From contig PCXC01000007.1 in NCBI GenBank assembly GCA_002796345.1, positions 30,403 through 78,938 on the forward strand: a stretch of 48,536 nucleotides of DNA, read 5' to 3'. The notes beneath the pieces are model-generated. The model did not search any database and had not been told where the DNA came from. It saw only the letters and a program-made list of their open reading frames with translations. The position numbers and the translations under genes were made by a program. The stretch is from Deltaproteobacteria bacterium CG11_big_fil_rev_8_21_14_0_20_42_23 (lineage in GTDB: Bacteria > UBA10199 > 2-02-FULL-44-16). This document shows positions 1 to 48,536 of the stretch, piece after piece. How positions within the stretch are numbered: the stretch's first letter is position 1; every line of letters begins with the position of its first letter.

Positions 1-148
1 CAAGCCTTGCTTCTTCAAGTTCAGCCTCAAGTGCATTGATTGAAGCTAAATCAATACTATCTAAAATCTTTTTTAAATAATTGAAATAGCCTTTCGCAAA
101 TTCGGCAATGTTTGTTGTTTCGGTAAAGAGAGAATCAATATTGTTCAT
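1..148 (-). CDS. SIS-domain phosphosugar isomerase, N-terminal part only
   Basis: Partial gene running off the left edge; 49 codons are visible. The start is ATG at 148, because an AAGGAA ribosome site (155-160) lies 6 bp upstream; the other in-frame ATG (154) directly abuts that site. The helical N-terminus, with FNYLKKILDSID and an acidic stretch ending EAELEEARL, resembles the leader helices of GmhA-type sedoheptulose-7-phosphate isomerases and related SIS proteins, just before their GNGGSA loop. That loop lies outside the window, so the family call is an inference. It follows the Gfo/Idh/MocA oxidoreductase gene by 13 bp, so it probably belongs to the same operon. Confidence 0.55.
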   Translation of the reverse strand, partial: MNNIDSLFTETTNIAEFAKGYFNYLKKILDSIDLASINALEAELEEARL

Positions 149-161
149 GTTCATTTCCTTT

Positions 162-1238
162 TTATAAAAAATTTTTGTGTATTTCCGGGTTTGGGATATT
201 AAATTTTTCCCGCCAAATAGGGTCTGCATGATAAATTTTAAAAACAAGCTGCATGGTACGCAAAGCATCCTCAGAACTTCCGCTTTGTATTGGCGCATCA
301 TTTAATATGCAATCAGCAAAAGCTGCAATTTCAATATCCCAAGAAGAATCTCGATTATAGCGAGTATGTTGTTCTTTAGGATCGCCCTGATCATTAGCTG
401 GATCGGCATACACCACTGTCAATGTTTCAGCGCCATAACTTTTTGTGCCTGACAAAATTCCACCTAAAATCAAACTTCCTTTTTCAAGGTTAACATCGAA
501 ATGAAAACGATGTCTCCACTGAGTAGCTGAGGAGTTGAGCATCCCAACAACACCACTCTTTGTTCGCATCAATGCATATGCATTATCTTCTACATCATAA
601 TCCCAATAGCTATTAGAAATGAAACTATGTACCTCGGTAAAATCTCCACAAAAAAGTCGCATTAAGTCAACCATATGAATACCTTGATCCAACAACACTC
701 CGCCGCCGGCAACCTCACGCTTAGTCCTCCAATCAGATTGATTGAAGGTAACAAGTTGAGCCTTTCCATATACTCCACGCACATTGATGACACGGCCAAG
801 CTCTCCACTGTTTAAAACATTCATGGCATCTTGCACTGAGTCATGATAGCGATGGTTAAAACCATACATAAGCTTAAGTTTTGGATTTTTTCGCTCACAG
901 GAAATAACTCTTACAATATCCTCAACGCTTCGACCTGGTGGCTTTTCGCAGAAAACATGCAAGCCCAACTCTAAAGCAGCTATTGTCACATCTGCCGCAA
1001 TATCGTTTGTCATACAAACAATGAGAACATCAAGATCATTTTCTAGCAAACGTTGATAATCTTGATAATAGCGAACACCATCGGAAAACGTACCATCCTC
1101 GGCGAAAACTCTATCACACACAGCCACTAATTGCATATGGGGATGACGGTCAACACAATCTTTACGGCGCTTTCCCACGATACCAAAACCAGCAATACCA
1201 ACTTTTAGTCTAACTCCTCTTTCAACACAATTCATCAT
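162..1238 (-). CDS. Gfo/Idh/MocA family oxidoreductase
   Basis: NAD(P)-dependent sugar oxidoreductase, presumably acting on a nucleotide sugar or sugar precursor in the cytoplasm. The N-terminal Rossmann fold has GIAGFG at residues 14-19, and the family motif EKP is at 98-100 (CEKPPG). YGFNHRY and a later DQGIHMVDL helix with the usual His are also present. I chose ATG 1238 (tandem ATG at 1238/1235), since the frame upstream only offers a TTG at 1256; the start overlaps nothing and sits 5 bp after the FkbM stop. About 358 aa is normal for the family. It is distantly similar to the shorter oxidoreductase at 40030-40953. The substrate is not predictable. Confidence 0.85.
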   Translation of the reverse strand: MMNCVERGVRLKVGIAGFGIVGKRRKDCVDRHPHMQLVAVCDRVFAEDGTFSDGVRYYQDYQRLLENDLDVLIVCMTNDIAADVTIAALELGLHVFCEKPPGRSVEDIVRVISCERKNPKLKLMYGFNHRYHDSVQDAMNVLNSGELGRVINVRGVYGKAQLVTFNQSDWRTKREVAGGGVLLDQGIHMVDLMRLFCGDFTEVHSFISNSYWDYDVEDNAYALMRTKSGVVGMLNSSATQWRHRFHFDVNLEKGSLILGGILSGTKSYGAETLTVVYADPANDQGDPKEQHTRYNRDSSWDIEIAAFADCILNDAPIQSGSSEDALRTMQLVFKIYHADPIWREKFNIPNPEIHKNFL

Positions 1239-1243
1239 TTCGC

Positions 1244-2089
1244 CTATCTTGCCCAAATTTGATTGTAAGTATGCTTTGCTGCTCCTGCAACCGAATCGAA
1301 ATAATCGGCATGCCTTTTTTCTTTAAGGAAAAAGCCAGCTTTTTTCAGATATTCACCTGCATCATTAGCCTGAACAGTAAATTTGTCATTAATCTCAACC
1401 AAAACACCTTTAACTTTATAAAGAATGGGAAGACCTCCTTTAAGAATCAAATGTTCAATTCCATCAACATCCATTTTGATGTAGTCTGGCTGCGGAATGT
1501 TTAAAAGATTAACAGCATCAACAATGGAGAGACCTATTGTTGGAAACTCAAAAACTTTTTTTATCGCTTCTCCATCATGGCCATAGCCTTGACCAAATGT
1601 TGACATTGCGCCACCCCAATCCGTTGTTGTCATATTAAGCTTACTCGCGGACAATTCCTCAGAAAGAGGAAGCGGAACTATGGTCACCTTTTCTGTAACC
1701 TTATTGATAAAAATATTTCGAGCCAACAGTTCTAAGTTAAAAACTGAAGGCTCAAAGGCAAAGACTCGGCAATTTCGCGCCTTAGCAAGATAACAAGTAT
1801 ATAAACCAACATTTGCACCAATATCCCAAACAACTGAATCTTGAGGAATGGTATCCATCCATTCTAATGTTTCTGGTTCTTTTGTAGAAAAGGTGTCAGC
1901 GCGAAATTTATTCAGGGGATTTGGAGTAGAAAAAACAAAGTCGAGATCTTGAAATACCACTTTTTGGGTACGTGACATTGCATTGCTAATGATTTGATTT
2001 TGGATGTAAGCGCCAAGGAAAGTTTTTCCCATAAAGGCAACTGATGAATTAATAAGTCGCTTACAACCCGTTTTGATAATTGTTTTCAA
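1244..2089 (-). CDS. FkbM-family methyltransferase
   Basis: SAM-dependent O-methyltransferase of the FkbM family, likely methylating a glycan or sugar hydroxyl. The SAM-binding motif VWDIGANVGLYT lies at about residues 87-98, the acidic FEP motif follows at 112-114, and the family signature IKMDVDGIE is near residue 205. The start is TTG at 2089, overlapping the upstream stop as TTGA, with a GGAG site 8 bp before it. Its place at the end of the legionaminate block makes methylation of that sugar or a neighbouring residue possible. Methylated acetamidino-legionaminic acid is known from Campylobacter, but through a different methyltransferase gene. Confidence 0.85.
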   Translation of the reverse strand: MKTIIKTGCKRLINSSVAFMGKTFLGAYIQNQIISNAMSRTQKVVFQDLDFVFSTPNPLNKFRADTFSTKEPETLEWMDTIPQDSVVWDIGANVGLYTCYLAKARNCRVFAFEPSVFNLELLARNIFINKVTEKVTIVPLPLSEELSASKLNMTTTDWGGAMSTFGQGYGHDGEAIKKVFEFPTIGLSIVDAVNLLNIPQPDYIKMDVDGIEHLILKGGLPILYKVKGVLVEINDKFTVQANDAGEYLKKAGFFLKEKRHADYFDSVAGAAKHTYNQIWAR

Positions 2090-3258
2090 TTTACATTCTC
2101 CTCTATGTGATCAGCCACAATTTCCCAGAACGGAAGTTCGGGACTTCCATCTGTTTTGATGTATTTTTTTTTGTACTCTGCGTATTTTTCCAAATCAATA
2201 TCTAATTCTTTTTTCCAATCTACATTATGTAGATCTCTTTCCACGTTAATTGCTGATTTACCAAACTCAGAAGCAAAAGCCACAATGGACTGACCTTCAA
2301 ACGAAGCTGCTAACTCACCTGTAGTCAAAAAAATTAAAGGCTTCCCAAATAACACTGCCAACTGGATCGCTGTGCTATCATGACATACCACAAACTTACA
2401 ATCTCTGAGCAACTCGGCAGTTCTTCCGTATTTAATTGGAATTCCTTCAAAGTAGTCTAACACTCCTGATTCATATGTTGATCGGGGATGTGCGGCAATG
2501 CAAAAATCTACTCCTAAATCGTTCGAAATTTTCCTAAGACAATCACATACTGCAGGAAAATATTTTTTAGGCGTAACACAAGAAGGTCTGCCCTCAAAAA
2601 TAAAATCAGAATGAAAACAGTAATTTTGATCAATAAAAACAGCATAGCCTTCAATTGAAGTATCTTTCAGACTTTTCAGTTTTAGATAAATGTCATAGTC
2701 GAGGTTATGTGCTTTGAGAATGTTGTGTGCATTATGAACGGAGGGAACCGATTTTTCACCAGACACAACCATTAAACCTGGTCTCATAAACGGCGCCACC
2801 AATTTCCGAAAAAACAAATTCGCCATCCATTTGATGCTGTTGATAGTCCCAGTTGCAAACACCTTTTTCAATCTTGGGATTAGACTTTTTTTTTCACAAA
2901 CAGGTTCGGGAATTGAACCTGTAGCACAAACCACTCTGGTAACACCCTTTTGTGTGAGAAGTATTTTCGTCCATAACAAACGATAATTTTCTCCTGTTAA
3001 ATCAATAAAATATTTGAATTCTTTGGAAGAAAAAAGTCTTTGCTTTAGTTCTTTTTTCGATGCAACAGGAAAGTAGCCTGAAAATTTTTTAAGTTTTCGT
3101 CCTGATTGAATAAAATCTTGCCAAACACGAGGATGCACCCAAGGTGTAAAATCCCATATTTCAACATCCCACTTTTTATCAATCCATGTTTGAATTCCAA
3201 ACCGACCATAATTTCGCTCATCCAGAGGTTGTTCCACCAAATAGACAATCTTTTTCAT
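2086..3258 (-). CDS. Putative GT-B-like surface-glycan transferase
   Basis: 390-aa soluble protein that I do not recognise by family name. It opens with a Rossmann-like strand (KKIVYLVEQPL). The C-terminal part has a stretch ending CHDSTAIQLAVLFGKPLIFLTTGE (written here only for its pattern: a DST pair, a small-residue helix, then GKP and a strand). That layout is typical of the donor-binding half of GT-B glycosyltransferases and CDP-glycerol-transferase-like proteins. It overlaps the CMP-legionaminate synthetase gene by 4 bp (ATGA), so a legionaminate transferase is the natural guess. The 625-aa protein at 12742-14619 ends in a similar pattern. The function is inferred from context only. Confidence 0.5.
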   Translation of the reverse strand: MKKIVYLVEQPLDERNYGRFGIQTWIDKKWDVEIWDFTPWVHPRVWQDFIQSGRKLKKFSGYFPVASKKELKQRLFSSKEFKYFIDLTGENYRLLWTKILLTQKGVTRVVCATGSIPEPVCEKKSLIPRLKKVFATGTINSIKWMANLFFRKLVAPFMRPGLMVVSGEKSVPSVHNAHNILKAHNLDYDIYLKLKSLKDTSIEGYAVFIDQNYCFHSDFIFEGRPSCVTPKKYFPAVCDCLRKISNDLGVDFCIAAHPRSTYESGVLDYFEGIPIKYGRTAELLRDCKFVVCHDSTAIQLAVLFGKPLIFLTTGELAASFEGQSIVAFASEFGKSAINVERDLHNVDWKKELDIDLEKYAEYKKKYIKTDGSPELPFWEIVADHIEENVN

Positions 3259-3956
3259 TTCGAACCAGCTTCATGCATAGAGAGAATTACTTCCACCATC
3301 TTCCAATCCCATTCTGTATCAATATCTATACACTCTTCCGGGTTGTTCATAATAAGTGGAAGCATATCATCAGCATAAAATGATTTTTTCTCACGTAAAT
3401 CTTTTGGGCTCACAAGATAAAAAGCCCCATTCACTTCGTAAGCTGCTGGAAGATCTTGAGAACGCAGTTTCAATCCTCCATCATTGACGAATGCTTGTAA
3501 TTTCTTGTTTTCAATATGAAAACACCACATTGGATGCGTTTTCGCAGGTGAAACTCCAATTACAGAACAAGCATCATGCGACGCAAAAGCTTCTATACCG
3601 CGCAATACTGTTTCCCTGCTTCTCAGAGGAGAAGTTGGCTGCAATAAAAGCACTCCATCAACTTTGCCCTTTTTACTTTCGTACCAATCGAGAGCATGAA
3701 GACAAACATCCACTGACGTAGAAGTATCTGTAGCCAACTCTAAAGGACGAAGCCATGGAACCATTGCGCCAGCAGAACGAGCAATATCAGCAATCTCAGG
3801 GGCATCAGTAGAAACAAGAATATCGCAAATACTTGAGATATCTTTTGCAACGTCTATGCTCCATGCAATTAAGGGTTTACCAGCTAGAGTACGAATATTT
3901 TTTCCAGGCAAGCGCTTTGATCCACCACGAGCAGTTATTAAGGCAAGAATGTTCAT
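3255..3956 (-). CDS. legF: CMP-N,N'-diacetyllegionaminic acid synthetase-like cytidylyltransferase
   Basis: Activates a nonulosonic acid with CTP to give the CMP-sugar donor. The nucleotide-binding signature ITARGGSKRLPGKN lies at residues 7-20, followed by LVSTDAPEIA and LLQPTSPLR, all typical of NeuA/LegF/PseF proteins; 233 aa is the normal single-domain length. It lies in the legionaminate block, directly after the amidotransferase genes, and overlaps both neighbours by 4 bp. A second cytidylyltransferase (21052-21753) sits in the pseudaminate block, so each pathway seems to have its own activating enzyme. LegF rather than PseF is inferred from position. Confidence 0.85.
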   Translation of the reverse strand: MNILALITARGGSKRLPGKNIRTLAGKPLIAWSIDVAKDISSICDILVSTDAPEIADIARSAGAMVPWLRPLELATDTSTSVDVCLHALDWYESKKGKVDGVLLLQPTSPLRSRETVLRGIEAFASHDACSVIGVSPAKTHPMWCFHIENKKLQAFVNDGGLKLRSQDLPAAYEVNGAFYLVSPKDLREKKSFYADDMLPLIMNNPEECIDIDTEWDWKMVEVILSMHEAGSK

Positions 3957-4600
3957 AATGTGAGAAACCTTCGTAATATCTTTAACCCTACTTCACCACT
4001 TTTTTCAGGATGAAATTGGCAGCCAATAATATTGTCCTTTGCTACAACGGCAGAAACTTTTACTCCGCCATAAACACAATCTGCCAAGCGGTGTTCTTGA
4101 TGAAGTGGACTCGCCATGAACGAGTGCACAAAATAAAAAGCATCTCCAGGTGAAATTCCTTGCAGCAAAGTGCCATCCCAATTGCTTTTGGCAGCTGGGA
4201 GTACTAAATCATTCCATCCAATATGAGGAACTTTTTGTCTATTTCCATCTGAGCTTAACGTTGAAATGGGAACAACTTTTCCTGGAATGAGCCCCAAACC
4301 AGCTGTTTGACCAAACTCTTCACTTTCATCAAGCAACATCTGCATGCCTAAACAAATCCCCATAATCAAAGTGCCACGACTTGCAGCCTCTTTAATAACA
4401 AGGCTAAGCTCTCGACGCGCCAATTCTGCCATGGCATCACCAAAAGCACCAACTCCCGGCAACACAAGGCGAGGAACTGAAAGAATTTGCGCAGGATCTG
4501 AACTAACAATTACACTTGCACCACAATGTTCAAGTGCTCGTTTAACACTTAATAAGTTCCCCATGCCGTAATCGATGACAGTAAGTTCTTGTTTATTCAT
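3953..4600 (-). CDS. hisH: HisH-like glutamine amidotransferase subunit
   Basis: Class I glutaminase that releases ammonia for its partner. The nucleophile is Cys83 in GICLGMQ, with His197 and Glu199 in FHPEKS completing the triad; GMGN (12-15) and GVGAFGD are as in HisH. It overlaps the HisF-like gene by 8 bp, and the N-acetyl-sugar amidotransferase gene is next. There are no other histidine genes here. Such HisH/HisF pairs beside a WbpG/PseA-type enzyme are known in O-antigen and flagellin-glycan loci, where they supply ammonia to turn an acetamido group into an acetamidino group. Confidence 0.9.
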   Translation of the reverse strand: MNKQELTVIDYGMGNLLSVKRALEHCGASVIVSSDPAQILSVPRLVLPGVGAFGDAMAELARRELSLVIKEAASRGTLIMGICLGMQMLLDESEEFGQTAGLGLIPGKVVPISTLSSDGNRQKVPHIGWNDLVLPAAKSNWDGTLLQGISPGDAFYFVHSFMASPLHQEHRLADCVYGGVKVSAVVAKDNIIGCQFHPEKSGEVGLKILRRFLTL

Positions 4601-5357
4601 ACCTTCTCACTTCTATATCAGCAGATAGAGCTACAGACCTAATGTCTCGCATACTTGCTCTTTTGTAATGAAGAATGTCAGCCATGGCCACAGCATCAGC
4701 ATAACCTTCCTTTACCACAGCAATAAGATCACTTGCTTCTCCCATGCCACCCGAAGCAATCACCGGAACCGAAACTTCGCGCGTAACAGCTTGCATTAAC
4801 GAAACATCAAAACCTTTACGCGTACCTTCTCGGTCAACTGAAGTAAGAAGCACTTCGCCGGCTCCAAGCGAAACGCCTTTTTTAATCCACTCAACAACAT
4901 CCAAACCAGTTCGCTCGCGGCCATTGTCAGTATAGGCTTCCCATTTTTTTTCACCAACTAACTTTGCCTCAACCGAGAGCACCATACATTGGCTCCCAAA
5001 TCGGCGACTAATTTCACTAATTAACGCAGGATTTGCAACAGCTGCAGTATTCACTGCAACTTTATCGGCACCGCAACGCAGAAGATGGGTGGCATCTTCA
5101 ACACTGCGAACACCGCCACCAACGGTGATGGGAATAAAAACATTCTCTGCTGCACTCTTCACAATATCACTCAGATTATTTCTGCCATAAAGACTTGCCA
5201 CACAATCCATATAGATCAACTCATCAGCACCTTGTTCGTAATAGCGCACAGCATGCTCATTGGGAGATCCAATAACGCGTAGACCTTCCAAGTGAATACC
5301 TTTAATTAAATTGGGCCCCTTAACATCGAGCCTAGCAATTAGACGGGCTTTTCTCAT
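4593..5357 (-). CDS. hisF: HisF-like subunit of sugar amidotransferase system
   Basis: (beta/alpha)8 barrel of the imidazole-glycerol-phosphate synthase cyclase family, 254 aa. Asp11 of the family is kept (ARLDVKG). At the position of the second catalytic Asp (about 130) I read Glu (VLSVEAK), which suggests the original cyclase reaction is not its job. Phosphate-binding glycines (VGGGVRS, ASGGMGE) are present. It probably acts as the ammonia channel between the HisH-like glutaminase and the PseA/WbpG-like amidotransferase, its two neighbours. ATG start at 5357, 12 bp after the preceding stop. Confidence 0.88.
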   Translation of the reverse strand: MRKARLIARLDVKGPNLIKGIHLEGLRVIGSPNEHAVRYYEQGADELIYMDCVASLYGRNNLSDIVKSAAENVFIPITVGGGVRSVEDATHLLRCGADKVAVNTAAVANPALISEISRRFGSQCMVLSVEAKLVGEKKWEAYTDNGRERTGLDVVEWIKKGVSLGAGEVLLTSVDREGTRKGFDVSLMQAVTREVSVPVIASGGMGEASDLIAVVKEGYADAVAMADILHYKRASMRDIRSVALSADIEVRRYE

Positions 5358-5369
5358 CGTTTTAGGGGG

Positions 5370-6530
5370 TTACTTCGATTCCCAAATGGGATGCTTTAAG
5401 TGCCACACACCATCTCTTTTTTCCCAAAGATGATTTGAGCGCCAACTATCTATAACTTCATAAAATTTGTCTTGAGTAATGGCACAATACTCCAAAAAAT
5501 CGTTCAAGTATTTATTTGGGAACTCTCCATCGTATTTTTTTATAAGGGCAATACCTTCTTCACGTGTAATCTTACCATCTCTGATTTCATGCGCTGCATC
5601 AGATGTTGTTCTGCCAATGCCAAATTTTATGTAAGCAAGATAATAATGGTATCCATCGATGCAGTCATCAAGACTCGCGTACTTGGAATAAGTCCCCTCA
5701 GAACGTTCTGTATTTGGTATAAAACCCGTATTTTCTGTGCAATAATAAAAATTTTCTTGAGGATCCCAGAACTTATAATATCCAAAAAAGTGAATTTGAG
5801 TATTATTGTGCATAATTTCTTCATATGCTGGAGCCATAAATGGCTTTAAATCAGCCATTGATATTCCGTGTTCTGTCCAAAATTCTGGCGGCAAACCAGA
5901 AAAATAATGTTTATCGTGATCTTGAATATCTCGATCAGGACGGAATGCGTTCTTGGCATCTCCGCCATACTCAACTTCTCCATTTTCTCCATACATAATT
6001 AATGGCACCTTGTATTTAACTGCCATATGTAATGGAAAATTTGTTTGACCATAAATAAAAGGTTGAAAGGGATCTCCTAAGTAATTGAAGGCTAAATGAG
6101 TTAATTGGCGTGTAACCTTACCATTCGGCGTGCCAAGCACATTGTCAAAACCTGAAGCGATGAAAGCATCCAAATTTCGACGTCCGATATCAGTAGCCTT
6201 GAGCGGAGCCCAGGTCACCGTGAGTGGATTCATCCCATATTTGTATTTCAGTTGGTGGGCAACAAAACTTCCATCTTTTCCACCACTACATGGAACAATT
6301 ACATCATACTCGCCGTTATTTTTTCTGTGCTTATCACATAATTCAAGAAGTTCAGCTTCGCGCTCTTTCCAATCAACCTTTTTCCGTTTGTATTCGGCAA
6401 AATTACATGCAGAACATACACCTTGTTCATCAAAAGTAATACGCGGCCGTTGATTTGAAATAGTGCATTTTTTACAAAATCTAACATTGGGAGGTAAATT
6501 ATACTGTTCAACTACATTTCTTTTTTCCAT
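5370..6530 (-). CDS. pseA: N-acetyl sugar amidotransferase (WbpG/PseA family)
   Basis: ATP-dependent amidotransferase of the PP-loop (ATP pyrophosphatase) superfamily that converts an N-acetyl into an N-acetimidoyl (acetamidino) group. Two CxxC pairs at Cys19/22 and Cys39/42 look like the family's zinc site, and the PP-loop CSGGKDGS is at 81-88; 386 aa is the usual length. ATG start at 6530 with an AAGGA site a few bases upstream. It is followed directly by the HisF-like and HisH-like genes that provide ammonia. Because it sits inside the legionaminate block, the likely product is a 5-acetamidino legionaminic acid as in Legionella and Campylobacter. That assignment is inference. Confidence 0.9.
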   Translation of the reverse strand: MEKRNVVEQYNLPPNVRFCKKCTISNQRPRITFDEQGVCSACNFAEYKRKKVDWKEREAELLELCDKHRKNNGEYDVIVPCSGGKDGSFVAHQLKYKYGMNPLTVTWAPLKATDIGRRNLDAFIASGFDNVLGTPNGKVTRQLTHLAFNYLGDPFQPFIYGQTNFPLHMAVKYKVPLIMYGENGEVEYGGDAKNAFRPDRDIQDHDKHYFSGLPPEFWTEHGISMADLKPFMAPAYEEIMHNNTQIHFFGYYKFWDPQENFYYCTENTGFIPNTERSEGTYSKYASLDDCIDGYHYYLAYIKFGIGRTTSDAAHEIRDGKITREEGIALIKKYDGEFPNKYLNDFLEYCAITQDKFYEVIDSWRSNHLWEKRDGVWHLKHPIWESK

Positions 6531-6559
6531 TTTTTAAATCCTTATCATAGTTTTATTTT

Positions 6560-7639
6560 TTAACATTCATTCTCAAGAGGGAGTCTTTGTTGAGCCAAAG
6601 CCAAATCATCAACTCGCCCCACATCTAACCAAGGTTCGTGCATTGGATAAACTATGGTTCGTAGTTTTTGTTCGTGTAAGCGGGTAAAGAGTGTTGGCAT
6701 ATCGCAGTATTCATTTGCTTTCAACAACTCAAAAACGCTCGGTTCCAAGACATAAATTCCCGCATTAACATGAGTTCGAGCAATAGGCTTTTCTTCAAAG
6801 CCAACAATGTCTACTCCATTGGTAGCCACTACTCCAAAAGGATGTTTCCATTCGTGGATACGAACAGCCATTGTGGCCATAGCTTTATGGCGCGAATGAA
6901 AATCAAGCAGTTCACTGTAGCGAATATCTGCCAAAACATCTCCATTTGAGACCAAAATTGGTAGTTCGGGAATTTCCTTCATCAAACTAATAGCACCTGC
7001 AGTGCCCAAAGGGGAATCCTCTCGCAAATAGTCAATTTGCACATCCCAGCGACTGCCGTCACAAAAATAGTCTTCTATCATATGGCCAAGATAATGCGTC
7101 GCCAACACAAAGTGTTTAAACCCTTCTCTCTTGGCCCTCTCTATAATATGTTCAAGCATTGGTTTCCCGTTTATAGGTAACAATGGCTTGGGACAATTTT
7201 CCGTATGAGGACGTAAGCGAGTTCCTTTTCCTCCCGCCATAATAACCATGAGATTAGGCAGTGATCCAGAGATAATAAGTTCATCCCACAAATGCAGGCC
7301 AATAACACACCTGTTTTCATCAACTATAGGAAGCTGGTGAATTTTATTGGCTCTCATCAACTGTAAAACTGTATCACGACCTAATTGGGGATGTACCACA
7401 AAGGGATCTCGATAAATAATTGTCTCAATTGAACTGTTTAAACTTAAACCATTCAATAATCCACGACGAATATCTCCATCGGTGATAGTCCCAAGCAAAT
7501 TTCCCTCTGGATTTACAACCAATGAAATTTGTAAAGATGACTCTTCTAAATTTCGAATAGTTTGCTGTAAAGTTGCATGTGCTGGAATTAAAGTTTTTTG
7601 CCAATGTTCTGTTGCGTTTACTTTTTTAACATCTGCCAT
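6560..7639 (-). CDS. ptmE: PtmE-like glucosamine-1-phosphate guanylyltransferase (CBS + nucleotidyltransferase)
   Basis: Makes the NDP-sugar that starts legionaminate synthesis; in Campylobacter PtmE forms GDP-glucosamine. Two CBS motifs fill residues 1-125 (GTITDGDIRRGLL at 50-62). The nucleotidyltransferase domain begins with MAGGKGTRLRP at 134-144 and keeps PKPLLP and SNGDVL. This CBS plus sugar nucleotidyltransferase layout and the 359-aa length match PtmE. It lies downstream of legG and upstream of the amidotransferase genes. The ribosome site is weak. GDP rather than UDP as carrier is taken from the family, not from the sequence. Confidence 0.9.
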   Translation of the reverse strand: MADVKKVNATEHWQKTLIPAHATLQQTIRNLEESSLQISLVVNPEGNLLGTITDGDIRRGLLNGLSLNSSIETIIYRDPFVVHPQLGRDTVLQLMRANKIHQLPIVDENRCVIGLHLWDELIISGSLPNLMVIMAGGKGTRLRPHTENCPKPLLPINGKPMLEHIIERAKREGFKHFVLATHYLGHMIEDYFCDGSRWDVQIDYLREDSPLGTAGAISLMKEIPELPILVSNGDVLADIRYSELLDFHSRHKAMATMAVRIHEWKHPFGVVATNGVDIVGFEEKPIARTHVNAGIYVLEPSVFELLKANEYCDMPTLFTRLHEQKLRTIVYPMHEPWLDVGRVDDLALAQQRLPLENEC

Positions 7640-7766
7640 AGCTTTTCTACACTTTCATTTGGAGCTGTTATTTGATTTTGGTAATTATGTTTAGCTCCTT
7701 CGGTTACTTTTTTATTCCTACATAACGACAATCAAGCTCCAGCATTTTCCTATAACTCTTAGCTTG
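7640..7766. other. Intergenic gap between legG and ptmE with coding-like debris
   Basis: At 127 bp this is the longest gap in the locus. On the minus strand, the legG stop TAG (7767-7769) is followed in frame by 20 sense codons before a TAA (7704-7706). A second frame, shifted by one, then stays open for 37 codons and ends in TAA at 7618-7620, just inside the ptmE start, reading ...NESVEKLWQMLKK. No start codon with a ribosome site leads either frame. It may be the worn remnant of a gene tail, or chance. I see no convincing promoter or terminator. Confidence 0.4.
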
Positions 7767-8936
7767 CTAACACGACTGCAGGTTATAAAAAGATTTTTTC
7801 AGTAATGATTCAAGTGGATAATTCCGAATCACTTTCAAAATTTTTTCACTCGCTCCACCTTGACCATAGGGATTTTGAACCCCATCCAAATTGAGTTGAA
7901 AGTCAGATGAGTAAAGTTTATGTGCAGCATTTAATATTGATTGTCTCTCTGGAATACAATCAATCACACTCTCAGCTTTAAGCCTCCCCTTCTGCCGATC
8001 ACCAATATTGATGGTTCCTTTTTTAAAACTTGGCATCTCGGCCAAACCACTTGAAGAATTTCCCACTACTCCATCAACGTGGTACATGCAGGAAAGATAG
8101 CGCAACTGACCCAAAGAAGTATAGGCTCGAGCATTGGCATGTGTTGCAACAAAATTTTCAATTTTATTAAAGATAACTTTATTTCCTGTGTCTGCGTTTG
8201 GCATTGAAAAAATGAGATGGGTATCTTCTAATATATCCAAGGCTGCAAGCAGTTCAGTCACTTGCTGTGCAGATGTCTCAACTTCTAAAGTAGCAGGATG
8301 GAAAGTGACCAGGAGATTTTTTGGTCCTAATTTAAAGTTTAGCGCCTCTTCTAGTGATGAGCGATCAAGTAATTTTATTTTATGAATACTATCAATTCCT
8401 AATCCACCAACAAGAAAAACTCGATCAGGTTGTTCGCCCAACTGAATCACTCGTTGACGATATTCTTCCGCAGCCACAAAATGCAGATGCGACATTTTCG
8501 TAATGGAATGTCGAAACGCTTCGTCAATGGCGCCTTCAGTGTTTTCTCCTCCGTGCAAATGCGCAACAGGAACTCTTGCCACCATGGCAGCAGTAACTGC
8601 AGAAAAAATTTCAAAGCGATCGCCCAACACCAAAAGCAAATCTGGCTGCAGCTTCTGCAAAGCTTCTCCAAAACCAATCATCCCTAAACCCATCGATTTA
8701 GCAATACCAGCCGGCGTATCTGAGTTTAGCGAAATATTGACCTTTTCATCAATAGTAAAACCATCTTGCTCAATCTCGCAGTAAGTTAAACCAAATTCTG
8801 GGGAGAGATGCATTCCTGTTGCAACAACTTGAAGGTGAAGATCTGGTGTTCTACGAATATCTTCCATTAGCCAGCGCAATAATCCATACTCAGCGCGAGT
8901 ACCAGTAACAACACAAATTTTACGGCGTGTCATCAT
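7767..8936 (-). CDS. legG: NDP-N,N'-diacetylbacillosamine hydrolysing 2-epimerase (LegG/NeuC family)
   Basis: Removes the nucleotide and epimerises C2 to give 2,4-diacetamido-2,4,6-trideoxymannose, the aldolase substrate for legionaminic acid. It has the GT-B-like epimerase fold with TGTRAEYGLL near residues 12-21, LVLGDRFE, HLHGGE and GNSSSGLAE motifs typical of NeuC/LegG; 389 aa is normal. Tandem ATG at 8936/8933, the first overlapping the legI stop as ATGA. It is a different family from PseG, so it should not be taken as the missing hydrolase of the pseudaminate pathway. Confidence 0.92.
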   Translation of the reverse strand: MMTRRKICVVTGTRAEYGLLRWLMEDIRRTPDLHLQVVATGMHLSPEFGLTYCEIEQDGFTIDEKVNISLNSDTPAGIAKSMGLGMIGFGEALQKLQPDLLLVLGDRFEIFSAVTAAMVARVPVAHLHGGENTEGAIDEAFRHSITKMSHLHFVAAEEYRQRVIQLGEQPDRVFLVGGLGIDSIHKIKLLDRSSLEEALNFKLGPKNLLVTFHPATLEVETSAQQVTELLAALDILEDTHLIFSMPNADTGNKVIFNKIENFVATHANARAYTSLGQLRYLSCMYHVDGVVGNSSSGLAEMPSFKKGTINIGDRQKGRLKAESVIDCIPERQSILNAAHKLYSSDFQLNLDGVQNPYGQGGASEKILKVIRNYPLESLLKKSFYNLQSC

Positions 8937-9934
8937 AGGCTAATCAACTCATCTGGCGCAAAGTCACGTTGTGCCTTACAGCCAATAACTTCATCCCAGC
9001 GCATCGGAGATATGCCTGTCCCTGGACGCTTCACCGCAAGCTTCTCTTCACAGAAGAGATCACCTGCACGAATGACGCACGCTGCAACAAGTGATTTTCT
9101 TGCAATATCTCTATTTTTAATTTCACTTGGACTTGGGCGTTTAACGCCATCACCCAAAGCCTTTTCGATATTGCGAATTGCAGCAACCATTGCCTTGAGT
9201 TCGTTAGGTTCCAAGCTTGCTTTGTGGTCGGGGCCAGGCAAGTTGCGATCAAGTGTAAAATGTTTTTCAATTGTCGTAGCACCTAAGGCTACTGCTGCAA
9301 TTGCCACTTCAATTCCTAAAGTATGGTCAGAGTACCCAACAGCTACGCCAAAAGTTTCTCGCAAAGTTTTTATAGCACGCAAGTTAACATCCTCCATGGG
9401 AGTAGGATATTCAGTATTACAATGAAGAAGAGTAATTTGATTTCGCATAGTACCCGCCTGCTCCAAAACTTTGAACGCAGCACCAATTTCTTCAAGAGTT
9501 GCCATCCCCGTTGAGAGAATAACGGGTTTACCGAATCGACCAATATGGCGAAGATAAGGCAAGTTAGTAATTTCACCGGAAGGAATTTTGAAGAAAGTCG
9601 AACCAAGCTCCGCTAGCAAATTAATACTTTCAATATCGAAACCTGTCGAAGAAAATTGAATACCACGTGCCTTGCAATGGGAAATCAGTTCCTGATGCAT
9701 ATCAGCCGTCAACTCAAGTTTACGAAGCATCTCATATTGCGATTCTTGCGCATCAGTAGTTTTAGTTTGATAATCAGCCTTCTTTGCACATGCTGTCACA
9801 AGGCAGTCAGCCTTAAAGGTCTGGAATTTGACAAAGTCGGCACCCGCTTCAGCTGCAACGTCAATTAATTTGCGCGCAAGAGCTAAATCTCCATTATGAT
9901 TTACCCCCGCTTCCGCTATAATAACCGTTTTCAT
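8933..9934 (-). CDS. legI: N,N'-diacetyllegionaminic acid synthase (NeuB family)
   Basis: Condenses phosphoenolpyruvate with the 6-deoxy-mannosamine derivative to form the nine-carbon acid. The TIM-barrel start IAEAGVNHNGD (residues 6-16), KFQTF, EKHFTLDRNLPGPDHKASLEP and a C-terminal SAF domain with VKRPGTGISP are diagnostic of NeuB-family synthases. 333 aa is the usual length. It is clearly related to the second synthase at 17914-18960. It overlaps legG and legH by 4 bp each. Legionaminate rather than neuraminate specificity is inferred from the LegB/LegC/PtmE context. Confidence 0.92.
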   Translation of the reverse strand: MKTVIIAEAGVNHNGDLALARKLIDVAAEAGADFVKFQTFKADCLVTACAKKADYQTKTTDAQESQYEMLRKLELTADMHQELISHCKARGIQFSSTGFDIESINLLAELGSTFFKIPSGEITNLPYLRHIGRFGKPVILSTGMATLEEIGAAFKVLEQAGTMRNQITLLHCNTEYPTPMEDVNLRAIKTLRETFGVAVGYSDHTLGIEVAIAAVALGATTIEKHFTLDRNLPGPDHKASLEPNELKAMVAAIRNIEKALGDGVKRPSPSEIKNRDIARKSLVAACVIRAGDLFCEEKLAVKRPGTGISPMRWDEVIGCKAQRDFAPDELISL

Positions 9935-10563
9935 AACGTTTTCCTAAAGGCCGGCAAAGAAGTATTTGGTTCGCAATTTACAAGCACGGATTGCCCCATG
10001 CCAATCACGCAATACGCACCAATTTTCAGCGATTGTCGCACACAAGCGCCACTTCCAATAAAAGTTCCATCACCAACATGTACATCTCCATTTATTTTAG
10101 ATCCTGTTGAAATATGACAATGATTGCCAATTTTTACATCATGTTCAACCAAGGCCTGGTTGTTAATGATACAATTATCTCCTATTATTGCACCTGCATT
10201 CACCACAGCACCATGCATCACAATTGTACCTGCCCCTAATGTTGCATGAGGAGAAACATAAGCATGAGGTGATATTACAATCGGCATTTTAAAATTATTT
10301 TGTTCAAGTAATTGAAAAAGGTGAACGCGCAACTCTGGACTTTTGATCTGACCAACTGTCACTAAAGCGTGCTGATATTTTCCCAGCAAATCTTTTACAT
10401 TTTTATCAGTACATAATACGGGATACCCTAATACACGACTGCCAACTTCTTGTTCTGAACCAAGCAAACCTGCTATTGAAAAGAGATTTGTTTGTTCAAT
10501 AACATCAATGCAAGATTTAGCATGGCCTCCAGCTCCTAAAAGTAAAATTGAAACTTTGCTCAT
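9931..10563 (-). CDS. legH: NeuD/PglD-like sugar N-acetyltransferase
   Basis: Transfers acetyl from acetyl-CoA to the 4-amino group of the NDP-amino sugar made by LegC. An N-terminal Rossmann-like domain (LLLGAGGHAKS, residues 7-17) is followed by a left-handed beta-helix of hexapeptide repeats from about residue 100. NNQALVEHDVKIG contains the His that acts as base in PglD-type enzymes. 210 aa is normal. Its position between legC and legI, with 4-bp overlaps on both sides, fits the pathway order. Confidence 0.9.
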   Translation of the reverse strand: MSKVSILLLGAGGHAKSCIDVIEQTNLFSIAGLLGSEQEVGSRVLGYPVLCTDKNVKDLLGKYQHALVTVGQIKSPELRVHLFQLLEQNNFKMPIVISPHAYVSPHATLGAGTIVMHGAVVNAGAIIGDNCIINNQALVEHDVKIGNHCHISTGSKINGDVHVGDGTFIGSGACVRQSLKIGAYCVIGMGQSVLVNCEPNTSLPAFRKTL

Positions 10564-11750
10564 GTTTTTGGCTCCGTGACTAGATGTGCGCTGCTTGGTA
10601 AATTGATCAAGCGATTTGCCAATGATTCAGCTACAGGCAATTCCATTTTTGGGCATTCCCGATAGGGCGTTAAATGGTGCATTAAATTCCACACTGGGCG
10701 CGTCATAATTTTTTCATCATTTGTGGACGTTAAGATAGCATCGCGCTGCGCTGCAACAGATTTGTCAAGTAACATTGTCTGCAACCAATAATTACTACAA
10801 CAACCAGCTGGTTCAGAAAATATTTTTAACTGAGGTATACCAGCAAATGCAGCTTGGTAGCGCTGAAAGAGCTGACGTTTCGCAGCTAATAAATCAGGTA
10901 GCTGTTCCAGCTGTGCACAACCAAGGGCAGCATTGATGTTTGGCATTCGATAATTATAACCCACTTCATCATGAATAAAATCCCAACGGTGCAATAACTT
11001 AGCTGTTGTAGTAAGATGTTTCGCACGACGGGCTAATGCTGAATCATTCGTGAGGATAGCTCCACCACCACCAGTTGTAATTGTTTTATTCCCATTAAAA
11101 CTCAACGTTCCCATCAAACCAAAGGTCCCGGTGTGACGTCCGCAAACAGTACTCCCCAGCGATTCCGCTGCATCTTCTACTACAGTCAAATAAAAATCTC
11201 TAGCCACCGCTAAAATTCCTTCAATATCTACTGGATGACCAAAGGTGTGCATAGGAACTAGTGCGCGAATGACGCAACCAGTCCTACAGTTGACACATTG
11301 TTTTCCACGAAGCTCTGTATTCTTTCTAAGGTATTCGCGCAAAACATAAGGATCCACACCCAAAGTACGCTCATTACTTTCCACAAAATGCGGAGTCCCT
11401 CCGCTGTACACAACGGCATTAGCAGTGGCAACAAAAGTTAATGTGGGAATGAGCACTTCATCACCAGATTGTACACCTGCTAGCCGAAGAGCCACGTGCA
11501 AAGCGGCTGTGCCATTCATCACCGCAACTGCATGTTTAGCTCCAGTATAATGAGAAAGATCTGCTTCAAACCGATCAACAAATTCACCAACAGAAGAAAC
11601 AAAAGTAGAATCCAAACACTGCTTGATATAAATCCATTCGTTTCCAGAAAATTTCGGTTCATGCAAAACCACAGGCTTTAAACCAACTACTGCCTGAATA
11701 GCATCAACTGTCCGACGAACAAGAGAAGATTGTGAAGAAGTATCGTTCAT
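10560..11750 (-). CDS. legC: PLP-dependent NDP-4-keto-sugar aminotransferase (LegC-like)
   Basis: DegT/DnrJ/EryC1-family aminotransferase that puts the 4-amino group on the 4-keto-6-deoxy sugar made by LegB. The PLP lysine is in SFNGNKTITTGGGGA, and the PLP-ring Asp is in VVEDAAESLGS. 396 aa matches LegC, which is longer than PseC. ATG start at 11750 overlaps the legB stop as ATGA. It is one of four such aminotransferases in the window; the GGGG after the lysine sets it apart from the tandem pair at 31365-33584, which has GDGG. Confidence 0.9.
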   Translation of the reverse strand: MNDTSSQSSLVRRTVDAIQAVVGLKPVVLHEPKFSGNEWIYIKQCLDSTFVSSVGEFVDRFEADLSHYTGAKHAVAVMNGTAALHVALRLAGVQSGDEVLIPTLTFVATANAVVYSGGTPHFVESNERTLGVDPYVLREYLRKNTELRGKQCVNCRTGCVIRALVPMHTFGHPVDIEGILAVARDFYLTVVEDAAESLGSTVCGRHTGTFGLMGTLSFNGNKTITTGGGGAILTNDSALARRAKHLTTTAKLLHRWDFIHDEVGYNYRMPNINAALGCAQLEQLPDLLAAKRQLFQRYQAAFAGIPQLKIFSEPAGCCSNYWLQTMLLDKSVAAQRDAILTSTNDEKIMTRPVWNLMHHLTPYRECPKMELPVAESLANRLINLPSSAHLVTEPKT

Positions 11751-12745
11751 AAATTATAAATTTCCGGCTTATACATTGAAAGGCAAGTTGGGTTTCTAAA
11801 CCAATCAGCTGTTTCTTTTAATCCTCTGCGAAAACCATCCGCTCCTGCATATTGGGGCTTCCAGTCAAGCAAATGATGAGCCTTCTCATTACTTGCCCAC
11901 AATCGCTCCACTTCACTTTTTTCAGGACGCAAACGAATTTCATCTGTAACAATTTCGATTTCGGTTTCCATAACTTCCGCAATAGCACGCGCTGTATCAC
12001 CAATTGAAATTTCAAAATTACTTCCAAGATTTATCACTTCTCCGATAGCACGTTCCGAACGAAGTGCCGCAATGAAACCTGCTACTGTATCGGTTACGTA
12101 ATTAAAATCACGAGTTGGGCTTACAGCTCCAAGTTTAATTTTTTTTGCACCATTTGCAATTTGAGTGATAATGGTGGGAATCACAGCTCGTGCAGATTGC
12201 CGCGGACCATAAGTATTAAATGGGCGAACAATACTTACCGGAGTTTCAAAGGAAGTATAAAATGACATCGCAATTTGATCTGCGCCAATTTTACTTGCGG
12301 AATATGGTGATTGACCTTGTAAAGGATGGTCTTCAGTAATGGGAACAAATTGTGCGGTGCCATACACTTCACTTGTAGAAGTATGAATAACTTTAGCCAC
12401 GTCTAAATCACGAGCTGCTTGCACAATATTCAAAGTGCCTTTTACATTTGTATCTATGTACGTATCAGGCGAATGATATGAATACGGAATAGCAATCAGA
12501 GCTGCCAAGTGCAGCACGGCTTCACAGCCTTTCATCGCTGAACGAACACCGTATGCATCACGGATGTCTCCGGAAAATATTTCAAATTTTCCTTTTACCT
12601 GTTCGCTACAATGATCCAACCAGCCCCAGGAATTGAAAGAGTTGTAAAGCACGAAAGCACGCACATCATATCCAGCACGCACCAGAGCTTCAACAAGATG
12701 AGAACCAATAAAACCATCAGCACCAGTAACTAGAATTTGTTTCAA
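11747..12745 (-). CDS. legB: NDP-GlcNAc 4,6-dehydratase (LegB-like SDR)
   Basis: Extended short-chain dehydrogenase that starts legionaminate synthesis by making the 4-keto-6-deoxy sugar. NAD-binding GADGFIGSHL lies at residues 8-17. The catalytic set is Thr/Ser in TSTSEVYGT and Tyr-Lys in YSASK. The RPFNTYGPRQSARAVIPT motif is typical of retaining dehydratases of this type. TTG start at 12745 overlapping the upstream stop as TTGA, with an excellent GGAGG site 7 bp before it. 332 aa is normal. Confidence 0.9.
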   Translation of the reverse strand: MKQILVTGADGFIGSHLVEALVRAGYDVRAFVLYNSFNSWGWLDHCSEQVKGKFEIFSGDIRDAYGVRSAMKGCEAVLHLAALIAIPYSYHSPDTYIDTNVKGTLNIVQAARDLDVAKVIHTSTSEVYGTAQFVPITEDHPLQGQSPYSASKIGADQIAMSFYTSFETPVSIVRPFNTYGPRQSARAVIPTIITQIANGAKKIKLGAVSPTRDFNYVTDTVAGFIAALRSERAIGEVINLGSNFEISIGDTARAIAEVMETEIEIVTDEIRLRPEKSEVERLWASNEKAHHLLDWKPQYAGADGFRRGLKETADWFRNPTCLSMYKPEIYNL

Positions 12746-14619
12746 GAATTTTCCTCCAAAATTGAATTAATATGAGTATGAATGCGTTCCCGCACCCTTC
12801 CATCTCCCAAATCACCAAAAACAACATTCTGCAAATGTTTATACTCCGACATTGTAACAGTATCCCCACTGAGAATTGACTTTGTCCGTTCTAAAAGCTC
12901 TTCGTAATTAAAACACATTACACGTGTCGGCTTATAGTCAAAAGCATCCGCCACCAAGCCTTGAGTATTATGACTATACTCATGAAATAAAACGGGAATA
13001 CCCACAGACAGGCACTCATCACCTAATGAAGTGTGCTTGGCAAGTACCAAATCGGAATGAGCACAAAGATCATAGCTAAAAAAGTTTTTTTCATAATCCA
13101 TCGAAATTTCCATATTTTTGGAAGACATAATTTCCTGAACAACTTCGGCAAACACAGGCAGAGAAACCCAATCGATCATCTTATAGCGAAGAACAATAAA
13201 AACATTAGAAATATCTTTAGAGAGCTGAATCAAATTTTCAAGAAAATGTCGATGTGCTTTCCAGTTGAGTAAAGGATCAGCTTGTGACGTATGCCAATCC
13301 ATGTGAGTGTGAAAACCCAACGCTGTGATAATCTTGCAGCCTTGTGCAAGAGGTGCTCTCAAAATCTGTGGCGGAGAACATTCTTTTGCTTTAATAAGAT
13401 TATCAGACTTATATTGCCCAACCGAAAGACAATCCTTTACGTGATATGATGAAGATTTTTTTATTTTCTCAGCCATATACTCGCTTCCACAAAGATAGGT
13501 GTCAAGAATGGAACCAAGTGATTTATAAAAACCTGCCATAAAACGTTCTTGCACTGCCACCGTTTTAATTTTTTTAGCTTCGAAGGCGAGAAGCAAAGAT
13601 TTTGGACACAGAATTTCATAATCAATCAGTGCCAATTTTAAACTAGAATAAACTTCCAGCTTTTTTGAATATGCCTTAAAAACAGCATAAAATCGAGACA
13701 ACAACAACAAACCGATAAGCTGCGAAAAGCTTCGAACAGAAACAATACCTCGACTTATTGCAAACAAAACATGAGGAAAGCCTGTTTGAAATAATTGGCG
13801 TTCGCTCCCTAAACAAACCCACTTTGTCTTTTCAGATGGCGATGGAAAGTTACTATAATCAAAATGAAGCAAATTATCCGAATGCAACTCTGAATCAATT
13901 TCATCTGAATAAAAAAGAGTCTTTTGGAAGAGATTTCCATAATCAACCCCTTTGTGAGTTACAAAAACTACTCGCGAAGATGAGGTGTTAGATAAATCTG
14001 CACTTGATATTGTTATGTCAGTTTTTGAATCATTTTTATGTTTAAAGAATTGTAAACATCTTCGAAAAAAACCAACTGTCCTACTCACACTTTTAAAAAG
14101 TGGATTCATCGGAATTGTAAATAATGTAACATTCGATGCCAAACCAAACGTCAGCAATCCTTTGACATCAAAGTTAATCAACACATGCTTTCGAGCAGGA
14201 TATGCATCAGCCCAACAATTAACCCTATCTATTAAGGATGCCTGTCCCGAAATTATCGACTGAACCACCATGAAAAGCTTGCTGACAATATCGGTGTTCT
14301 TTGGATAAAGATTTTTAAATGTATTCAAAAGTTTAGGGGAAACAAATTGATTTGTCTTCTTTTGGAGTTTGTTTTGGGCATCAATAATGCACCTAAGAAT
14401 TTCTTTCATGTGAGAAAGTGATTCTAAGGGTAAAGGTACAATTCCCACCTTACGTAATCTATCAACTCTCAGCGCTTCAAGTTCGGGGCCTTGTCCACTT
14501 CCAGATAAACTGATGTAGAAAACATTGCAGCCAAACTTTTTGAGCAGCCTCGCTATGAAATCGGAAAAAGGAGGTAACGAAGCAAAAATAATATCCGATT
14601 TTTTTTCTACAGTTTTCAT
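12742..14619 (-). CDS. Large putative surface-glycan glycosyltransferase (unknown family)
   Basis: 625-aa protein that I cannot place in a named family. Hydrophobic stretches near the middle (ISRGIVSVRSFSQLIGLLLL) could be buried strands and helices rather than membrane spans, and there is no signal peptide. The C-terminal third has VLAKHTSLGDECLSVG followed by IPVLFHEY, the pattern of the donor-binding site in CDP-glycerol/polysialyl-type GT-B transferases. It lies exactly between the pseudaminate and legionaminate gene blocks, so it may be a nonulosonate transferase. ATG start at 14619, stop overlapping legB. The function is inferred from layout and context only. Confidence 0.5.
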   Translation of the reverse strand: MKTVEKKSDIIFASLPPFSDFIARLLKKFGCNVFYISLSGSGQGPELEALRVDRLRKVGIVPLPLESLSHMKEILRCIIDAQNKLQKKTNQFVSPKLLNTFKNLYPKNTDIVSKLFMVVQSIISGQASLIDRVNCWADAYPARKHVLINFDVKGLLTFGLASNVTLFTIPMNPLFKSVSRTVGFFRRCLQFFKHKNDSKTDITISSADLSNTSSSRVVFVTHKGVDYGNLFQKTLFYSDEIDSELHSDNLLHFDYSNFPSPSEKTKWVCLGSERQLFQTGFPHVLFAISRGIVSVRSFSQLIGLLLLSRFYAVFKAYSKKLEVYSSLKLALIDYEILCPKSLLLAFEAKKIKTVAVQERFMAGFYKSLGSILDTYLCGSEYMAEKIKKSSSYHVKDCLSVGQYKSDNLIKAKECSPPQILRAPLAQGCKIITALGFHTHMDWHTSQADPLLNWKAHRHFLENLIQLSKDISNVFIVLRYKMIDWVSLPVFAEVVQEIMSSKNMEISMDYEKNFFSYDLCAHSDLVLAKHTSLGDECLSVGIPVLFHEYSHNTQGLVADAFDYKPTRVMCFNYEELLERTKSILSGDTVTMSEYKHLQNVVFGDLGDGRVRERIHTHINSILEENS

Positions 14620-14622
14620 AGC

Positions 14623-15540
14623 TTAAACTTTTCTGAGTTTGAAAAAAGCAGCATGAAAATTTCCTGTAGATAAGATACATGTTTCACCAATTGACTCATG
14701 CTTTGTAAAATATGAAGCAATATTTTCGTGGATTGTAGCGCGGGTACGCTGCTCAATAATAAGCGCAAAGGTATTATTCAAGGATTGCTCATCAATAATA
14801 ATGATACTCTTTTTTGATATTCGAACAAATTCATCAATGATCTTTTGATGTATATCTTTTGTCATTTGAATTGTCGAAGCAAGCAATGTTGAAAAAACTC
14901 CACAGACAATAATGTGATCAACCGATTTAGCTTTAAATGATCTCAAAAAATCGAAATCAAGAATACTTCCCTGTACGAGAGATTTATCAGCACTTTCTTC
15001 TATTCCTACTTGCGCAATGCGAAGGCAGCGCTTGTCAAAATCAAAACCAGTGTATGATGAACGAGGATACTTCTTAACAATGAATTTTAGATTTTGTCCT
15101 TTTCCACAGCCTGCATCCAAAAAACTTTCGCCATCTTTATAAGCAATCGTCATAGGATAAGCATCTAAGAACAACTGTAGCCTGCTCTCTAATTTTTTAA
15201 ATTGCTCGACGCACTCTTGTTTAGAAAGATTATCTAAATTTATATAGCCTCTGCCATTTTGTGCGTAATGGGCAAGATTTCGTTTTTCATATAATTGAAG
15301 TCCATTTTCGGTACTAGCTTGCTTCCAAACATTTCTTAAAGTACGCCAAAAATACGAATGGAAGGCAAACAATGATCCAACCACAGAGGGCCGTCCAACA
15401 ATTGGATTATTAAGAGCCATTAAAAACATCTGGTCCTTTTTCCAGATGCCGATTCGGAGAGGCAAGCATGCAAATACAAGAAATATCGGCCTCAATTTCG
15501 CTGAGACGTTGTCGCCGAAATTTTTTAGTTTTATTTTCAT
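14623..15540 (-). CDS. Class I SAM-dependent methyltransferase
   Basis: 305-aa protein with SAM motif I as FLDAGCGKGQN and the acidic ribose-binding Asp in YTGFDFD; later VCGVFSTLL corresponds to motif IV. I start it at ATG 15540 (MKIKLKNFGDN): the longer open frame to 15639 would run 80 bp into the PIG-L gene, while this start sits 19 bp after that stop. An N-terminal region of about 120 residues before the fold has a hydrophobic patch (IFLVFACLPLRIGI) and no known domain. It probably methylates a sugar of the pseudaminate branch; the target is unknown. Confidence 0.75.
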   Translation of the reverse strand: MKIKLKNFGDNVSAKLRPIFLVFACLPLRIGIWKKDQMFLMALNNPIVGRPSVVGSLFAFHSYFWRTLRNVWKQASTENGLQLYEKRNLAHYAQNGRGYINLDNLSKQECVEQFKKLESRLQLFLDAYPMTIAYKDGESFLDAGCGKGQNLKFIVKKYPRSSYTGFDFDKRCLRIAQVGIEESADKSLVQGSILDFDFLRSFKAKSVDHIIVCGVFSTLLASTIQMTKDIHQKIIDEFVRISKKSIIIIDEQSLNNTFALIIEQRTRATIHENIASYFTKHESIGETCILSTGNFHAAFFKLRKV

Positions 15541-15559
15541 TGTTTCATTTGTTCTCAAT

Positions 15560-16255
15560 TTAAAGAAGCTTTCTTCCAAGAATGAAAGCTTCTGCAGCTT
15601 CCACACCCACTGTAGCTCCACGCCATTTGGCCAAAGCATCTATTGCCACCAGTGATCTTGGATGCGGGAATGCTCGCAATTCATTTTCATAGGCCTTCAT
15701 GGCCGCAATTTTAATTTTTAAGGTGGCTGAAATATCCACAAAAAAGTTTGGTAAAAAAGGTGTTGCTGAACCTGGCGGGCTCCATTCTGTCGAAGACGGC
15801 ACTTCAAAAAAAAGAAGTTCTTGTACTGAGCATTCAGGTTGTGGTCGACAAGCAGCAAGCACCGCCTCATGAACAATACGATGATCAATATTCACATCAC
15901 CAGCATGGTGAGTAAAAACTGTTGAAGGTTGATACCTCTCAATGAAATTTTCAATTTGCTTAACTACGTCTAACAACTCTAAACCATCAAGGCGATTATC
16001 TGGTAGGTTTAAATGATCCACTGATGCACAACCCATAATCTTGCAAGCAGCTTGAGCTGCTGCATTACGCAGAACAATCAGGCTCTCGCCAAGAAATTGT
16101 TCTTTCGCCGCGACTCTCGATCCTTCTCCATCCGCCATCAAAAGCACATGCACTGAGCGACCTTCATTTGCAAAGCGAGCAATAGTTCCACCGCAACCAA
16201 GCACTTCGTCATCCGGATGAGCTGCAACAATAAGAATGCTCTTTTGATTTTTCAT
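15560..16255 (-). CDS. PIG-L/LmbE-family N-deacetylase
   Basis: Zinc-dependent deacetylase of the PIG-L family (231 aa). The metal motif AAHPDDEVLGCGGT is at residues 11-24, and the third ligand motif is HHAGDVNIDHR near residue 115-125. These enzymes remove N-acetyl groups from GlcNAc-type sugars. It sits among pseudaminate genes next to a phosphatase-family and an SDR gene, so it may deacetylate a precursor before a different acyl group is added. ATG start at 16255 with an AGAGG site 9 bp upstream. Confidence 0.9.
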   Translation of the reverse strand: MKNQKSILIVAAHPDDEVLGCGGTIARFANEGRSVHVLLMADGEGSRVAAKEQFLGESLIVLRNAAAQAACKIMGCASVDHLNLPDNRLDGLELLDVVKQIENFIERYQPSTVFTHHAGDVNIDHRIVHEAVLAACRPQPECSVQELLFFEVPSSTEWSPPGSATPFLPNFFVDISATLKIKIAAMKAYENELRAFPHPRSLVAIDALAKWRGATVGVEAAEAFILGRKLL

Positions 16256-16275
16256 TTCTTTTAACCTCTCATAAA

Positions 16276-17043
16276 CTACATATAGCTTGTAAGCATTGTT
16301 TGAATTTCTCGAAGTAATGTCGGTGATGAAGCAACCACCAGTCCATTTTTTTCAAATCCACCCTGATATTCAAAACTTTCCCCTGTAAACTGAGTGAGCA
16401 CGCCACCAGCTTCTTGCAACACAAGGTGTGGTGCTGCAACATCCCAATCTCTCAAAGGCACATCCTTGACAAAAATATCAGCACTTCCTTCAGCAACGAG
16501 ACATATTTTCAATCCGATGCTGCCACTTTCAACATAATTCACACAGTTTAAATCATGAAATAAGCGCTTTGTGATACCATTAGGTTGAGGATAATTATCA
16601 ATCAGTGTCATTTCCCGAGAATTGAATAATTTAACGGATATCGGTCTTCCATTAACAGTTGCTCCATTGCCTTGTTCTGCAACATAGAGTCGTTCAAGTG
16701 CCGGAGCATAAACCGATGCCAAGCAGGGTTTCCCACCCTTAATCCATGCAGCTTGACAAACAAACCCATCAAAACCTTGAGCAAAGCTGGCCGTACCATC
16801 TATAGGATCGATCAGCCAATACTGAGACGGCCGGTCATGAGATTGAGATGAGATATCTTCTTCGCTAACAATGGGCATATTCGAGATTTTTGACAGTTCT
16901 TTCCTCAGATATTCATCAGCAATCAAATCAGCTGCTGCTTTAAACTGTGTCCCCTCCCACTTGCCATCTATAAGTCCCTGCTTGCGGCACTCTAGAATTT
17001 TGGTTCCTACCCTTTGCATAGCCAGGCCCAGCCTATCTTTCAC
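16276..17043 (-). CDS. Inositol-monophosphatase-family phosphatase (CysQ-like)
   Basis: Mg2+-dependent sugar-phosphate or 3'-phosphonucleotide phosphatase, about 255 aa. The family metal sites are complete: VSEEDIS, WLIDPIDGTASF and DWDVAAPHLVLQEAGG. I start it at GTG 17043 because a strong AGGAGG site lies 5 bp upstream; the longer frame to 17100 has no such signal. It therefore overlaps the end of the preceding SDR gene by 11 bp. In this locus it may dephosphorylate a sugar phosphate or remove PAP, but the substrate cannot be read from the sequence. Confidence 0.85.
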   Translation of the reverse strand: MKDRLGLAMQRVGTKILECRKQGLIDGKWEGTQFKAAADLIADEYLRKELSKISNMPIVSEEDISSQSHDRPSQYWLIDPIDGTASFAQGFDGFVCQAAWIKGGKPCLASVYAPALERLYVAEQGNGATVNGRPISVKLFNSREMTLIDNYPQPNGITKRLFHDLNCVNYVESGSIGLKICLVAEGSADIFVKDVPLRDWDVAAPHLVLQEAGGVLTQFTGESFEYQGGFEKNGLVVASSPTLLREIQTMLTSYM

Positions 17044-17938
17044 CTGAACCTCCTGAAGATTGAAAACCAAATTCACGACGAACAACACCAACAAACTCAA
17101 GCAATCGTTGCTGAAAACTAATATCGATTAAACCATAGCAAGCTTTAAGTCGCTTCAAGCACATTGAAAAGTTTTTTACTTTTATTAAGGGAGGCTTCCA
17201 ATCAATATCGCAGTAAGCGGCAATTTGTTTCACTGCGGAAAAGATATCAAATTCACTGTTATATCCCACATTTATAACCTGAGCAGAAGAAGAGTTAGTA
17301 TTTGTAAGAGTGGCCCTTAGAAAATATTCCGCAGCATCTTCTACAGCCATTGCAGCCCAAAGTTCAGTGGGAGTAAGAAGTTCAAATGTTTCATGTGTAA
17401 CAAACGACCTAGTAGCATTGTACAATAGTCCTGAGCGTCTAGGCAAACCAAACAAACCTGGAAGACGTAGAACTACATCACCAGGGAAACGTCTATTCAA
17501 AAGAATTTGCTCAGCAAACCATTTTCCCTTTGCATATCCAGAATGAGGAAGGCAAGCATCTTCTTCACGAACCGGAAAATTTGTAACTGCATCATAAACG
17601 GTCATCGATGACGCCAATATAATTCGACAACGAGCATACTCTGCGATATTTTTCACCATTGAGATACTCGCCTCAGCCGTTTGTTCATCATTGTAATGAG
17701 AAGGAAATTTTGGAACCTTTGCTGCGCAATGAATAATGATAGAAGGTTTAATCTGATCCATCAGCCTACAAACGGCTCTACGATCGGTGAGGTCACACGC
17801 TTTACCAAACTTTCCGCTAAAACTTGTAGGAATATATGGAACCCCGTGTTTTCGCAGTTTTTCCAACACATGGCTACCTAGATAGCCTGAAGCTCCTGTC
17901 ACTAAAACATTTTCTAAATCATGTCCCATGTAATCCAT
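17033..17938 (-). CDS. NAD-dependent epimerase/dehydratase (SDR)
   Basis: Extended SDR, 301 aa. NAD-binding GASGYLGSHVLEKL starts near residue 15, and the catalytic set looks intact: SSMTVYD and Tyr-x3-Lys in SGYAKGKW. The short substrate domain and the lack of clear dehydratase motifs suggest a reductase or epimerase. The start is ATG 17938 with GAAGAGGA just upstream, which makes it overlap the pseI end by 25 bp. It is not part of the standard PseB-C-H-G-I-F route, so it is a candidate tailoring enzyme for the pseudaminate branch. Confidence 0.82.
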   Translation of the reverse strand: MDYMGHDLENVLVTGASGYLGSHVLEKLRKHGVPYIPTSFSGKFGKACDLTDRRAVCRLMDQIKPSIIIHCAAKVPKFPSHYNDEQTAEASISMVKNIAEYARCRIILASSMTVYDAVTNFPVREEDACLPHSGYAKGKWFAEQILLNRRFPGDVVLRLPGLFGLPRRSGLLYNATRSFVTHETFELLTPTELWAAMAVEDAAEYFLRATLTNTNSSSAQVINVGYNSEFDIFSAVKQIAAYCDIDWKPPLIKVKNFSMCLKRLKACYGLIDISFQQRLLEFVGVVRREFGFQSSGGSGER

Positions 17939-18960
17939 TGATCCTCTTCAATATCTGAACAAGCTCTTCGTCCCACTACCGTATCCAGAAGATAAGGCTG
18001 TATTCCCAAACCAGGACGTTTAACCATAATCATTTCTGATGTAATAACTTCACCTTTGGGAATACGATATTTAGCATGAAGGCTTCGTCTCCCCTTTTCA
18101 AACATTTCCATTTCTTCTAAACGCGGTCCAGTTTTTGCTCCATCTCCCATTGCAGCTTCAATCTCTCTCAATCGTTGCATCATTTGCTTAAATGATTTTG
18201 GCTCCATAGCAAATGAGTGGTCAGGGCCTGGTAAATTTTTGTCTAAGGTAAAGTGTTTTTCGATTACGCAGGCACCCAATGCAACAGCAGCAAGACACAC
18301 ATGATCACCTTCCGTATGATCAGAATAACCTGTAAGCACACCAAAAGTATCACGCATAACTCCAATAGCATTCAAATTACTCAAGTTTGCCGGCGCTGGA
18401 TAAAGGGAAGTACACTGTAACAAAATAATTTTCTCGTTGCCAACTTCTCGACATGAGTCAACAGCACGTTGTATATCCATCCAGTCGGCAAGACCTGTAG
18501 AGAGAATAATGGGACGGCCTCTTTTTGCCATATCACGAACAAGTCCCAGATCGTTGAGATCGAAAGAGGCAACTTTGAATGCATGCATTCCAAGTTCATA
18601 GAGTTCATTAATCGCTTCGGCATCGCAAGGAGAGGATAAGAAGACAAGATTACGGCTTTCGGAATACTCCTTGAGTGGGGCATGCCAACTTCGATTCAAC
18701 TCGAGAGTTTTTATCAGTTCAAATGTATTGCAATGATTCAAATATGAAAATCCTGGGGTATGTTTTGAATAATGTGTTTGAGCGCGAAAAGTCTGGAATT
18801 TTACAGCGTCAGCTCCAGCATCAGCAGCAGCATCGATCATTTGCTTCGCCAAATCAAAATCATGATTATGGTTTGAGCCAATTTCCGCAATGACAAAACA
18901 GGGATGCTTGTCGCCAATCCATTTCCCCGGTGCTATTTCACAATTAAGAGGCTGTCTCAT
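17914..18960 (-). CDS. pseI: Pseudaminic acid synthase (NeuB family)
   Basis: Condenses phosphoenolpyruvate with 2,4-diacetamido-2,4,6-trideoxy-L-altrose to give pseudaminic acid. It has VIAEIGSNHNHDFDLAKQMI at about residues 23-42, KFQTF, EKHFTLDKNLPGPDHSFAMEP and a C-terminal SAF domain with VKRPGLGIQP. The SNHN start, FAMEP and 348-aa length favour PseI over LegI, matching the PseB/PseC/PseF neighbours. ATG start overlapping the ATP-grasp stop as ATGA. Confidence 0.9.
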   Translation of the reverse strand: MRQPLNCEIAPGKWIGDKHPCFVIAEIGSNHNHDFDLAKQMIDAAADAGADAVKFQTFRAQTHYSKHTPGFSYLNHCNTFELIKTLELNRSWHAPLKEYSESRNLVFLSSPCDAEAINELYELGMHAFKVASFDLNDLGLVRDMAKRGRPIILSTGLADWMDIQRAVDSCREVGNEKIILLQCTSLYPAPANLSNLNAIGVMRDTFGVLTGYSDHTEGDHVCLAAVALGACVIEKHFTLDKNLPGPDHSFAMEPKSFKQMMQRLREIEAAMGDGAKTGPRLEEMEMFEKGRRSLHAKYRIPKGEVITSEMIMVKRPGLGIQPYLLDTVVGRRACSDIEEDQWITWDMI

Positions 18961-19907
18961 TTTAACTCCTCAATAAATTCATTGTGCCAAGATCTTCTCA
19001 ATCCGAAACCATTACGAAAGGGCAATAAATCATTCTCTTTATAATTTTTATTCTTTTTGTTCCCAAGATAGACATCGATAAAATCCACACCAGCAGCCAA
19101 CGCCAAACATGAAGTTGTTGAGATACGTGGATTGATTTCAAACGGTTTTACATCACCGTTCTTAGTTTTTATAAGTTGAATATTGTAACAACCGAAAACA
19201 GGATTGGCTGTATGAATCGCCACGCACGCAGATATTACTTTTTCATCATGATCTGTCATCGCTCGTATGGTGATCCCTTTTTTGATCTCAACTTTAACAG
19301 GCACTACCGCACGCAGCTGTCCATCTCGATCTGCTGCTATCATAACGGTGTATTCCTGCCCCTGAAGCAACTCTTGAACAATAAAATCTTCTGGCTGACG
19401 ACGCGAGATAATCACATGCGCCTGCAACTCCTCTTTGGAATGAACAATGGCAACTCCACGTGAACCGCGTCCCTGCCGTGGTTTAGCAATACATGGGAAT
19501 AAAACATTTTGATGTTCAAACAATAGTTCAGTCTTTGGAACTGGTAATTTATATTTTTGTAATAAAGAGTTCGAGGTGAGTTTATCTAGATGTGTTTTGA
19601 TAAACGCCATCGATGGTAACATGACTTCGCATTGCATATCATCACGTGCATGCGCAATCGCGACCAATTCTTCATCAACACCGGGGATCAGGAGGTCCAC
19701 ATCAAGTTTACAACACAGCTTGCACACTTCATCCACAAATGAAGGATCAGAAGCAAAAGGAATTTTGTGCCAAGAACTAAGAGGAATGAAATGAGGTTTA
19801 GCATTATAGTCCGCATCAGCAAAGTGAACCTTATAACGCCCGCTCAACAATCGCAATAGCGCCTCAGCACCTGCTCCGCCACCACCTGTAAAAAGCAATT
19901 TTTTCAT
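18957..19907 (-). CDS. ATP-grasp ligase (carbamoyl-phosphate-synthetase-like)
   Basis: 316-aa ATP-grasp enzyme that should join a carboxylate to an amine or similar nucleophile using ATP. The N-terminal pre-ATP-grasp domain starts LLFTGGGGAGAEALLRLL. The ATP-grasp core has FPCIAKPRQGRGSRGV (ATP-binding Lys and Gly-rich loop near 140-155), FIVQELLQGQEYTV, and the metal-binding FEINPRISTT near the C-terminus. It lies between the DUF218-PseH gene and pseI, and is not part of the standard pathway. A plausible job is adding an amino acid or other acyl group to an amino sugar of the pseudaminate branch; this is inference. AAGGAA ribosome site upstream of ATG 19907. Confidence 0.85.
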   Translation of the reverse strand: MKKLLFTGGGGAGAEALLRLLSGRYKVHFADADYNAKPHFIPLSSWHKIPFASDPSFVDEVCKLCCKLDVDLLIPGVDEELVAIAHARDDMQCEVMLPSMAFIKTHLDKLTSNSLLQKYKLPVPKTELLFEHQNVLFPCIAKPRQGRGSRGVAIVHSKEELQAHVIISRRQPEDFIVQELLQGQEYTVMIAADRDGQLRAVVPVKVEIKKGITIRAMTDHDEKVISACVAIHTANPVFGCYNIQLIKTKNGDVKPFEINPRISTTSCLALAAGVDFIDVYLGNKKNKNYKENDLLPFRNGFGLRRSWHNEFIEELK

Positions 19908-19936
19908 TTATATTTTTCCTTAGTGCAATGCCCACA

Positions 19937-21055
19937 TCAAAAAACACCCCGATAGATCATCACTGCCCGCCCCTTGTCATACTCTGCTTCAAAACCCAAA
20001 GATTCGAAAATTCTTCGTGATGAAAGATTACCGAGTTTTACCTGTCCAAATATTCTAACCCCAGGAATTTCGGTGCAAAGTTTCTTAATAGCTGTTTCTA
20101 ACAAGAGACGTCCCAAGCCACGGCCACGATATAGAGGAGTAAGGCTATAATCGACTTCCCAATTCTCTTCTTTACAGTCAAATCGCACCTGTCCAATTGC
20201 AATGGCATCTGGTGTTTCGATAATATAGAGACGACATTCCTCGAGATGAGATAAAATAGCGTGAAACCATTTGTGGTGGGTTTCCTTTGAAATCTTCGCT
20301 GGTGAGAAAGCATTGCTCCGAGTGACAGGATCGTTTGCCCAGATTAAGAGCAACTCTTCATCTTTTGGGGTAACAAGTCTGGCACAAAAGGAGGTGTTTG
20401 TTGTTATCTCCAAATCTATATGCGTCAGTCTATTTCCATACTCATAAACACCTTTTCGAATCTGCTCGATACCCTGCTGCTCTCTAGCGATACGCCTTTT
20501 AAGATACTCACTACTGTATTCTTTTTTTATTTTCTTTTCCCATACTTGAGGAAAAGTTTTAATTAAGACATCTTCAGCAGCGACGAAGTCAAAAACATAC
20601 TGGCTATTAAAGTGTGCAAATTTATCTTCTATCATTAATTGAACACGAGGAAGTGAGTAGCGGTTAATAACAAAAGTAAGTTTAGTGACACCTAGTTCCT
20701 TTGTCATTCTCTCAACTTCTACGAGTTCCTGGTAGGTTGAACCTGAGACCCATTCTAGTTGGATGAGATTTAGAGGAACTCCTTCAGCTATGAGTTCATC
20801 GCGAAGAATTTCTGCAAGCAAGGGACGTTTATTCGAAGTACCTTCAGCAATATCTTTTCCCTTTCCCCCACCAGTTATGATGAAAGTATTGAGATTTTCC
20901 TTAACTAGGATTGCTGCAGCAAGGATTCGTAACTTTCCTCCAGGAGCACCAAGTTTATCGTCCTCTTCAGAAAGATCAGTGCTAACCCATTTCCCCGATT
21001 GATTTTGTTTGATGCCCGCTGCTAGCAAAATTATTGCATGGGAATATGTATTCAC
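19937..21055 (-). CDS. Fusion of DUF218 (YdcF/SanA-like) domain with PseH-like N-acetyltransferase
   Basis: 372-aa two-domain protein. Residues 1 to about 195 match the DUF218 pattern: an opening strand AIILLAAGI, an acidic/Gly stretch with GGKLRILAAAILVKE, FIITGGGKGKD, then EGVPLNLI, SGSTYQELVE and FVINRYSLPRVQLM. Residues from about 210 are a GNAT acetyltransferase: PKDEELLLIWAND, the acetyl-CoA loop RGRGLGRLLL, and NLSSRRIFESLGF, as in PseH, which acetylates the 4-amino group. GTG start at 21055 overlapping pseF as GTGA, with GAGGA upstream. There is no membrane anchor, unlike many DUF218 proteins. The first domain occupies the place of the missing PseG hydrolase in this operon. Confidence 0.82.
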   Translation of the reverse strand: MNTYSHAIILLAAGIKQNQSGKWVSTDLSEEDDKLGAPGGKLRILAAAILVKENLNTFIITGGGKGKDIAEGTSNKRPLLAEILRDELIAEGVPLNLIQLEWVSGSTYQELVEVERMTKELGVTKLTFVINRYSLPRVQLMIEDKFAHFNSQYVFDFVAAEDVLIKTFPQVWEKKIKKEYSSEYLKRRIAREQQGIEQIRKGVYEYGNRLTHIDLEITTNTSFCARLVTPKDEELLLIWANDPVTRSNAFSPAKISKETHHKWFHAILSHLEECRLYIIETPDAIAIGQVRFDCKEENWEVDYSLTPLYRGRGLGRLLLETAIKKLCTEIPGVRIFGQVKLGNLSSRRIFESLGFEAEYDKGRAVMIYRGVF

Positions 21056-21749
21056 TTTCTAGTATCCTCTGCCTGCAGTACCTTCCACATCATTTGCGCA
21101 CGATCCCAATCTTCCGGAGTATCTATATCTTGAACACGCCATCTCGGAAGAAGAACTGGAGTAGAATGAGGAGCAAAAATAGTTTTTTTTTCTCTCCACA
21201 CAGATGGTCGTCCCCAGTAAAACTGGCCTGCATCATGCAGTGCGATAGGCAAGTCCTGGGAGCGAGTTAAAAAATGTTCTGGGAAAACCATTTCAATGCT
21301 ACCCTCTTCATTTTTTTGGAATGAACGAAAAATAGGTGAAGAAAAATCTGTTGCAGTAAATGTATATGCCCACTCACCAGACTCTAGTATTTCCAAACCT
21401 CGCTTGAGATCGTCTACTTGTATAAAAGGTGCTGTGGGATAAATGCAACAAACTGCATTGAGGTTAAATTCTTGATCCAAAGCCCATTGCGTTGCATGGG
21501 CAACAACTTCAGCAGTTCCTATATGGTCATCGGAAAGTTCAGGTGGGCGAATGAACGGCACTTCCGCTCCGTATTTTTTTGCCACCTCAGCAATTTCGCT
21601 ACTATCAGTAGAAACAATAACATGATCAAACAAACTCGATTTTTTGGCAACCTCAATTGACCACGCAATTATTGGTTTACCGCAAAAATCTTTAATATTT
21701 TTGAAAGGGATACGTTTACTTCCACCTCTAGCTGGTATGACAGCAATTC

Positions 21750-21753
<4 letters not shown>
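21052..21753 (-). CDS. pseF: CMP-pseudaminic acid synthetase
   Basis: Cytidylyltransferase that activates pseudaminic acid. The CTP-binding start IPARGGSKRIPFKNIKDF is at residues 6-23, with VIVSTDSSEIAEVA and CCIYPTAPF; the KRIPFKN and YPTAPF variants are typical of PseF and differ from the LegF copy (KRLPGKN, PTSPLR) at 3255-3956. 233 aa is normal. It follows pseC with a 4-bp overlap. Confidence 0.9.
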
Positions 21754-25808
<4,055 letters not shown>

Positions 25809-25824
<16 letters not shown>

Positions 25825-26225
25825 AGAGAAATTCCTAATTTTGACAAAACTTTTTCACTATGAGTACCAGCTTTTCCGCCAAGGATATAAGTTTCCACTC
25901 TGGATTGCACAGATGGAAACGCAATCAGCAAAAGCATTGAGGTCAGACATACAACAAAAAGATATCCAACGAACACTTTTGCAAAAAATGGAAAATATTT
26001 TGTGATCCATCGAGTCACTTTTGGAAGTGGATCAAAGCGATGAGCTGGCGGTGGTAAAGAAATTTTTTGTTTCTCATAAGTTAGTAGAACATTTTCCTCG
26101 GCTTGCAAAGCACGTAAGAGAGCCTCCTGGGGAGTGGCACCTTTTTCCACAACACAGATTTCAGCAATACTTGCAACGAACTCATCAGTATTCCGTATTA
26201 TGTGAATTGCATAATTATATTTCAT
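25809..26225 (-). CDS. Small membrane protein with HicB-like N-terminal domain
   Basis: 138 aa starting at ATG 26225, chosen because GGAG lies 6 bp upstream; the longer frame begins with GTG at 26237. Residues 1 to about 60 (YNYAIHIIRNTDEFVASIAE..., then GATPQEALLRALQAEENVL and KISLPPP) follow the beta-beta-alpha layout of HicB-type partial RNase H-fold domains. One clear membrane span follows (VFVGYLFVVCLTSMLLLIAF, about 86-105) and a short tail. No HicA toxin gene is nearby. Sandwiched between a methyltransferase and a GT39-like gene, it may be an accessory subunit of the membrane transferase. The function is unknown. Confidence 0.65.
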
Positions 26226-26272
26226 ATCAAACTCCACACATTGCTAAGAAATTTAAAGATGCAATTATATTT

Positions 26273-27160
26273 CTAAGCTTTTTTTCTGGCATAAACTGTC
26301 ATGATATCAAAAAGATTAAGGGGGATATTTAATTGAGATAGTGGCGATCGATCAAGTGCATTTGCCCCCCTTCGTACAAGACGCCATGGAAAAATTGTAA
26401 AGAGCTTGTAACTAATATAGGAAAGAGAATACACCTCCGAATGATAAGCAATTTTCAACACTTCAAAGCCCTCTTTTTCCAAGTAGGCACGAATAACTTC
26501 GGGGGAGAAATAAAAAACATGATGACGCGGAGTCATCAAATGCCAATTACGTCCACTCAGCTTGGACATTATGGAGTTAATATTTCCCGTGCTCGCAACT
26601 ATAAGCCCACCTGGTTTAAGCATGCGCTGTATAGATTTAAAATCGTGAGCTGGATCAACTGAGTGTTCGATGTAATCCCACATGGTAATGACATCATAAG
26701 TCATTGGCTGATCATCAAAATCTTGAAACTTACCAACCCAAACATCTAACCCAAGTTTTTTTTGAGCCAATTGAGCCATAGTGGATGAATATTCAACACC
26801 TCTCACCGTCCAACCAAGTTGACGTGCCTCATCCATAAAAAAACCTGAAGCACTTCCAACATCAAGTAAGCGACCTACACCATTACAATGTTGACCAATA
26901 CGGCCTAAGCGACGACGAAAGTTTGAGCGCAAAAATCGTTCATCTTTTTGATAATCTTGATAACCTTGACCCTGAGTATCACCAAGTTCACTAAAAAAAT
27001 ATGAGTCTGAGTAGATTAAATCCAATTCTTTATTGTCAGGAATCGTACCTCGAAAAATGAGTCCACAGGTCGAACAACGAAGAACTGGATAAGTATCCTT
27101 AACATAGAGACAACTCTGTCTATCATCAACTTCAGTTCCGCAAAGGTTGCAAACAGCCAT
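26273..27160 (-). CDS. Class I SAM methyltransferase with N-terminal zinc-finger
   Basis: 295 aa. The N-terminus carries two Cys pairs (CNLCGTEV and CSTCGLIF, about residues 4-35), as seen in many methyltransferases of glycan and natural-product loci. SAM motif I is LLDVGSASGFFMDEA, and motif IV is DVITMWDYIEHSVDP with the following LKPGGLIVAST. The C-terminal region is longer than the core fold. ATG at 27160 overlaps the GT2 stop by one base. The target is probably a sugar or lipid-linked intermediate; unknown. Confidence 0.85.
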   Translation of the reverse strand: MAVCNLCGTEVDDRQSCLYVKDTYPVLRCSTCGLIFRGTIPDNKELDLIYSDSYFFSELGDTQGQGYQDYQKDERFLRSNFRRRLGRIGQHCNGVGRLLDVGSASGFFMDEARQLGWTVRGVEYSSTMAQLAQKKLGLDVWVGKFQDFDDQPMTYDVITMWDYIEHSVDPAHDFKSIQRMLKPGGLIVASTGNINSIMSKLSGRNWHLMTPRHHVFYFSPEVIRAYLEKEGFEVLKIAYHSEVYSLSYISYKLFTIFPWRLVRRGANALDRSPLSQLNIPLNLFDIMTVYARKKA

Positions 27161-28119
27161 TATTTCTCCCAGGAATTATTACTATTTTTTTGAATTATGA
27201 ACAGAGGTAGATCTTTTGAAAATACTAAGCGACGAAAATAACTGGCAAGTATACCCAAACAAATAAGCTGAAGACAACTCATGATGATCACGGTTAAAAT
27301 CAAACTTGTCCATCCCTGCATCAAAACATCATTTGAAGCTCTCGAGATAAGAATAAAAATCACATAAAAAAAGGAAAAAGCAAGCCCAACGGTTCCCAAA
27401 AAGGTAATGCTCTTCAACGGAAGACTTGAAAATCTGATAATGCTCATGATTGCTAATTCCACATTCTTAGCGAAGGTAAAGCGACTCTTTCTTCCTTTTT
27501 GCAGATGTTGTTCATAGGACAAGGAACCTTTCTTACAAGGTAACCATGAGGCGAAAACACGGAGCGAACCAACATGGGGTAAATATTGATAGAGCGAATG
27601 AATTGCGCCAGCATCCCACAATCTAAAATCTGCTTGGCCAGGAACAAGAGATAATCCCGTCATCTTAGCAGTAAGGCGATAGAATATTTTTGAAAGAGTC
27701 TTTTTTAAATAACCTAAACCCGCAGCTGGTTTCCTAATTGTATTTACCAAAAGGCATTTCTCGTTTCTCCATTTTTCAATGAGAGAAGGAACCAGTTCGA
27801 TGGGATGCTCTAGGTCACAATCCATAGTAATAATTGCCTGTGGCCACTTTCCGGCATTCATCAATCCAGCAACAAGAGCTGCTTGATGTCCAAAATTAGC
27901 TGTAAAGGAAATATAAGAAATACAATCTACATGTTTCGTTGAAAAGTCATTAAGAAGAGAGCTCGTATTATCAATTGAACCATCATCGATAACAAGAAGA
28001 CGAAGATCAGTATGTTCACTAATGGTCGCACGTAATCTTAAAAAAGCAGCAACAAAGTCGGGCAACATTTTTGATTCATTAAACGCAGGAGAAATAATTA
28101 ATACCCGACTAATACTCAT
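27160..28119 (-). CDS. GT2 glycosyltransferase, DPM1/GtrB-like, with C-terminal membrane spans
   Basis: 319-aa transferase likely moving a sugar from a nucleotide donor to undecaprenyl phosphate. The GT-A start has ISPAFNESKMLPDFV (about 9-23), VIDDGSIDNTSSLL and TMDCDLEHPIELVP, the latter being the DxD-type metal site of the DPM1-like branch. Two hydrophobic helices near the C-terminus (about 235-290) match GtrB/ArnC topology. ATG start with an AAAGGAAG site 4 bp upstream. It pairs naturally with the GT39-like transferase at 23917-25824. Confidence 0.85.
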   Translation of the reverse strand: MSISRVLIISPAFNESKMLPDFVAAFLRLRATISEHTDLRLLVIDDGSIDNTSSLLNDFSTKHVDCISYISFTANFGHQAALVAGLMNAGKWPQAIITMDCDLEHPIELVPSLIEKWRNEKCLLVNTIRKPAAGLGYLKKTLSKIFYRLTAKMTGLSLVPGQADFRLWDAGAIHSLYQYLPHVGSLRVFASWLPCKKGSLSYEQHLQKGRKSRFTFAKNVELAIMSIIRFSSLPLKSITFLGTVGLAFSFFYVIFILISRASNDVLMQGWTSLILTVIIMSCLQLICLGILASYFRRLVFSKDLPLFIIQKNSNNSWEK

Positions 28120-28213
28120 AGCACTTCCTTTAGATTTTTGTTTTAACAGTTCCGTATACTATTAATACTTCACTTAACTTACCAGGGGGGAAATGTTTCA
28201 ATCATTCGTTTAG
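28120..28213. other. Gap between ABC exporter and GT2 genes with small inverted repeats
   Basis: 94 bp. ACTTAACT (28172-28179) is complementary to AGTTAAGT (28212-28219), the latter covering the exporter's stop codon. GTTTTAAC (28140-28147) is complementary to GTTAAAAC (28218-28225). The two arms overlap, so only one stem could form at a time; both are AT-rich with long loops and no T-run, so this is not a convincing terminator. No clear promoter is visible. Confidence 0.3.
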
Positions 28214-30013
28214 TTAAGTTAAAACTTCTTCTATTACTATGTTTTGTTGCACTTGAATCATTTGAGAAAAAATTCCAATTGTTTTCTGGCGTAGGTCAAC
28301 ATAGCTGCCCTCTTCAATAACATGTCCCTCTCGTAAAACATAAACATAATCCGCTTTCGCAATAGTTGATAAACGATGAGCAATAATGAGTACCGTTGTA
28401 TTTTTTGCCAATGCATCAATAGATTCTTGGATCAATCGTTCTGATTCAGAATCGAGAGCACTGGTGGCTTCATCCAAAATCAACAACTCGGGCTTAAGAA
28501 GAAGTGCTCGAGCCAGTGCAATGCGCTGTCTTTGTCCACCTGATAAACGCGCCCCACGATCACCGACTATGGTATCAATACCCTGAGGTAATTCCTTCAC
28601 AAAAGTTTCTGCATTCGCCATACGACAAGCTTTCCATAAATCATCTTCACTTCCTTCAGGGTAAGACCACAACAAATTATCACGGATTGATGTGTGAAAC
28701 AGTAAAGGCTCTTGTGGCACATATCCTACACGCTCACGAAAGCTATTTTGCTTCCACTCACTAAAAGGAATTCCATCTAATAAAACTTCACCTTGTTTTG
28801 GAATCTGCAAACCTAGCACAAGATCAGTAATGGTAGATTTTCCAGATCCAGACTCACCAACTAAAGCAGTCATCTTCCCTTTACGAATTGTCAAATTGAC
28901 ATCTTGTAATGTTTTCTGACGGCCCGGGTAGATAAACGTTACATTCTTCAATTCCAATCCACTTTTTAGTCGAGTGAAAAGCCTATCCCCTTCAACTTCT
29001 TCAAGACTTTTCGCTTGCTCTCGAAGCGAAACCAACTGTTCATAACTTGGGAGAAATGTATTTATACTCACACTGGAAGACATCAACTGTCCCAAGATGG
29101 GCAATGCTCGAAGAAGACTCCAAAGTAAGGCTGCCATTTCAGCAATGGGGCTTCCAAGATGGAGCGCTACTCCTAAGGCAACAATTGCAGATAAGATTCC
29201 TATGGGCTGATAGAGCAACCCTACACCAGTCTCCAAAGTTTGAGAACGTAATGTAACATGAACATGTTGATCAAAGACCTGCAAAAAACGCTTTCTAGAC
29301 TGTGCTTGACGGCCAAATCCCAAAATAAGTCGAGCTGCCGACAAAATTTCAGTTATCGCTCCCATCATCACATTGGCAGTTTCAGTATTCTGCTGTCCCA
29401 GACGATATCCCACTTTTTGTAATAAGAAAAAAGGCAAGCCCAACAAGAGTGCTATACCCAAAGCCGTAAGCGTCATTGTTGCATTTAGCCATAATGGAAC
29501 AGAAAAATAGATACAAAGCTGTACTACTCTCGCAAGCTGTGTAGCCATGTGCCCCAGGGTATCACCAATGTTTTGAAGCTCTTTATTAAGAGTATTCAAT
29601 AATCTTCCTTGGTCTGTCCCACTGAAGAATTCCCAGCGCGCTTTCAAAAAGGTAGTTAATGCACCACCATACAGGCCTCGAACTACAGCATACTTTATAT
29701 GTAAAATGAAATATCTCGCAACAACACTCAGTAAGCCCATGATCAGATTAGACAAGACAAACAACAGTCCAAAAAACCAAAAGCTTGGGTGTATATTCAA
29801 AGGCCCCATGACTCCTAACAACACTTGAGTTAGTCGACTGGGTGCTGCAAGAGTTGGGTCTAACAGAAAATCGGCCAGAGGCACCATGGCAAGAACTGCC
29901 GCTGCCGCAACAATCCCTTCGACCACCAAAATGAGAAACAACACGACAAAGTGTCGAGGGTAACTCGTCATGAATTCCCTGAAAATAGCAACAATACTAG
30001 ATCGTCTCGTCAA
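28214..30013 (-). CDS. ABC exporter, fused permease-ATPase (MsbA/PglK-like flippase)
   Basis: 599-aa half-transporter: six membrane spans in residues 20-310, then the ATPase. Walker A is GESGSGKST at about 386-394, the signature is LSGGQRQRIALARALL, Walker B is LLILDEATSALDSES, and the H-loop is IIAHRLST. It probably flips a lipid-linked oligosaccharide across the inner membrane, in place of a Wzx flippase, which is not seen in the window. It lies among the glycosyltransferase genes, 20 bp after the TIGR04372-type gene. Confidence 0.92.
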   Translation of the reverse strand: MTRRSSIVAIFREFMTSYPRHFVVLFLILVVEGIVAAAAVLAMVPLADFLLDPTLAAPSRLTQVLLGVMGPLNIHPSFWFFGLLFVLSNLIMGLLSVVARYFILHIKYAVVRGLYGGALTTFLKARWEFFSGTDQGRLLNTLNKELQNIGDTLGHMATQLARVVQLCIYFSVPLWLNATMTLTALGIALLLGLPFFLLQKVGYRLGQQNTETANVMMGAITEILSAARLILGFGRQAQSRKRFLQVFDQHVHVTLRSQTLETGVGLLYQPIGILSAIVALGVALHLGSPIAEMAALLWSLLRALPILGQLMSSSVSINTFLPSYEQLVSLREQAKSLEEVEGDRLFTRLKSGLELKNVTFIYPGRQKTLQDVNLTIRKGKMTALVGESGSGKSTITDLVLGLQIPKQGEVLLDGIPFSEWKQNSFRERVGYVPQEPLLFHTSIRDNLLWSYPEGSEDDLWKACRMANAETFVKELPQGIDTIVGDRGARLSGGQRQRIALARALLLKPELLILDEATSALDSESERLIQESIDALAKNTTVLIIAHRLSTIAKADYVYVLREGHVIEEGSYVDLRQKTIGIFSQMIQVQQNIVIEEVLT

Positions 30014-30034
30014 TCTTATGTCCTCTCATTCAAA

Positions 30035-31246
30035 TCACTCTAACCAATCCTGTTTTTCACGTAGAAATTGGGCACCATAACGAGCACAAATTTTTCCATG
30101 AAGCGGCCTGCACCCATCCTTAGCATCCACTGGAAAAATTTTCCAAAAACGCCGTTGCAAATCATCATCATTTTGTTCAGGTTTCCAGACACCTTTCAAG
30201 CGCTCTAGCATTTCAATCACAAGTGATTTAATTTCCTCGGGCGTGTTTTCAATGACCTCAATACCTTGAGCTTGATAGTCAGAAGTTGTTCCAAAAAAAC
30301 CAACTCCACGGCTAAATATTTCTTTGAAAGTAAGAAATCGCTGCTCTGATACTAATTTATATTTTTTACATATCCCCACAGTGTTTTTTAGAAAAGTTGC
30401 AAAATATCCAATAGGCACCATGTTTACATAGGCTATTGGTCTTCTAAACACCTGAGGGATTGCATCAAAACCAGTACCGACACTAATACAAAACAAGCAC
30501 TTTGCACCAAGGTAAACATCCATAAAATCATCCCGCATTCCATTGGTGGCATAATCAATTACTTTTGGATGACTCGAGTGAATAGGTTCTTTAACTACTG
30601 CGCCCATGCGAATCACATAGTAGCCAAGATTTGCAAGTGCTTCTGCCGCCAAAACATAATTCTGAACATCAACATCCCGATAATCGTGATAATCCCATTG
30701 ACCAGGAAGTTCTGTATTTAAATACGCACTATCCCTGGCAATCAAACAAATGAATTCAGCATCTGAAGGAATGCCCATTATTCGCAAACCTTCTTTCCCA
30801 CGAAGTTCTTCTTTCGCTGTAAAACTAAGATGTGGAGGAATGCGTTCGTACAGATTATATACATCCCGATCATAAGAAGTATTTTCTCCGATCTCGTGAA
30901 TTAATCCCCCCGGAAAAAAGCTGTTCAGTATAAAGACTGGCCTCAATAACCAAGATGGCCAAACCCTCAAACAGCGCCCCAACATAAGTGCCAACTGTTT
31001 GTTGGCTGGCTTATAGGCATGATAATACAAGTTTATATGACATTCTTTTGGGACATTAATTCCCGCATCACGCTCACAAAGATGTACTTCTGTGTTAAGC
31101 GCAATATGCCCAATTCTGGAACTGTACAATGGCATTATTCTGATAAGTAACCAGCGCCGAAAAAGACGCATGAAAAGAAAAAATGGTAAGGTCAGAGGCA
31201 AAACAAAAAGAAATTGAAGTATTTGGTATAATTTGCGCAACAACAT
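30035..31246 (-). CDS. TIGR04372-family putative glycosyltransferase
   Basis: About 403 aa. RIGHIALNTEVHL, the central FICLIARDSAYLN with the following YHDYRDVDVQNYVLAAEAL, and SVGTGFDAIPQVFRRP match proteins grouped as TIGR04372 putative glycosyltransferases of surface-glycan loci. A hydrophobic N-terminal stretch (LFVLPLTLPFFLFM) may associate with the membrane. I prefer ATG 31246, preceded by a purine-rich GGTGGACAG, over ATG 31312, which lacks any ribosome site; the choice is not certain. Donor and acceptor are unknown. Confidence 0.78.
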   Translation of the reverse strand: MLLRKLYQILQFLFVLPLTLPFFLFMRLFRRWLLIRIMPLYSSRIGHIALNTEVHLCERDAGINVPKECHINLYYHAYKPANKQLALMLGRCLRVWPSWLLRPVFILNSFFPGGLIHEIGENTSYDRDVYNLYERIPPHLSFTAKEELRGKEGLRIMGIPSDAEFICLIARDSAYLNTELPGQWDYHDYRDVDVQNYVLAAEALANLGYYVIRMGAVVKEPIHSSHPKVIDYATNGMRDDFMDVYLGAKCLFCISVGTGFDAIPQVFRRPIAYVNMVPIGYFATFLKNTVGICKKYKLVSEQRFLTFKEIFSRGVGFFGTTSDYQAQGIEVIENTPEEIKSLVIEMLERLKGVWKPEQNDDDLQRRFWKIFPVDAKDGCRPLHGKICARYGAQFLREKQDWLE

Positions 31247-31364
31247 TTTCTGTCCACCATGATAACTTTTTTTATATTGGTGCAATATCAATATAAAGTT
31301 CAAAAATTTCATAACTTAATGATCTCGTTAAGCATCATCCATTCAACGCTAAATCCATTACAAA

Positions 31365-32474
31365 TTAACTGTAAAATTCGCACATAACTGACACCATATA
31401 GTCAACTTGTTCCTCAGTAATATATTGGTGTGCAGGTAATGTAACAATCTCTCCCGCTTGCCGTTCACAAACAGGAAAATCTCCAGTTTTATAACCAAGC
31501 TCTTCTGCAGCCTTTTGCAAGTGAAGAGGAACGGGATAATGAATTTTTGCCTCTATCCCCTTAGAGATGAGGTAAGGAAGAAGCTCTTCTCGTCTCTTAG
31601 CTCCAATTTGGTAGAGTTGATACACTTCACGGTTTGTTTGCGGCCGAAGAGGAACCTGAATTCTCCCCTCTAATTGTTTCAATCCTTCATCCAATCGAGA
31701 AGCGTTTCTATTACGAGCCCTAATTGAATCTTCAATTTCATCTAATACGCGGCTGGCAATCACAGCCTGGATAGGCTGCAGGCGTGAATTAATTCCCCAC
31801 ATGGAGTTGTGATCTCTGTCAACCATACCATGGTTTTGATAGATGCGAATAAACTCAGCAACACTGTCATCATTGGTTGCAATAAGTCCACCATCTCCCA
31901 TCACGTTAAGAGGTTTTAAGGGATGCATACTAAATGCGTTCACCTTTCCAAACGTCCCAGCAAATTTCCCATTTATTGTGGCTCCGGTTGCTGGACAAGC
32001 ATCTTCAACGACGTCCAAACCATATTTTTGTGCAATGTCCAAAACTGCTTCGATATCAGGAGAGCATCCAGCCCAATGAACGGGAAGAATCGCCTTTGTC
32101 TTTGAAGAAATTGCTGCTTCAATCTTTTCAGCATCAATTTGATAACGTTCATTACAATCAACAAAAACAGGACATGCACCAATAGCAACAATTGAACCTA
32201 CTGTCGCATAGAACGTATTGGGAACTGTGATAACTTCGTCACCCGCTTTGAGCCCCAATGATTTAAGAGAAAGGATTAATGCATCCGTTCCATTTGAGGT
32301 ACCTATCACATGTTTCGCACCAATATATGAAGCAAACTTTTTTTCAAATGCTTCTACAAAAGGTCCAAAGGTAAACTCACCCGAAGCTATCAATGGACGA
32401 AGGTCTTCGAAGTAGACCTCCATCGGATTTGAAAATTGTTCTTTAAGATAAGAGTATTGCACTTTCATATTCAC
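31365..32474 (-). CDS. DegT/DnrJ aminotransferase, second of a tandem pair
   Basis: 369-aa PLP-dependent sugar aminotransferase. GTSNGTDALIL, VPNTFYATVGS, the PLP-ring Asp in VVEDACPATGA, and the PLP lysine in SMHPLKPLNVMGDGG are present. The HPLK...GDGG form resembles 3-keto-sugar aminotransferases such as the FdtB/QdtB group, though that is only a family hint. It is clearly related along its whole length to the upstream gene at 32481-33584. Substrate unknown; likely a keto group made by enzymes of the same module. Confidence 0.88.
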   Translation of the reverse strand: MNMKVQYSYLKEQFSNPMEVYFEDLRPLIASGEFTFGPFVEAFEKKFASYIGAKHVIGTSNGTDALILSLKSLGLKAGDEVITVPNTFYATVGSIVAIGACPVFVDCNERYQIDAEKIEAAISSKTKAILPVHWAGCSPDIEAVLDIAQKYGLDVVEDACPATGATINGKFAGTFGKVNAFSMHPLKPLNVMGDGGLIATNDDSVAEFIRIYQNHGMVDRDHNSMWGINSRLQPIQAVIASRVLDEIEDSIRARNRNASRLDEGLKQLEGRIQVPLRPQTNREVYQLYQIGAKRREELLPYLISKGIEAKIHYPVPLHLQKAAEELGYKTGDFPVCERQAGEIVTLPAHQYITEEQVDYMVSVMCEFYS

Positions 32475-32480
32475 CTTCGC

Positions 32481-33584
32481 TTATGTGTAAAAGTTAGAAA
32501 TTAATTCAACAACGCGATCTTGCTGAGTTTCAGATAAATTTGAATGCAAAGGAAGACTCAATATTTTGCTTACATGTTTCATAGTTTTGGGGAAATCAGA
32601 TGCTGAGTATCCTAAACTTTTTGCTGCAGGTTGCAAATGAATCGGTGTCTCATAATGTATCAGAGCTTCAACTCCATGTTCATTTAAATATTGTTTAAGT
32701 TCATTACGTCTTTCCGCTTTTATCACATACGTTTGGAAAACACACCGTTCACCAAGGCCTTCATTTGGAACCTCAACATAGGGATGCAAGAGATCATTAT
32801 AGCGGAAAGCCAGTTTTCGCCTTGCTTCTGTCCATTCATCGAGATATCGCAATTGTATGCGAAGCATTGCGGCATGCATCGAATCCAATCTACTATTAAA
32901 ACTCCAAAAATCACATTGTTCTCGATTTGCCAATCCATGATTGCGAAGTCTTGGCAGCAAGGCGATCAGATCAGGATCTTGACTCGTAATCATTCCTCCA
33001 TCACCAAATGCGTGTAGGTTTTTGAGTGGGTGTAAACTGAAACATGCAGCATGCCCCCAACTTCCAACGCGTTTGCCATCGAGCGATGCGCCCACAGCCT
33101 GAGCCGCATCTTCCAATACAAAAAGATTTCGTTTTTGCGCTATCGCAAGAATGTCATTCATCTTTGCTGGTCGACCCGTCAGATGAACTGGGATAATAGC
33201 ACGAGTACGATCTGTAATAGCATCTTCCAAACGCTGTGGATCCATATTTCCATCGTCACCTATATCTACAAAAACTGGTTTAGCACCAGCAAGTGCAATA
33301 GGCGAAACCGTTGCAATAAATGAGTTTGGAACAGTGATAACCTCATCACCGGGAACAAGACCAATTCCCCTGAGAACCAAGTGCAAAGCAGAAGTTCCAT
33401 TAGAAACTCCAAATGCAAATTTCGCTTGGCAATATTCCGCAAATTCATGTTCAAAGCCTTCCACCTCAGGTCCTAGTATGTAACGTCCACTGTCAAGAAC
33501 CCCTTCCACAGCAGACATAAGTTCAGCTTTATGTTGGGCAACTTCTGTAGACAAAGCGGAATAGGATATAGTATAGCTTGTCAT
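32481..33584 (-). CDS. DegT/DnrJ aminotransferase, first of a tandem pair
   Basis: 367-aa PLP aminotransferase. GVSNGTSALHLVLRG, VPNSFIATVSP, EDAAQAVGASLDG and the PLP lysine in SLHPLKNLHAFGDGG are present. ATG at 33584 overlaps the Nudix stop as ATGA, and the next gene starts 6 bp after its stop. The tandem pair looks like an old gene duplication that has diverged, which would allow amination at two positions of one sugar or of two sugars. No catalytic residue appears lost in either. Confidence 0.88.
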   Translation of the reverse strand: MTSYTISYSALSTEVAQHKAELMSAVEGVLDSGRYILGPEVEGFEHEFAEYCQAKFAFGVSNGTSALHLVLRGIGLVPGDEVITVPNSFIATVSPIALAGAKPVFVDIGDDGNMDPQRLEDAITDRTRAIIPVHLTGRPAKMNDILAIAQKRNLFVLEDAAQAVGASLDGKRVGSWGHAACFSLHPLKNLHAFGDGGMITSQDPDLIALLPRLRNHGLANREQCDFWSFNSRLDSMHAAMLRIQLRYLDEWTEARRKLAFRYNDLLHPYVEVPNEGLGERCVFQTYVIKAERRNELKQYLNEHGVEALIHYETPIHLQPAAKSLGYSASDFPKTMKHVSKILSLPLHSNLSETQQDRVVELISNFYT

Positions 33585-34015
33585 AGTAATGAACTTTCTC
33601 CTCTCGTAATTGAGCTTGCAGTTAAAAAGGCTGCATCCCAGGTTTTAATAAGATACTCCGGAATCGGATAATTCACAGCATTGGAGCGTTCGATAAAAGC
33701 CAATGCTTGTCCTTCGTAACAAGCAACTGATTGAATTCCATCATACCAACACCAAAAAAACGTAAGTGTATACTGAGCCCAACCTTCGACTACATCTTCA
33801 AAAGACATCAAAAACTGTAAATCAACTGCATCATACCCCGTTTCCTCACGCAGCTCCCGACGCGCACAGTCAATTGCTGTTTCACCTGGCTCGGAGTGAC
33901 CCCCTGGAGGAACCCACATACCCGCATTTCGAAGACCTACTTTTTCATCCCGATGTTGTAATAATGCAGCCCCATCATGACGCAAGAGCAGCACAGCCGA
34001 CACCCCATCATCCAC
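33581..34015 (-). CDS. Nudix hydrolase
   Basis: 144-aa hydrolase of nucleoside diphosphate-linked compounds. The Nudix box is complete: GGHSEPGET...RRELREETGYD fits Gx5Ex7REUxEExGU. The frame opens at a GTG at 34015 with no good ribosome site. An ATG at 34055 has a proper AGGA site but lies in another frame; losing one base in the short T or A run at 34029-34040 would join them and give a more usual N-terminus. So the 5' end may be frameshifted or mis-sequenced. In this setting it may clean up NDP-sugars; the role is unknown. Confidence 0.8.
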   Translation of the reverse strand: MDDGVSAVLLLRHDGAALLQHRDEKVGLRNAGMWVPPGGHSEPGETAIDCARRELREETGYDAVDLQFLMSFEDVVEGWAQYTLTFFWCWYDGIQSVACYEGQALAFIERSNAVNYPIPEYLIKTWDAAFLTASSITRGESSLL

Positions 34016-34088
34016 AACTTGTATCCAATTTTTTGTAAAACCAGTATACCTTCATGTTCTTCCTGCATTCTTTTTTAGAAAAAAGGAA

Positions 34089-35174
34089 TTAAAACGGCCC
34101 CTTAAAAAAAGCATCCGGCACATCAATCGCGAGTCCCCCACGCTGGACAATCAGTTCACTTATCACAGCTTCGATATCGGATTTATCAAGCCCCAACATG
34201 TGTTGTATGTTACGTAATATGGAAATTGAGTCTGGATAGAAGTTTTGAATAAGTCCCCGCGAACTTGGTGTAGGATGATCTGGAAGTCCCATCCTCATTG
34301 GAGCAACTTTGAGTTCTGAAAAACAATGGTCCACAACACTCGAAACAATCTCAGAACCAACACCATATTGTTTGAATCCAGTATCTATTGTCAGCAAACG
34401 TCCCGTCTGTTGTACAGATTCAAATATTCTGTCAAGCTTAAGCGGTCGTAATACGCGCAGATCAAAGACGGATGCTGAATATCCCAGAGTTTCAAGCGCT
34501 TTGGCTGCACGTACGGCCTCCAAGGTCATGTATGACGTGGCTACAATAGTTAAATCCTTACCAGGATGCACCTTTCGAGGCCCATCTATAGGCTCTACAT
34601 AATATCCTTCCGGAACATGCCCATTCACGTAATGACACCAACGATGTTCAATAACAATTACTGGATTTTCATCTTCCACGGCTGCAATGATCAACCCTTT
34701 TGCATCATCTGGATAGGTCGGCATGATTACTTTTAGGCCTGGAAAATGAGAAAATATTGCTTCGATACTTTGGGAATGTTCGGGTCCTTGCCCCCAGCCG
34801 CGCCCCACTATCAAGCGAATAACCATGGGGACTTTATGTTTCCCATTGCTCACATAATGAGCCTTTGCCGCATTGTTCACAATTTGTTCTATCGCCAACA
34901 ATGCAAACTCTACTCGATGAAAGCTGATTACAGGCCGTTTTCCCATCATCGCCGAACCAATAGCCACACCACATAATCCGTTTTCTGATAATGGCATTTC
35001 AATCATGCGCTTAGAATCAATATGTTTTCCAATATCTGCCGTGGTACCAAATACAGATGATGGATCAGTTAGTCCTTCAGCCATGAATAAGACAGAAGCA
35101 TCACGCACAGCAGCTTCAGTTAGCCCCTCTCTGATAGCATTGCCAAAACTCATTATTCGTTTTTGTTCTGTCAT
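34089..35174 (-). CDS. Thiamine-diphosphate E1 beta subunit (transketolase-like)
   Basis: About 361 aa. MPLSENGLCGVAIGSAMMG contains the Glu that activates thiamine diphosphate. QIVNNAAKAHYVSNGKHKVPMVIR, GPEHSQSIEAIFSHFPGLKV and the C-terminal transketolase domain match pyruvate/acetoin dehydrogenase E1 beta. I start at ATG 35174; AAGGAGG lies 10 bp upstream, whereas the longer frame begins with TTG at 35201 and contains that site. It pairs with the alpha gene 59 bp upstream. No E2 or E3 gene is present, so it is unlikely to be a normal dehydrogenase complex. Confidence 0.88.
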   Translation of the reverse strand: MTEQKRIMSFGNAIREGLTEAAVRDASVLFMAEGLTDPSSVFGTTADIGKHIDSKRMIEMPLSENGLCGVAIGSAMMGKRPVISFHRVEFALLAIEQIVNNAAKAHYVSNGKHKVPMVIRLIVGRGWGQGPEHSQSIEAIFSHFPGLKVIMPTYPDDAKGLIIAAVEDENPVIVIEHRWCHYVNGHVPEGYYVEPIDGPRKVHPGKDLTIVATSYMTLEAVRAAKALETLGYSASVFDLRVLRPLKLDRIFESVQQTGRLLTIDTGFKQYGVGSEIVSSVVDHCFSELKVAPMRMGLPDHPTPSSRGLIQNFYPDSISILRNIQHMLGLDKSDIEAVISELIVQRGGLAIDVPDAFFKGPF

Positions 35175-35233
35175 CCGAAACAGCCCTCCTTCAAAATTCA
35201 ATAAACAATATTATTTTTTCTTTAACTCTACAT

Positions 35234-36214
35234 TCAAACATATACGTGAGTCTGAGCCTGAGACGATTCTGGCAATGGTGCAGATTTCGCGAATTCAAAT
35301 GCACTATCAATTTCTTTTTTGAATTCAAGTACCAAAGATTCTTCATACTCAGCTGATAACAAGTTAAGGTCCTGTAGCTTTACTTTGCAATTATCAATTG
35401 GACAACGCAAACGCCATTCTTGAAATTCTGCCTCATCACGATATCCAATGTTATTATCAAAATCAGTACCGCAATGTGCGCGCCATCTATAGGTGTCAAA
35501 TAACAAAAAAGTTGGACCATTACCATTTCGTGCGTGCAACACTGCTTCTCGGCTTGCATTGAAAACAGCACTCACATCATTGCCATCAGCGGACGCAAAC
35601 TTCATCCCATGGGCAAGAGCAAGATCAACAAGCTTTCGTGGTGGCTGTCGATCTTTTAACGGTGTGTACACTGAAAAAAAATTATTCTCACAAACAAAGA
35701 GTACTGGTAACTTATGCAAGCTTGCAAAGTTGGCACTTTCATGAAAAACACCCTCTTCAACGGAACCATCACCAAAAAAAGCAACACTCACATTCTGGTT
35801 TCCATCAATATGATCTGAAAGAGCTGTTCCAACTGCAAGAGGAATGGAACTCCCAACAATTGGCACGCTCGCAATAAGACCTTTGGCATGATCAGCAAGA
35901 TGCATAGAACCTCCACGCCCTCCCATACAACCTTCAGCCTTACCATAAATCTCTGCTAACATAGCCTTTAGATTTCCATCCATCGCAAGATAATGTGCAT
36001 GACAACGATGAGTACTAAATACTCGGTCTGTATGTTTTAGATTATGACATACACCAACTGCCGCTGCTTCTTGACCAATGGAAAGATGAACAGGACAACG
36101 CATTTCCTGCTCTGCATAACGTTCAACTATACCCTCTTCGATCATTCGAATTCTGAGCATTTTACGATACATTGGCAACAGATGTTCCCGCTGAATTGTT
36201 GATAAATTATTCAA
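35234..36214 (-). CDS. Thiamine-diphosphate E1 alpha subunit
   Basis: About 326 aa. The thiamine-diphosphate motif runs from GDGSVEEG to the Asn in CENNFFSVYT. CPVHLSIGQEAAAVG and GRGGSMHLAD are typical of E1 alpha. The best ribosome site (AAGGAGG, 5 bp spacing) points to a TTG start at 36214; ATG codons at 36241 and 36259 are in frame but poorly placed. With the beta subunit it forms an alpha2beta2-type enzyme that makes an acyl anion from a 2-oxo acid. In a sugar locus it may add a two-carbon branch to a keto sugar, as proposed for AviB1/AviB2 in avilamycin synthesis. Confidence 0.85.
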   Translation of the reverse strand: MNNLSTIQREHLLPMYRKMLRIRMIEEGIVERYAEQEMRCPVHLSIGQEAAAVGVCHNLKHTDRVFSTHRCHAHYLAMDGNLKAMLAEIYGKAEGCMGGRGGSMHLADHAKGLIASVPIVGSSIPLAVGTALSDHIDGNQNVSVAFFGDGSVEEGVFHESANFASLHKLPVLFVCENNFFSVYTPLKDRQPPRKLVDLALAHGMKFASADGNDVSAVFNASREAVLHARNGNGPTFLLFDTYRWRAHCGTDFDNNIGYRDEAEFQEWRLRCPIDNCKVKLQDLNLLSAEYEESLVLEFKKEIDSAFEFAKSAPLPESSQAQTHVYV

Positions 36215-36316
36215 ACCAACCTCCTTGTTATTTAAATCCATACCTTTGGCTTTATCCATCTCAAAAAATATTTGTATGGAGCTACATACGTTTTGAGTAA
36301 TTTTAACAACAAAGAA

Positions 36317-37162
36317 CTACCTATAGCTCTTTATTGCAGTTTCCAATTCTGTAAAACGAAATTCTGGAAAGCTTGAAATTAATTTACTATTATCAAATAC
36401 AAGATCAAAAGTTCGATTGTTATTACTAGATTTCACAACGATTTCAGCATCGAGGTTCAACACCAGCTTTATACATTTTGCAATGTCTAAAATTGATCGA
36501 CTTTTCCCTGAGGCAACATTGACTAAACCATGGTACTGCTTGCAAATACATAACCATATCAATGCACACACATCATCAACACAAACATAATCTCTCAAAT
36601 TTTTTTCATTCCCAGTTATTTCAATACGCGCATCTGTTATAGAATTAGAAATCATCTTTCCAATCACACTCTTATCATTGCAAGCATTTCCAAAAATTCC
36701 TGGTATCCTTAGAATAGCAATTGGGCAATTCAATAGTTCAGTAGAAGTAAGTATCCATTCGCAAGTATACTTTGCAAGTCCGTACCAAGTGTCTGGCTCG
36801 ATTTTTGTTTGCTCAGATATGGGGAGTATCGGTTTATTTCCGTAGACATCTACTGAACTCAGATAAACAATTGAACGAATATTTTTACTTACTCCTGCTT
36901 GAATCAGATTGTTTACTAAAGAAATATTATTTAAGTATGATTGATAATTATTCGAGTCATCCTTCTTAATGACAGCTAAGAATACAATTGTCACGGAATG
37001 ACCACTTAGAGTACTAAAGAACGCATTCACTTCCTTTAAATTTCGAAAATCACAATCTTTTGAAGAAAGCAAAACAACTTCACAGTCTCTTGTTCGAAGA
37101 GATTCAGTTAAATAGCTTCCTATATAACTATTTTTTCCGACAACAATAATTTTATTTGTCAC
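36317..37162 (-). CDS. NAD-dependent epimerase/dehydratase (SDR)
   Basis: 281-aa extended SDR. NAD-binding GKNSYIGSYL lies at residues 9-18, and the catalytic residues appear intact: Ser in LSSVDVYG and Tyr-Lys in WYGLAKYT. GTG start at 37162 with GAGG 7 bp upstream. It may be a 4-keto reductase or epimerase in the module that also holds the E1 pair and the aminotransferases. Substrate unknown. Confidence 0.85.
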   Translation of the reverse strand: MTNKIIVVGKNSYIGSYLTESLRTRDCEVVLLSSKDCDFRNLKEVNAFFSTLSGHSVTIVFLAVIKKDDSNNYQSYLNNISLVNNLIQAGVSKNIRSIVYLSSVDVYGNKPILPISEQTKIEPDTWYGLAKYTCEWILTSTELLNCPIAILRIPGIFGNACNDKSVIGKMISNSITDARIEITGNEKNLRDYVCVDDVCALIWLCICKQYHGLVNVASGKSRSILDIAKCIKLVLNLDAEIVVKSSNNNRTFDLVFDNSKLISSFPEFRFTELETAIKSYR

Positions 37163-37171
37163 AAAAAAACC

Positions 37172-37867
37172 TCAACGAAATTTCGTTTCGTCCCATGTCG
37201 TCCACTCAGGATCCACCTCAAGAATAGTCCAATAGTAGTCTCCTCTATAATCAGCTTCCTTCAATAATTGTATCCATTGTTCGGGAGTTCCATGTGTTTT
37301 TGCTGTAAGTACCCAGTCAAGAAAAACTTCCTTTTCTCTTTCCGTACGATATGCGTCCACTTGAACATAACCATGCCGAGGTGCAACCCGTTGCATTTCG
37401 TGGATGGCTTTGACACAATCGGCACGGTCAAGATTATGTACAGTATTGATTGAGAGTGCTGCAGTGAAGCTATCATCTGGAAATGGCAGGTAATCAGCAC
37501 TACCAAGTTGCAAACGGCCAACAACTTCAGGTTCACAGTGCATTAAGGCGTAAGACGAGATGTCCAATCCATAGGCATCAATGCCTAATGCACAGAGATC
37601 CTTCACAAGAAAACCTTTAGCACATCCAATATCGAGCACTCGATCACCTGGCTTCAATCCAAAATGGTTGATAATGTCTTTGGCTACCGGTTGCCAGCGA
37701 CCATCATAATGATAACCACCATACCCATATTCGCGAGGACCATCGAAATACATTTCACCATACTCCCTCGAAATACGTATATGTTCATCAGTCTTTGCAG
37801 CCTCTCTGGACTTGACGTTGCGCTTACCTTTTGGCAATGATTTGAGTAGTTCAATTTCAGCCATCAT
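37172..37867 (-). CDS. Class I SAM methyltransferase
   Basis: 231 aa. SAM motif I is VLDIGCAKGFLVKDL, then DAYGLDIS (ribose-binding Asp) and FPDDSFTAALSINTVHNL. The N-terminus contains Gly/Tyr-rich YGYGGYHYDGRW, and the C-terminus ends in a Trp-rich stretch; both are seen in sugar C- or O-methyltransferases but I cannot name the subfamily. Tandem ATG at 37867/37864; it overlaps the upstream SDR gene by 11 bp. Confidence 0.85.
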   Translation of the reverse strand: MMAEIELLKSLPKGKRNVKSREAAKTDEHIRISREYGEMYFDGPREYGYGGYHYDGRWQPVAKDIINHFGLKPGDRVLDIGCAKGFLVKDLCALGIDAYGLDISSYALMHCEPEVVGRLQLGSADYLPFPDDSFTAALSINTVHNLDRADCVKAIHEMQRVAPRHGYVQVDAYRTEREKEVFLDWVLTAKTHGTPEQWIQLLKEADYRGDYYWTILEVDPEWTTWDETKFR

Positions 37868-38744
37868 GAAACTCCTGACTTTGGCTCAAGGCCAAACCAA
37901 TATCTAAGGGAGTATAATTGAAATCCGGAAAAACTTGGGTAGTCAAGGCAACATCAAAAGCGCGATAACCACCATGAGGCATCAGACCTACTCTAGGAGT
38001 AGTTATTATTTCCACAGATTTGGAAGAGATCGCAATAACCTTCTTAGCAAGATCCCAAAATGAAATAAGCTCACCTGTTGCAATATTTAAAACACCTTCA
38101 CTTCTTGAACATATGCACTTTGTGGCAATCTCTGCTACATCATCAATATAAACATGATCGCGTCGTTCTTCACCTTCACCAAAAAGAATAATATCTTCCC
38201 CTTGATGGGCGAGACGTCGAAAACGATTCGGCCCATAACCATTATGTGGATCGTTCGCACCATAAATTAAAGTTGGGCGAAGAATGCACAACGATCCCTT
38301 GTAAGCATCAGCCAACATAGTTTCTCTGGCAAGATGCATAACACCATGCAAGCTCGTTGGTTGTGCACAGGAAGTTTCATTTAATGGAGTGCTTGCATCC
38401 GCATAAACCGCATCAGAACTTATATAGGTAACATGCTCCACAGGATTTGAGCTTAACGCGTCACACACCACAGCCATCATACGTAAATTGTCGATAAGCA
38501 TGGCAGAATTTTTTGTAGGAGCCTGAGCCGAAATCACAACAAGAGCATCATTTTTTCGTAACATCAGTTTCAGTTGCTCAACTGCATTTTCAGCAAGGAG
38601 ATCAATATCCTTGCGTACCAGAGCAACAACTTGCGCATTGCGTCTACGAAAACTTTTTGTAATAGCACTTCCAACAAAACCACCTGCACCAATAATAACA
38701 ACACGTTCAGGTAAAATCTGCGATGAAAGATTATTTTTGAGCAT
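37857..38744 (-). CDS. SDR-fold protein lacking the catalytic YxxxK
   Basis: 295 aa with a normal NAD-binding start (IGAGGFVGSAI, about 18-28), ISSDAVYAD, LRPTLIYGAND and DHVYIDDVAE as in extended SDR epimerases. At the place of Tyr-x3-Lys the sequence reads LHGVMHLARE, with His at both catalytic positions. I checked the codons and found no frameshift. It may bind NAD(P) and sugar without the usual proton transfer, or use another mechanism. It directly follows the dehydrogenase homologue that also lacks its catalytic residue. Confidence 0.8.
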   Translation of the reverse strand: MLKNNLSSQILPERVVIIGAGGFVGSAITKSFRRRNAQVVALVRKDIDLLAENAVEQLKLMLRKNDALVVISAQAPTKNSAMLIDNLRMMAVVCDALSSNPVEHVTYISSDAVYADASTPLNETSCAQPTSLHGVMHLARETMLADAYKGSLCILRPTLIYGANDPHNGYGPNRFRRLAHQGEDIILFGEGEERRDHVYIDDVAEIATKCICSRSEGVLNIATGELISFWDLAKKVIAISSKSVEIITTPRVGLMPHGGYRAFDVALTTQVFPDFNYTPLDIGLALSQSQEFHDG

Positions 38745-38749
38745 AAGAC

Positions 38750-40033
38750 TTAAATTCCTTCTGGAGCAACACCGAGCGTAACATGCTGTAACCCAGCATT
38801 TTTCGCCGCTTTGCTCTCAATGACCTTATAAGGATCTATAAGTAAACGTCCTCGCATCTGGCTAGCAAGTTCTAATGGGAGGAGTTTTTTAAATTCTCCC
38901 CATGGAGTCATGATGCAAACGACATCTGCATCTTCAACTGCTTTTAGAGCATTCGATGCAGCCTTAAACGAAATTCCAGCATGAGATGGAGAAACAACAG
39001 GATCATAAACTACAACAGAATAATCTAGCAAATGAGAAAGGAGTAACAACGATGGAGAGTTTTTCGTGCTATGTGTATCTTCCTTGTAAGCTAACCCGAG
39101 TACAGCAATTTTAGCCGCTGGATTTTGTGCAAGCATATATTTTTTAAGAGTTCTCCAAGCCCAGTCTTTGCAGTGACCACTGTTGGCAACCCAGGCGGAA
39201 ACAATACCACCATCTGTTTCATGTTTTTTAGAAAGCGTAAGTACCGTTGCGAGATCACGCTCCAAGTTGCCTCCAGAAATTCCAAGCCCTGGAGCAAGAT
39301 ATGAATATTGACCAATACGTTTATCAAGTTTAAGCGCTGGTACAATTTCAGACCAGTCGGCTCCCACATGTTCACACACTTCAGCCATAGTATTAGCTAC
39401 TCCAACTGACGCAACCAAACACATGTTGATGGAAATTTTTGCAAGCTCTGCACTTTCATATCGCATCGGCAAAATCGGACAGTCAAAGCTTTCAAGAAAA
39501 GTTCTAAATGTTGACAACAACGGTTGATCGGGTTCGGCACAACCAACAATAAAGCGTTCGGGAAAACGCGCACGCTCCATAGCACGACCAAAAATTAAGG
39601 TCTCGACTTGATAATACATTGTACGTCCAGAACGCATTCGGGCGCGAGTAAAACCAGGCGGCACTTGGCAGAGAACAATCATCGCAACATCTGCATGCAA
39701 CACCATATCAACCTGATTAATGAGAGCGTCAATTTTAGACAAATCACTTTTACCAAATTCATCAGTTGGCACATCCTGTGCGATATAAACTACACCGCAA
39801 GAAGTCAATTCGCGTGGGTCTGCGGTAAACATGATACGCTGTACATTCTTCTTGAGTAGTTCAGGGAGATCAGGTTCAACAACTGGCAATTCACTCTTCT
39901 TGAGCGCACTAACACGTGATAAATCGGGATCGTAACACACAACTTCAAAACCCTTGTCTGCAGCTGCCACAGCAGAATTAAGTCCAAGGTGAGTCATTCC
40001 CACATAACCAATGATTGGAGTAGATGTAATCAT
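38750..40033 (-). CDS. UDP-glucose/GDP-mannose dehydrogenase homologue with Cys replaced
   Basis: 427 aa, full length, with the N-terminal NAD domain (GYVGMTHLGLNSA), central helical domain and C-terminal UDP-binding domain (VLGLAYKEDTHSTKNSPSLLLL). In active enzymes GGSC(F/L)PKD carries the nucleophilic Cys; here the aligned stretch is ISGGNLERDL, with Asn in place of Cys. The two-step oxidation to a uronic acid is therefore doubtful; a single oxidation or another NAD-dependent change is possible. It overlaps the Gfo/Idh/MocA gene by 4 bp. Confidence 0.85.
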   Translation of the reverse strand: MITSTPIIGYVGMTHLGLNSAVAAADKGFEVVCYDPDLSRVSALKKSELPVVEPDLPELLKKNVQRIMFTADPRELTSCGVVYIAQDVPTDEFGKSDLSKIDALINQVDMVLHADVAMIVLCQVPPGFTRARMRSGRTMYYQVETLIFGRAMERARFPERFIVGCAEPDQPLLSTFRTFLESFDCPILPMRYESAELAKISINMCLVASVGVANTMAEVCEHVGADWSEIVPALKLDKRIGQYSYLAPGLGISGGNLERDLATVLTLSKKHETDGGIVSAWVANSGHCKDWAWRTLKKYMLAQNPAAKIAVLGLAYKEDTHSTKNSPSLLLLSHLLDYSVVVYDPVVSPSHAGISFKAASNALKAVEDADVVCIMTPWGEFKKLLPLELASQMRGRLLIDPYKVIESKAAKNAGLQHVTLGVAPEGI

Positions 40034-40953
40034 AAAATTGGTCCTAATGAACGTTGCGTAAGATCGCTAAGTACGGAATTAATCCACATATCATTTTCAA
40101 TATTACTTTCACCCTTTGTACACAAGCGCTTGAAGTGCTGGTATTCCAATTCCCAAGTTGGATCTGCTTGTACTAAAGTTATTGCTTCGTCATCTGGTCT
40201 TCCACTTGGCAGTTTACGATCACGCAATGTAAATGTACTTGGTCCCCATTTGCAAAGCGACTGAATATGCGCACTTCCCTTTTCAGCAAACACATCTGCA
40301 TAGAAATGGTTACGCCAATTTAGCAAGGTCATTTCCAATTGCAAAACTGGCATTCCGTTAGCACCAAATGAAAAATGATCAAAAGAAAGGTTTTCGAAAC
40401 GGTTACAGGAATAAATTTCGAATGGAGCAGATGGTTTACCAAACCAAAACAATACAGTGTCAAGAAGATGCGAACCTAAATCTGGTAACACCCCTGCACC
40501 TTGATCACGCCAAGCTGAATCTCGCACTAGACGCGCAGTACCGTTACCGTAGAACATGCGAACACAATAGATCTTCCCTAATTTTCCAGAGTCAATGACT
40601 TGTTTCATGCGCACAAAGTGCGGTTCGAAGCGATGGTTGTAAGCAGTGTAACAGACCGCATTATTGAGAGCTGCGGTTTTTGCCAAAGTTTCAAGCACGC
40701 TGTTGTTAGTTGCAAAAAGCGGTTTTTCAACTAAGAGATGTTTCCCATTACTTAACAAATGAGTCAGTAACTCAATCTTGGCATCATCCGGCGTACAAAC
40801 GAGTGCTGCATCATACAAATTGAGCGGAACGTCAGCTAGCGAACAATAATCTGCCTCAGGATGCACGGGATCAACTGTAGCAACAACTTCTTTGCCTGCA
40901 ACCGCGCGACGCTTATTTCCTTGTACTCCAAGACCAACAATAATCACCCGCAT
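40030..40953 (-). CDS. Gfo/Idh/MocA family oxidoreductase
   Basis: 307 aa, slightly short for the family. The Rossmann fold starts IIVGLGVQGNKRR (3-15); EKP occurs in LLVEKPLFA; NHRFEPHF and LGSHLLDTVLFWFG with the usual Asp/His region follow. It is likely to oxidise or reduce a nucleotide sugar. It sits between the nucleotidyltransferase-kinase fusion and the dehydrogenase homologue, and shares general features with the oxidoreductase at 162-1238. Confidence 0.85.
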   Translation of the reverse strand: MRVIIVGLGVQGNKRRAVAGKEVVATVDPVHPEADYCSLADVPLNLYDAALVCTPDDAKIELLTHLLSNGKHLLVEKPLFATNNSVLETLAKTAALNNAVCYTAYNHRFEPHFVRMKQVIDSGKLGKIYCVRMFYGNGTARLVRDSAWRDQGAGVLPDLGSHLLDTVLFWFGKPSAPFEIYSCNRFENLSFDHFSFGANGMPVLQLEMTLLNWRNHFYADVFAEKGSAHIQSLCKWGPSTFTLRDRKLPSGRPDDEAITLVQADPTWELEYQHFKRLCTKGESNIENDMWINSVLSDLTQRSLGPIL

Positions 40954-40959
40954 GATTTT

Positions 40960-42525
40960 TTATTCTCCATCATAACGATAAAGCGTATGCGTTTCTACGC
41001 GATGAATTTTCTTTTTCACAGCTTCCGACATAACAGGCCAGTTTCCATCATGTTCACATTCAACGCCTGCTGCCATACAACCTAGTATAGATGCAACAAC
41101 CTCGTTCTTAGTAGCAATCATAGCAAGTGTGGCATATGCAAGCATGGCATCACCAGCTCCAACTGCATCTACAACCTGCTCTACAAAACTATCGATAGCA
41201 AAAAAAGCTCGGTAATCTCCCGGCTCTCTTGAAGAACGATATGTAATTGTTCCACGCTCACCTAGTTTAAGAATAAGTGTTTTACATTTAGAGCGACGGT
41301 ACAACTCTAGCGCAAGTGGTCTCACTACTGAATCTTGATCGCCCAATGCAAACCGAGCTTCGCGCTCATTTGGAGTAATCAGATCAAAACCTTCGAACTC
41401 AAGTATATTGCCCCATCGACTAGCAACCTGGCTATCTGCAACACGATAAGCACCTTCAGGAATTGCAGCTGCCAATTCTGGAATTGTGTGTCGGTTAAAA
41501 ACACCATGACGAAAGTCACTAAACACAACAGCATCCGATTTTATACTAGAAATTTGTTCTTTCAAACGCTTCACCGTCTTATCCGAAATTGAACGATTAT
41601 CCAAAGTATCCACTTTGAGCAAACGATAGCCTTTTACAATGATTGCATTCTTATTCGTAGTAGGCCTTGTCTCATCAACGATGGGCAAAATGTTAACCCC
41701 AGCTTTTTCTAAATCATCAAGTACATAATTCTTAAACGCATCTTCACCAAGCACTGTAGAAAATGTCACATCAGCACCTGCTGCCTTAAGATGCTTTGCA
41801 ATAATTGCTGCTCCTCCAGAATAATCTACCTTCTTCTGAAATAAAACGCTCATAGTTGGAGTTTTTGTCATCCCGCCAATCATGTCACAATAAGTATAGC
41901 TATCTACAATAGTATCGCCCACAACATGAACCTTGATCCCCTCGAATTTATTAAGAGTAGCATAGAGATTGCTAAACGTAATATCTTCCGCAGTCATTAA
42001 GGATAAAAGTTTTTCAGTAGCAATTTTTGGTGGAGCAAGTTCAATGAGAGCAGAAGATGAATACACAATATCTCCTGGAGTAAAAATAATTTCACCACCG
42101 TATGTTTCTAGAACGGCCAACTCTTCTTGAGTCTTAGGATTTATTCCTCCACTAGAATATTCGTAGCCCTTTGCAAAGTAGTCCGGCTTGATTAATTCTA
42201 AATTGTAAAGCGGAGTTGGTCTACGATCAATAATTACATAATCAACTACTTCTAAAGCAGCCAAATTGATCGCTCGTAGATCCTCTGGAACATAAGGACG
42301 AGAGTTCGCCTTCATAATGTGTTCATCTGCGGTCAAACTGGCAATCAAAATGTCACCTTTTGTTTTCGCATACAAAAGATGCCTAACGTGCCCAGGGTGA
42401 ACAACATCAAAGGTTCCATGACACATGATCACTTTTTTTTGACGAGGTCTCGGCCCAATGATTTTCGAAAGCTGCTCCGCAGTTTTAATCTTTCGCTCTA
42501 CTAGTTTTTTGCTTGTTTCATCCAT
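40960..42525 (-). CDS. Fused sugar nucleotidyltransferase-PfkB kinase (HldE-like, domains in reverse order)
   Basis: 521 aa. The N-terminal cytidylyltransferase-fold domain has HGTFDVVHPGHVRHLLYAK at about 36-54 and resembles the nucleotidyltransferase half of HldE. The C-terminal half is a PfkB-type sugar kinase: VGDTIVDSY near 200, SGGAAIIAKHL, TPNEREA, and DAVGAGDAMLAY with the catalytic Asp. Normal HldE has the kinase first. ATG 42525 is chosen for its TAGGAAG site; a TTG at 42552 is the alternative. Together with the SIS isomerase, HAD phosphatase and transaldolase upstream it forms an NDP-heptose-like pathway, with an unknown exact sugar. Confidence 0.88.
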   Translation of the reverse strand: MDETSKKLVERKIKTAEQLSKIIGPRPRQKKVIMCHGTFDVVHPGHVRHLLYAKTKGDILIASLTADEHIMKANSRPYVPEDLRAINLAALEVVDYVIIDRRPTPLYNLELIKPDYFAKGYEYSSGGINPKTQEELAVLETYGGEIIFTPGDIVYSSSALIELAPPKIATEKLLSLMTAEDITFSNLYATLNKFEGIKVHVVGDTIVDSYTYCDMIGGMTKTPTMSVLFQKKVDYSGGAAIIAKHLKAAGADVTFSTVLGEDAFKNYVLDDLEKAGVNILPIVDETRPTTNKNAIIVKGYRLLKVDTLDNRSISDKTVKRLKEQISSIKSDAVVFSDFRHGVFNRHTIPELAAAIPEGAYRVADSQVASRWGNILEFEGFDLITPNEREARFALGDQDSVVRPLALELYRRSKCKTLILKLGERGTITYRSSREPGDYRAFFAIDSFVEQVVDAVGAGDAMLAYATLAMIATKNEVVASILGCMAAGVECEHDGNWPVMSEAVKKKIHRVETHTLYRYDGE

Positions 42526-42629
42526 GCTTCCTACCAATCTTCCATAAATCAAAAATTTAGGGGAAAAGTTTCTTCATTCAATCCAGAAAAATAATCTTCC
42601 TTTTTCTGGTTCCAAAAATTCCATAAGTT
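42526..42629. other. Gap after SDR gene with in-frame tail behind a TAG stop
   Basis: 104 bp. The upstream SDR ends in TAG (42630-42632), after which the same frame stays open for 26 more codons to a TGA at 42549-42551, reading NLWNFWNQKKEDYFSGLNEE... This may be a chance open stretch or a tail lost by a point mutation. The end of the gap holds the ribosome site of the next gene. No promoter or terminator is evident. Confidence 0.35.
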
Positions 42630-43631
42630 CTAAGTGCTGAGATTAGACAAAGTTTCAAACCACGTCTTTGTCGCATTGGCTATGGTCTTTGAATCCCATA
42701 AGGGAGCATTGCGCCAATATTCGATATTGTCGAGAATACGTTTTACGCCCTCTTCAAAACTCACCTTCTGAGTCCATGCTAATTGGGATTTAATCTTGGT
42801 AATATCCGCCCAAGTACAATCAGGTTCTCCAGGTCTTTTTGGAATGTAAACTACTGGGCCATCAAGTAATTCAACCAAGCGATTGACAGATTGGGGATTT
42901 CCAGCTCCCAAATTGTAAAGCTCTCCCACAATCTTTGTTGTAGCTGCCTCATAAAAAGCTTGCACAACGTCGGTTACATAAAGAAAATCGCGTGACTGAG
43001 TTCCATCTCCCACAACAGTGAATGGTCTTTTTTCTAATTTTTGCTTGAGAAAAACACCAAATACAGCACCATAAGCACCTGAGGTACGAGAGCGCGTACC
43101 ATAAGCGTTAAAAATCCTCACTGAATTGACAGGCAACTTATAAACAATATTCCAGTGAAAGCATGCTTGCTCACCTTGATATTTACTTAATGCATACGGA
43201 TATTGTGGAGAAATAGCATGATCTTCTTTCGTTGGAACATCTGCCAGGCCATAGCATGAGGATGAAGCTGCATAGACAAATTTTTGAACCTTTGCATACC
43301 GTGCACACTCCAACATATGAACTGTGCCTTGGACGTTAGAGGACATGTACTCAAGAGGACGTTCAATTGACGGGACAATATCTCCTATACCAGCAAAATG
43401 GAATATGTATTTTACCTCTTTAAAAAGAGGATCATTTGGTGCAAAGCTTCGAATATCACGCTGTTCAAACACAAGCGATTCTTTAGAATGATGAGCAATA
43501 TTCTCCTCACGTCCTCCAACAAGATTATCAATCACACGAACTTCGAAACCCTCTTCAATCAGCAAATCCACCATGTGACTACCGATAAAGCCTGCTCCAC
43601 CGGTTACTACTGCAATTGGCTTCGTTTTCAT
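42630..43631 (-). CDS. NAD-dependent nucleotide-sugar epimerase (GalE/WbpP-like SDR)
   Basis: 333-aa extended SDR. NAD-binding GGAGFIGSHMVDLL lies at residues 11-24, VIDNLVGG follows, and the catalytic set is SSSCYG and Tyr-Lys in YPYALSK; RIFNAYGTRSR and DGTQSRDFLYVTDV are typical of UDP-hexose 4-epimerases and GDP/UDP-sugar dehydratases. It overlaps the next upstream SDR gene by 4 bp. Likely works on the NDP-heptose-like product of this module. Confidence 0.88.
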   Translation of the reverse strand: MKTKPIAVVTGGAGFIGSHMVDLLIEEGFEVRVIDNLVGGREENIAHHSKESLVFEQRDIRSFAPNDPLFKEVKYIFHFAGIGDIVPSIERPLEYMSSNVQGTVHMLECARYAKVQKFVYAASSSCYGLADVPTKEDHAISPQYPYALSKYQGEQACFHWNIVYKLPVNSVRIFNAYGTRSRTSGAYGAVFGVFLKQKLEKRPFTVVGDGTQSRDFLYVTDVVQAFYEAATTKIVGELYNLGAGNPQSVNRLVELLDGPVVYIPKRPGEPDCTWADITKIKSQLAWTQKVSFEEGVKRILDNIEYWRNAPLWDSKTIANATKTWFETLSNLST

Positions 43632-44635
43632 GACGCTCTTAACTCCTTTAACCGTTTAACATTGTAATAAAAAGTGTCACTTAAACTATTTTGAAGTTTT
43701 CCAGCCTTGAAAGCTACACACAAATCCCGTACCGCATCTTCAACAGTGCGCTTTGGCTGAAAATCTAATGCGCCTCTAATTTTATCAGAATTAACATGAT
43801 AAGATCTAAGATCGTCACTTGAAGTAACTTCAATTGGAATATTGCCTTTTTCAGGAAAAAGATCTTCCACTACATGCTTCACAGTTTGAGCAATTTCCAT
43901 GATTGACATGTTCTGGATAGCTGCATTGAAAATTTGTCCAGCGATTTTCTCATCTGGCACCCTGAGCAAAAGTTTATAGAGATCTACCATATCTTGGATA
44001 TGCAAATTAGGACGTTTTTGTTCACCACCGAACACCGTAATTTTGTTATTGTTCATCGCATGATTAGTAAGAATGTTTACTGACAGATCAAGCCGTTGCC
44101 GCGGTGCATAGCCACAGAGCGTCGCGGGACGAATAGCAACGCATGTAAATTCAGGTGATTGGTGTTTGAAAAGAAGCGGTTCACACATTCCCTTATATTT
44201 ATTGTATAATGTGAGCGGTACCAAAGGATGTTCTTCAGTGACGTTAGGAGAATCTGAGACACCATAGACAGAACTTGATGAACAATAGATGAAACGTTTA
44301 ACCCCGGCAGCCTTTGCAGCAAGAACCATAGGTTCAAAAGCATGTAAGTTCACTGAAGTGGACAATTTTTCATCGAGTTCGAAACTTGCATCGTTAGAGA
44401 TACAAGCAAGTGAGATAACCGCATTCATATTTTTTAAGGCTTGAGTAAGTTGTGGCGTATCCCGGATATCTCCCTTAATTAGAGTTAAATTAGGGTTGTT
44501 TTTTGGTAAAAAATCATCACCAAAATACATAATGTCGTACACAGTGACTTTATAGCCAGCATCAAGTAATTGTGGAACAAGTAAACTGCCAACATACCCC
44601 GCACCTCCAGTAACTAAAACTTTTTCAAACTTCAT
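43628..44635 (-). CDS. NAD-dependent epimerase/dehydratase (SDR)
   Basis: 335 aa. NAD-binding GGAGYVGSLLVPQLL is at residues 10-24, the catalytic set is SSSSVYG and Tyr-Lys in LYNKYKG, and RPATLCGYAPRQRLDLSVN is typical of a branch of SDR proteins in heptose and deoxysugar loci. A GGAGG site lies 4 bp before ATG 44635. Follows the transaldolase gene directly. Exact reaction unknown. Confidence 0.87.
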   Translation of the reverse strand: MKFEKVLVTGGAGYVGSLLVPQLLDAGYKVTVYDIMYFGDDFLPKNNPNLTLIKGDIRDTPQLTQALKNMNAVISLACISNDASFELDEKLSTSVNLHAFEPMVLAAKAAGVKRFIYCSSSSVYGVSDSPNVTEEHPLVPLTLYNKYKGMCEPLLFKHQSPEFTCVAIRPATLCGYAPRQRLDLSVNILTNHAMNNNKITVFGGEQKRPNLHIQDMVDLYKLLLRVPDEKIAGQIFNAAIQNMSIMEIAQTVKHVVEDLFPEKGNIPIEVTSSDDLRSYHVNSDKIRGALDFQPKRTVEDAVRDLCVAFKAGKLQNSLSDTFYYNVKRLKELRAS

Positions 44636-44650
44636 TTTTCCTCCAAAATG

Positions 44651-45385
44651 TTAAGCTGCAACTTCTGTTTTAATCTTATATTGAGACGCCTGTGCATCAC
44701 AATAAAACATCTCTACCGTTTCCAGTGAAAATTTTTCTAAGTCCTTTCCAACTGAAGAAAGTTTTTTTAATATATCATTTGTCGCAGTGATAATATGACA
44801 TCCCACAGAGTCTGCTTGAAAAATATTCAAGAGCTCTCTCGGGCTAGCCCAGATCAACTCAGCATTTGGCCTTGCTTTCATAATCTCAACAGCCCTTGTC
44901 ATAAGAGGAACCGGGTCACGACCAGTGTCTGCAATACGCCCAGCAAATACTGATATAATTGCAGGAGTACTCTCTGATAAACAATCAACGATTCTGCTCA
45001 CTTGTTCAGGTGTCATTACGGCAGTGACATTCAACTTAACACCAGCATTGGATAATCTTTCAACTAAAGGCCCCGAAAACTCTCCACGCGTATTCATAAC
45101 AGGAATCTTCACGTTAACGTTACTTCCCCACGAAGCAATTTCAAGCGCCTGCTGCTCCATCTCGTTGAATTCATCAGCAAAGACTTCAAAGGAAATTGGA
45201 CGGTCTGATACTACTTTGAGCACTTCCATTGCAAATGATTTATAGTCTTTAACACCTGCTTTTCGCATAAGTGTGGGATTGGTAGTGAATCCTTTAATCA
45301 AAGGATTTGCATACATCTCCTCAATTCCCGATAAATCAGCACCGTCGGCAAACAACTTCACCTTTAAAGGTGTTTCCATAATCAT
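44651..45385 (-). CDS. Transaldolase-family enzyme
   Basis: 244 aa, the short transaldolase/fructose-6-phosphate aldolase type. FADGADLSGIEEM, GFTTNPTLMRKAG, FEVFADEFNEMEQQA, NVNVKIPVMNT (with the Schiff-base Lys) and LNVTAVMT are all family motifs. Two start codons are in frame (45385 and 45379); the first overlaps the HAD stop as ATGA. In a sugar locus it may make or split a ketose phosphate that feeds the neighbouring isomerase, kinase and phosphatase. Confidence 0.9.
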   Translation of the reverse strand: MIMETPLKVKLFADGADLSGIEEMYANPLIKGFTTNPTLMRKAGVKDYKSFAMEVLKVVSDRPISFEVFADEFNEMEQQALEIASWGSNVNVKIPVMNTRGEFSGPLVERLSNAGVKLNVTAVMTPEQVSRIVDCLSESTPAIISVFAGRIADTGRDPVPLMTRAVEIMKARPNAELIWASPRELLNIFQADSVGCHIITATNDILKKLSSVGKDLEKFSLETVEMFYCDAQASQYKIKTEVAA

Positions 45386-45951
45386 AACAATCTCTCCTTT
45401 CGCGGATAATTTTCTTGAAGAATGAGCCCGCCCGCTTCTTTTAAAGAACTCACCGTCGCATCGGGAATATCAACAAGTTGCTCTTGATATTTATAATCGA
45501 CAAAAAAAGTATAGCATCCAGCGGCCTTTCCCGCACTTACATCTCGCCATCTATCTCCTACCATAAAGCTACGATCAAGATCTATGTTCCATTCATAAGC
45601 CGCTCTCATCAACATCCCGGGTTTCGGCTTTCGACAATCACACTCATCTGAATCTATATGAAAACACGTCTTAATATCATCACACAAATCTAAAGCACGC
45701 AGCTTATTATGCATCACTTCCACCACTTCCCGTTGTTGAATTCCGGTTGCAACGTCAGGTTGGTTCGTAACCACAATAACCAAAAATCCAGCTTTACGCA
45801 GAGCACGGATCGAACTTTCCACACCTGGAAGAAAATGAAACTCATCAAAAGTAGCCGGAGGATAGGGCTTACCTTCGAATACCTTCACACAATTGATAAT
45901 ACCATCCCGATCTAGGAAAACTGCCCGTCTTAAATTAGTTTTATGTGCCAT
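45382..45951 (-). CDS. HAD phosphatase, GmhB-like
   Basis: 189 aa. The HAD nucleophile motif is FLDRDGIIN (about 12-20), motif II is VVTNQPDVATG, and the later KPKPGML and VGDRWRDVSAGKAAG complete the site. CDCRKPKPG contains Cys residues like the zinc-binding loop of GmhB. GmhB removes the 1 or 7 phosphate from D,D-heptose-1,7-bisphosphate. It sits between the SIS isomerase and the transaldolase, which fits that role. Confidence 0.9.
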   Translation of the reverse strand: MAHKTNLRRAVFLDRDGIINCVKVFEGKPYPPATFDEFHFLPGVESSIRALRKAGFLVIVVTNQPDVATGIQQREVVEVMHNKLRALDLCDDIKTCFHIDSDECDCRKPKPGMLMRAAYEWNIDLDRSFMVGDRWRDVSAGKAAGCYTFFVDYKYQEQLVDIPDATVSSLKEAGGLILQENYPRKERLL

Positions 45952-45967
45952 CGATTATTTTCGAACA

Positions 45968-46558
45968 CTACCATTTTGTTGGTATTTGTTGCAACTTGGG
46001 GTGAGAAACAAGGCAATGCCAAACCACTGCTTGAAATGCCTCTGAATGTGGAGTAATTCGAGATTCACTAACCGTAGGAATAACAATCACTGTATCTCCA
46101 AGTTGTTTTGTGTAGCCACCATCACGCCCTACAATTCCAAAAATTTTCATTTTTCGAGATTTAGCCTCATCAAGTGCATGTACGATGTTAGGACTAACAT
46201 TTTTCTCTAAATTACCACCACCAACTGAAAGGATAAATACCGCATCATTTTCATTTGCCTTACTCGTCCTCAGCCACATCGCAAAAACCGTATCCCAACC
46301 TTCATCATTGGTGCGAGCAGTTAATTCTGAAACATTATCAACAGGTGTATAACATTCTATGCCGCAAAGTTTTCTAAAATCATTAACCGCATGACTACAG
46401 TTTGCTGCACTTCCACCAACACCTAATAAAAACATTCTCCCCTCGCGTTCGCGAAGTGCGACTAACTCATACGTCAACTTTTCAACAGCAGCAAAGTCAA
46501 TTGATTTTGCCACAGTGCTTACTTCTTCAAAATATTGCTGCGTGTGTGTATCTCTCAC
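45968..46558 (-). CDS. SIS-domain phosphosugar isomerase, GmhA-like variant
   Basis: 196 aa, the length of GmhA. The phosphate-binding loop reads LLGVGGSAANCSHAVNDF, where GmhA has GNGGSAADAQHFAAEL, and the second loop is FILSVGGGNLEKNVSPN. The changed loop (Asn to Val) suggests a related but not identical substrate. GTG start at 46558, overlapping the Wzz stop as GTGA, with AAGGA 7-8 bp upstream. First enzyme of the heptose-like set. Confidence 0.85.
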   Translation of the reverse strand: MRDTHTQQYFEEVSTVAKSIDFAAVEKLTYELVALREREGRMFLLGVGGSAANCSHAVNDFRKLCGIECYTPVDNVSELTARTNDEGWDTVFAMWLRTSKANENDAVFILSVGGGNLEKNVSPNIVHALDEAKSRKMKIFGIVGRDGGYTKQLGDTVIVIPTVSESRITPHSEAFQAVVWHCLVSHPKLQQIPTKW

Positions 46559-47658
46559 GTTTCCATCCTTGCGTTTCGATTGGATTCTTTTCTGTTTTCA
46601 TCAAAGCGAGTATCCCTATGAGCACTCGCTCCTACAATTTTTCCTTCTTTGATATATTCTAGAAGAAGCGCTAGCATTGCGCCAAAAAAAAGAGAACCTA
46701 CAAAAGCACCTAATACCATCTGCTTGCGTTTTGGCTTCGACCGTTTTTCAGGCACTCGGGCAGAATCAACAATTTGAAATGCCAAATTATCCTTAACTTC
46801 TTCAATTTTCGCCATTTCATACTGCTGCACAAGCAGTGCATTTAGTTGGGCTAAAGAAGAACGATGCGCTGATAAATACTGATAGTAAACTTGTTGTGAA
46901 ACTCCTCGAACGTACATACTGCCATCGTCTTTCTTTTTTTCAACTACGTTTTCAATCAATTCTTCATCCAGTACTTCCAATCCAAGATCGGGAACTTCTT
47001 CTACACTAACATCATCCTCACCTACAAAAACATCTATCTTTGATCCAACCGATGATCCTCTTTTGTAAAACTCTCCAAGCTCTGTCCCTGCATTAAGGAG
47101 CTCCCGCTTATTTTTTATAAGTTGTCCTTTGACAAAGAGTTTATTTTTTCTTGCAGATGTAAAACTTCTTTCACGAATAAAATCTTGTAAGCTTTCCACG
47201 TATCTATTTGCCATTTTGGCTGAAAATTTTGGATCTTTGTATTCGGCTTGAATTTTTATTACTCCCGTTATCTCATCATTTTCAAATTGAACATGCCCAA
47301 GAAGGTCAACAACTGCAGAATGCAATGACTGCCCTTTCTCTGGCATCAACTTATATTTTTTCACCATGCGCTCTGCCAATGTGTAACTTTGAAGCAGTAC
47401 CATAAGTTGCTGCGCCGGCTTTATTACCCCCCCCCCTCCCATTCCTACCAAAGAGGCTAATGAAGAAAATCTGTCCGTTTGACTACTCTGAATAGGTAAA
47501 ATTACAGCTTCTGCCATATAGTACTTAGGCATTAATAGACTTGCCACGATTGTAGCCAAGGTTACAACTGCGACCAATATTGTAATGCTTTTTTTTCTTT
47601 TTTTTACTACCTCTAAATAATCAAGAAGATTAATTTCATCATTAGAGCACTCTTGCAT
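46555..47658 (-). CDS. Wzz-type polysaccharide chain-length/co-polymerase protein
   Basis: 367-aa inner-membrane protein that sets chain length or links synthesis to export. A cytoplasmic N-terminus with NLLDYLEVVKKRKK, TM1 at about 24-43, a large periplasmic part (about 50-305) with a coiled-coil region, then PEKRSKPKRKQ and TM2 at about 312-332. No C-terminal tyrosine kinase domain is attached. A run of ten G (coding strand; 47427-47436) falls at residues 75-78 (GMGGGGV). ATG start with a TGAGGTGAGG ribosome site. Confidence 0.9.
   Translation of the reverse strand: MQECSNDEINLLDYLEVVKKRKKSITILVAVVTLATIVASLLMPKYYMAEAVILPIQSSQTDRFSSLASLVGMGGGGVIKPAQQLMVLLQSYTLAERMVKKYKLMPEKGQSLHSAVVDLLGHVQFENDEITGVIKIQAEYKDPKFSAKMANRYVESLQDFIRERSFTSARKNKLFVKGQLIKNKRELLNAGTELGEFYKRGSSVGSKIDVFVGEDDVSVEEVPDLGLEVLDEELIENVVEKKKDDGSMYVRGVSQQVYYQYLSAHRSSLAQLNALLVQQYEMAKIEEVKDNLAFQIVDSARVPEKRSKPKRKQMVLGAFVGSLFFGAMLALLLEYIKEGKIVGASAHRDTRFDENRKESNRNARMET
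47427..47436 (-). repeat. Ten-base poly-G tract inside the Wzz-like gene
   Basis: Ten consecutive C on the plus strand (G on the coding strand), coding for glycines 75-77 and the first base of Val78. A single-base gain or loss would shift the frame and truncate the protein soon after. Such tracts are classic sites of slipped-strand phase variation, but whether it varies here is unknown. Confidence 0.9.
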
Positions 47659-47718
47659 GCCTCACCTCAGTAAAATCTACAAGCTGGTTATTGCCAAATA
47701 AATTATTTTTAAACAAAC

Positions 47719-48536
47719 CTATTTCGTCAGCTGATAAATCGTGAATCCGCTGATGATACTAGACGTAATGGTTGAATACCATTTGATAAAGTTGTCACTT
47801 CTAAATGCTCGCTCGGGAACAACAATAGTATCACCAGGACTTACGTTGTATTTTTTATTACTTAATATTCTCCGAATTCTTGTTCCATCAGGCTTGAGAA
47901 TATACACTGCATGCTTATTCGCTTCTTTTTGGGGGCCCGACATATTCATAAAATCTTGTACAGAATAGTGACTGTTGAATGCAAACGAACCTGGCAAAGC
48001 CACGGCACCGACTACATAAACATTGTTGTTATAAGAAGGGTAAAAAACATTATCCGCAGGAAGACTGGAAACATTATAATCATAATCTCTTCCTCGGCCT
48101 AACACGTGCGGAATGATGATAATATCACCATTTTCAAGCTCAAATCTTGACAGTTCACTTGCCGAATTCATAACGCTCAAGACTTCTTTTTTACTCTCTA
48201 TATAGCGAATAATTTTAATAGACTCCAGCAAGTCTACTCCCGCTGTAAATCCACCGCTCATTTCTATGAGATTGCTTAATGAGCGATCTTTACCCACCAT
48301 TTCAAAAACTCCCGGGTGTTTTACAGGGCCAAAAATCTCAACATTCTTTTCGGCAAAGGGAACAAGGATAATATCATTATCTAAAAGAAAGGGATTGTTC
48401 GAAAGATCACCCTCAAGTTCAAACTTGATAAGATCATATCTTTTAATTTGTTGTTTTCGTCTTAATTCAACTGTTCTTTTCGAACCTGTTTTCGTTGCTC
48501 CTCCGGCAAAGCCTATGGCTTCCGCAATTCGAGTAG
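47719..48536 (-). CDS. wza: Polysaccharide export outer-membrane protein, SLBB type (Wza-like), 5' part missing
   Basis: The open frame continues past the window's right edge; an internal ATG at 48300 is not the real start. The visible 272 residues hold at least two SLBB/beta-grasp repeats: LDNDIILVPFAEKNVEIFGPVKHPG, with MSGGFTAGVDLLESIKIIR, and VYVVGAVALPGSFAFNSHYSVQDFMNMSGPQ. SPGDTIVVPERAF follows, and the C-terminus (SSIISGFTIYQLTK) could be the outer-membrane helix. The PES domain and lipoprotein signal would lie outside the window. It would form the outer-membrane exit for the glycan, together with the Wzz-like protein downstream. Confidence 0.88.
   Translation of the reverse strand, partial: TRIAEAIGFAGGATKTGSKRTVELRRKQQIKRYDLIKFELEGDLSNNPFLLDNDIILVPFAEKNVEIFGPVKHPGVFEMVGKDRSLSNLIEMSGGFTAGVDLLESIKIIRYIESKKEVLSVMNSASELSRFELENGDIIIIPHVLGRGRDYDYNVSSLPADNVFYPSYNNNVYVVGAVALPGSFAFNSHYSVQDFMNMSGPQKEANKHAVYILKPDGTRIRRILSNKKYNVSPGDTIVVPERAFRSDNFIKWYSTITSSIISGFTIYQLTK

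Follow-up and report, generated by a model that had tools for sequence, protein, structure and literature searches.

During pseudaminic acid synthesis in C. jejuni and H. pylori, PseG acts after PseH. Caulobacter needs its PseG gene, flmD, to modify its flagellins and to be motile; a laboratory C. crescentus flmD deletion is non-motile, and its flagellins are unmodified (PMC7591256). Reconstitution of the pathway in vitro has been published (PMC7910423). Proteins of the widespread DUF218 family have effects on the bacterial envelope. For one of them, SanA, a putative Thr-His-Glu triad has been proposed from the mutants T125A, H149A, and E182A (PMC12176290). No report of an enzymatic activity was found in the DUF218 literature that we examined, and our literature search returned no report linking DUF218 or YdcF with pseudaminic acid, which agrees with the first-pass annotation of this DNA, where no described role for DUF218 in nonulosonate synthesis was known. 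A protein joining DUF218 to a known enzyme whose pathway lacks exactly the next one would suggest a specific substrate and reaction for this family.

Such a protein is encoded in the window, by which we mean the whole 48,536-nucleotide stretch analyzed here. In Pfam searches it matches PF02698 (DUF218) at residues 38–150 (E 5.8e-9, 36.4 bits, gathering threshold 27.6) and the GNAT family PF13302 at residues 226–356 (E 3.2e-13). The DUF218 domain had been described as N-terminal and without a membrane anchor, and this holds, since the first residues of the protein build strand 1 of the domain in the predicted structure. The profile check on the N-terminal residues gave a DUF218 match over threshold and no match to PseG. 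The C-terminal half scores 28 bits with the PseH model TIGR03585, under the equivalog cut-off of 93, and at E 1e-10 this model likewise misses the PseH half of proteins that are genuine PseG-PseH fusions. Despite the low score its description as PseH-like is correct, as the homology is direct: this half is 44–49% identical to PseH domains that are fused to PseG in pse operons and groups with such domains in a well-supported clade (100/98). A chimeric assembly as the origin of the fusion is argued against by the single open reading frame, the overlap with PseF, and the similar base composition.

Table 1. Coordinates in the window of the fusion, its two domains, and the neighboring operon genes.
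Feature	Coordinates	Strand	Remarks
PIG-L family deacetylase	15560..16255	minus	PF02585 E 2.2e-32; 67% identical to that of L084
IMPase-family phosphatase of NeuB module	16276..17100	minus	PF00459 E 3.4e-39
SDR (epimerase/dehydratase family) of NeuB module	17033..17938	minus	
Atypical NeuB-type nonulosonate synthase	17914..18960	minus	NnaB 360 / PseI 303 bits, both below cut-off; 62% identical to that of L131
ATP-grasp protein	18957..19907	minus	module common to L131, L106, L089, L102, L119
DUF218-PseH fusion ORF	19937-21055	minus	GTG start, 372 aa
PseH-type GNAT acetyltransferase domain	19937..20425	minus	fusion residues 211-372
DUF218 (YdcF-like) domain	20426..21055	minus	fusion residues 1-210; lacks a membrane anchor; holds the PseG position
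PseF, CMP-pseudaminate cytidylyltransferase	21052..21753	minus	TIGR03584 319 bits, over cut-off
PseC aminotransferase	21750..22904	minus	TIGR03588 539 bits, over cut-off
PseB, inverting UDP-GlcNAc 4,6-dehydratase	22901..23902	minus	TIGR03589 554 bits, over cut-off

The gene order of the operon is PseB, PseC, PseF, fusion, ATP-grasp, NeuB-type synthase, SDR, IMPase-family phosphatase, and PIG-L. The stop of PseF and the start of the fusion overlap as GTGA, and the adjoining genes are intact, similar in base composition, and mostly share 4-base overlaps. This pattern of overlaps makes the set from PseB to PIG-L look like a single transcription unit. PseB, PseC, and PseF, recognized in the first-pass annotation, each score over their NCBIfam cut-offs (Table 1). 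The PseI named there was not borne out, because the NeuB-type synthase is not a canonical PseI; it falls short of the PseI cut-off of 340 bits and scores higher with NnaB, itself also below its cut-off, while the PseI of the nearest homologous operon reaches 489 bits with the PseI model. With a noncanonical synthase of this kind, the final nonulosonate may differ from plain pseudaminic acid.

The genome is a 2.03 Mb draft in 81 contigs with an estimated completeness of 99.99%. The PseG family model TIGR03590 has no match anywhere in it; the same model gives matches in 17 further genomes from this phylum, 9 of them over cut-off, and in control genomes including Caulobacter. Neither the real PseG protein of the nearest operon nor a 16-row PseG profile found anything in the genome at E up to 10, and in the same run the profile recovered PseG in the positive controls G008, G031, and G039. 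The lack of a PseG that had been noted among the operon proteins therefore extends, by all three queries, to the whole genome. Within the phylum, PseB is over cut-off in 9 genomes and PseG in 6 of these 9. The remaining three are G032, with no PseC beside its PseB, G045, whose contig ends at 8.9 kb, and the window genome. Because no PseC accompanies its PseB within the stretches examined, G032 was not accepted as another PseG-less pse operon.

One explanation for this absence is that the pathway is incomplete or makes another product, with pseG either in unassembled sequence or lost while the operon decays or produces a different sugar, and with DUF218 in some other role. The division of the draft into many contigs, the existence of clusters with PseG and PseH encoded separately (the sister locus L085, described below, is one), the atypical NeuB, and the occurrence in a single genome would all be consistent with this. 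The estimated completeness and the intact, mostly overlapping genes of similar base composition argue against it, and an assembly gap would need to hide exactly PseG while DUF218 sits in its usual place. We regard this explanation as improbable.

A genome-wide search with the PseH half yielded 60 PseH loci of bacterial and archaeal origin, a sample picked by PseH similarity in which one locus (L105) is G008, a contributor to the query. The scan patterns were steered with one artificial row, which served solely for choosing the patterns; the confirmed hits rest on tblastn against the window protein. PseG lies within the fetched stretch at 57 of the 60 loci, including every one of the 37 that also show PseB and PseC, and at 38 of the 60 PseG and PseH form one protein. 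The three loci without PseG are L091 and L094, which are on short or truncated contigs, and L133, which has no PseB. Four relatives of interest here (L084, L085, L086, and L087) are at least 44% identical to the window PseH over most of the domain, and three of them (L084, L086, and L087) are PseG-PseH fusions; L084 is from Methanoregula UBA247, the other two from a myxobacterium and a Rhizobium. Since the close PseH relatives are mostly PseG-PseH fusions, DUF218 holds the fusion position that PseG has in these relatives.

The operon of Methanoregula sp. UBA247 (L084) is the closest homologous one. Its 519 aa PseG-PseH fusion has a PseH half 49% identical to that of the window and likewise carries its partner domain at the N-terminus, and the operon encodes PseB, PseC, PseF, and PIG-L proteins that are 78%, 61%, 62%, and 67% identical to their counterparts in the window. 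In contrast to the window, the partner domain in L084 is PseG (TIGR03590, 301 bits) rather than DUF218, and the synthase is a canonical PseI. An adjoining gene to PseG-PseH in another genome (L060:6926-9037, in G008) encodes a 703-aa protein with CMP-sugar cytidylyltransferase and class-III aminotransferase domains, and proteins that begin similarly and are 675–677 aa long are encoded in L085, L086, and L118.

Phylogenetic analysis of the PseH domain placed the window sequence in the 100/98 clade with L084, L087, and L085; L086 was left out of the tree, its sequence being without the motif used to excise the domain. The closest sequence is L085 (96/86), from the Pelagibacteraceae single-cell genome AG-912-M06, in which the fusion partner of PseH has also changed. 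There PseH is fused to an ATP-grasp domain (L085:8475-10187), and unlike in the window a separate PseG is encoded about 5 kb downstream. This arrangement in the nearest PseH means that the loss of PseG and the gain of DUF218 may be unconnected, and it is possible that PseG was lost separately from an L085-like ancestor to which DUF218 was added. The simplest reading is a swap of PseG for DUF218.

The atypical NeuB belongs to a module with the ATP-grasp, SDR, phosphatase, and PIG-L genes (15560-19907, minus strand) that recurs at five other loci (L089, L102, L106, L119, and L131). In L089, L102, and L119 the IMPase gene is swapped for another putative phosphatase gene, as judged by its N-terminal sequence only. 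All five of these loci have PseG, and the NeuB module does not explain its loss. The phosphatase gene in the same operon would allow the nucleotide to be removed in two steps: DUF218 would cleave the pyrophosphate, releasing UMP, and the IMPase-family protein would then dephosphorylate the sugar-1-phosphate. In L106 and L131 this phosphatase neighbors PseG and therefore serves a different role, which leaves the two-step route quite unlikely. The phosphatase is also ruled out as a marker of PseG loss by its occurrence with PseG at these two loci.

The window also holds another nonulosonate gene set, of the legionaminate type (3255-12745, minus strand), which encodes LegF-like, HisH-/HisF-like, PseA/WbpG-like amidotransferase, PtmE-like, NeuC/LegG, LegI, NeuD, LegC, and LegB proteins. 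Three sizeable proteins of the glycan region (12742-14619, 30035-31312, and 2086-3258, all minus strand) have no Pfam match at E 0.01. NeuC/LegG enzymes invert C2. The NeuC/LegG-type protein at 7767-8936, or some other enzyme including an unrecognized one, could carry out the hydrolysis, with DUF218 acting as an accessory or regulatory nucleotide-binding domain. The presence in the same window of this NeuC-type hydrolysing epimerase (TIGR03568, 485 bits) would fit such a route, as would the loss of the triad His in the window DUF218 and the greater similarity of the operon NeuB to NnaB than to PseI. Inversion at C2 would yield a different sugar, and the protein lies inside a complete legionaminate-type set of its own. 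PseG is in addition present at all five of the other loci that carry this NeuB module, and the fusion of DUF218 to PseH is left without explanation. Recruitment of another enzyme thus appears unlikely, though not to the same degree as the incomplete pathway or the two-step route.

The DUF218-PseH fusion is known from one genome only. No second example was found among 46 genomes of its own phylum, among 395 genomes of the phylum of L131, or in phages, plasmids, and viral contigs. None was found in 50 genomes with PseH loci, a search run without a positive control that gives weak evidence. A search for relatives of the DUF218 half among 84,980 species also returned none; it had no positive control and was insensitive, artificial alignment rows having been used to steer the patterns, and it too is weak evidence. 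The survey of PseH loci suggested in the first-pass annotation thus confirmed the near-universal presence of PseG and failed to provide a second DUF218-PseH fusion.

We compared the window domain with 18 aligned DUF218 proteins. R43, G92, T107, R137, and E183 are invariant throughout, and Ser134 of the window domain is replaced by His in 18 of the 18 others. By this alignment the SanA triad would map to T107, residue 134, and E183 of the fusion, so that the putative SanA-type triad would be incomplete, with T107 and E183 kept and the His changed to Ser134. E. coli YdcF likewise lacks the triad His, and the Thr-His-Glu triad is therefore not definitive for the DUF218 family as a whole. The predicted structure of the domain (pLDDT 82) matches viral DUF218/YdcF models and 3ca8 (YdcF) with probability 1.00 and modest TM-scores, and the modeled domain appears to be YdcF-like, with a nucleotide-type fold and partly altered active-site residues. 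No PseG fold is among the PDB fold matches listed for it, the PseG model TIGR03590 has no match to the N-terminal domain, and a comparison of the PseG and DUF218 profiles gave a probability of 12%. Its YdcF-like fold, the lack of PseG among the listed fold matches, and this low profile probability exclude the N-terminal domain as a diverged PseG.

The best reading of this distribution of genes and domains is a non-orthologous replacement of PseG by DUF218. We propose a bifunctional enzyme that serves a pseudaminate-type pathway and in which an unrelated domain has displaced PseG. The C-terminal half would acetylate the PseC product, as PseH does, the N-terminal DUF218 domain would then take UDP off the 2,4-diacetamido sugar, and the NeuB-type synthase would receive the resulting free sugar. 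The bond cut is assumed to be C1-O, as in PseG. We put the probability of this reading, in which UDP-sugar binding, hydrolysis, and the bond cut are deduced rather than observed, at roughly 0.45. The wider claim that DUF218 domains can be nucleotide-sugar hydrolases, one of which displaced PseG in a fusion enzyme here, we hold slightly more tentatively.

In favor of the proposal are the absence of PseG, the fusion of PseH to PseG in L084, L086, and L087, the similarity of the L084 operon, the 100/98 clade, the presence of PseG at nearly all PseH loci, the YdcF-like nucleotide-type fold with the invariant R43, T107, R137, and E183, and the arguments against a chimeric assembly. Against it are the lack of any reported DUF218 activity in the literature examined, Ser134 in the position of the triad His, the single genome, and the fusion of L085 to ATP-grasp with a separate PseG. 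The positional and genomic argument for substitution is well supported and the chemistry is unproven. The original suggestion of DUF218 as a substitute hydrolase is accordingly upheld in that PseG is absent and DUF218 holds its fusion position, and is weakened by the lost putative catalytic His, the lack of a second example, and the other routes available in the window. If the proposal is true, the DUF218 family would gain its first assigned reaction, and with it a hint at the function of SanA, ElyC, and YdcF. If confirmed, it would also mean that the PseG step is replaceable and would caution annotators against assuming that a lack of PseG leaves the pathway incomplete.

Comparison with E. 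coli YdcF, SanA, and ElyC (PF02698) shows that the window domain passes the family threshold and keeps R43, T107, R137, and E183 together with the YdcF-like fold. YdcF is cytosolic, as is the window domain, while SanA and ElyC have a membrane anchor that the window domain lacks. Its Ser134 sets it apart from the SanA-type His, a residue that YdcF also lacks, and unlike any of the three it is joined to an acetyltransferase and encoded in a sugar operon. PseG, the UDP-sugar hydrolase with solved structures (3hbm/3hbn), catalyzes the step proposed here for the DUF218 domain but belongs to a separate family.

Follow-up and report, generated by a model that had tools for sequence, protein, structure and literature searches.

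A partnerless E1 alpha/beta pair in a heptose-type surface-polysaccharide locus as a candidate sugar-branching carboligase

We describe a pair of E1 alpha- and beta-like subunits, encoded in the window (the whole stretch of DNA that was analysed, 48,536 nucleotides long), which judging by their sequences are reasonably likely to form a free-standing carboligase of the alpha-KADH2 type that would transfer an acetyl group from pyruvate onto a keto NDP-heptose and yield a C2-branched, perhaps amino, sugar for a surface polysaccharide. A branched-chain surface sugar had already been proposed as the role of the pair in a first-pass annotation of the window, and this role is supported by the trees and by the lack of an E2 (lipoyl transferase) on the contig, with the branched sugar itself as a prediction.

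Both genes lie where they had been placed, with Pfam matches far beyond chance, and the reading frames span 34089-36259 on the minus strand. The upper end given in the first-pass annotation, 36214, is a TTG codon which has AAGGAGG just upstream and may be the true start of E1 alpha. The thiamine diphosphate (ThDP) motif and the catalytic Glu that had been ascribed to both subunits are indeed present, but divided between them, with the motif in alpha (GDG at 163-165, NN at 192-193) and the glutamate in beta, where E73 and the conserved His H142 are invariant among the relatives in a 33-sequence alignment. Structures of pyruvate dehydrogenase (PDH) E1 beta align with the AlphaFold model of the window's E1 beta (pLDDT 87.8) across about 330 residues, and the motifs of the pair and its fold, as predicted for beta, are typical of PDH E1.

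A whole-genome search returned three E1_dh genes, located in the window and on contigs C52 and C64, and two E2 genes, one on C52 with the PDH E1 alpha/beta genes and the other on C64 with the OGDH E1; in the same search, no E2 was found on contig C7, which carries the window. Since both E2 genes adjoin their own E1s on other contigs, the window pair is the third E1 of the genome and has no partner. Of the E3-family proteins (Pyr_redox_dim), one is encoded on C64 with OGDH and one on C7, approximately 36 kb outside the window. The earlier statement that neither a lipoyl transferase nor a dihydrolipoyl dehydrogenase is near agrees with these results, as no E2 lies just outside the window, near the pair or anywhere else on C7.

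The first-pass annotation described the pair correctly but missed a C-terminal tail that is shared among its relatives. The E1 beta extension of sugar-linked pairs closes with F-x-G-P-[F/Y]-COOH (DVPDAFFKGPF in the window), and this tail was found in 47 of 100 aligned beta subunits, pairs from Streptomyces antibiotic clusters included, and in no E2-linked beta subunit among the 100. Across 70 genome loci whose beta subunit is complete, 41 with the tail and 29 without, an E2 lay within 10 kb of none of the tail pairs as against nine of the tail-less ones, and an HldE-like gene (22 loci), the short-chain dehydrogenase SDRb (20) and a methyltransferase (17) were near tail pairs and near no tail-less pair; these loci are related, were chosen by E1 alpha similarity and are in part incomplete, and Fisher p-values, which overstate their independence, serve as a guide only. 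The suggested survey of polysaccharide loci for orphan E1 pairs brought up sugar-locus pairs across phyla, with no E2 beside the tailed ones. Tail pairs invariably have P56, R204 and G264 in alpha and R96, W136, Q138, R187 and D273 in beta, residues that are missing or infrequent among E2-linked pairs and likewise mark the family. In the beta model, the tail extends beyond the normal chain end of PDH E1 beta, with a confidently predicted helix at 340-354 and less certainty for the last ten residues (63), and our guess is that it may close the site of E2 docking or of lipoyl-arm entry. Two in-clade pairs from heptose-type loci (L015/L199 and L020/L201) lack the tail, which is therefore not strictly required, and tail pairs also occur in other settings (L203, L090, L096, L102-L104). 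The tail-type pair of L203 (Streptomyces griseofuscus pSGRIFU1) adjoins a condensation-domain protein and butyrolactone-type regulators, and sugar genes were not seen within 8 kb of it.

Trees of both subunits, which were quick searches with SH-aLRT support only and for which the tail was removed from beta, separate the pair from E2-linked E1s, including the PDH of its own genome; the clustering with true PDH E1 that the first-pass annotation had named as contrary evidence was not seen. One clade of 56 rows (SH-aLRT 99) in the E1 alpha tree takes in all 47 tail pairs; inside it, the window belongs to a clade of 39 rows (100), and the E2-linked rows lie outside the larger clade. In the beta tree, the window lies in a tail group of 31 rows (94) and the E2-linked rows in another group (99), with five changes needed for the tail label. 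The nearest companions of the window pair are thus orphan pairs from sugar loci, followed further out by paulomycin-type Streptomyces pairs, which here stand in for AviB1/AviB2: L068, L079 and L149 are in the 56-row alpha clade and form a subgroup of tail pairs. L079 looks like the paulomycin cluster, as its E1 lengths (325/345) are those of Pau11/Pau12 and it also encodes EF-G, an MFS protein, a 426-aa EryCIII-type glycosyltransferase and deoxysugar genes. Kinship with the alpha-KADH2 members is therefore shown by proxy only, through this locus and its relatives L068 and L149 (alpha clade and tail), and a grouping of the window pair with the alpha-KADH2 branching pairs, as a separate branch in putative heptose surface-sugar loci, is supported. 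A second clade of orphan E1 pairs, all tail-less (L013, L014, L077, L082, L086, L087, L094, L098), was also seen, most of them near DegT aminotransferases.

The PDH-like fold and motifs, together with the presence of E2 elsewhere in the genome, could suggest a duplicated pyruvate or acetoin dehydrogenase E1 that uses the existing E2/E3 and lies in a sugar locus incidentally. However, the window pair and the PDH E1 of the same genome share only about 31% (alpha) and 37% (beta) identity, the beta subunit of that PDH falls among E2-linked E1s in the tree, the tail is foreign to E2-linked beta subunits, and the sugar-locus neighbourhood is conserved across phyla. We consider such a duplicate highly improbable and rejected it on E2 linkage, trees and tail.

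The carboligase reading draws further on the gene run around the pair, which comprises 17 genes on one strand, from 46558 down to 30035, in the order in which Table 1 lists them from the SIS-domain gene to the protein without Pfam match. No gap between them exceeds 77 bases, and an ABC transporter follows.

Table 1. Genes of the run that contains the E1 pair, with its flanking export and transport genes
Feature	Coordinates	Strand	Basis or remark
Wzz-like chain-length protein and SLBB (Wza-like) export protein	46555..48300	-	just upstream; surface-polysaccharide context
SIS-domain GmhA-like ketose-phosphate isomerase (sedoheptulose-7-P isomerase type)	45968..46558	-	homology
HAD phosphatase, GmhB-like (heptose-1,7-bisphosphate 7-phosphatase type)	45382..45951	-	homology
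Transaldolase	44651..45385	-	TIGR02134, above its cut-off
SDRb, extended SDR, frequent partner of the E1 pair	43628..44635	-	best solved relatives 6vo6/6vo8
SDRa, extended SDR, epimerase/dehydratase type	42630..43631	-	homology
HldE-like fused nucleotidyltransferase (N) - PfkB kinase (C)	40960..42552	-	domain order opposite to HldE
Gfo/Idh/MocA oxidoreductase	40030..40953	-	Pfam; conserved in module
UDP-sugar 6-dehydrogenase homologue without catalytic Cys (GGSC to GGNL)	38750..40033	-	Pfam, alignment
SDR1 oxidoreductase	37857..38744	-	Pfam
SAM methyltransferase (Methyltransf_11)	37172..37867	-	Pfam; recurrently close to E1 pairs or split transketolases
SDR2 oxidoreductase, directly upstream of E1 alpha	36317..37162	-	Pfam
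E1 alpha-like subunit, 341 aa	35234..36259	-	Pfam E1_dh 3.9e-63; GDG...NN motif; alpha tree
E1 beta-like subunit, 370 aa, C-terminal extension ending DVPDAFFKGPF	34089..35201	-	Transket_pyr 4.6e-27, Transketolase_C 1.5e-27
NUDIX hydrolase	33581..34015	-	Pfam; also in L036, L037, L202
AT1, DegT/DnrJ/EryC1 aminotransferase	32481..33584	-	HPLK lysine present
AT2, DegT/DnrJ/EryC1 aminotransferase	31365..32474	-	HPLK lysine present
Protein without Pfam match	30035..31312	-	homologues recur in several E1 loci
ABC transporter (flippase type), downstream end of run	28214..30013	-	homology

SDRs, a methyltransferase and two DegT aminotransferases adjoin the pair as had been claimed, and the description of the setting as a sugar-nucleotide module stands, but its resemblance to a heptose rather than a hexose pathway had gone unnoticed. 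GmhA-like, HldE-like and GmhB-like proteins occur together in the run, as distant homologues that all fall below the NCBIfam equivalog cut-offs. The best PDB match of SDRb is 6vo6 (E 2.5e-39; next best 1.1e-23), and we take 6vo6/6vo8 to be Cj1427, the GDP-D-glycero-D-manno-heptose C4 dehydrogenase of C. jejuni. The catalytic Cys is also gone (GGSC to GGNL) from the UDP-sugar-dehydrogenase homologues of L032, L036, L037, L049, L060 and L072, and is retained by ordinary UDP-sugar dehydrogenases in the same alignment; the Cys-less homologue is probably a two-electron dehydrogenase, whose product would be a ketone or aldehyde and not an acid. As a whole, the run resembles a heptose-type sugar-nucleotide pathway for a surface polysaccharide, and the acceptor sugar is probably a heptose.

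Elsewhere in the window, two NeuB-type nonulosonate gene sets are present at 7767-11750 and 16276-23902 (NeuB at 8933-9934 and 17914-18960); cytidylyltransferases (3255 and 21052), DegT aminotransferases and a Polysacc_synt_2 dehydratase accompany them. A glutamine amidotransferase and HisF-like pair, of the kind used in amidino-sugar modification, lies at 3953-5357. Beyond the window, C7 encodes at 76000-95900 (L160) an ordinary UDP-glucose 6-dehydrogenase, the type III secretion protein SctV, SecA and an FHA-domain protein. The last three, together with the taxonomic spread of the sampled relatives (same class, then same domain, with no other class of the phylum), point to a host that is probably related to the chlamydiae.

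From these genes we infer a pathway, including its chemistry, substrate and product, the identity of the heptose, the position of the branch and the role of the tail. Heptose 7-phosphate would come from the transaldolase together with the GmhA-like isomerase, and its conversion to NDP-heptose would fall to the HldE-like kinase/nucleotidyltransferase and the GmhB-like phosphatase. A ketone would then be formed by SDRb (Cj1427-like, at C4) or by the Cys-less UDP-sugar-dehydrogenase homologue, and could come from any of several oxidoreductases. The E1 pair would decarboxylate pyruvate, hold the hydroxyethyl (acetyl-anion) group on ThDP and add it to the ketone of the NDP-sugar, which would thereby become a tertiary alcohol bearing an acetyl (C2) branch. 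This branch might be reduced by SDR1/SDR2 or aminated by AT1/AT2, as in kibdelomycin, and the methyltransferase might finish branch or ring by methylation before the sugar is built into the surface polysaccharide.

Relatives of the pair are widespread. Scanning one genome per species for similar E1 alpha proteins gave 80 loci whose E1 alpha is 40-63% identical; they come from Pseudomonadota, Cyanobacteriota, Chlamydiota, Acidobacteriota, Verrucomicrobiota, Planctomycetota, Bacteroidota, Spirochaetota, Chloroflexota, Actinomycetota and others. Loci collinear with the window operon are L032 (Alphaproteobacteria) and L036 (Acidobacteria); collinearity is partial in L037, L049 (Chlamydiia), L060, L072, L185, L198 and L201, and many genes are about 50-70% identical to those of the window. 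A compact version on a plasmid of the soil bacterium Azospirillum oryzae KACC 14407 (L202; SDR, SDR, PfkB, SIS, SDRb, E1 alpha, E1 beta) is accompanied by two DegT aminotransferases, NUDIX and glycosyltransferases. Aminotransferases were not seen near E1 in L036, L193 and L201, and amination of the predicted sugar therefore looks optional. E1 pairs, several with an FKGPF tail and sugar genes, are also found on IMG/VR contigs classed as viral (L107-L136), and annotated phage records gave only distant matches (about 26-35% identical).

A reciprocal search with SDRb (at least 48% identity) found it in 15 other genomes of 384, with E1 pairs near it in seven and split-transketolase-like pairs in four (five loci). 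One of these four genomes also counts towards the seven; for the rest, either the contig did not extend far enough for a judgement or neither enzyme turned up. The split-transketolase-like pair occupies the place of the E1 pair in L189, L194 (where it was confirmed by Pfam), L195, L197 and L200, with a methyltransferase homologue beside most, and no other ThDP enzyme was found among the proteins tested from SDRb loci without an E1 pair (L186, L190, L191). Transketolase can make sedoheptulose 7-phosphate, and these split pairs could suggest that the E1 pair, too, acts in a transketolase-like manner upstream of NDP activation, helping to form the ketose phosphate with which the heptose starts. 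This seems unlikely to us, as the run already has a transaldolase, the pair is of the E1_dh type and not Transketolase_N, and its Streptomyces relatives lie in deoxysugar clusters that have no such need.

A somewhat less improbable alternative, though still one we would not expect, retains the carboligase chemistry and changes the partners: the 2-oxo acid would be a different one, or the acceptor would be, for example, a free aldehyde or an amino-sugar intermediate, and the product would then not be a C2-branched heptose. The invariant Arg, Trp and Gln specific to the tail family suggest an altered active site, module composition varies, and sugar genes were not seen near the tail pair of L203; however, the characterized alpha-KADH2 enzymes appear restricted to C2 branches from pyruvate (PMC12247030).

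We favour the C2-branching carboligase and raise, as a bolder and less probable generalization, the idea that the cross-phylum branch of E1-like pairs tailed with FxGP[FY] makes C2-branched heptoses (nine-carbon, sometimes amino and methylated), with split transketolases carrying out a parallel hydroxyacetyl reaction in the sister loci. To our knowledge, no C2-branched heptose (nine-carbon branched) monosaccharide of this kind has been described. The data point to a large set of E1-type genes that occur in the surface-polysaccharide loci of ten phyla or more and that a sequence mark distinguishes from dehydrogenase E1s. Annotation as pyruvate dehydrogenase E1 comes easily for genes of this kind. 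If our reading is true, an undescribed class of branched high-carbon sugars would be predicted, and the tail could provide a simple marker for finding branched sugars and new biocatalysts that form tertiary alcohols.

Compared with known systems, what appears new is the heptose/surface-glycan setting and the tail, as the kind of enzyme is already known from antibiotics. In the open-access literature searched, no account of E1 pairs from heptose surface-glycan loci came up, and a 2025 review ascribes branching of LPS sugars to YerE-like enzymes and treats E1-type and transketolase-type branching as belonging mainly to antibiotic biosynthesis, with split transketolases proposed for hydroxyacetyl branches and no solved structure of an E1-type branching enzyme (PMC12247030). 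YerE, which acts in the synthesis of yersiniose (a C2-branched octose of LPS), resembles our proposal in that a pyruvate-derived C2 branch is placed on a keto-sugar nucleotide for a surface polysaccharide, but it is a single-chain acetolactate-synthase-like flavoprotein, in contrast to the E1 alpha/beta heteromer of the window; an enzyme of the YerE type was ruled out by the domains (E1_dh and Transket_pyr/Transketolase_C on two chains). PDH and acetoin dehydrogenase E1 share fold, ThDP motif and catalytic residues with the window pair, which differs from them in its lack of an E2/E3 partner, its clade and its extra C-terminal tail.

The lincosamide octose pathway (LmbR, N, P, K, O, M, L, Z, S) has counterparts in the window by category only (transaldolase, SIS isomerase, kinase, phosphatase, nucleotidyltransferase, SDR, dehydrogenase, oxidoreductase, transaminase) and, unlike the window, no E1 pair. 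Attractive gene by gene, a lincosamide-like pathway was set aside as an analogy only: for the UDP-sugar-dehydrogenase-like enzyme, examined for kinship with LmbL, there was no match at 1e-60 in 394 Streptomyces, among which the lincomycin producer may not be included. Each step of the C. jejuni GDP-heptose pathway (PMC10680097), namely isomerase, kinase, phosphatase, nucleotidyltransferase and the C4 dehydrogenase Cj1427, has a counterpart in the window (SDRb being a candidate one for Cj1427), where kinase and nucleotidyltransferase are fused, unlike in C. jejuni, which epimerizes or reduces the 4-ketone and for which no ThDP carboligase is described.

The closest likeness is to the alpha-KADH2 pairs, which add, or are proposed to add, a pyruvate-derived C2 branch to keto-sugars in the pathways of aldgamycin, kosinostatin, kibdelomycin, paulomycin, avilamycin and everninomicin, where the branch can later be reduced, methylated or transaminated (PMC12247030). 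KbDH-alpha/beta couples pyruvate to ketones in vitro (PMC12247030), and Plm8/Plm9 (= Pau11/12) of paulomycin attach a pyruvate-derived C2 unit in vivo (PMC4802897). Like the window pair, these enzymes (AviB1/AviB2, Pau11/Pau12 = Plm8/Plm9, EvdU5/EvdS3, KbDH-alpha/beta) are E1 alpha/beta pairs without E2 and lie in NDP-sugar gene sets with enzymes that form keto-sugars, and the paulomycin-type pairs share with it one alpha clade and a GP[FY] C-terminus. The known pairs belong to TDP-deoxyhexose antibiotic genes, whereas the window pair lies in a surface-polysaccharide locus among heptose-type enzymes and represents a separate subclade that extends across phyla.
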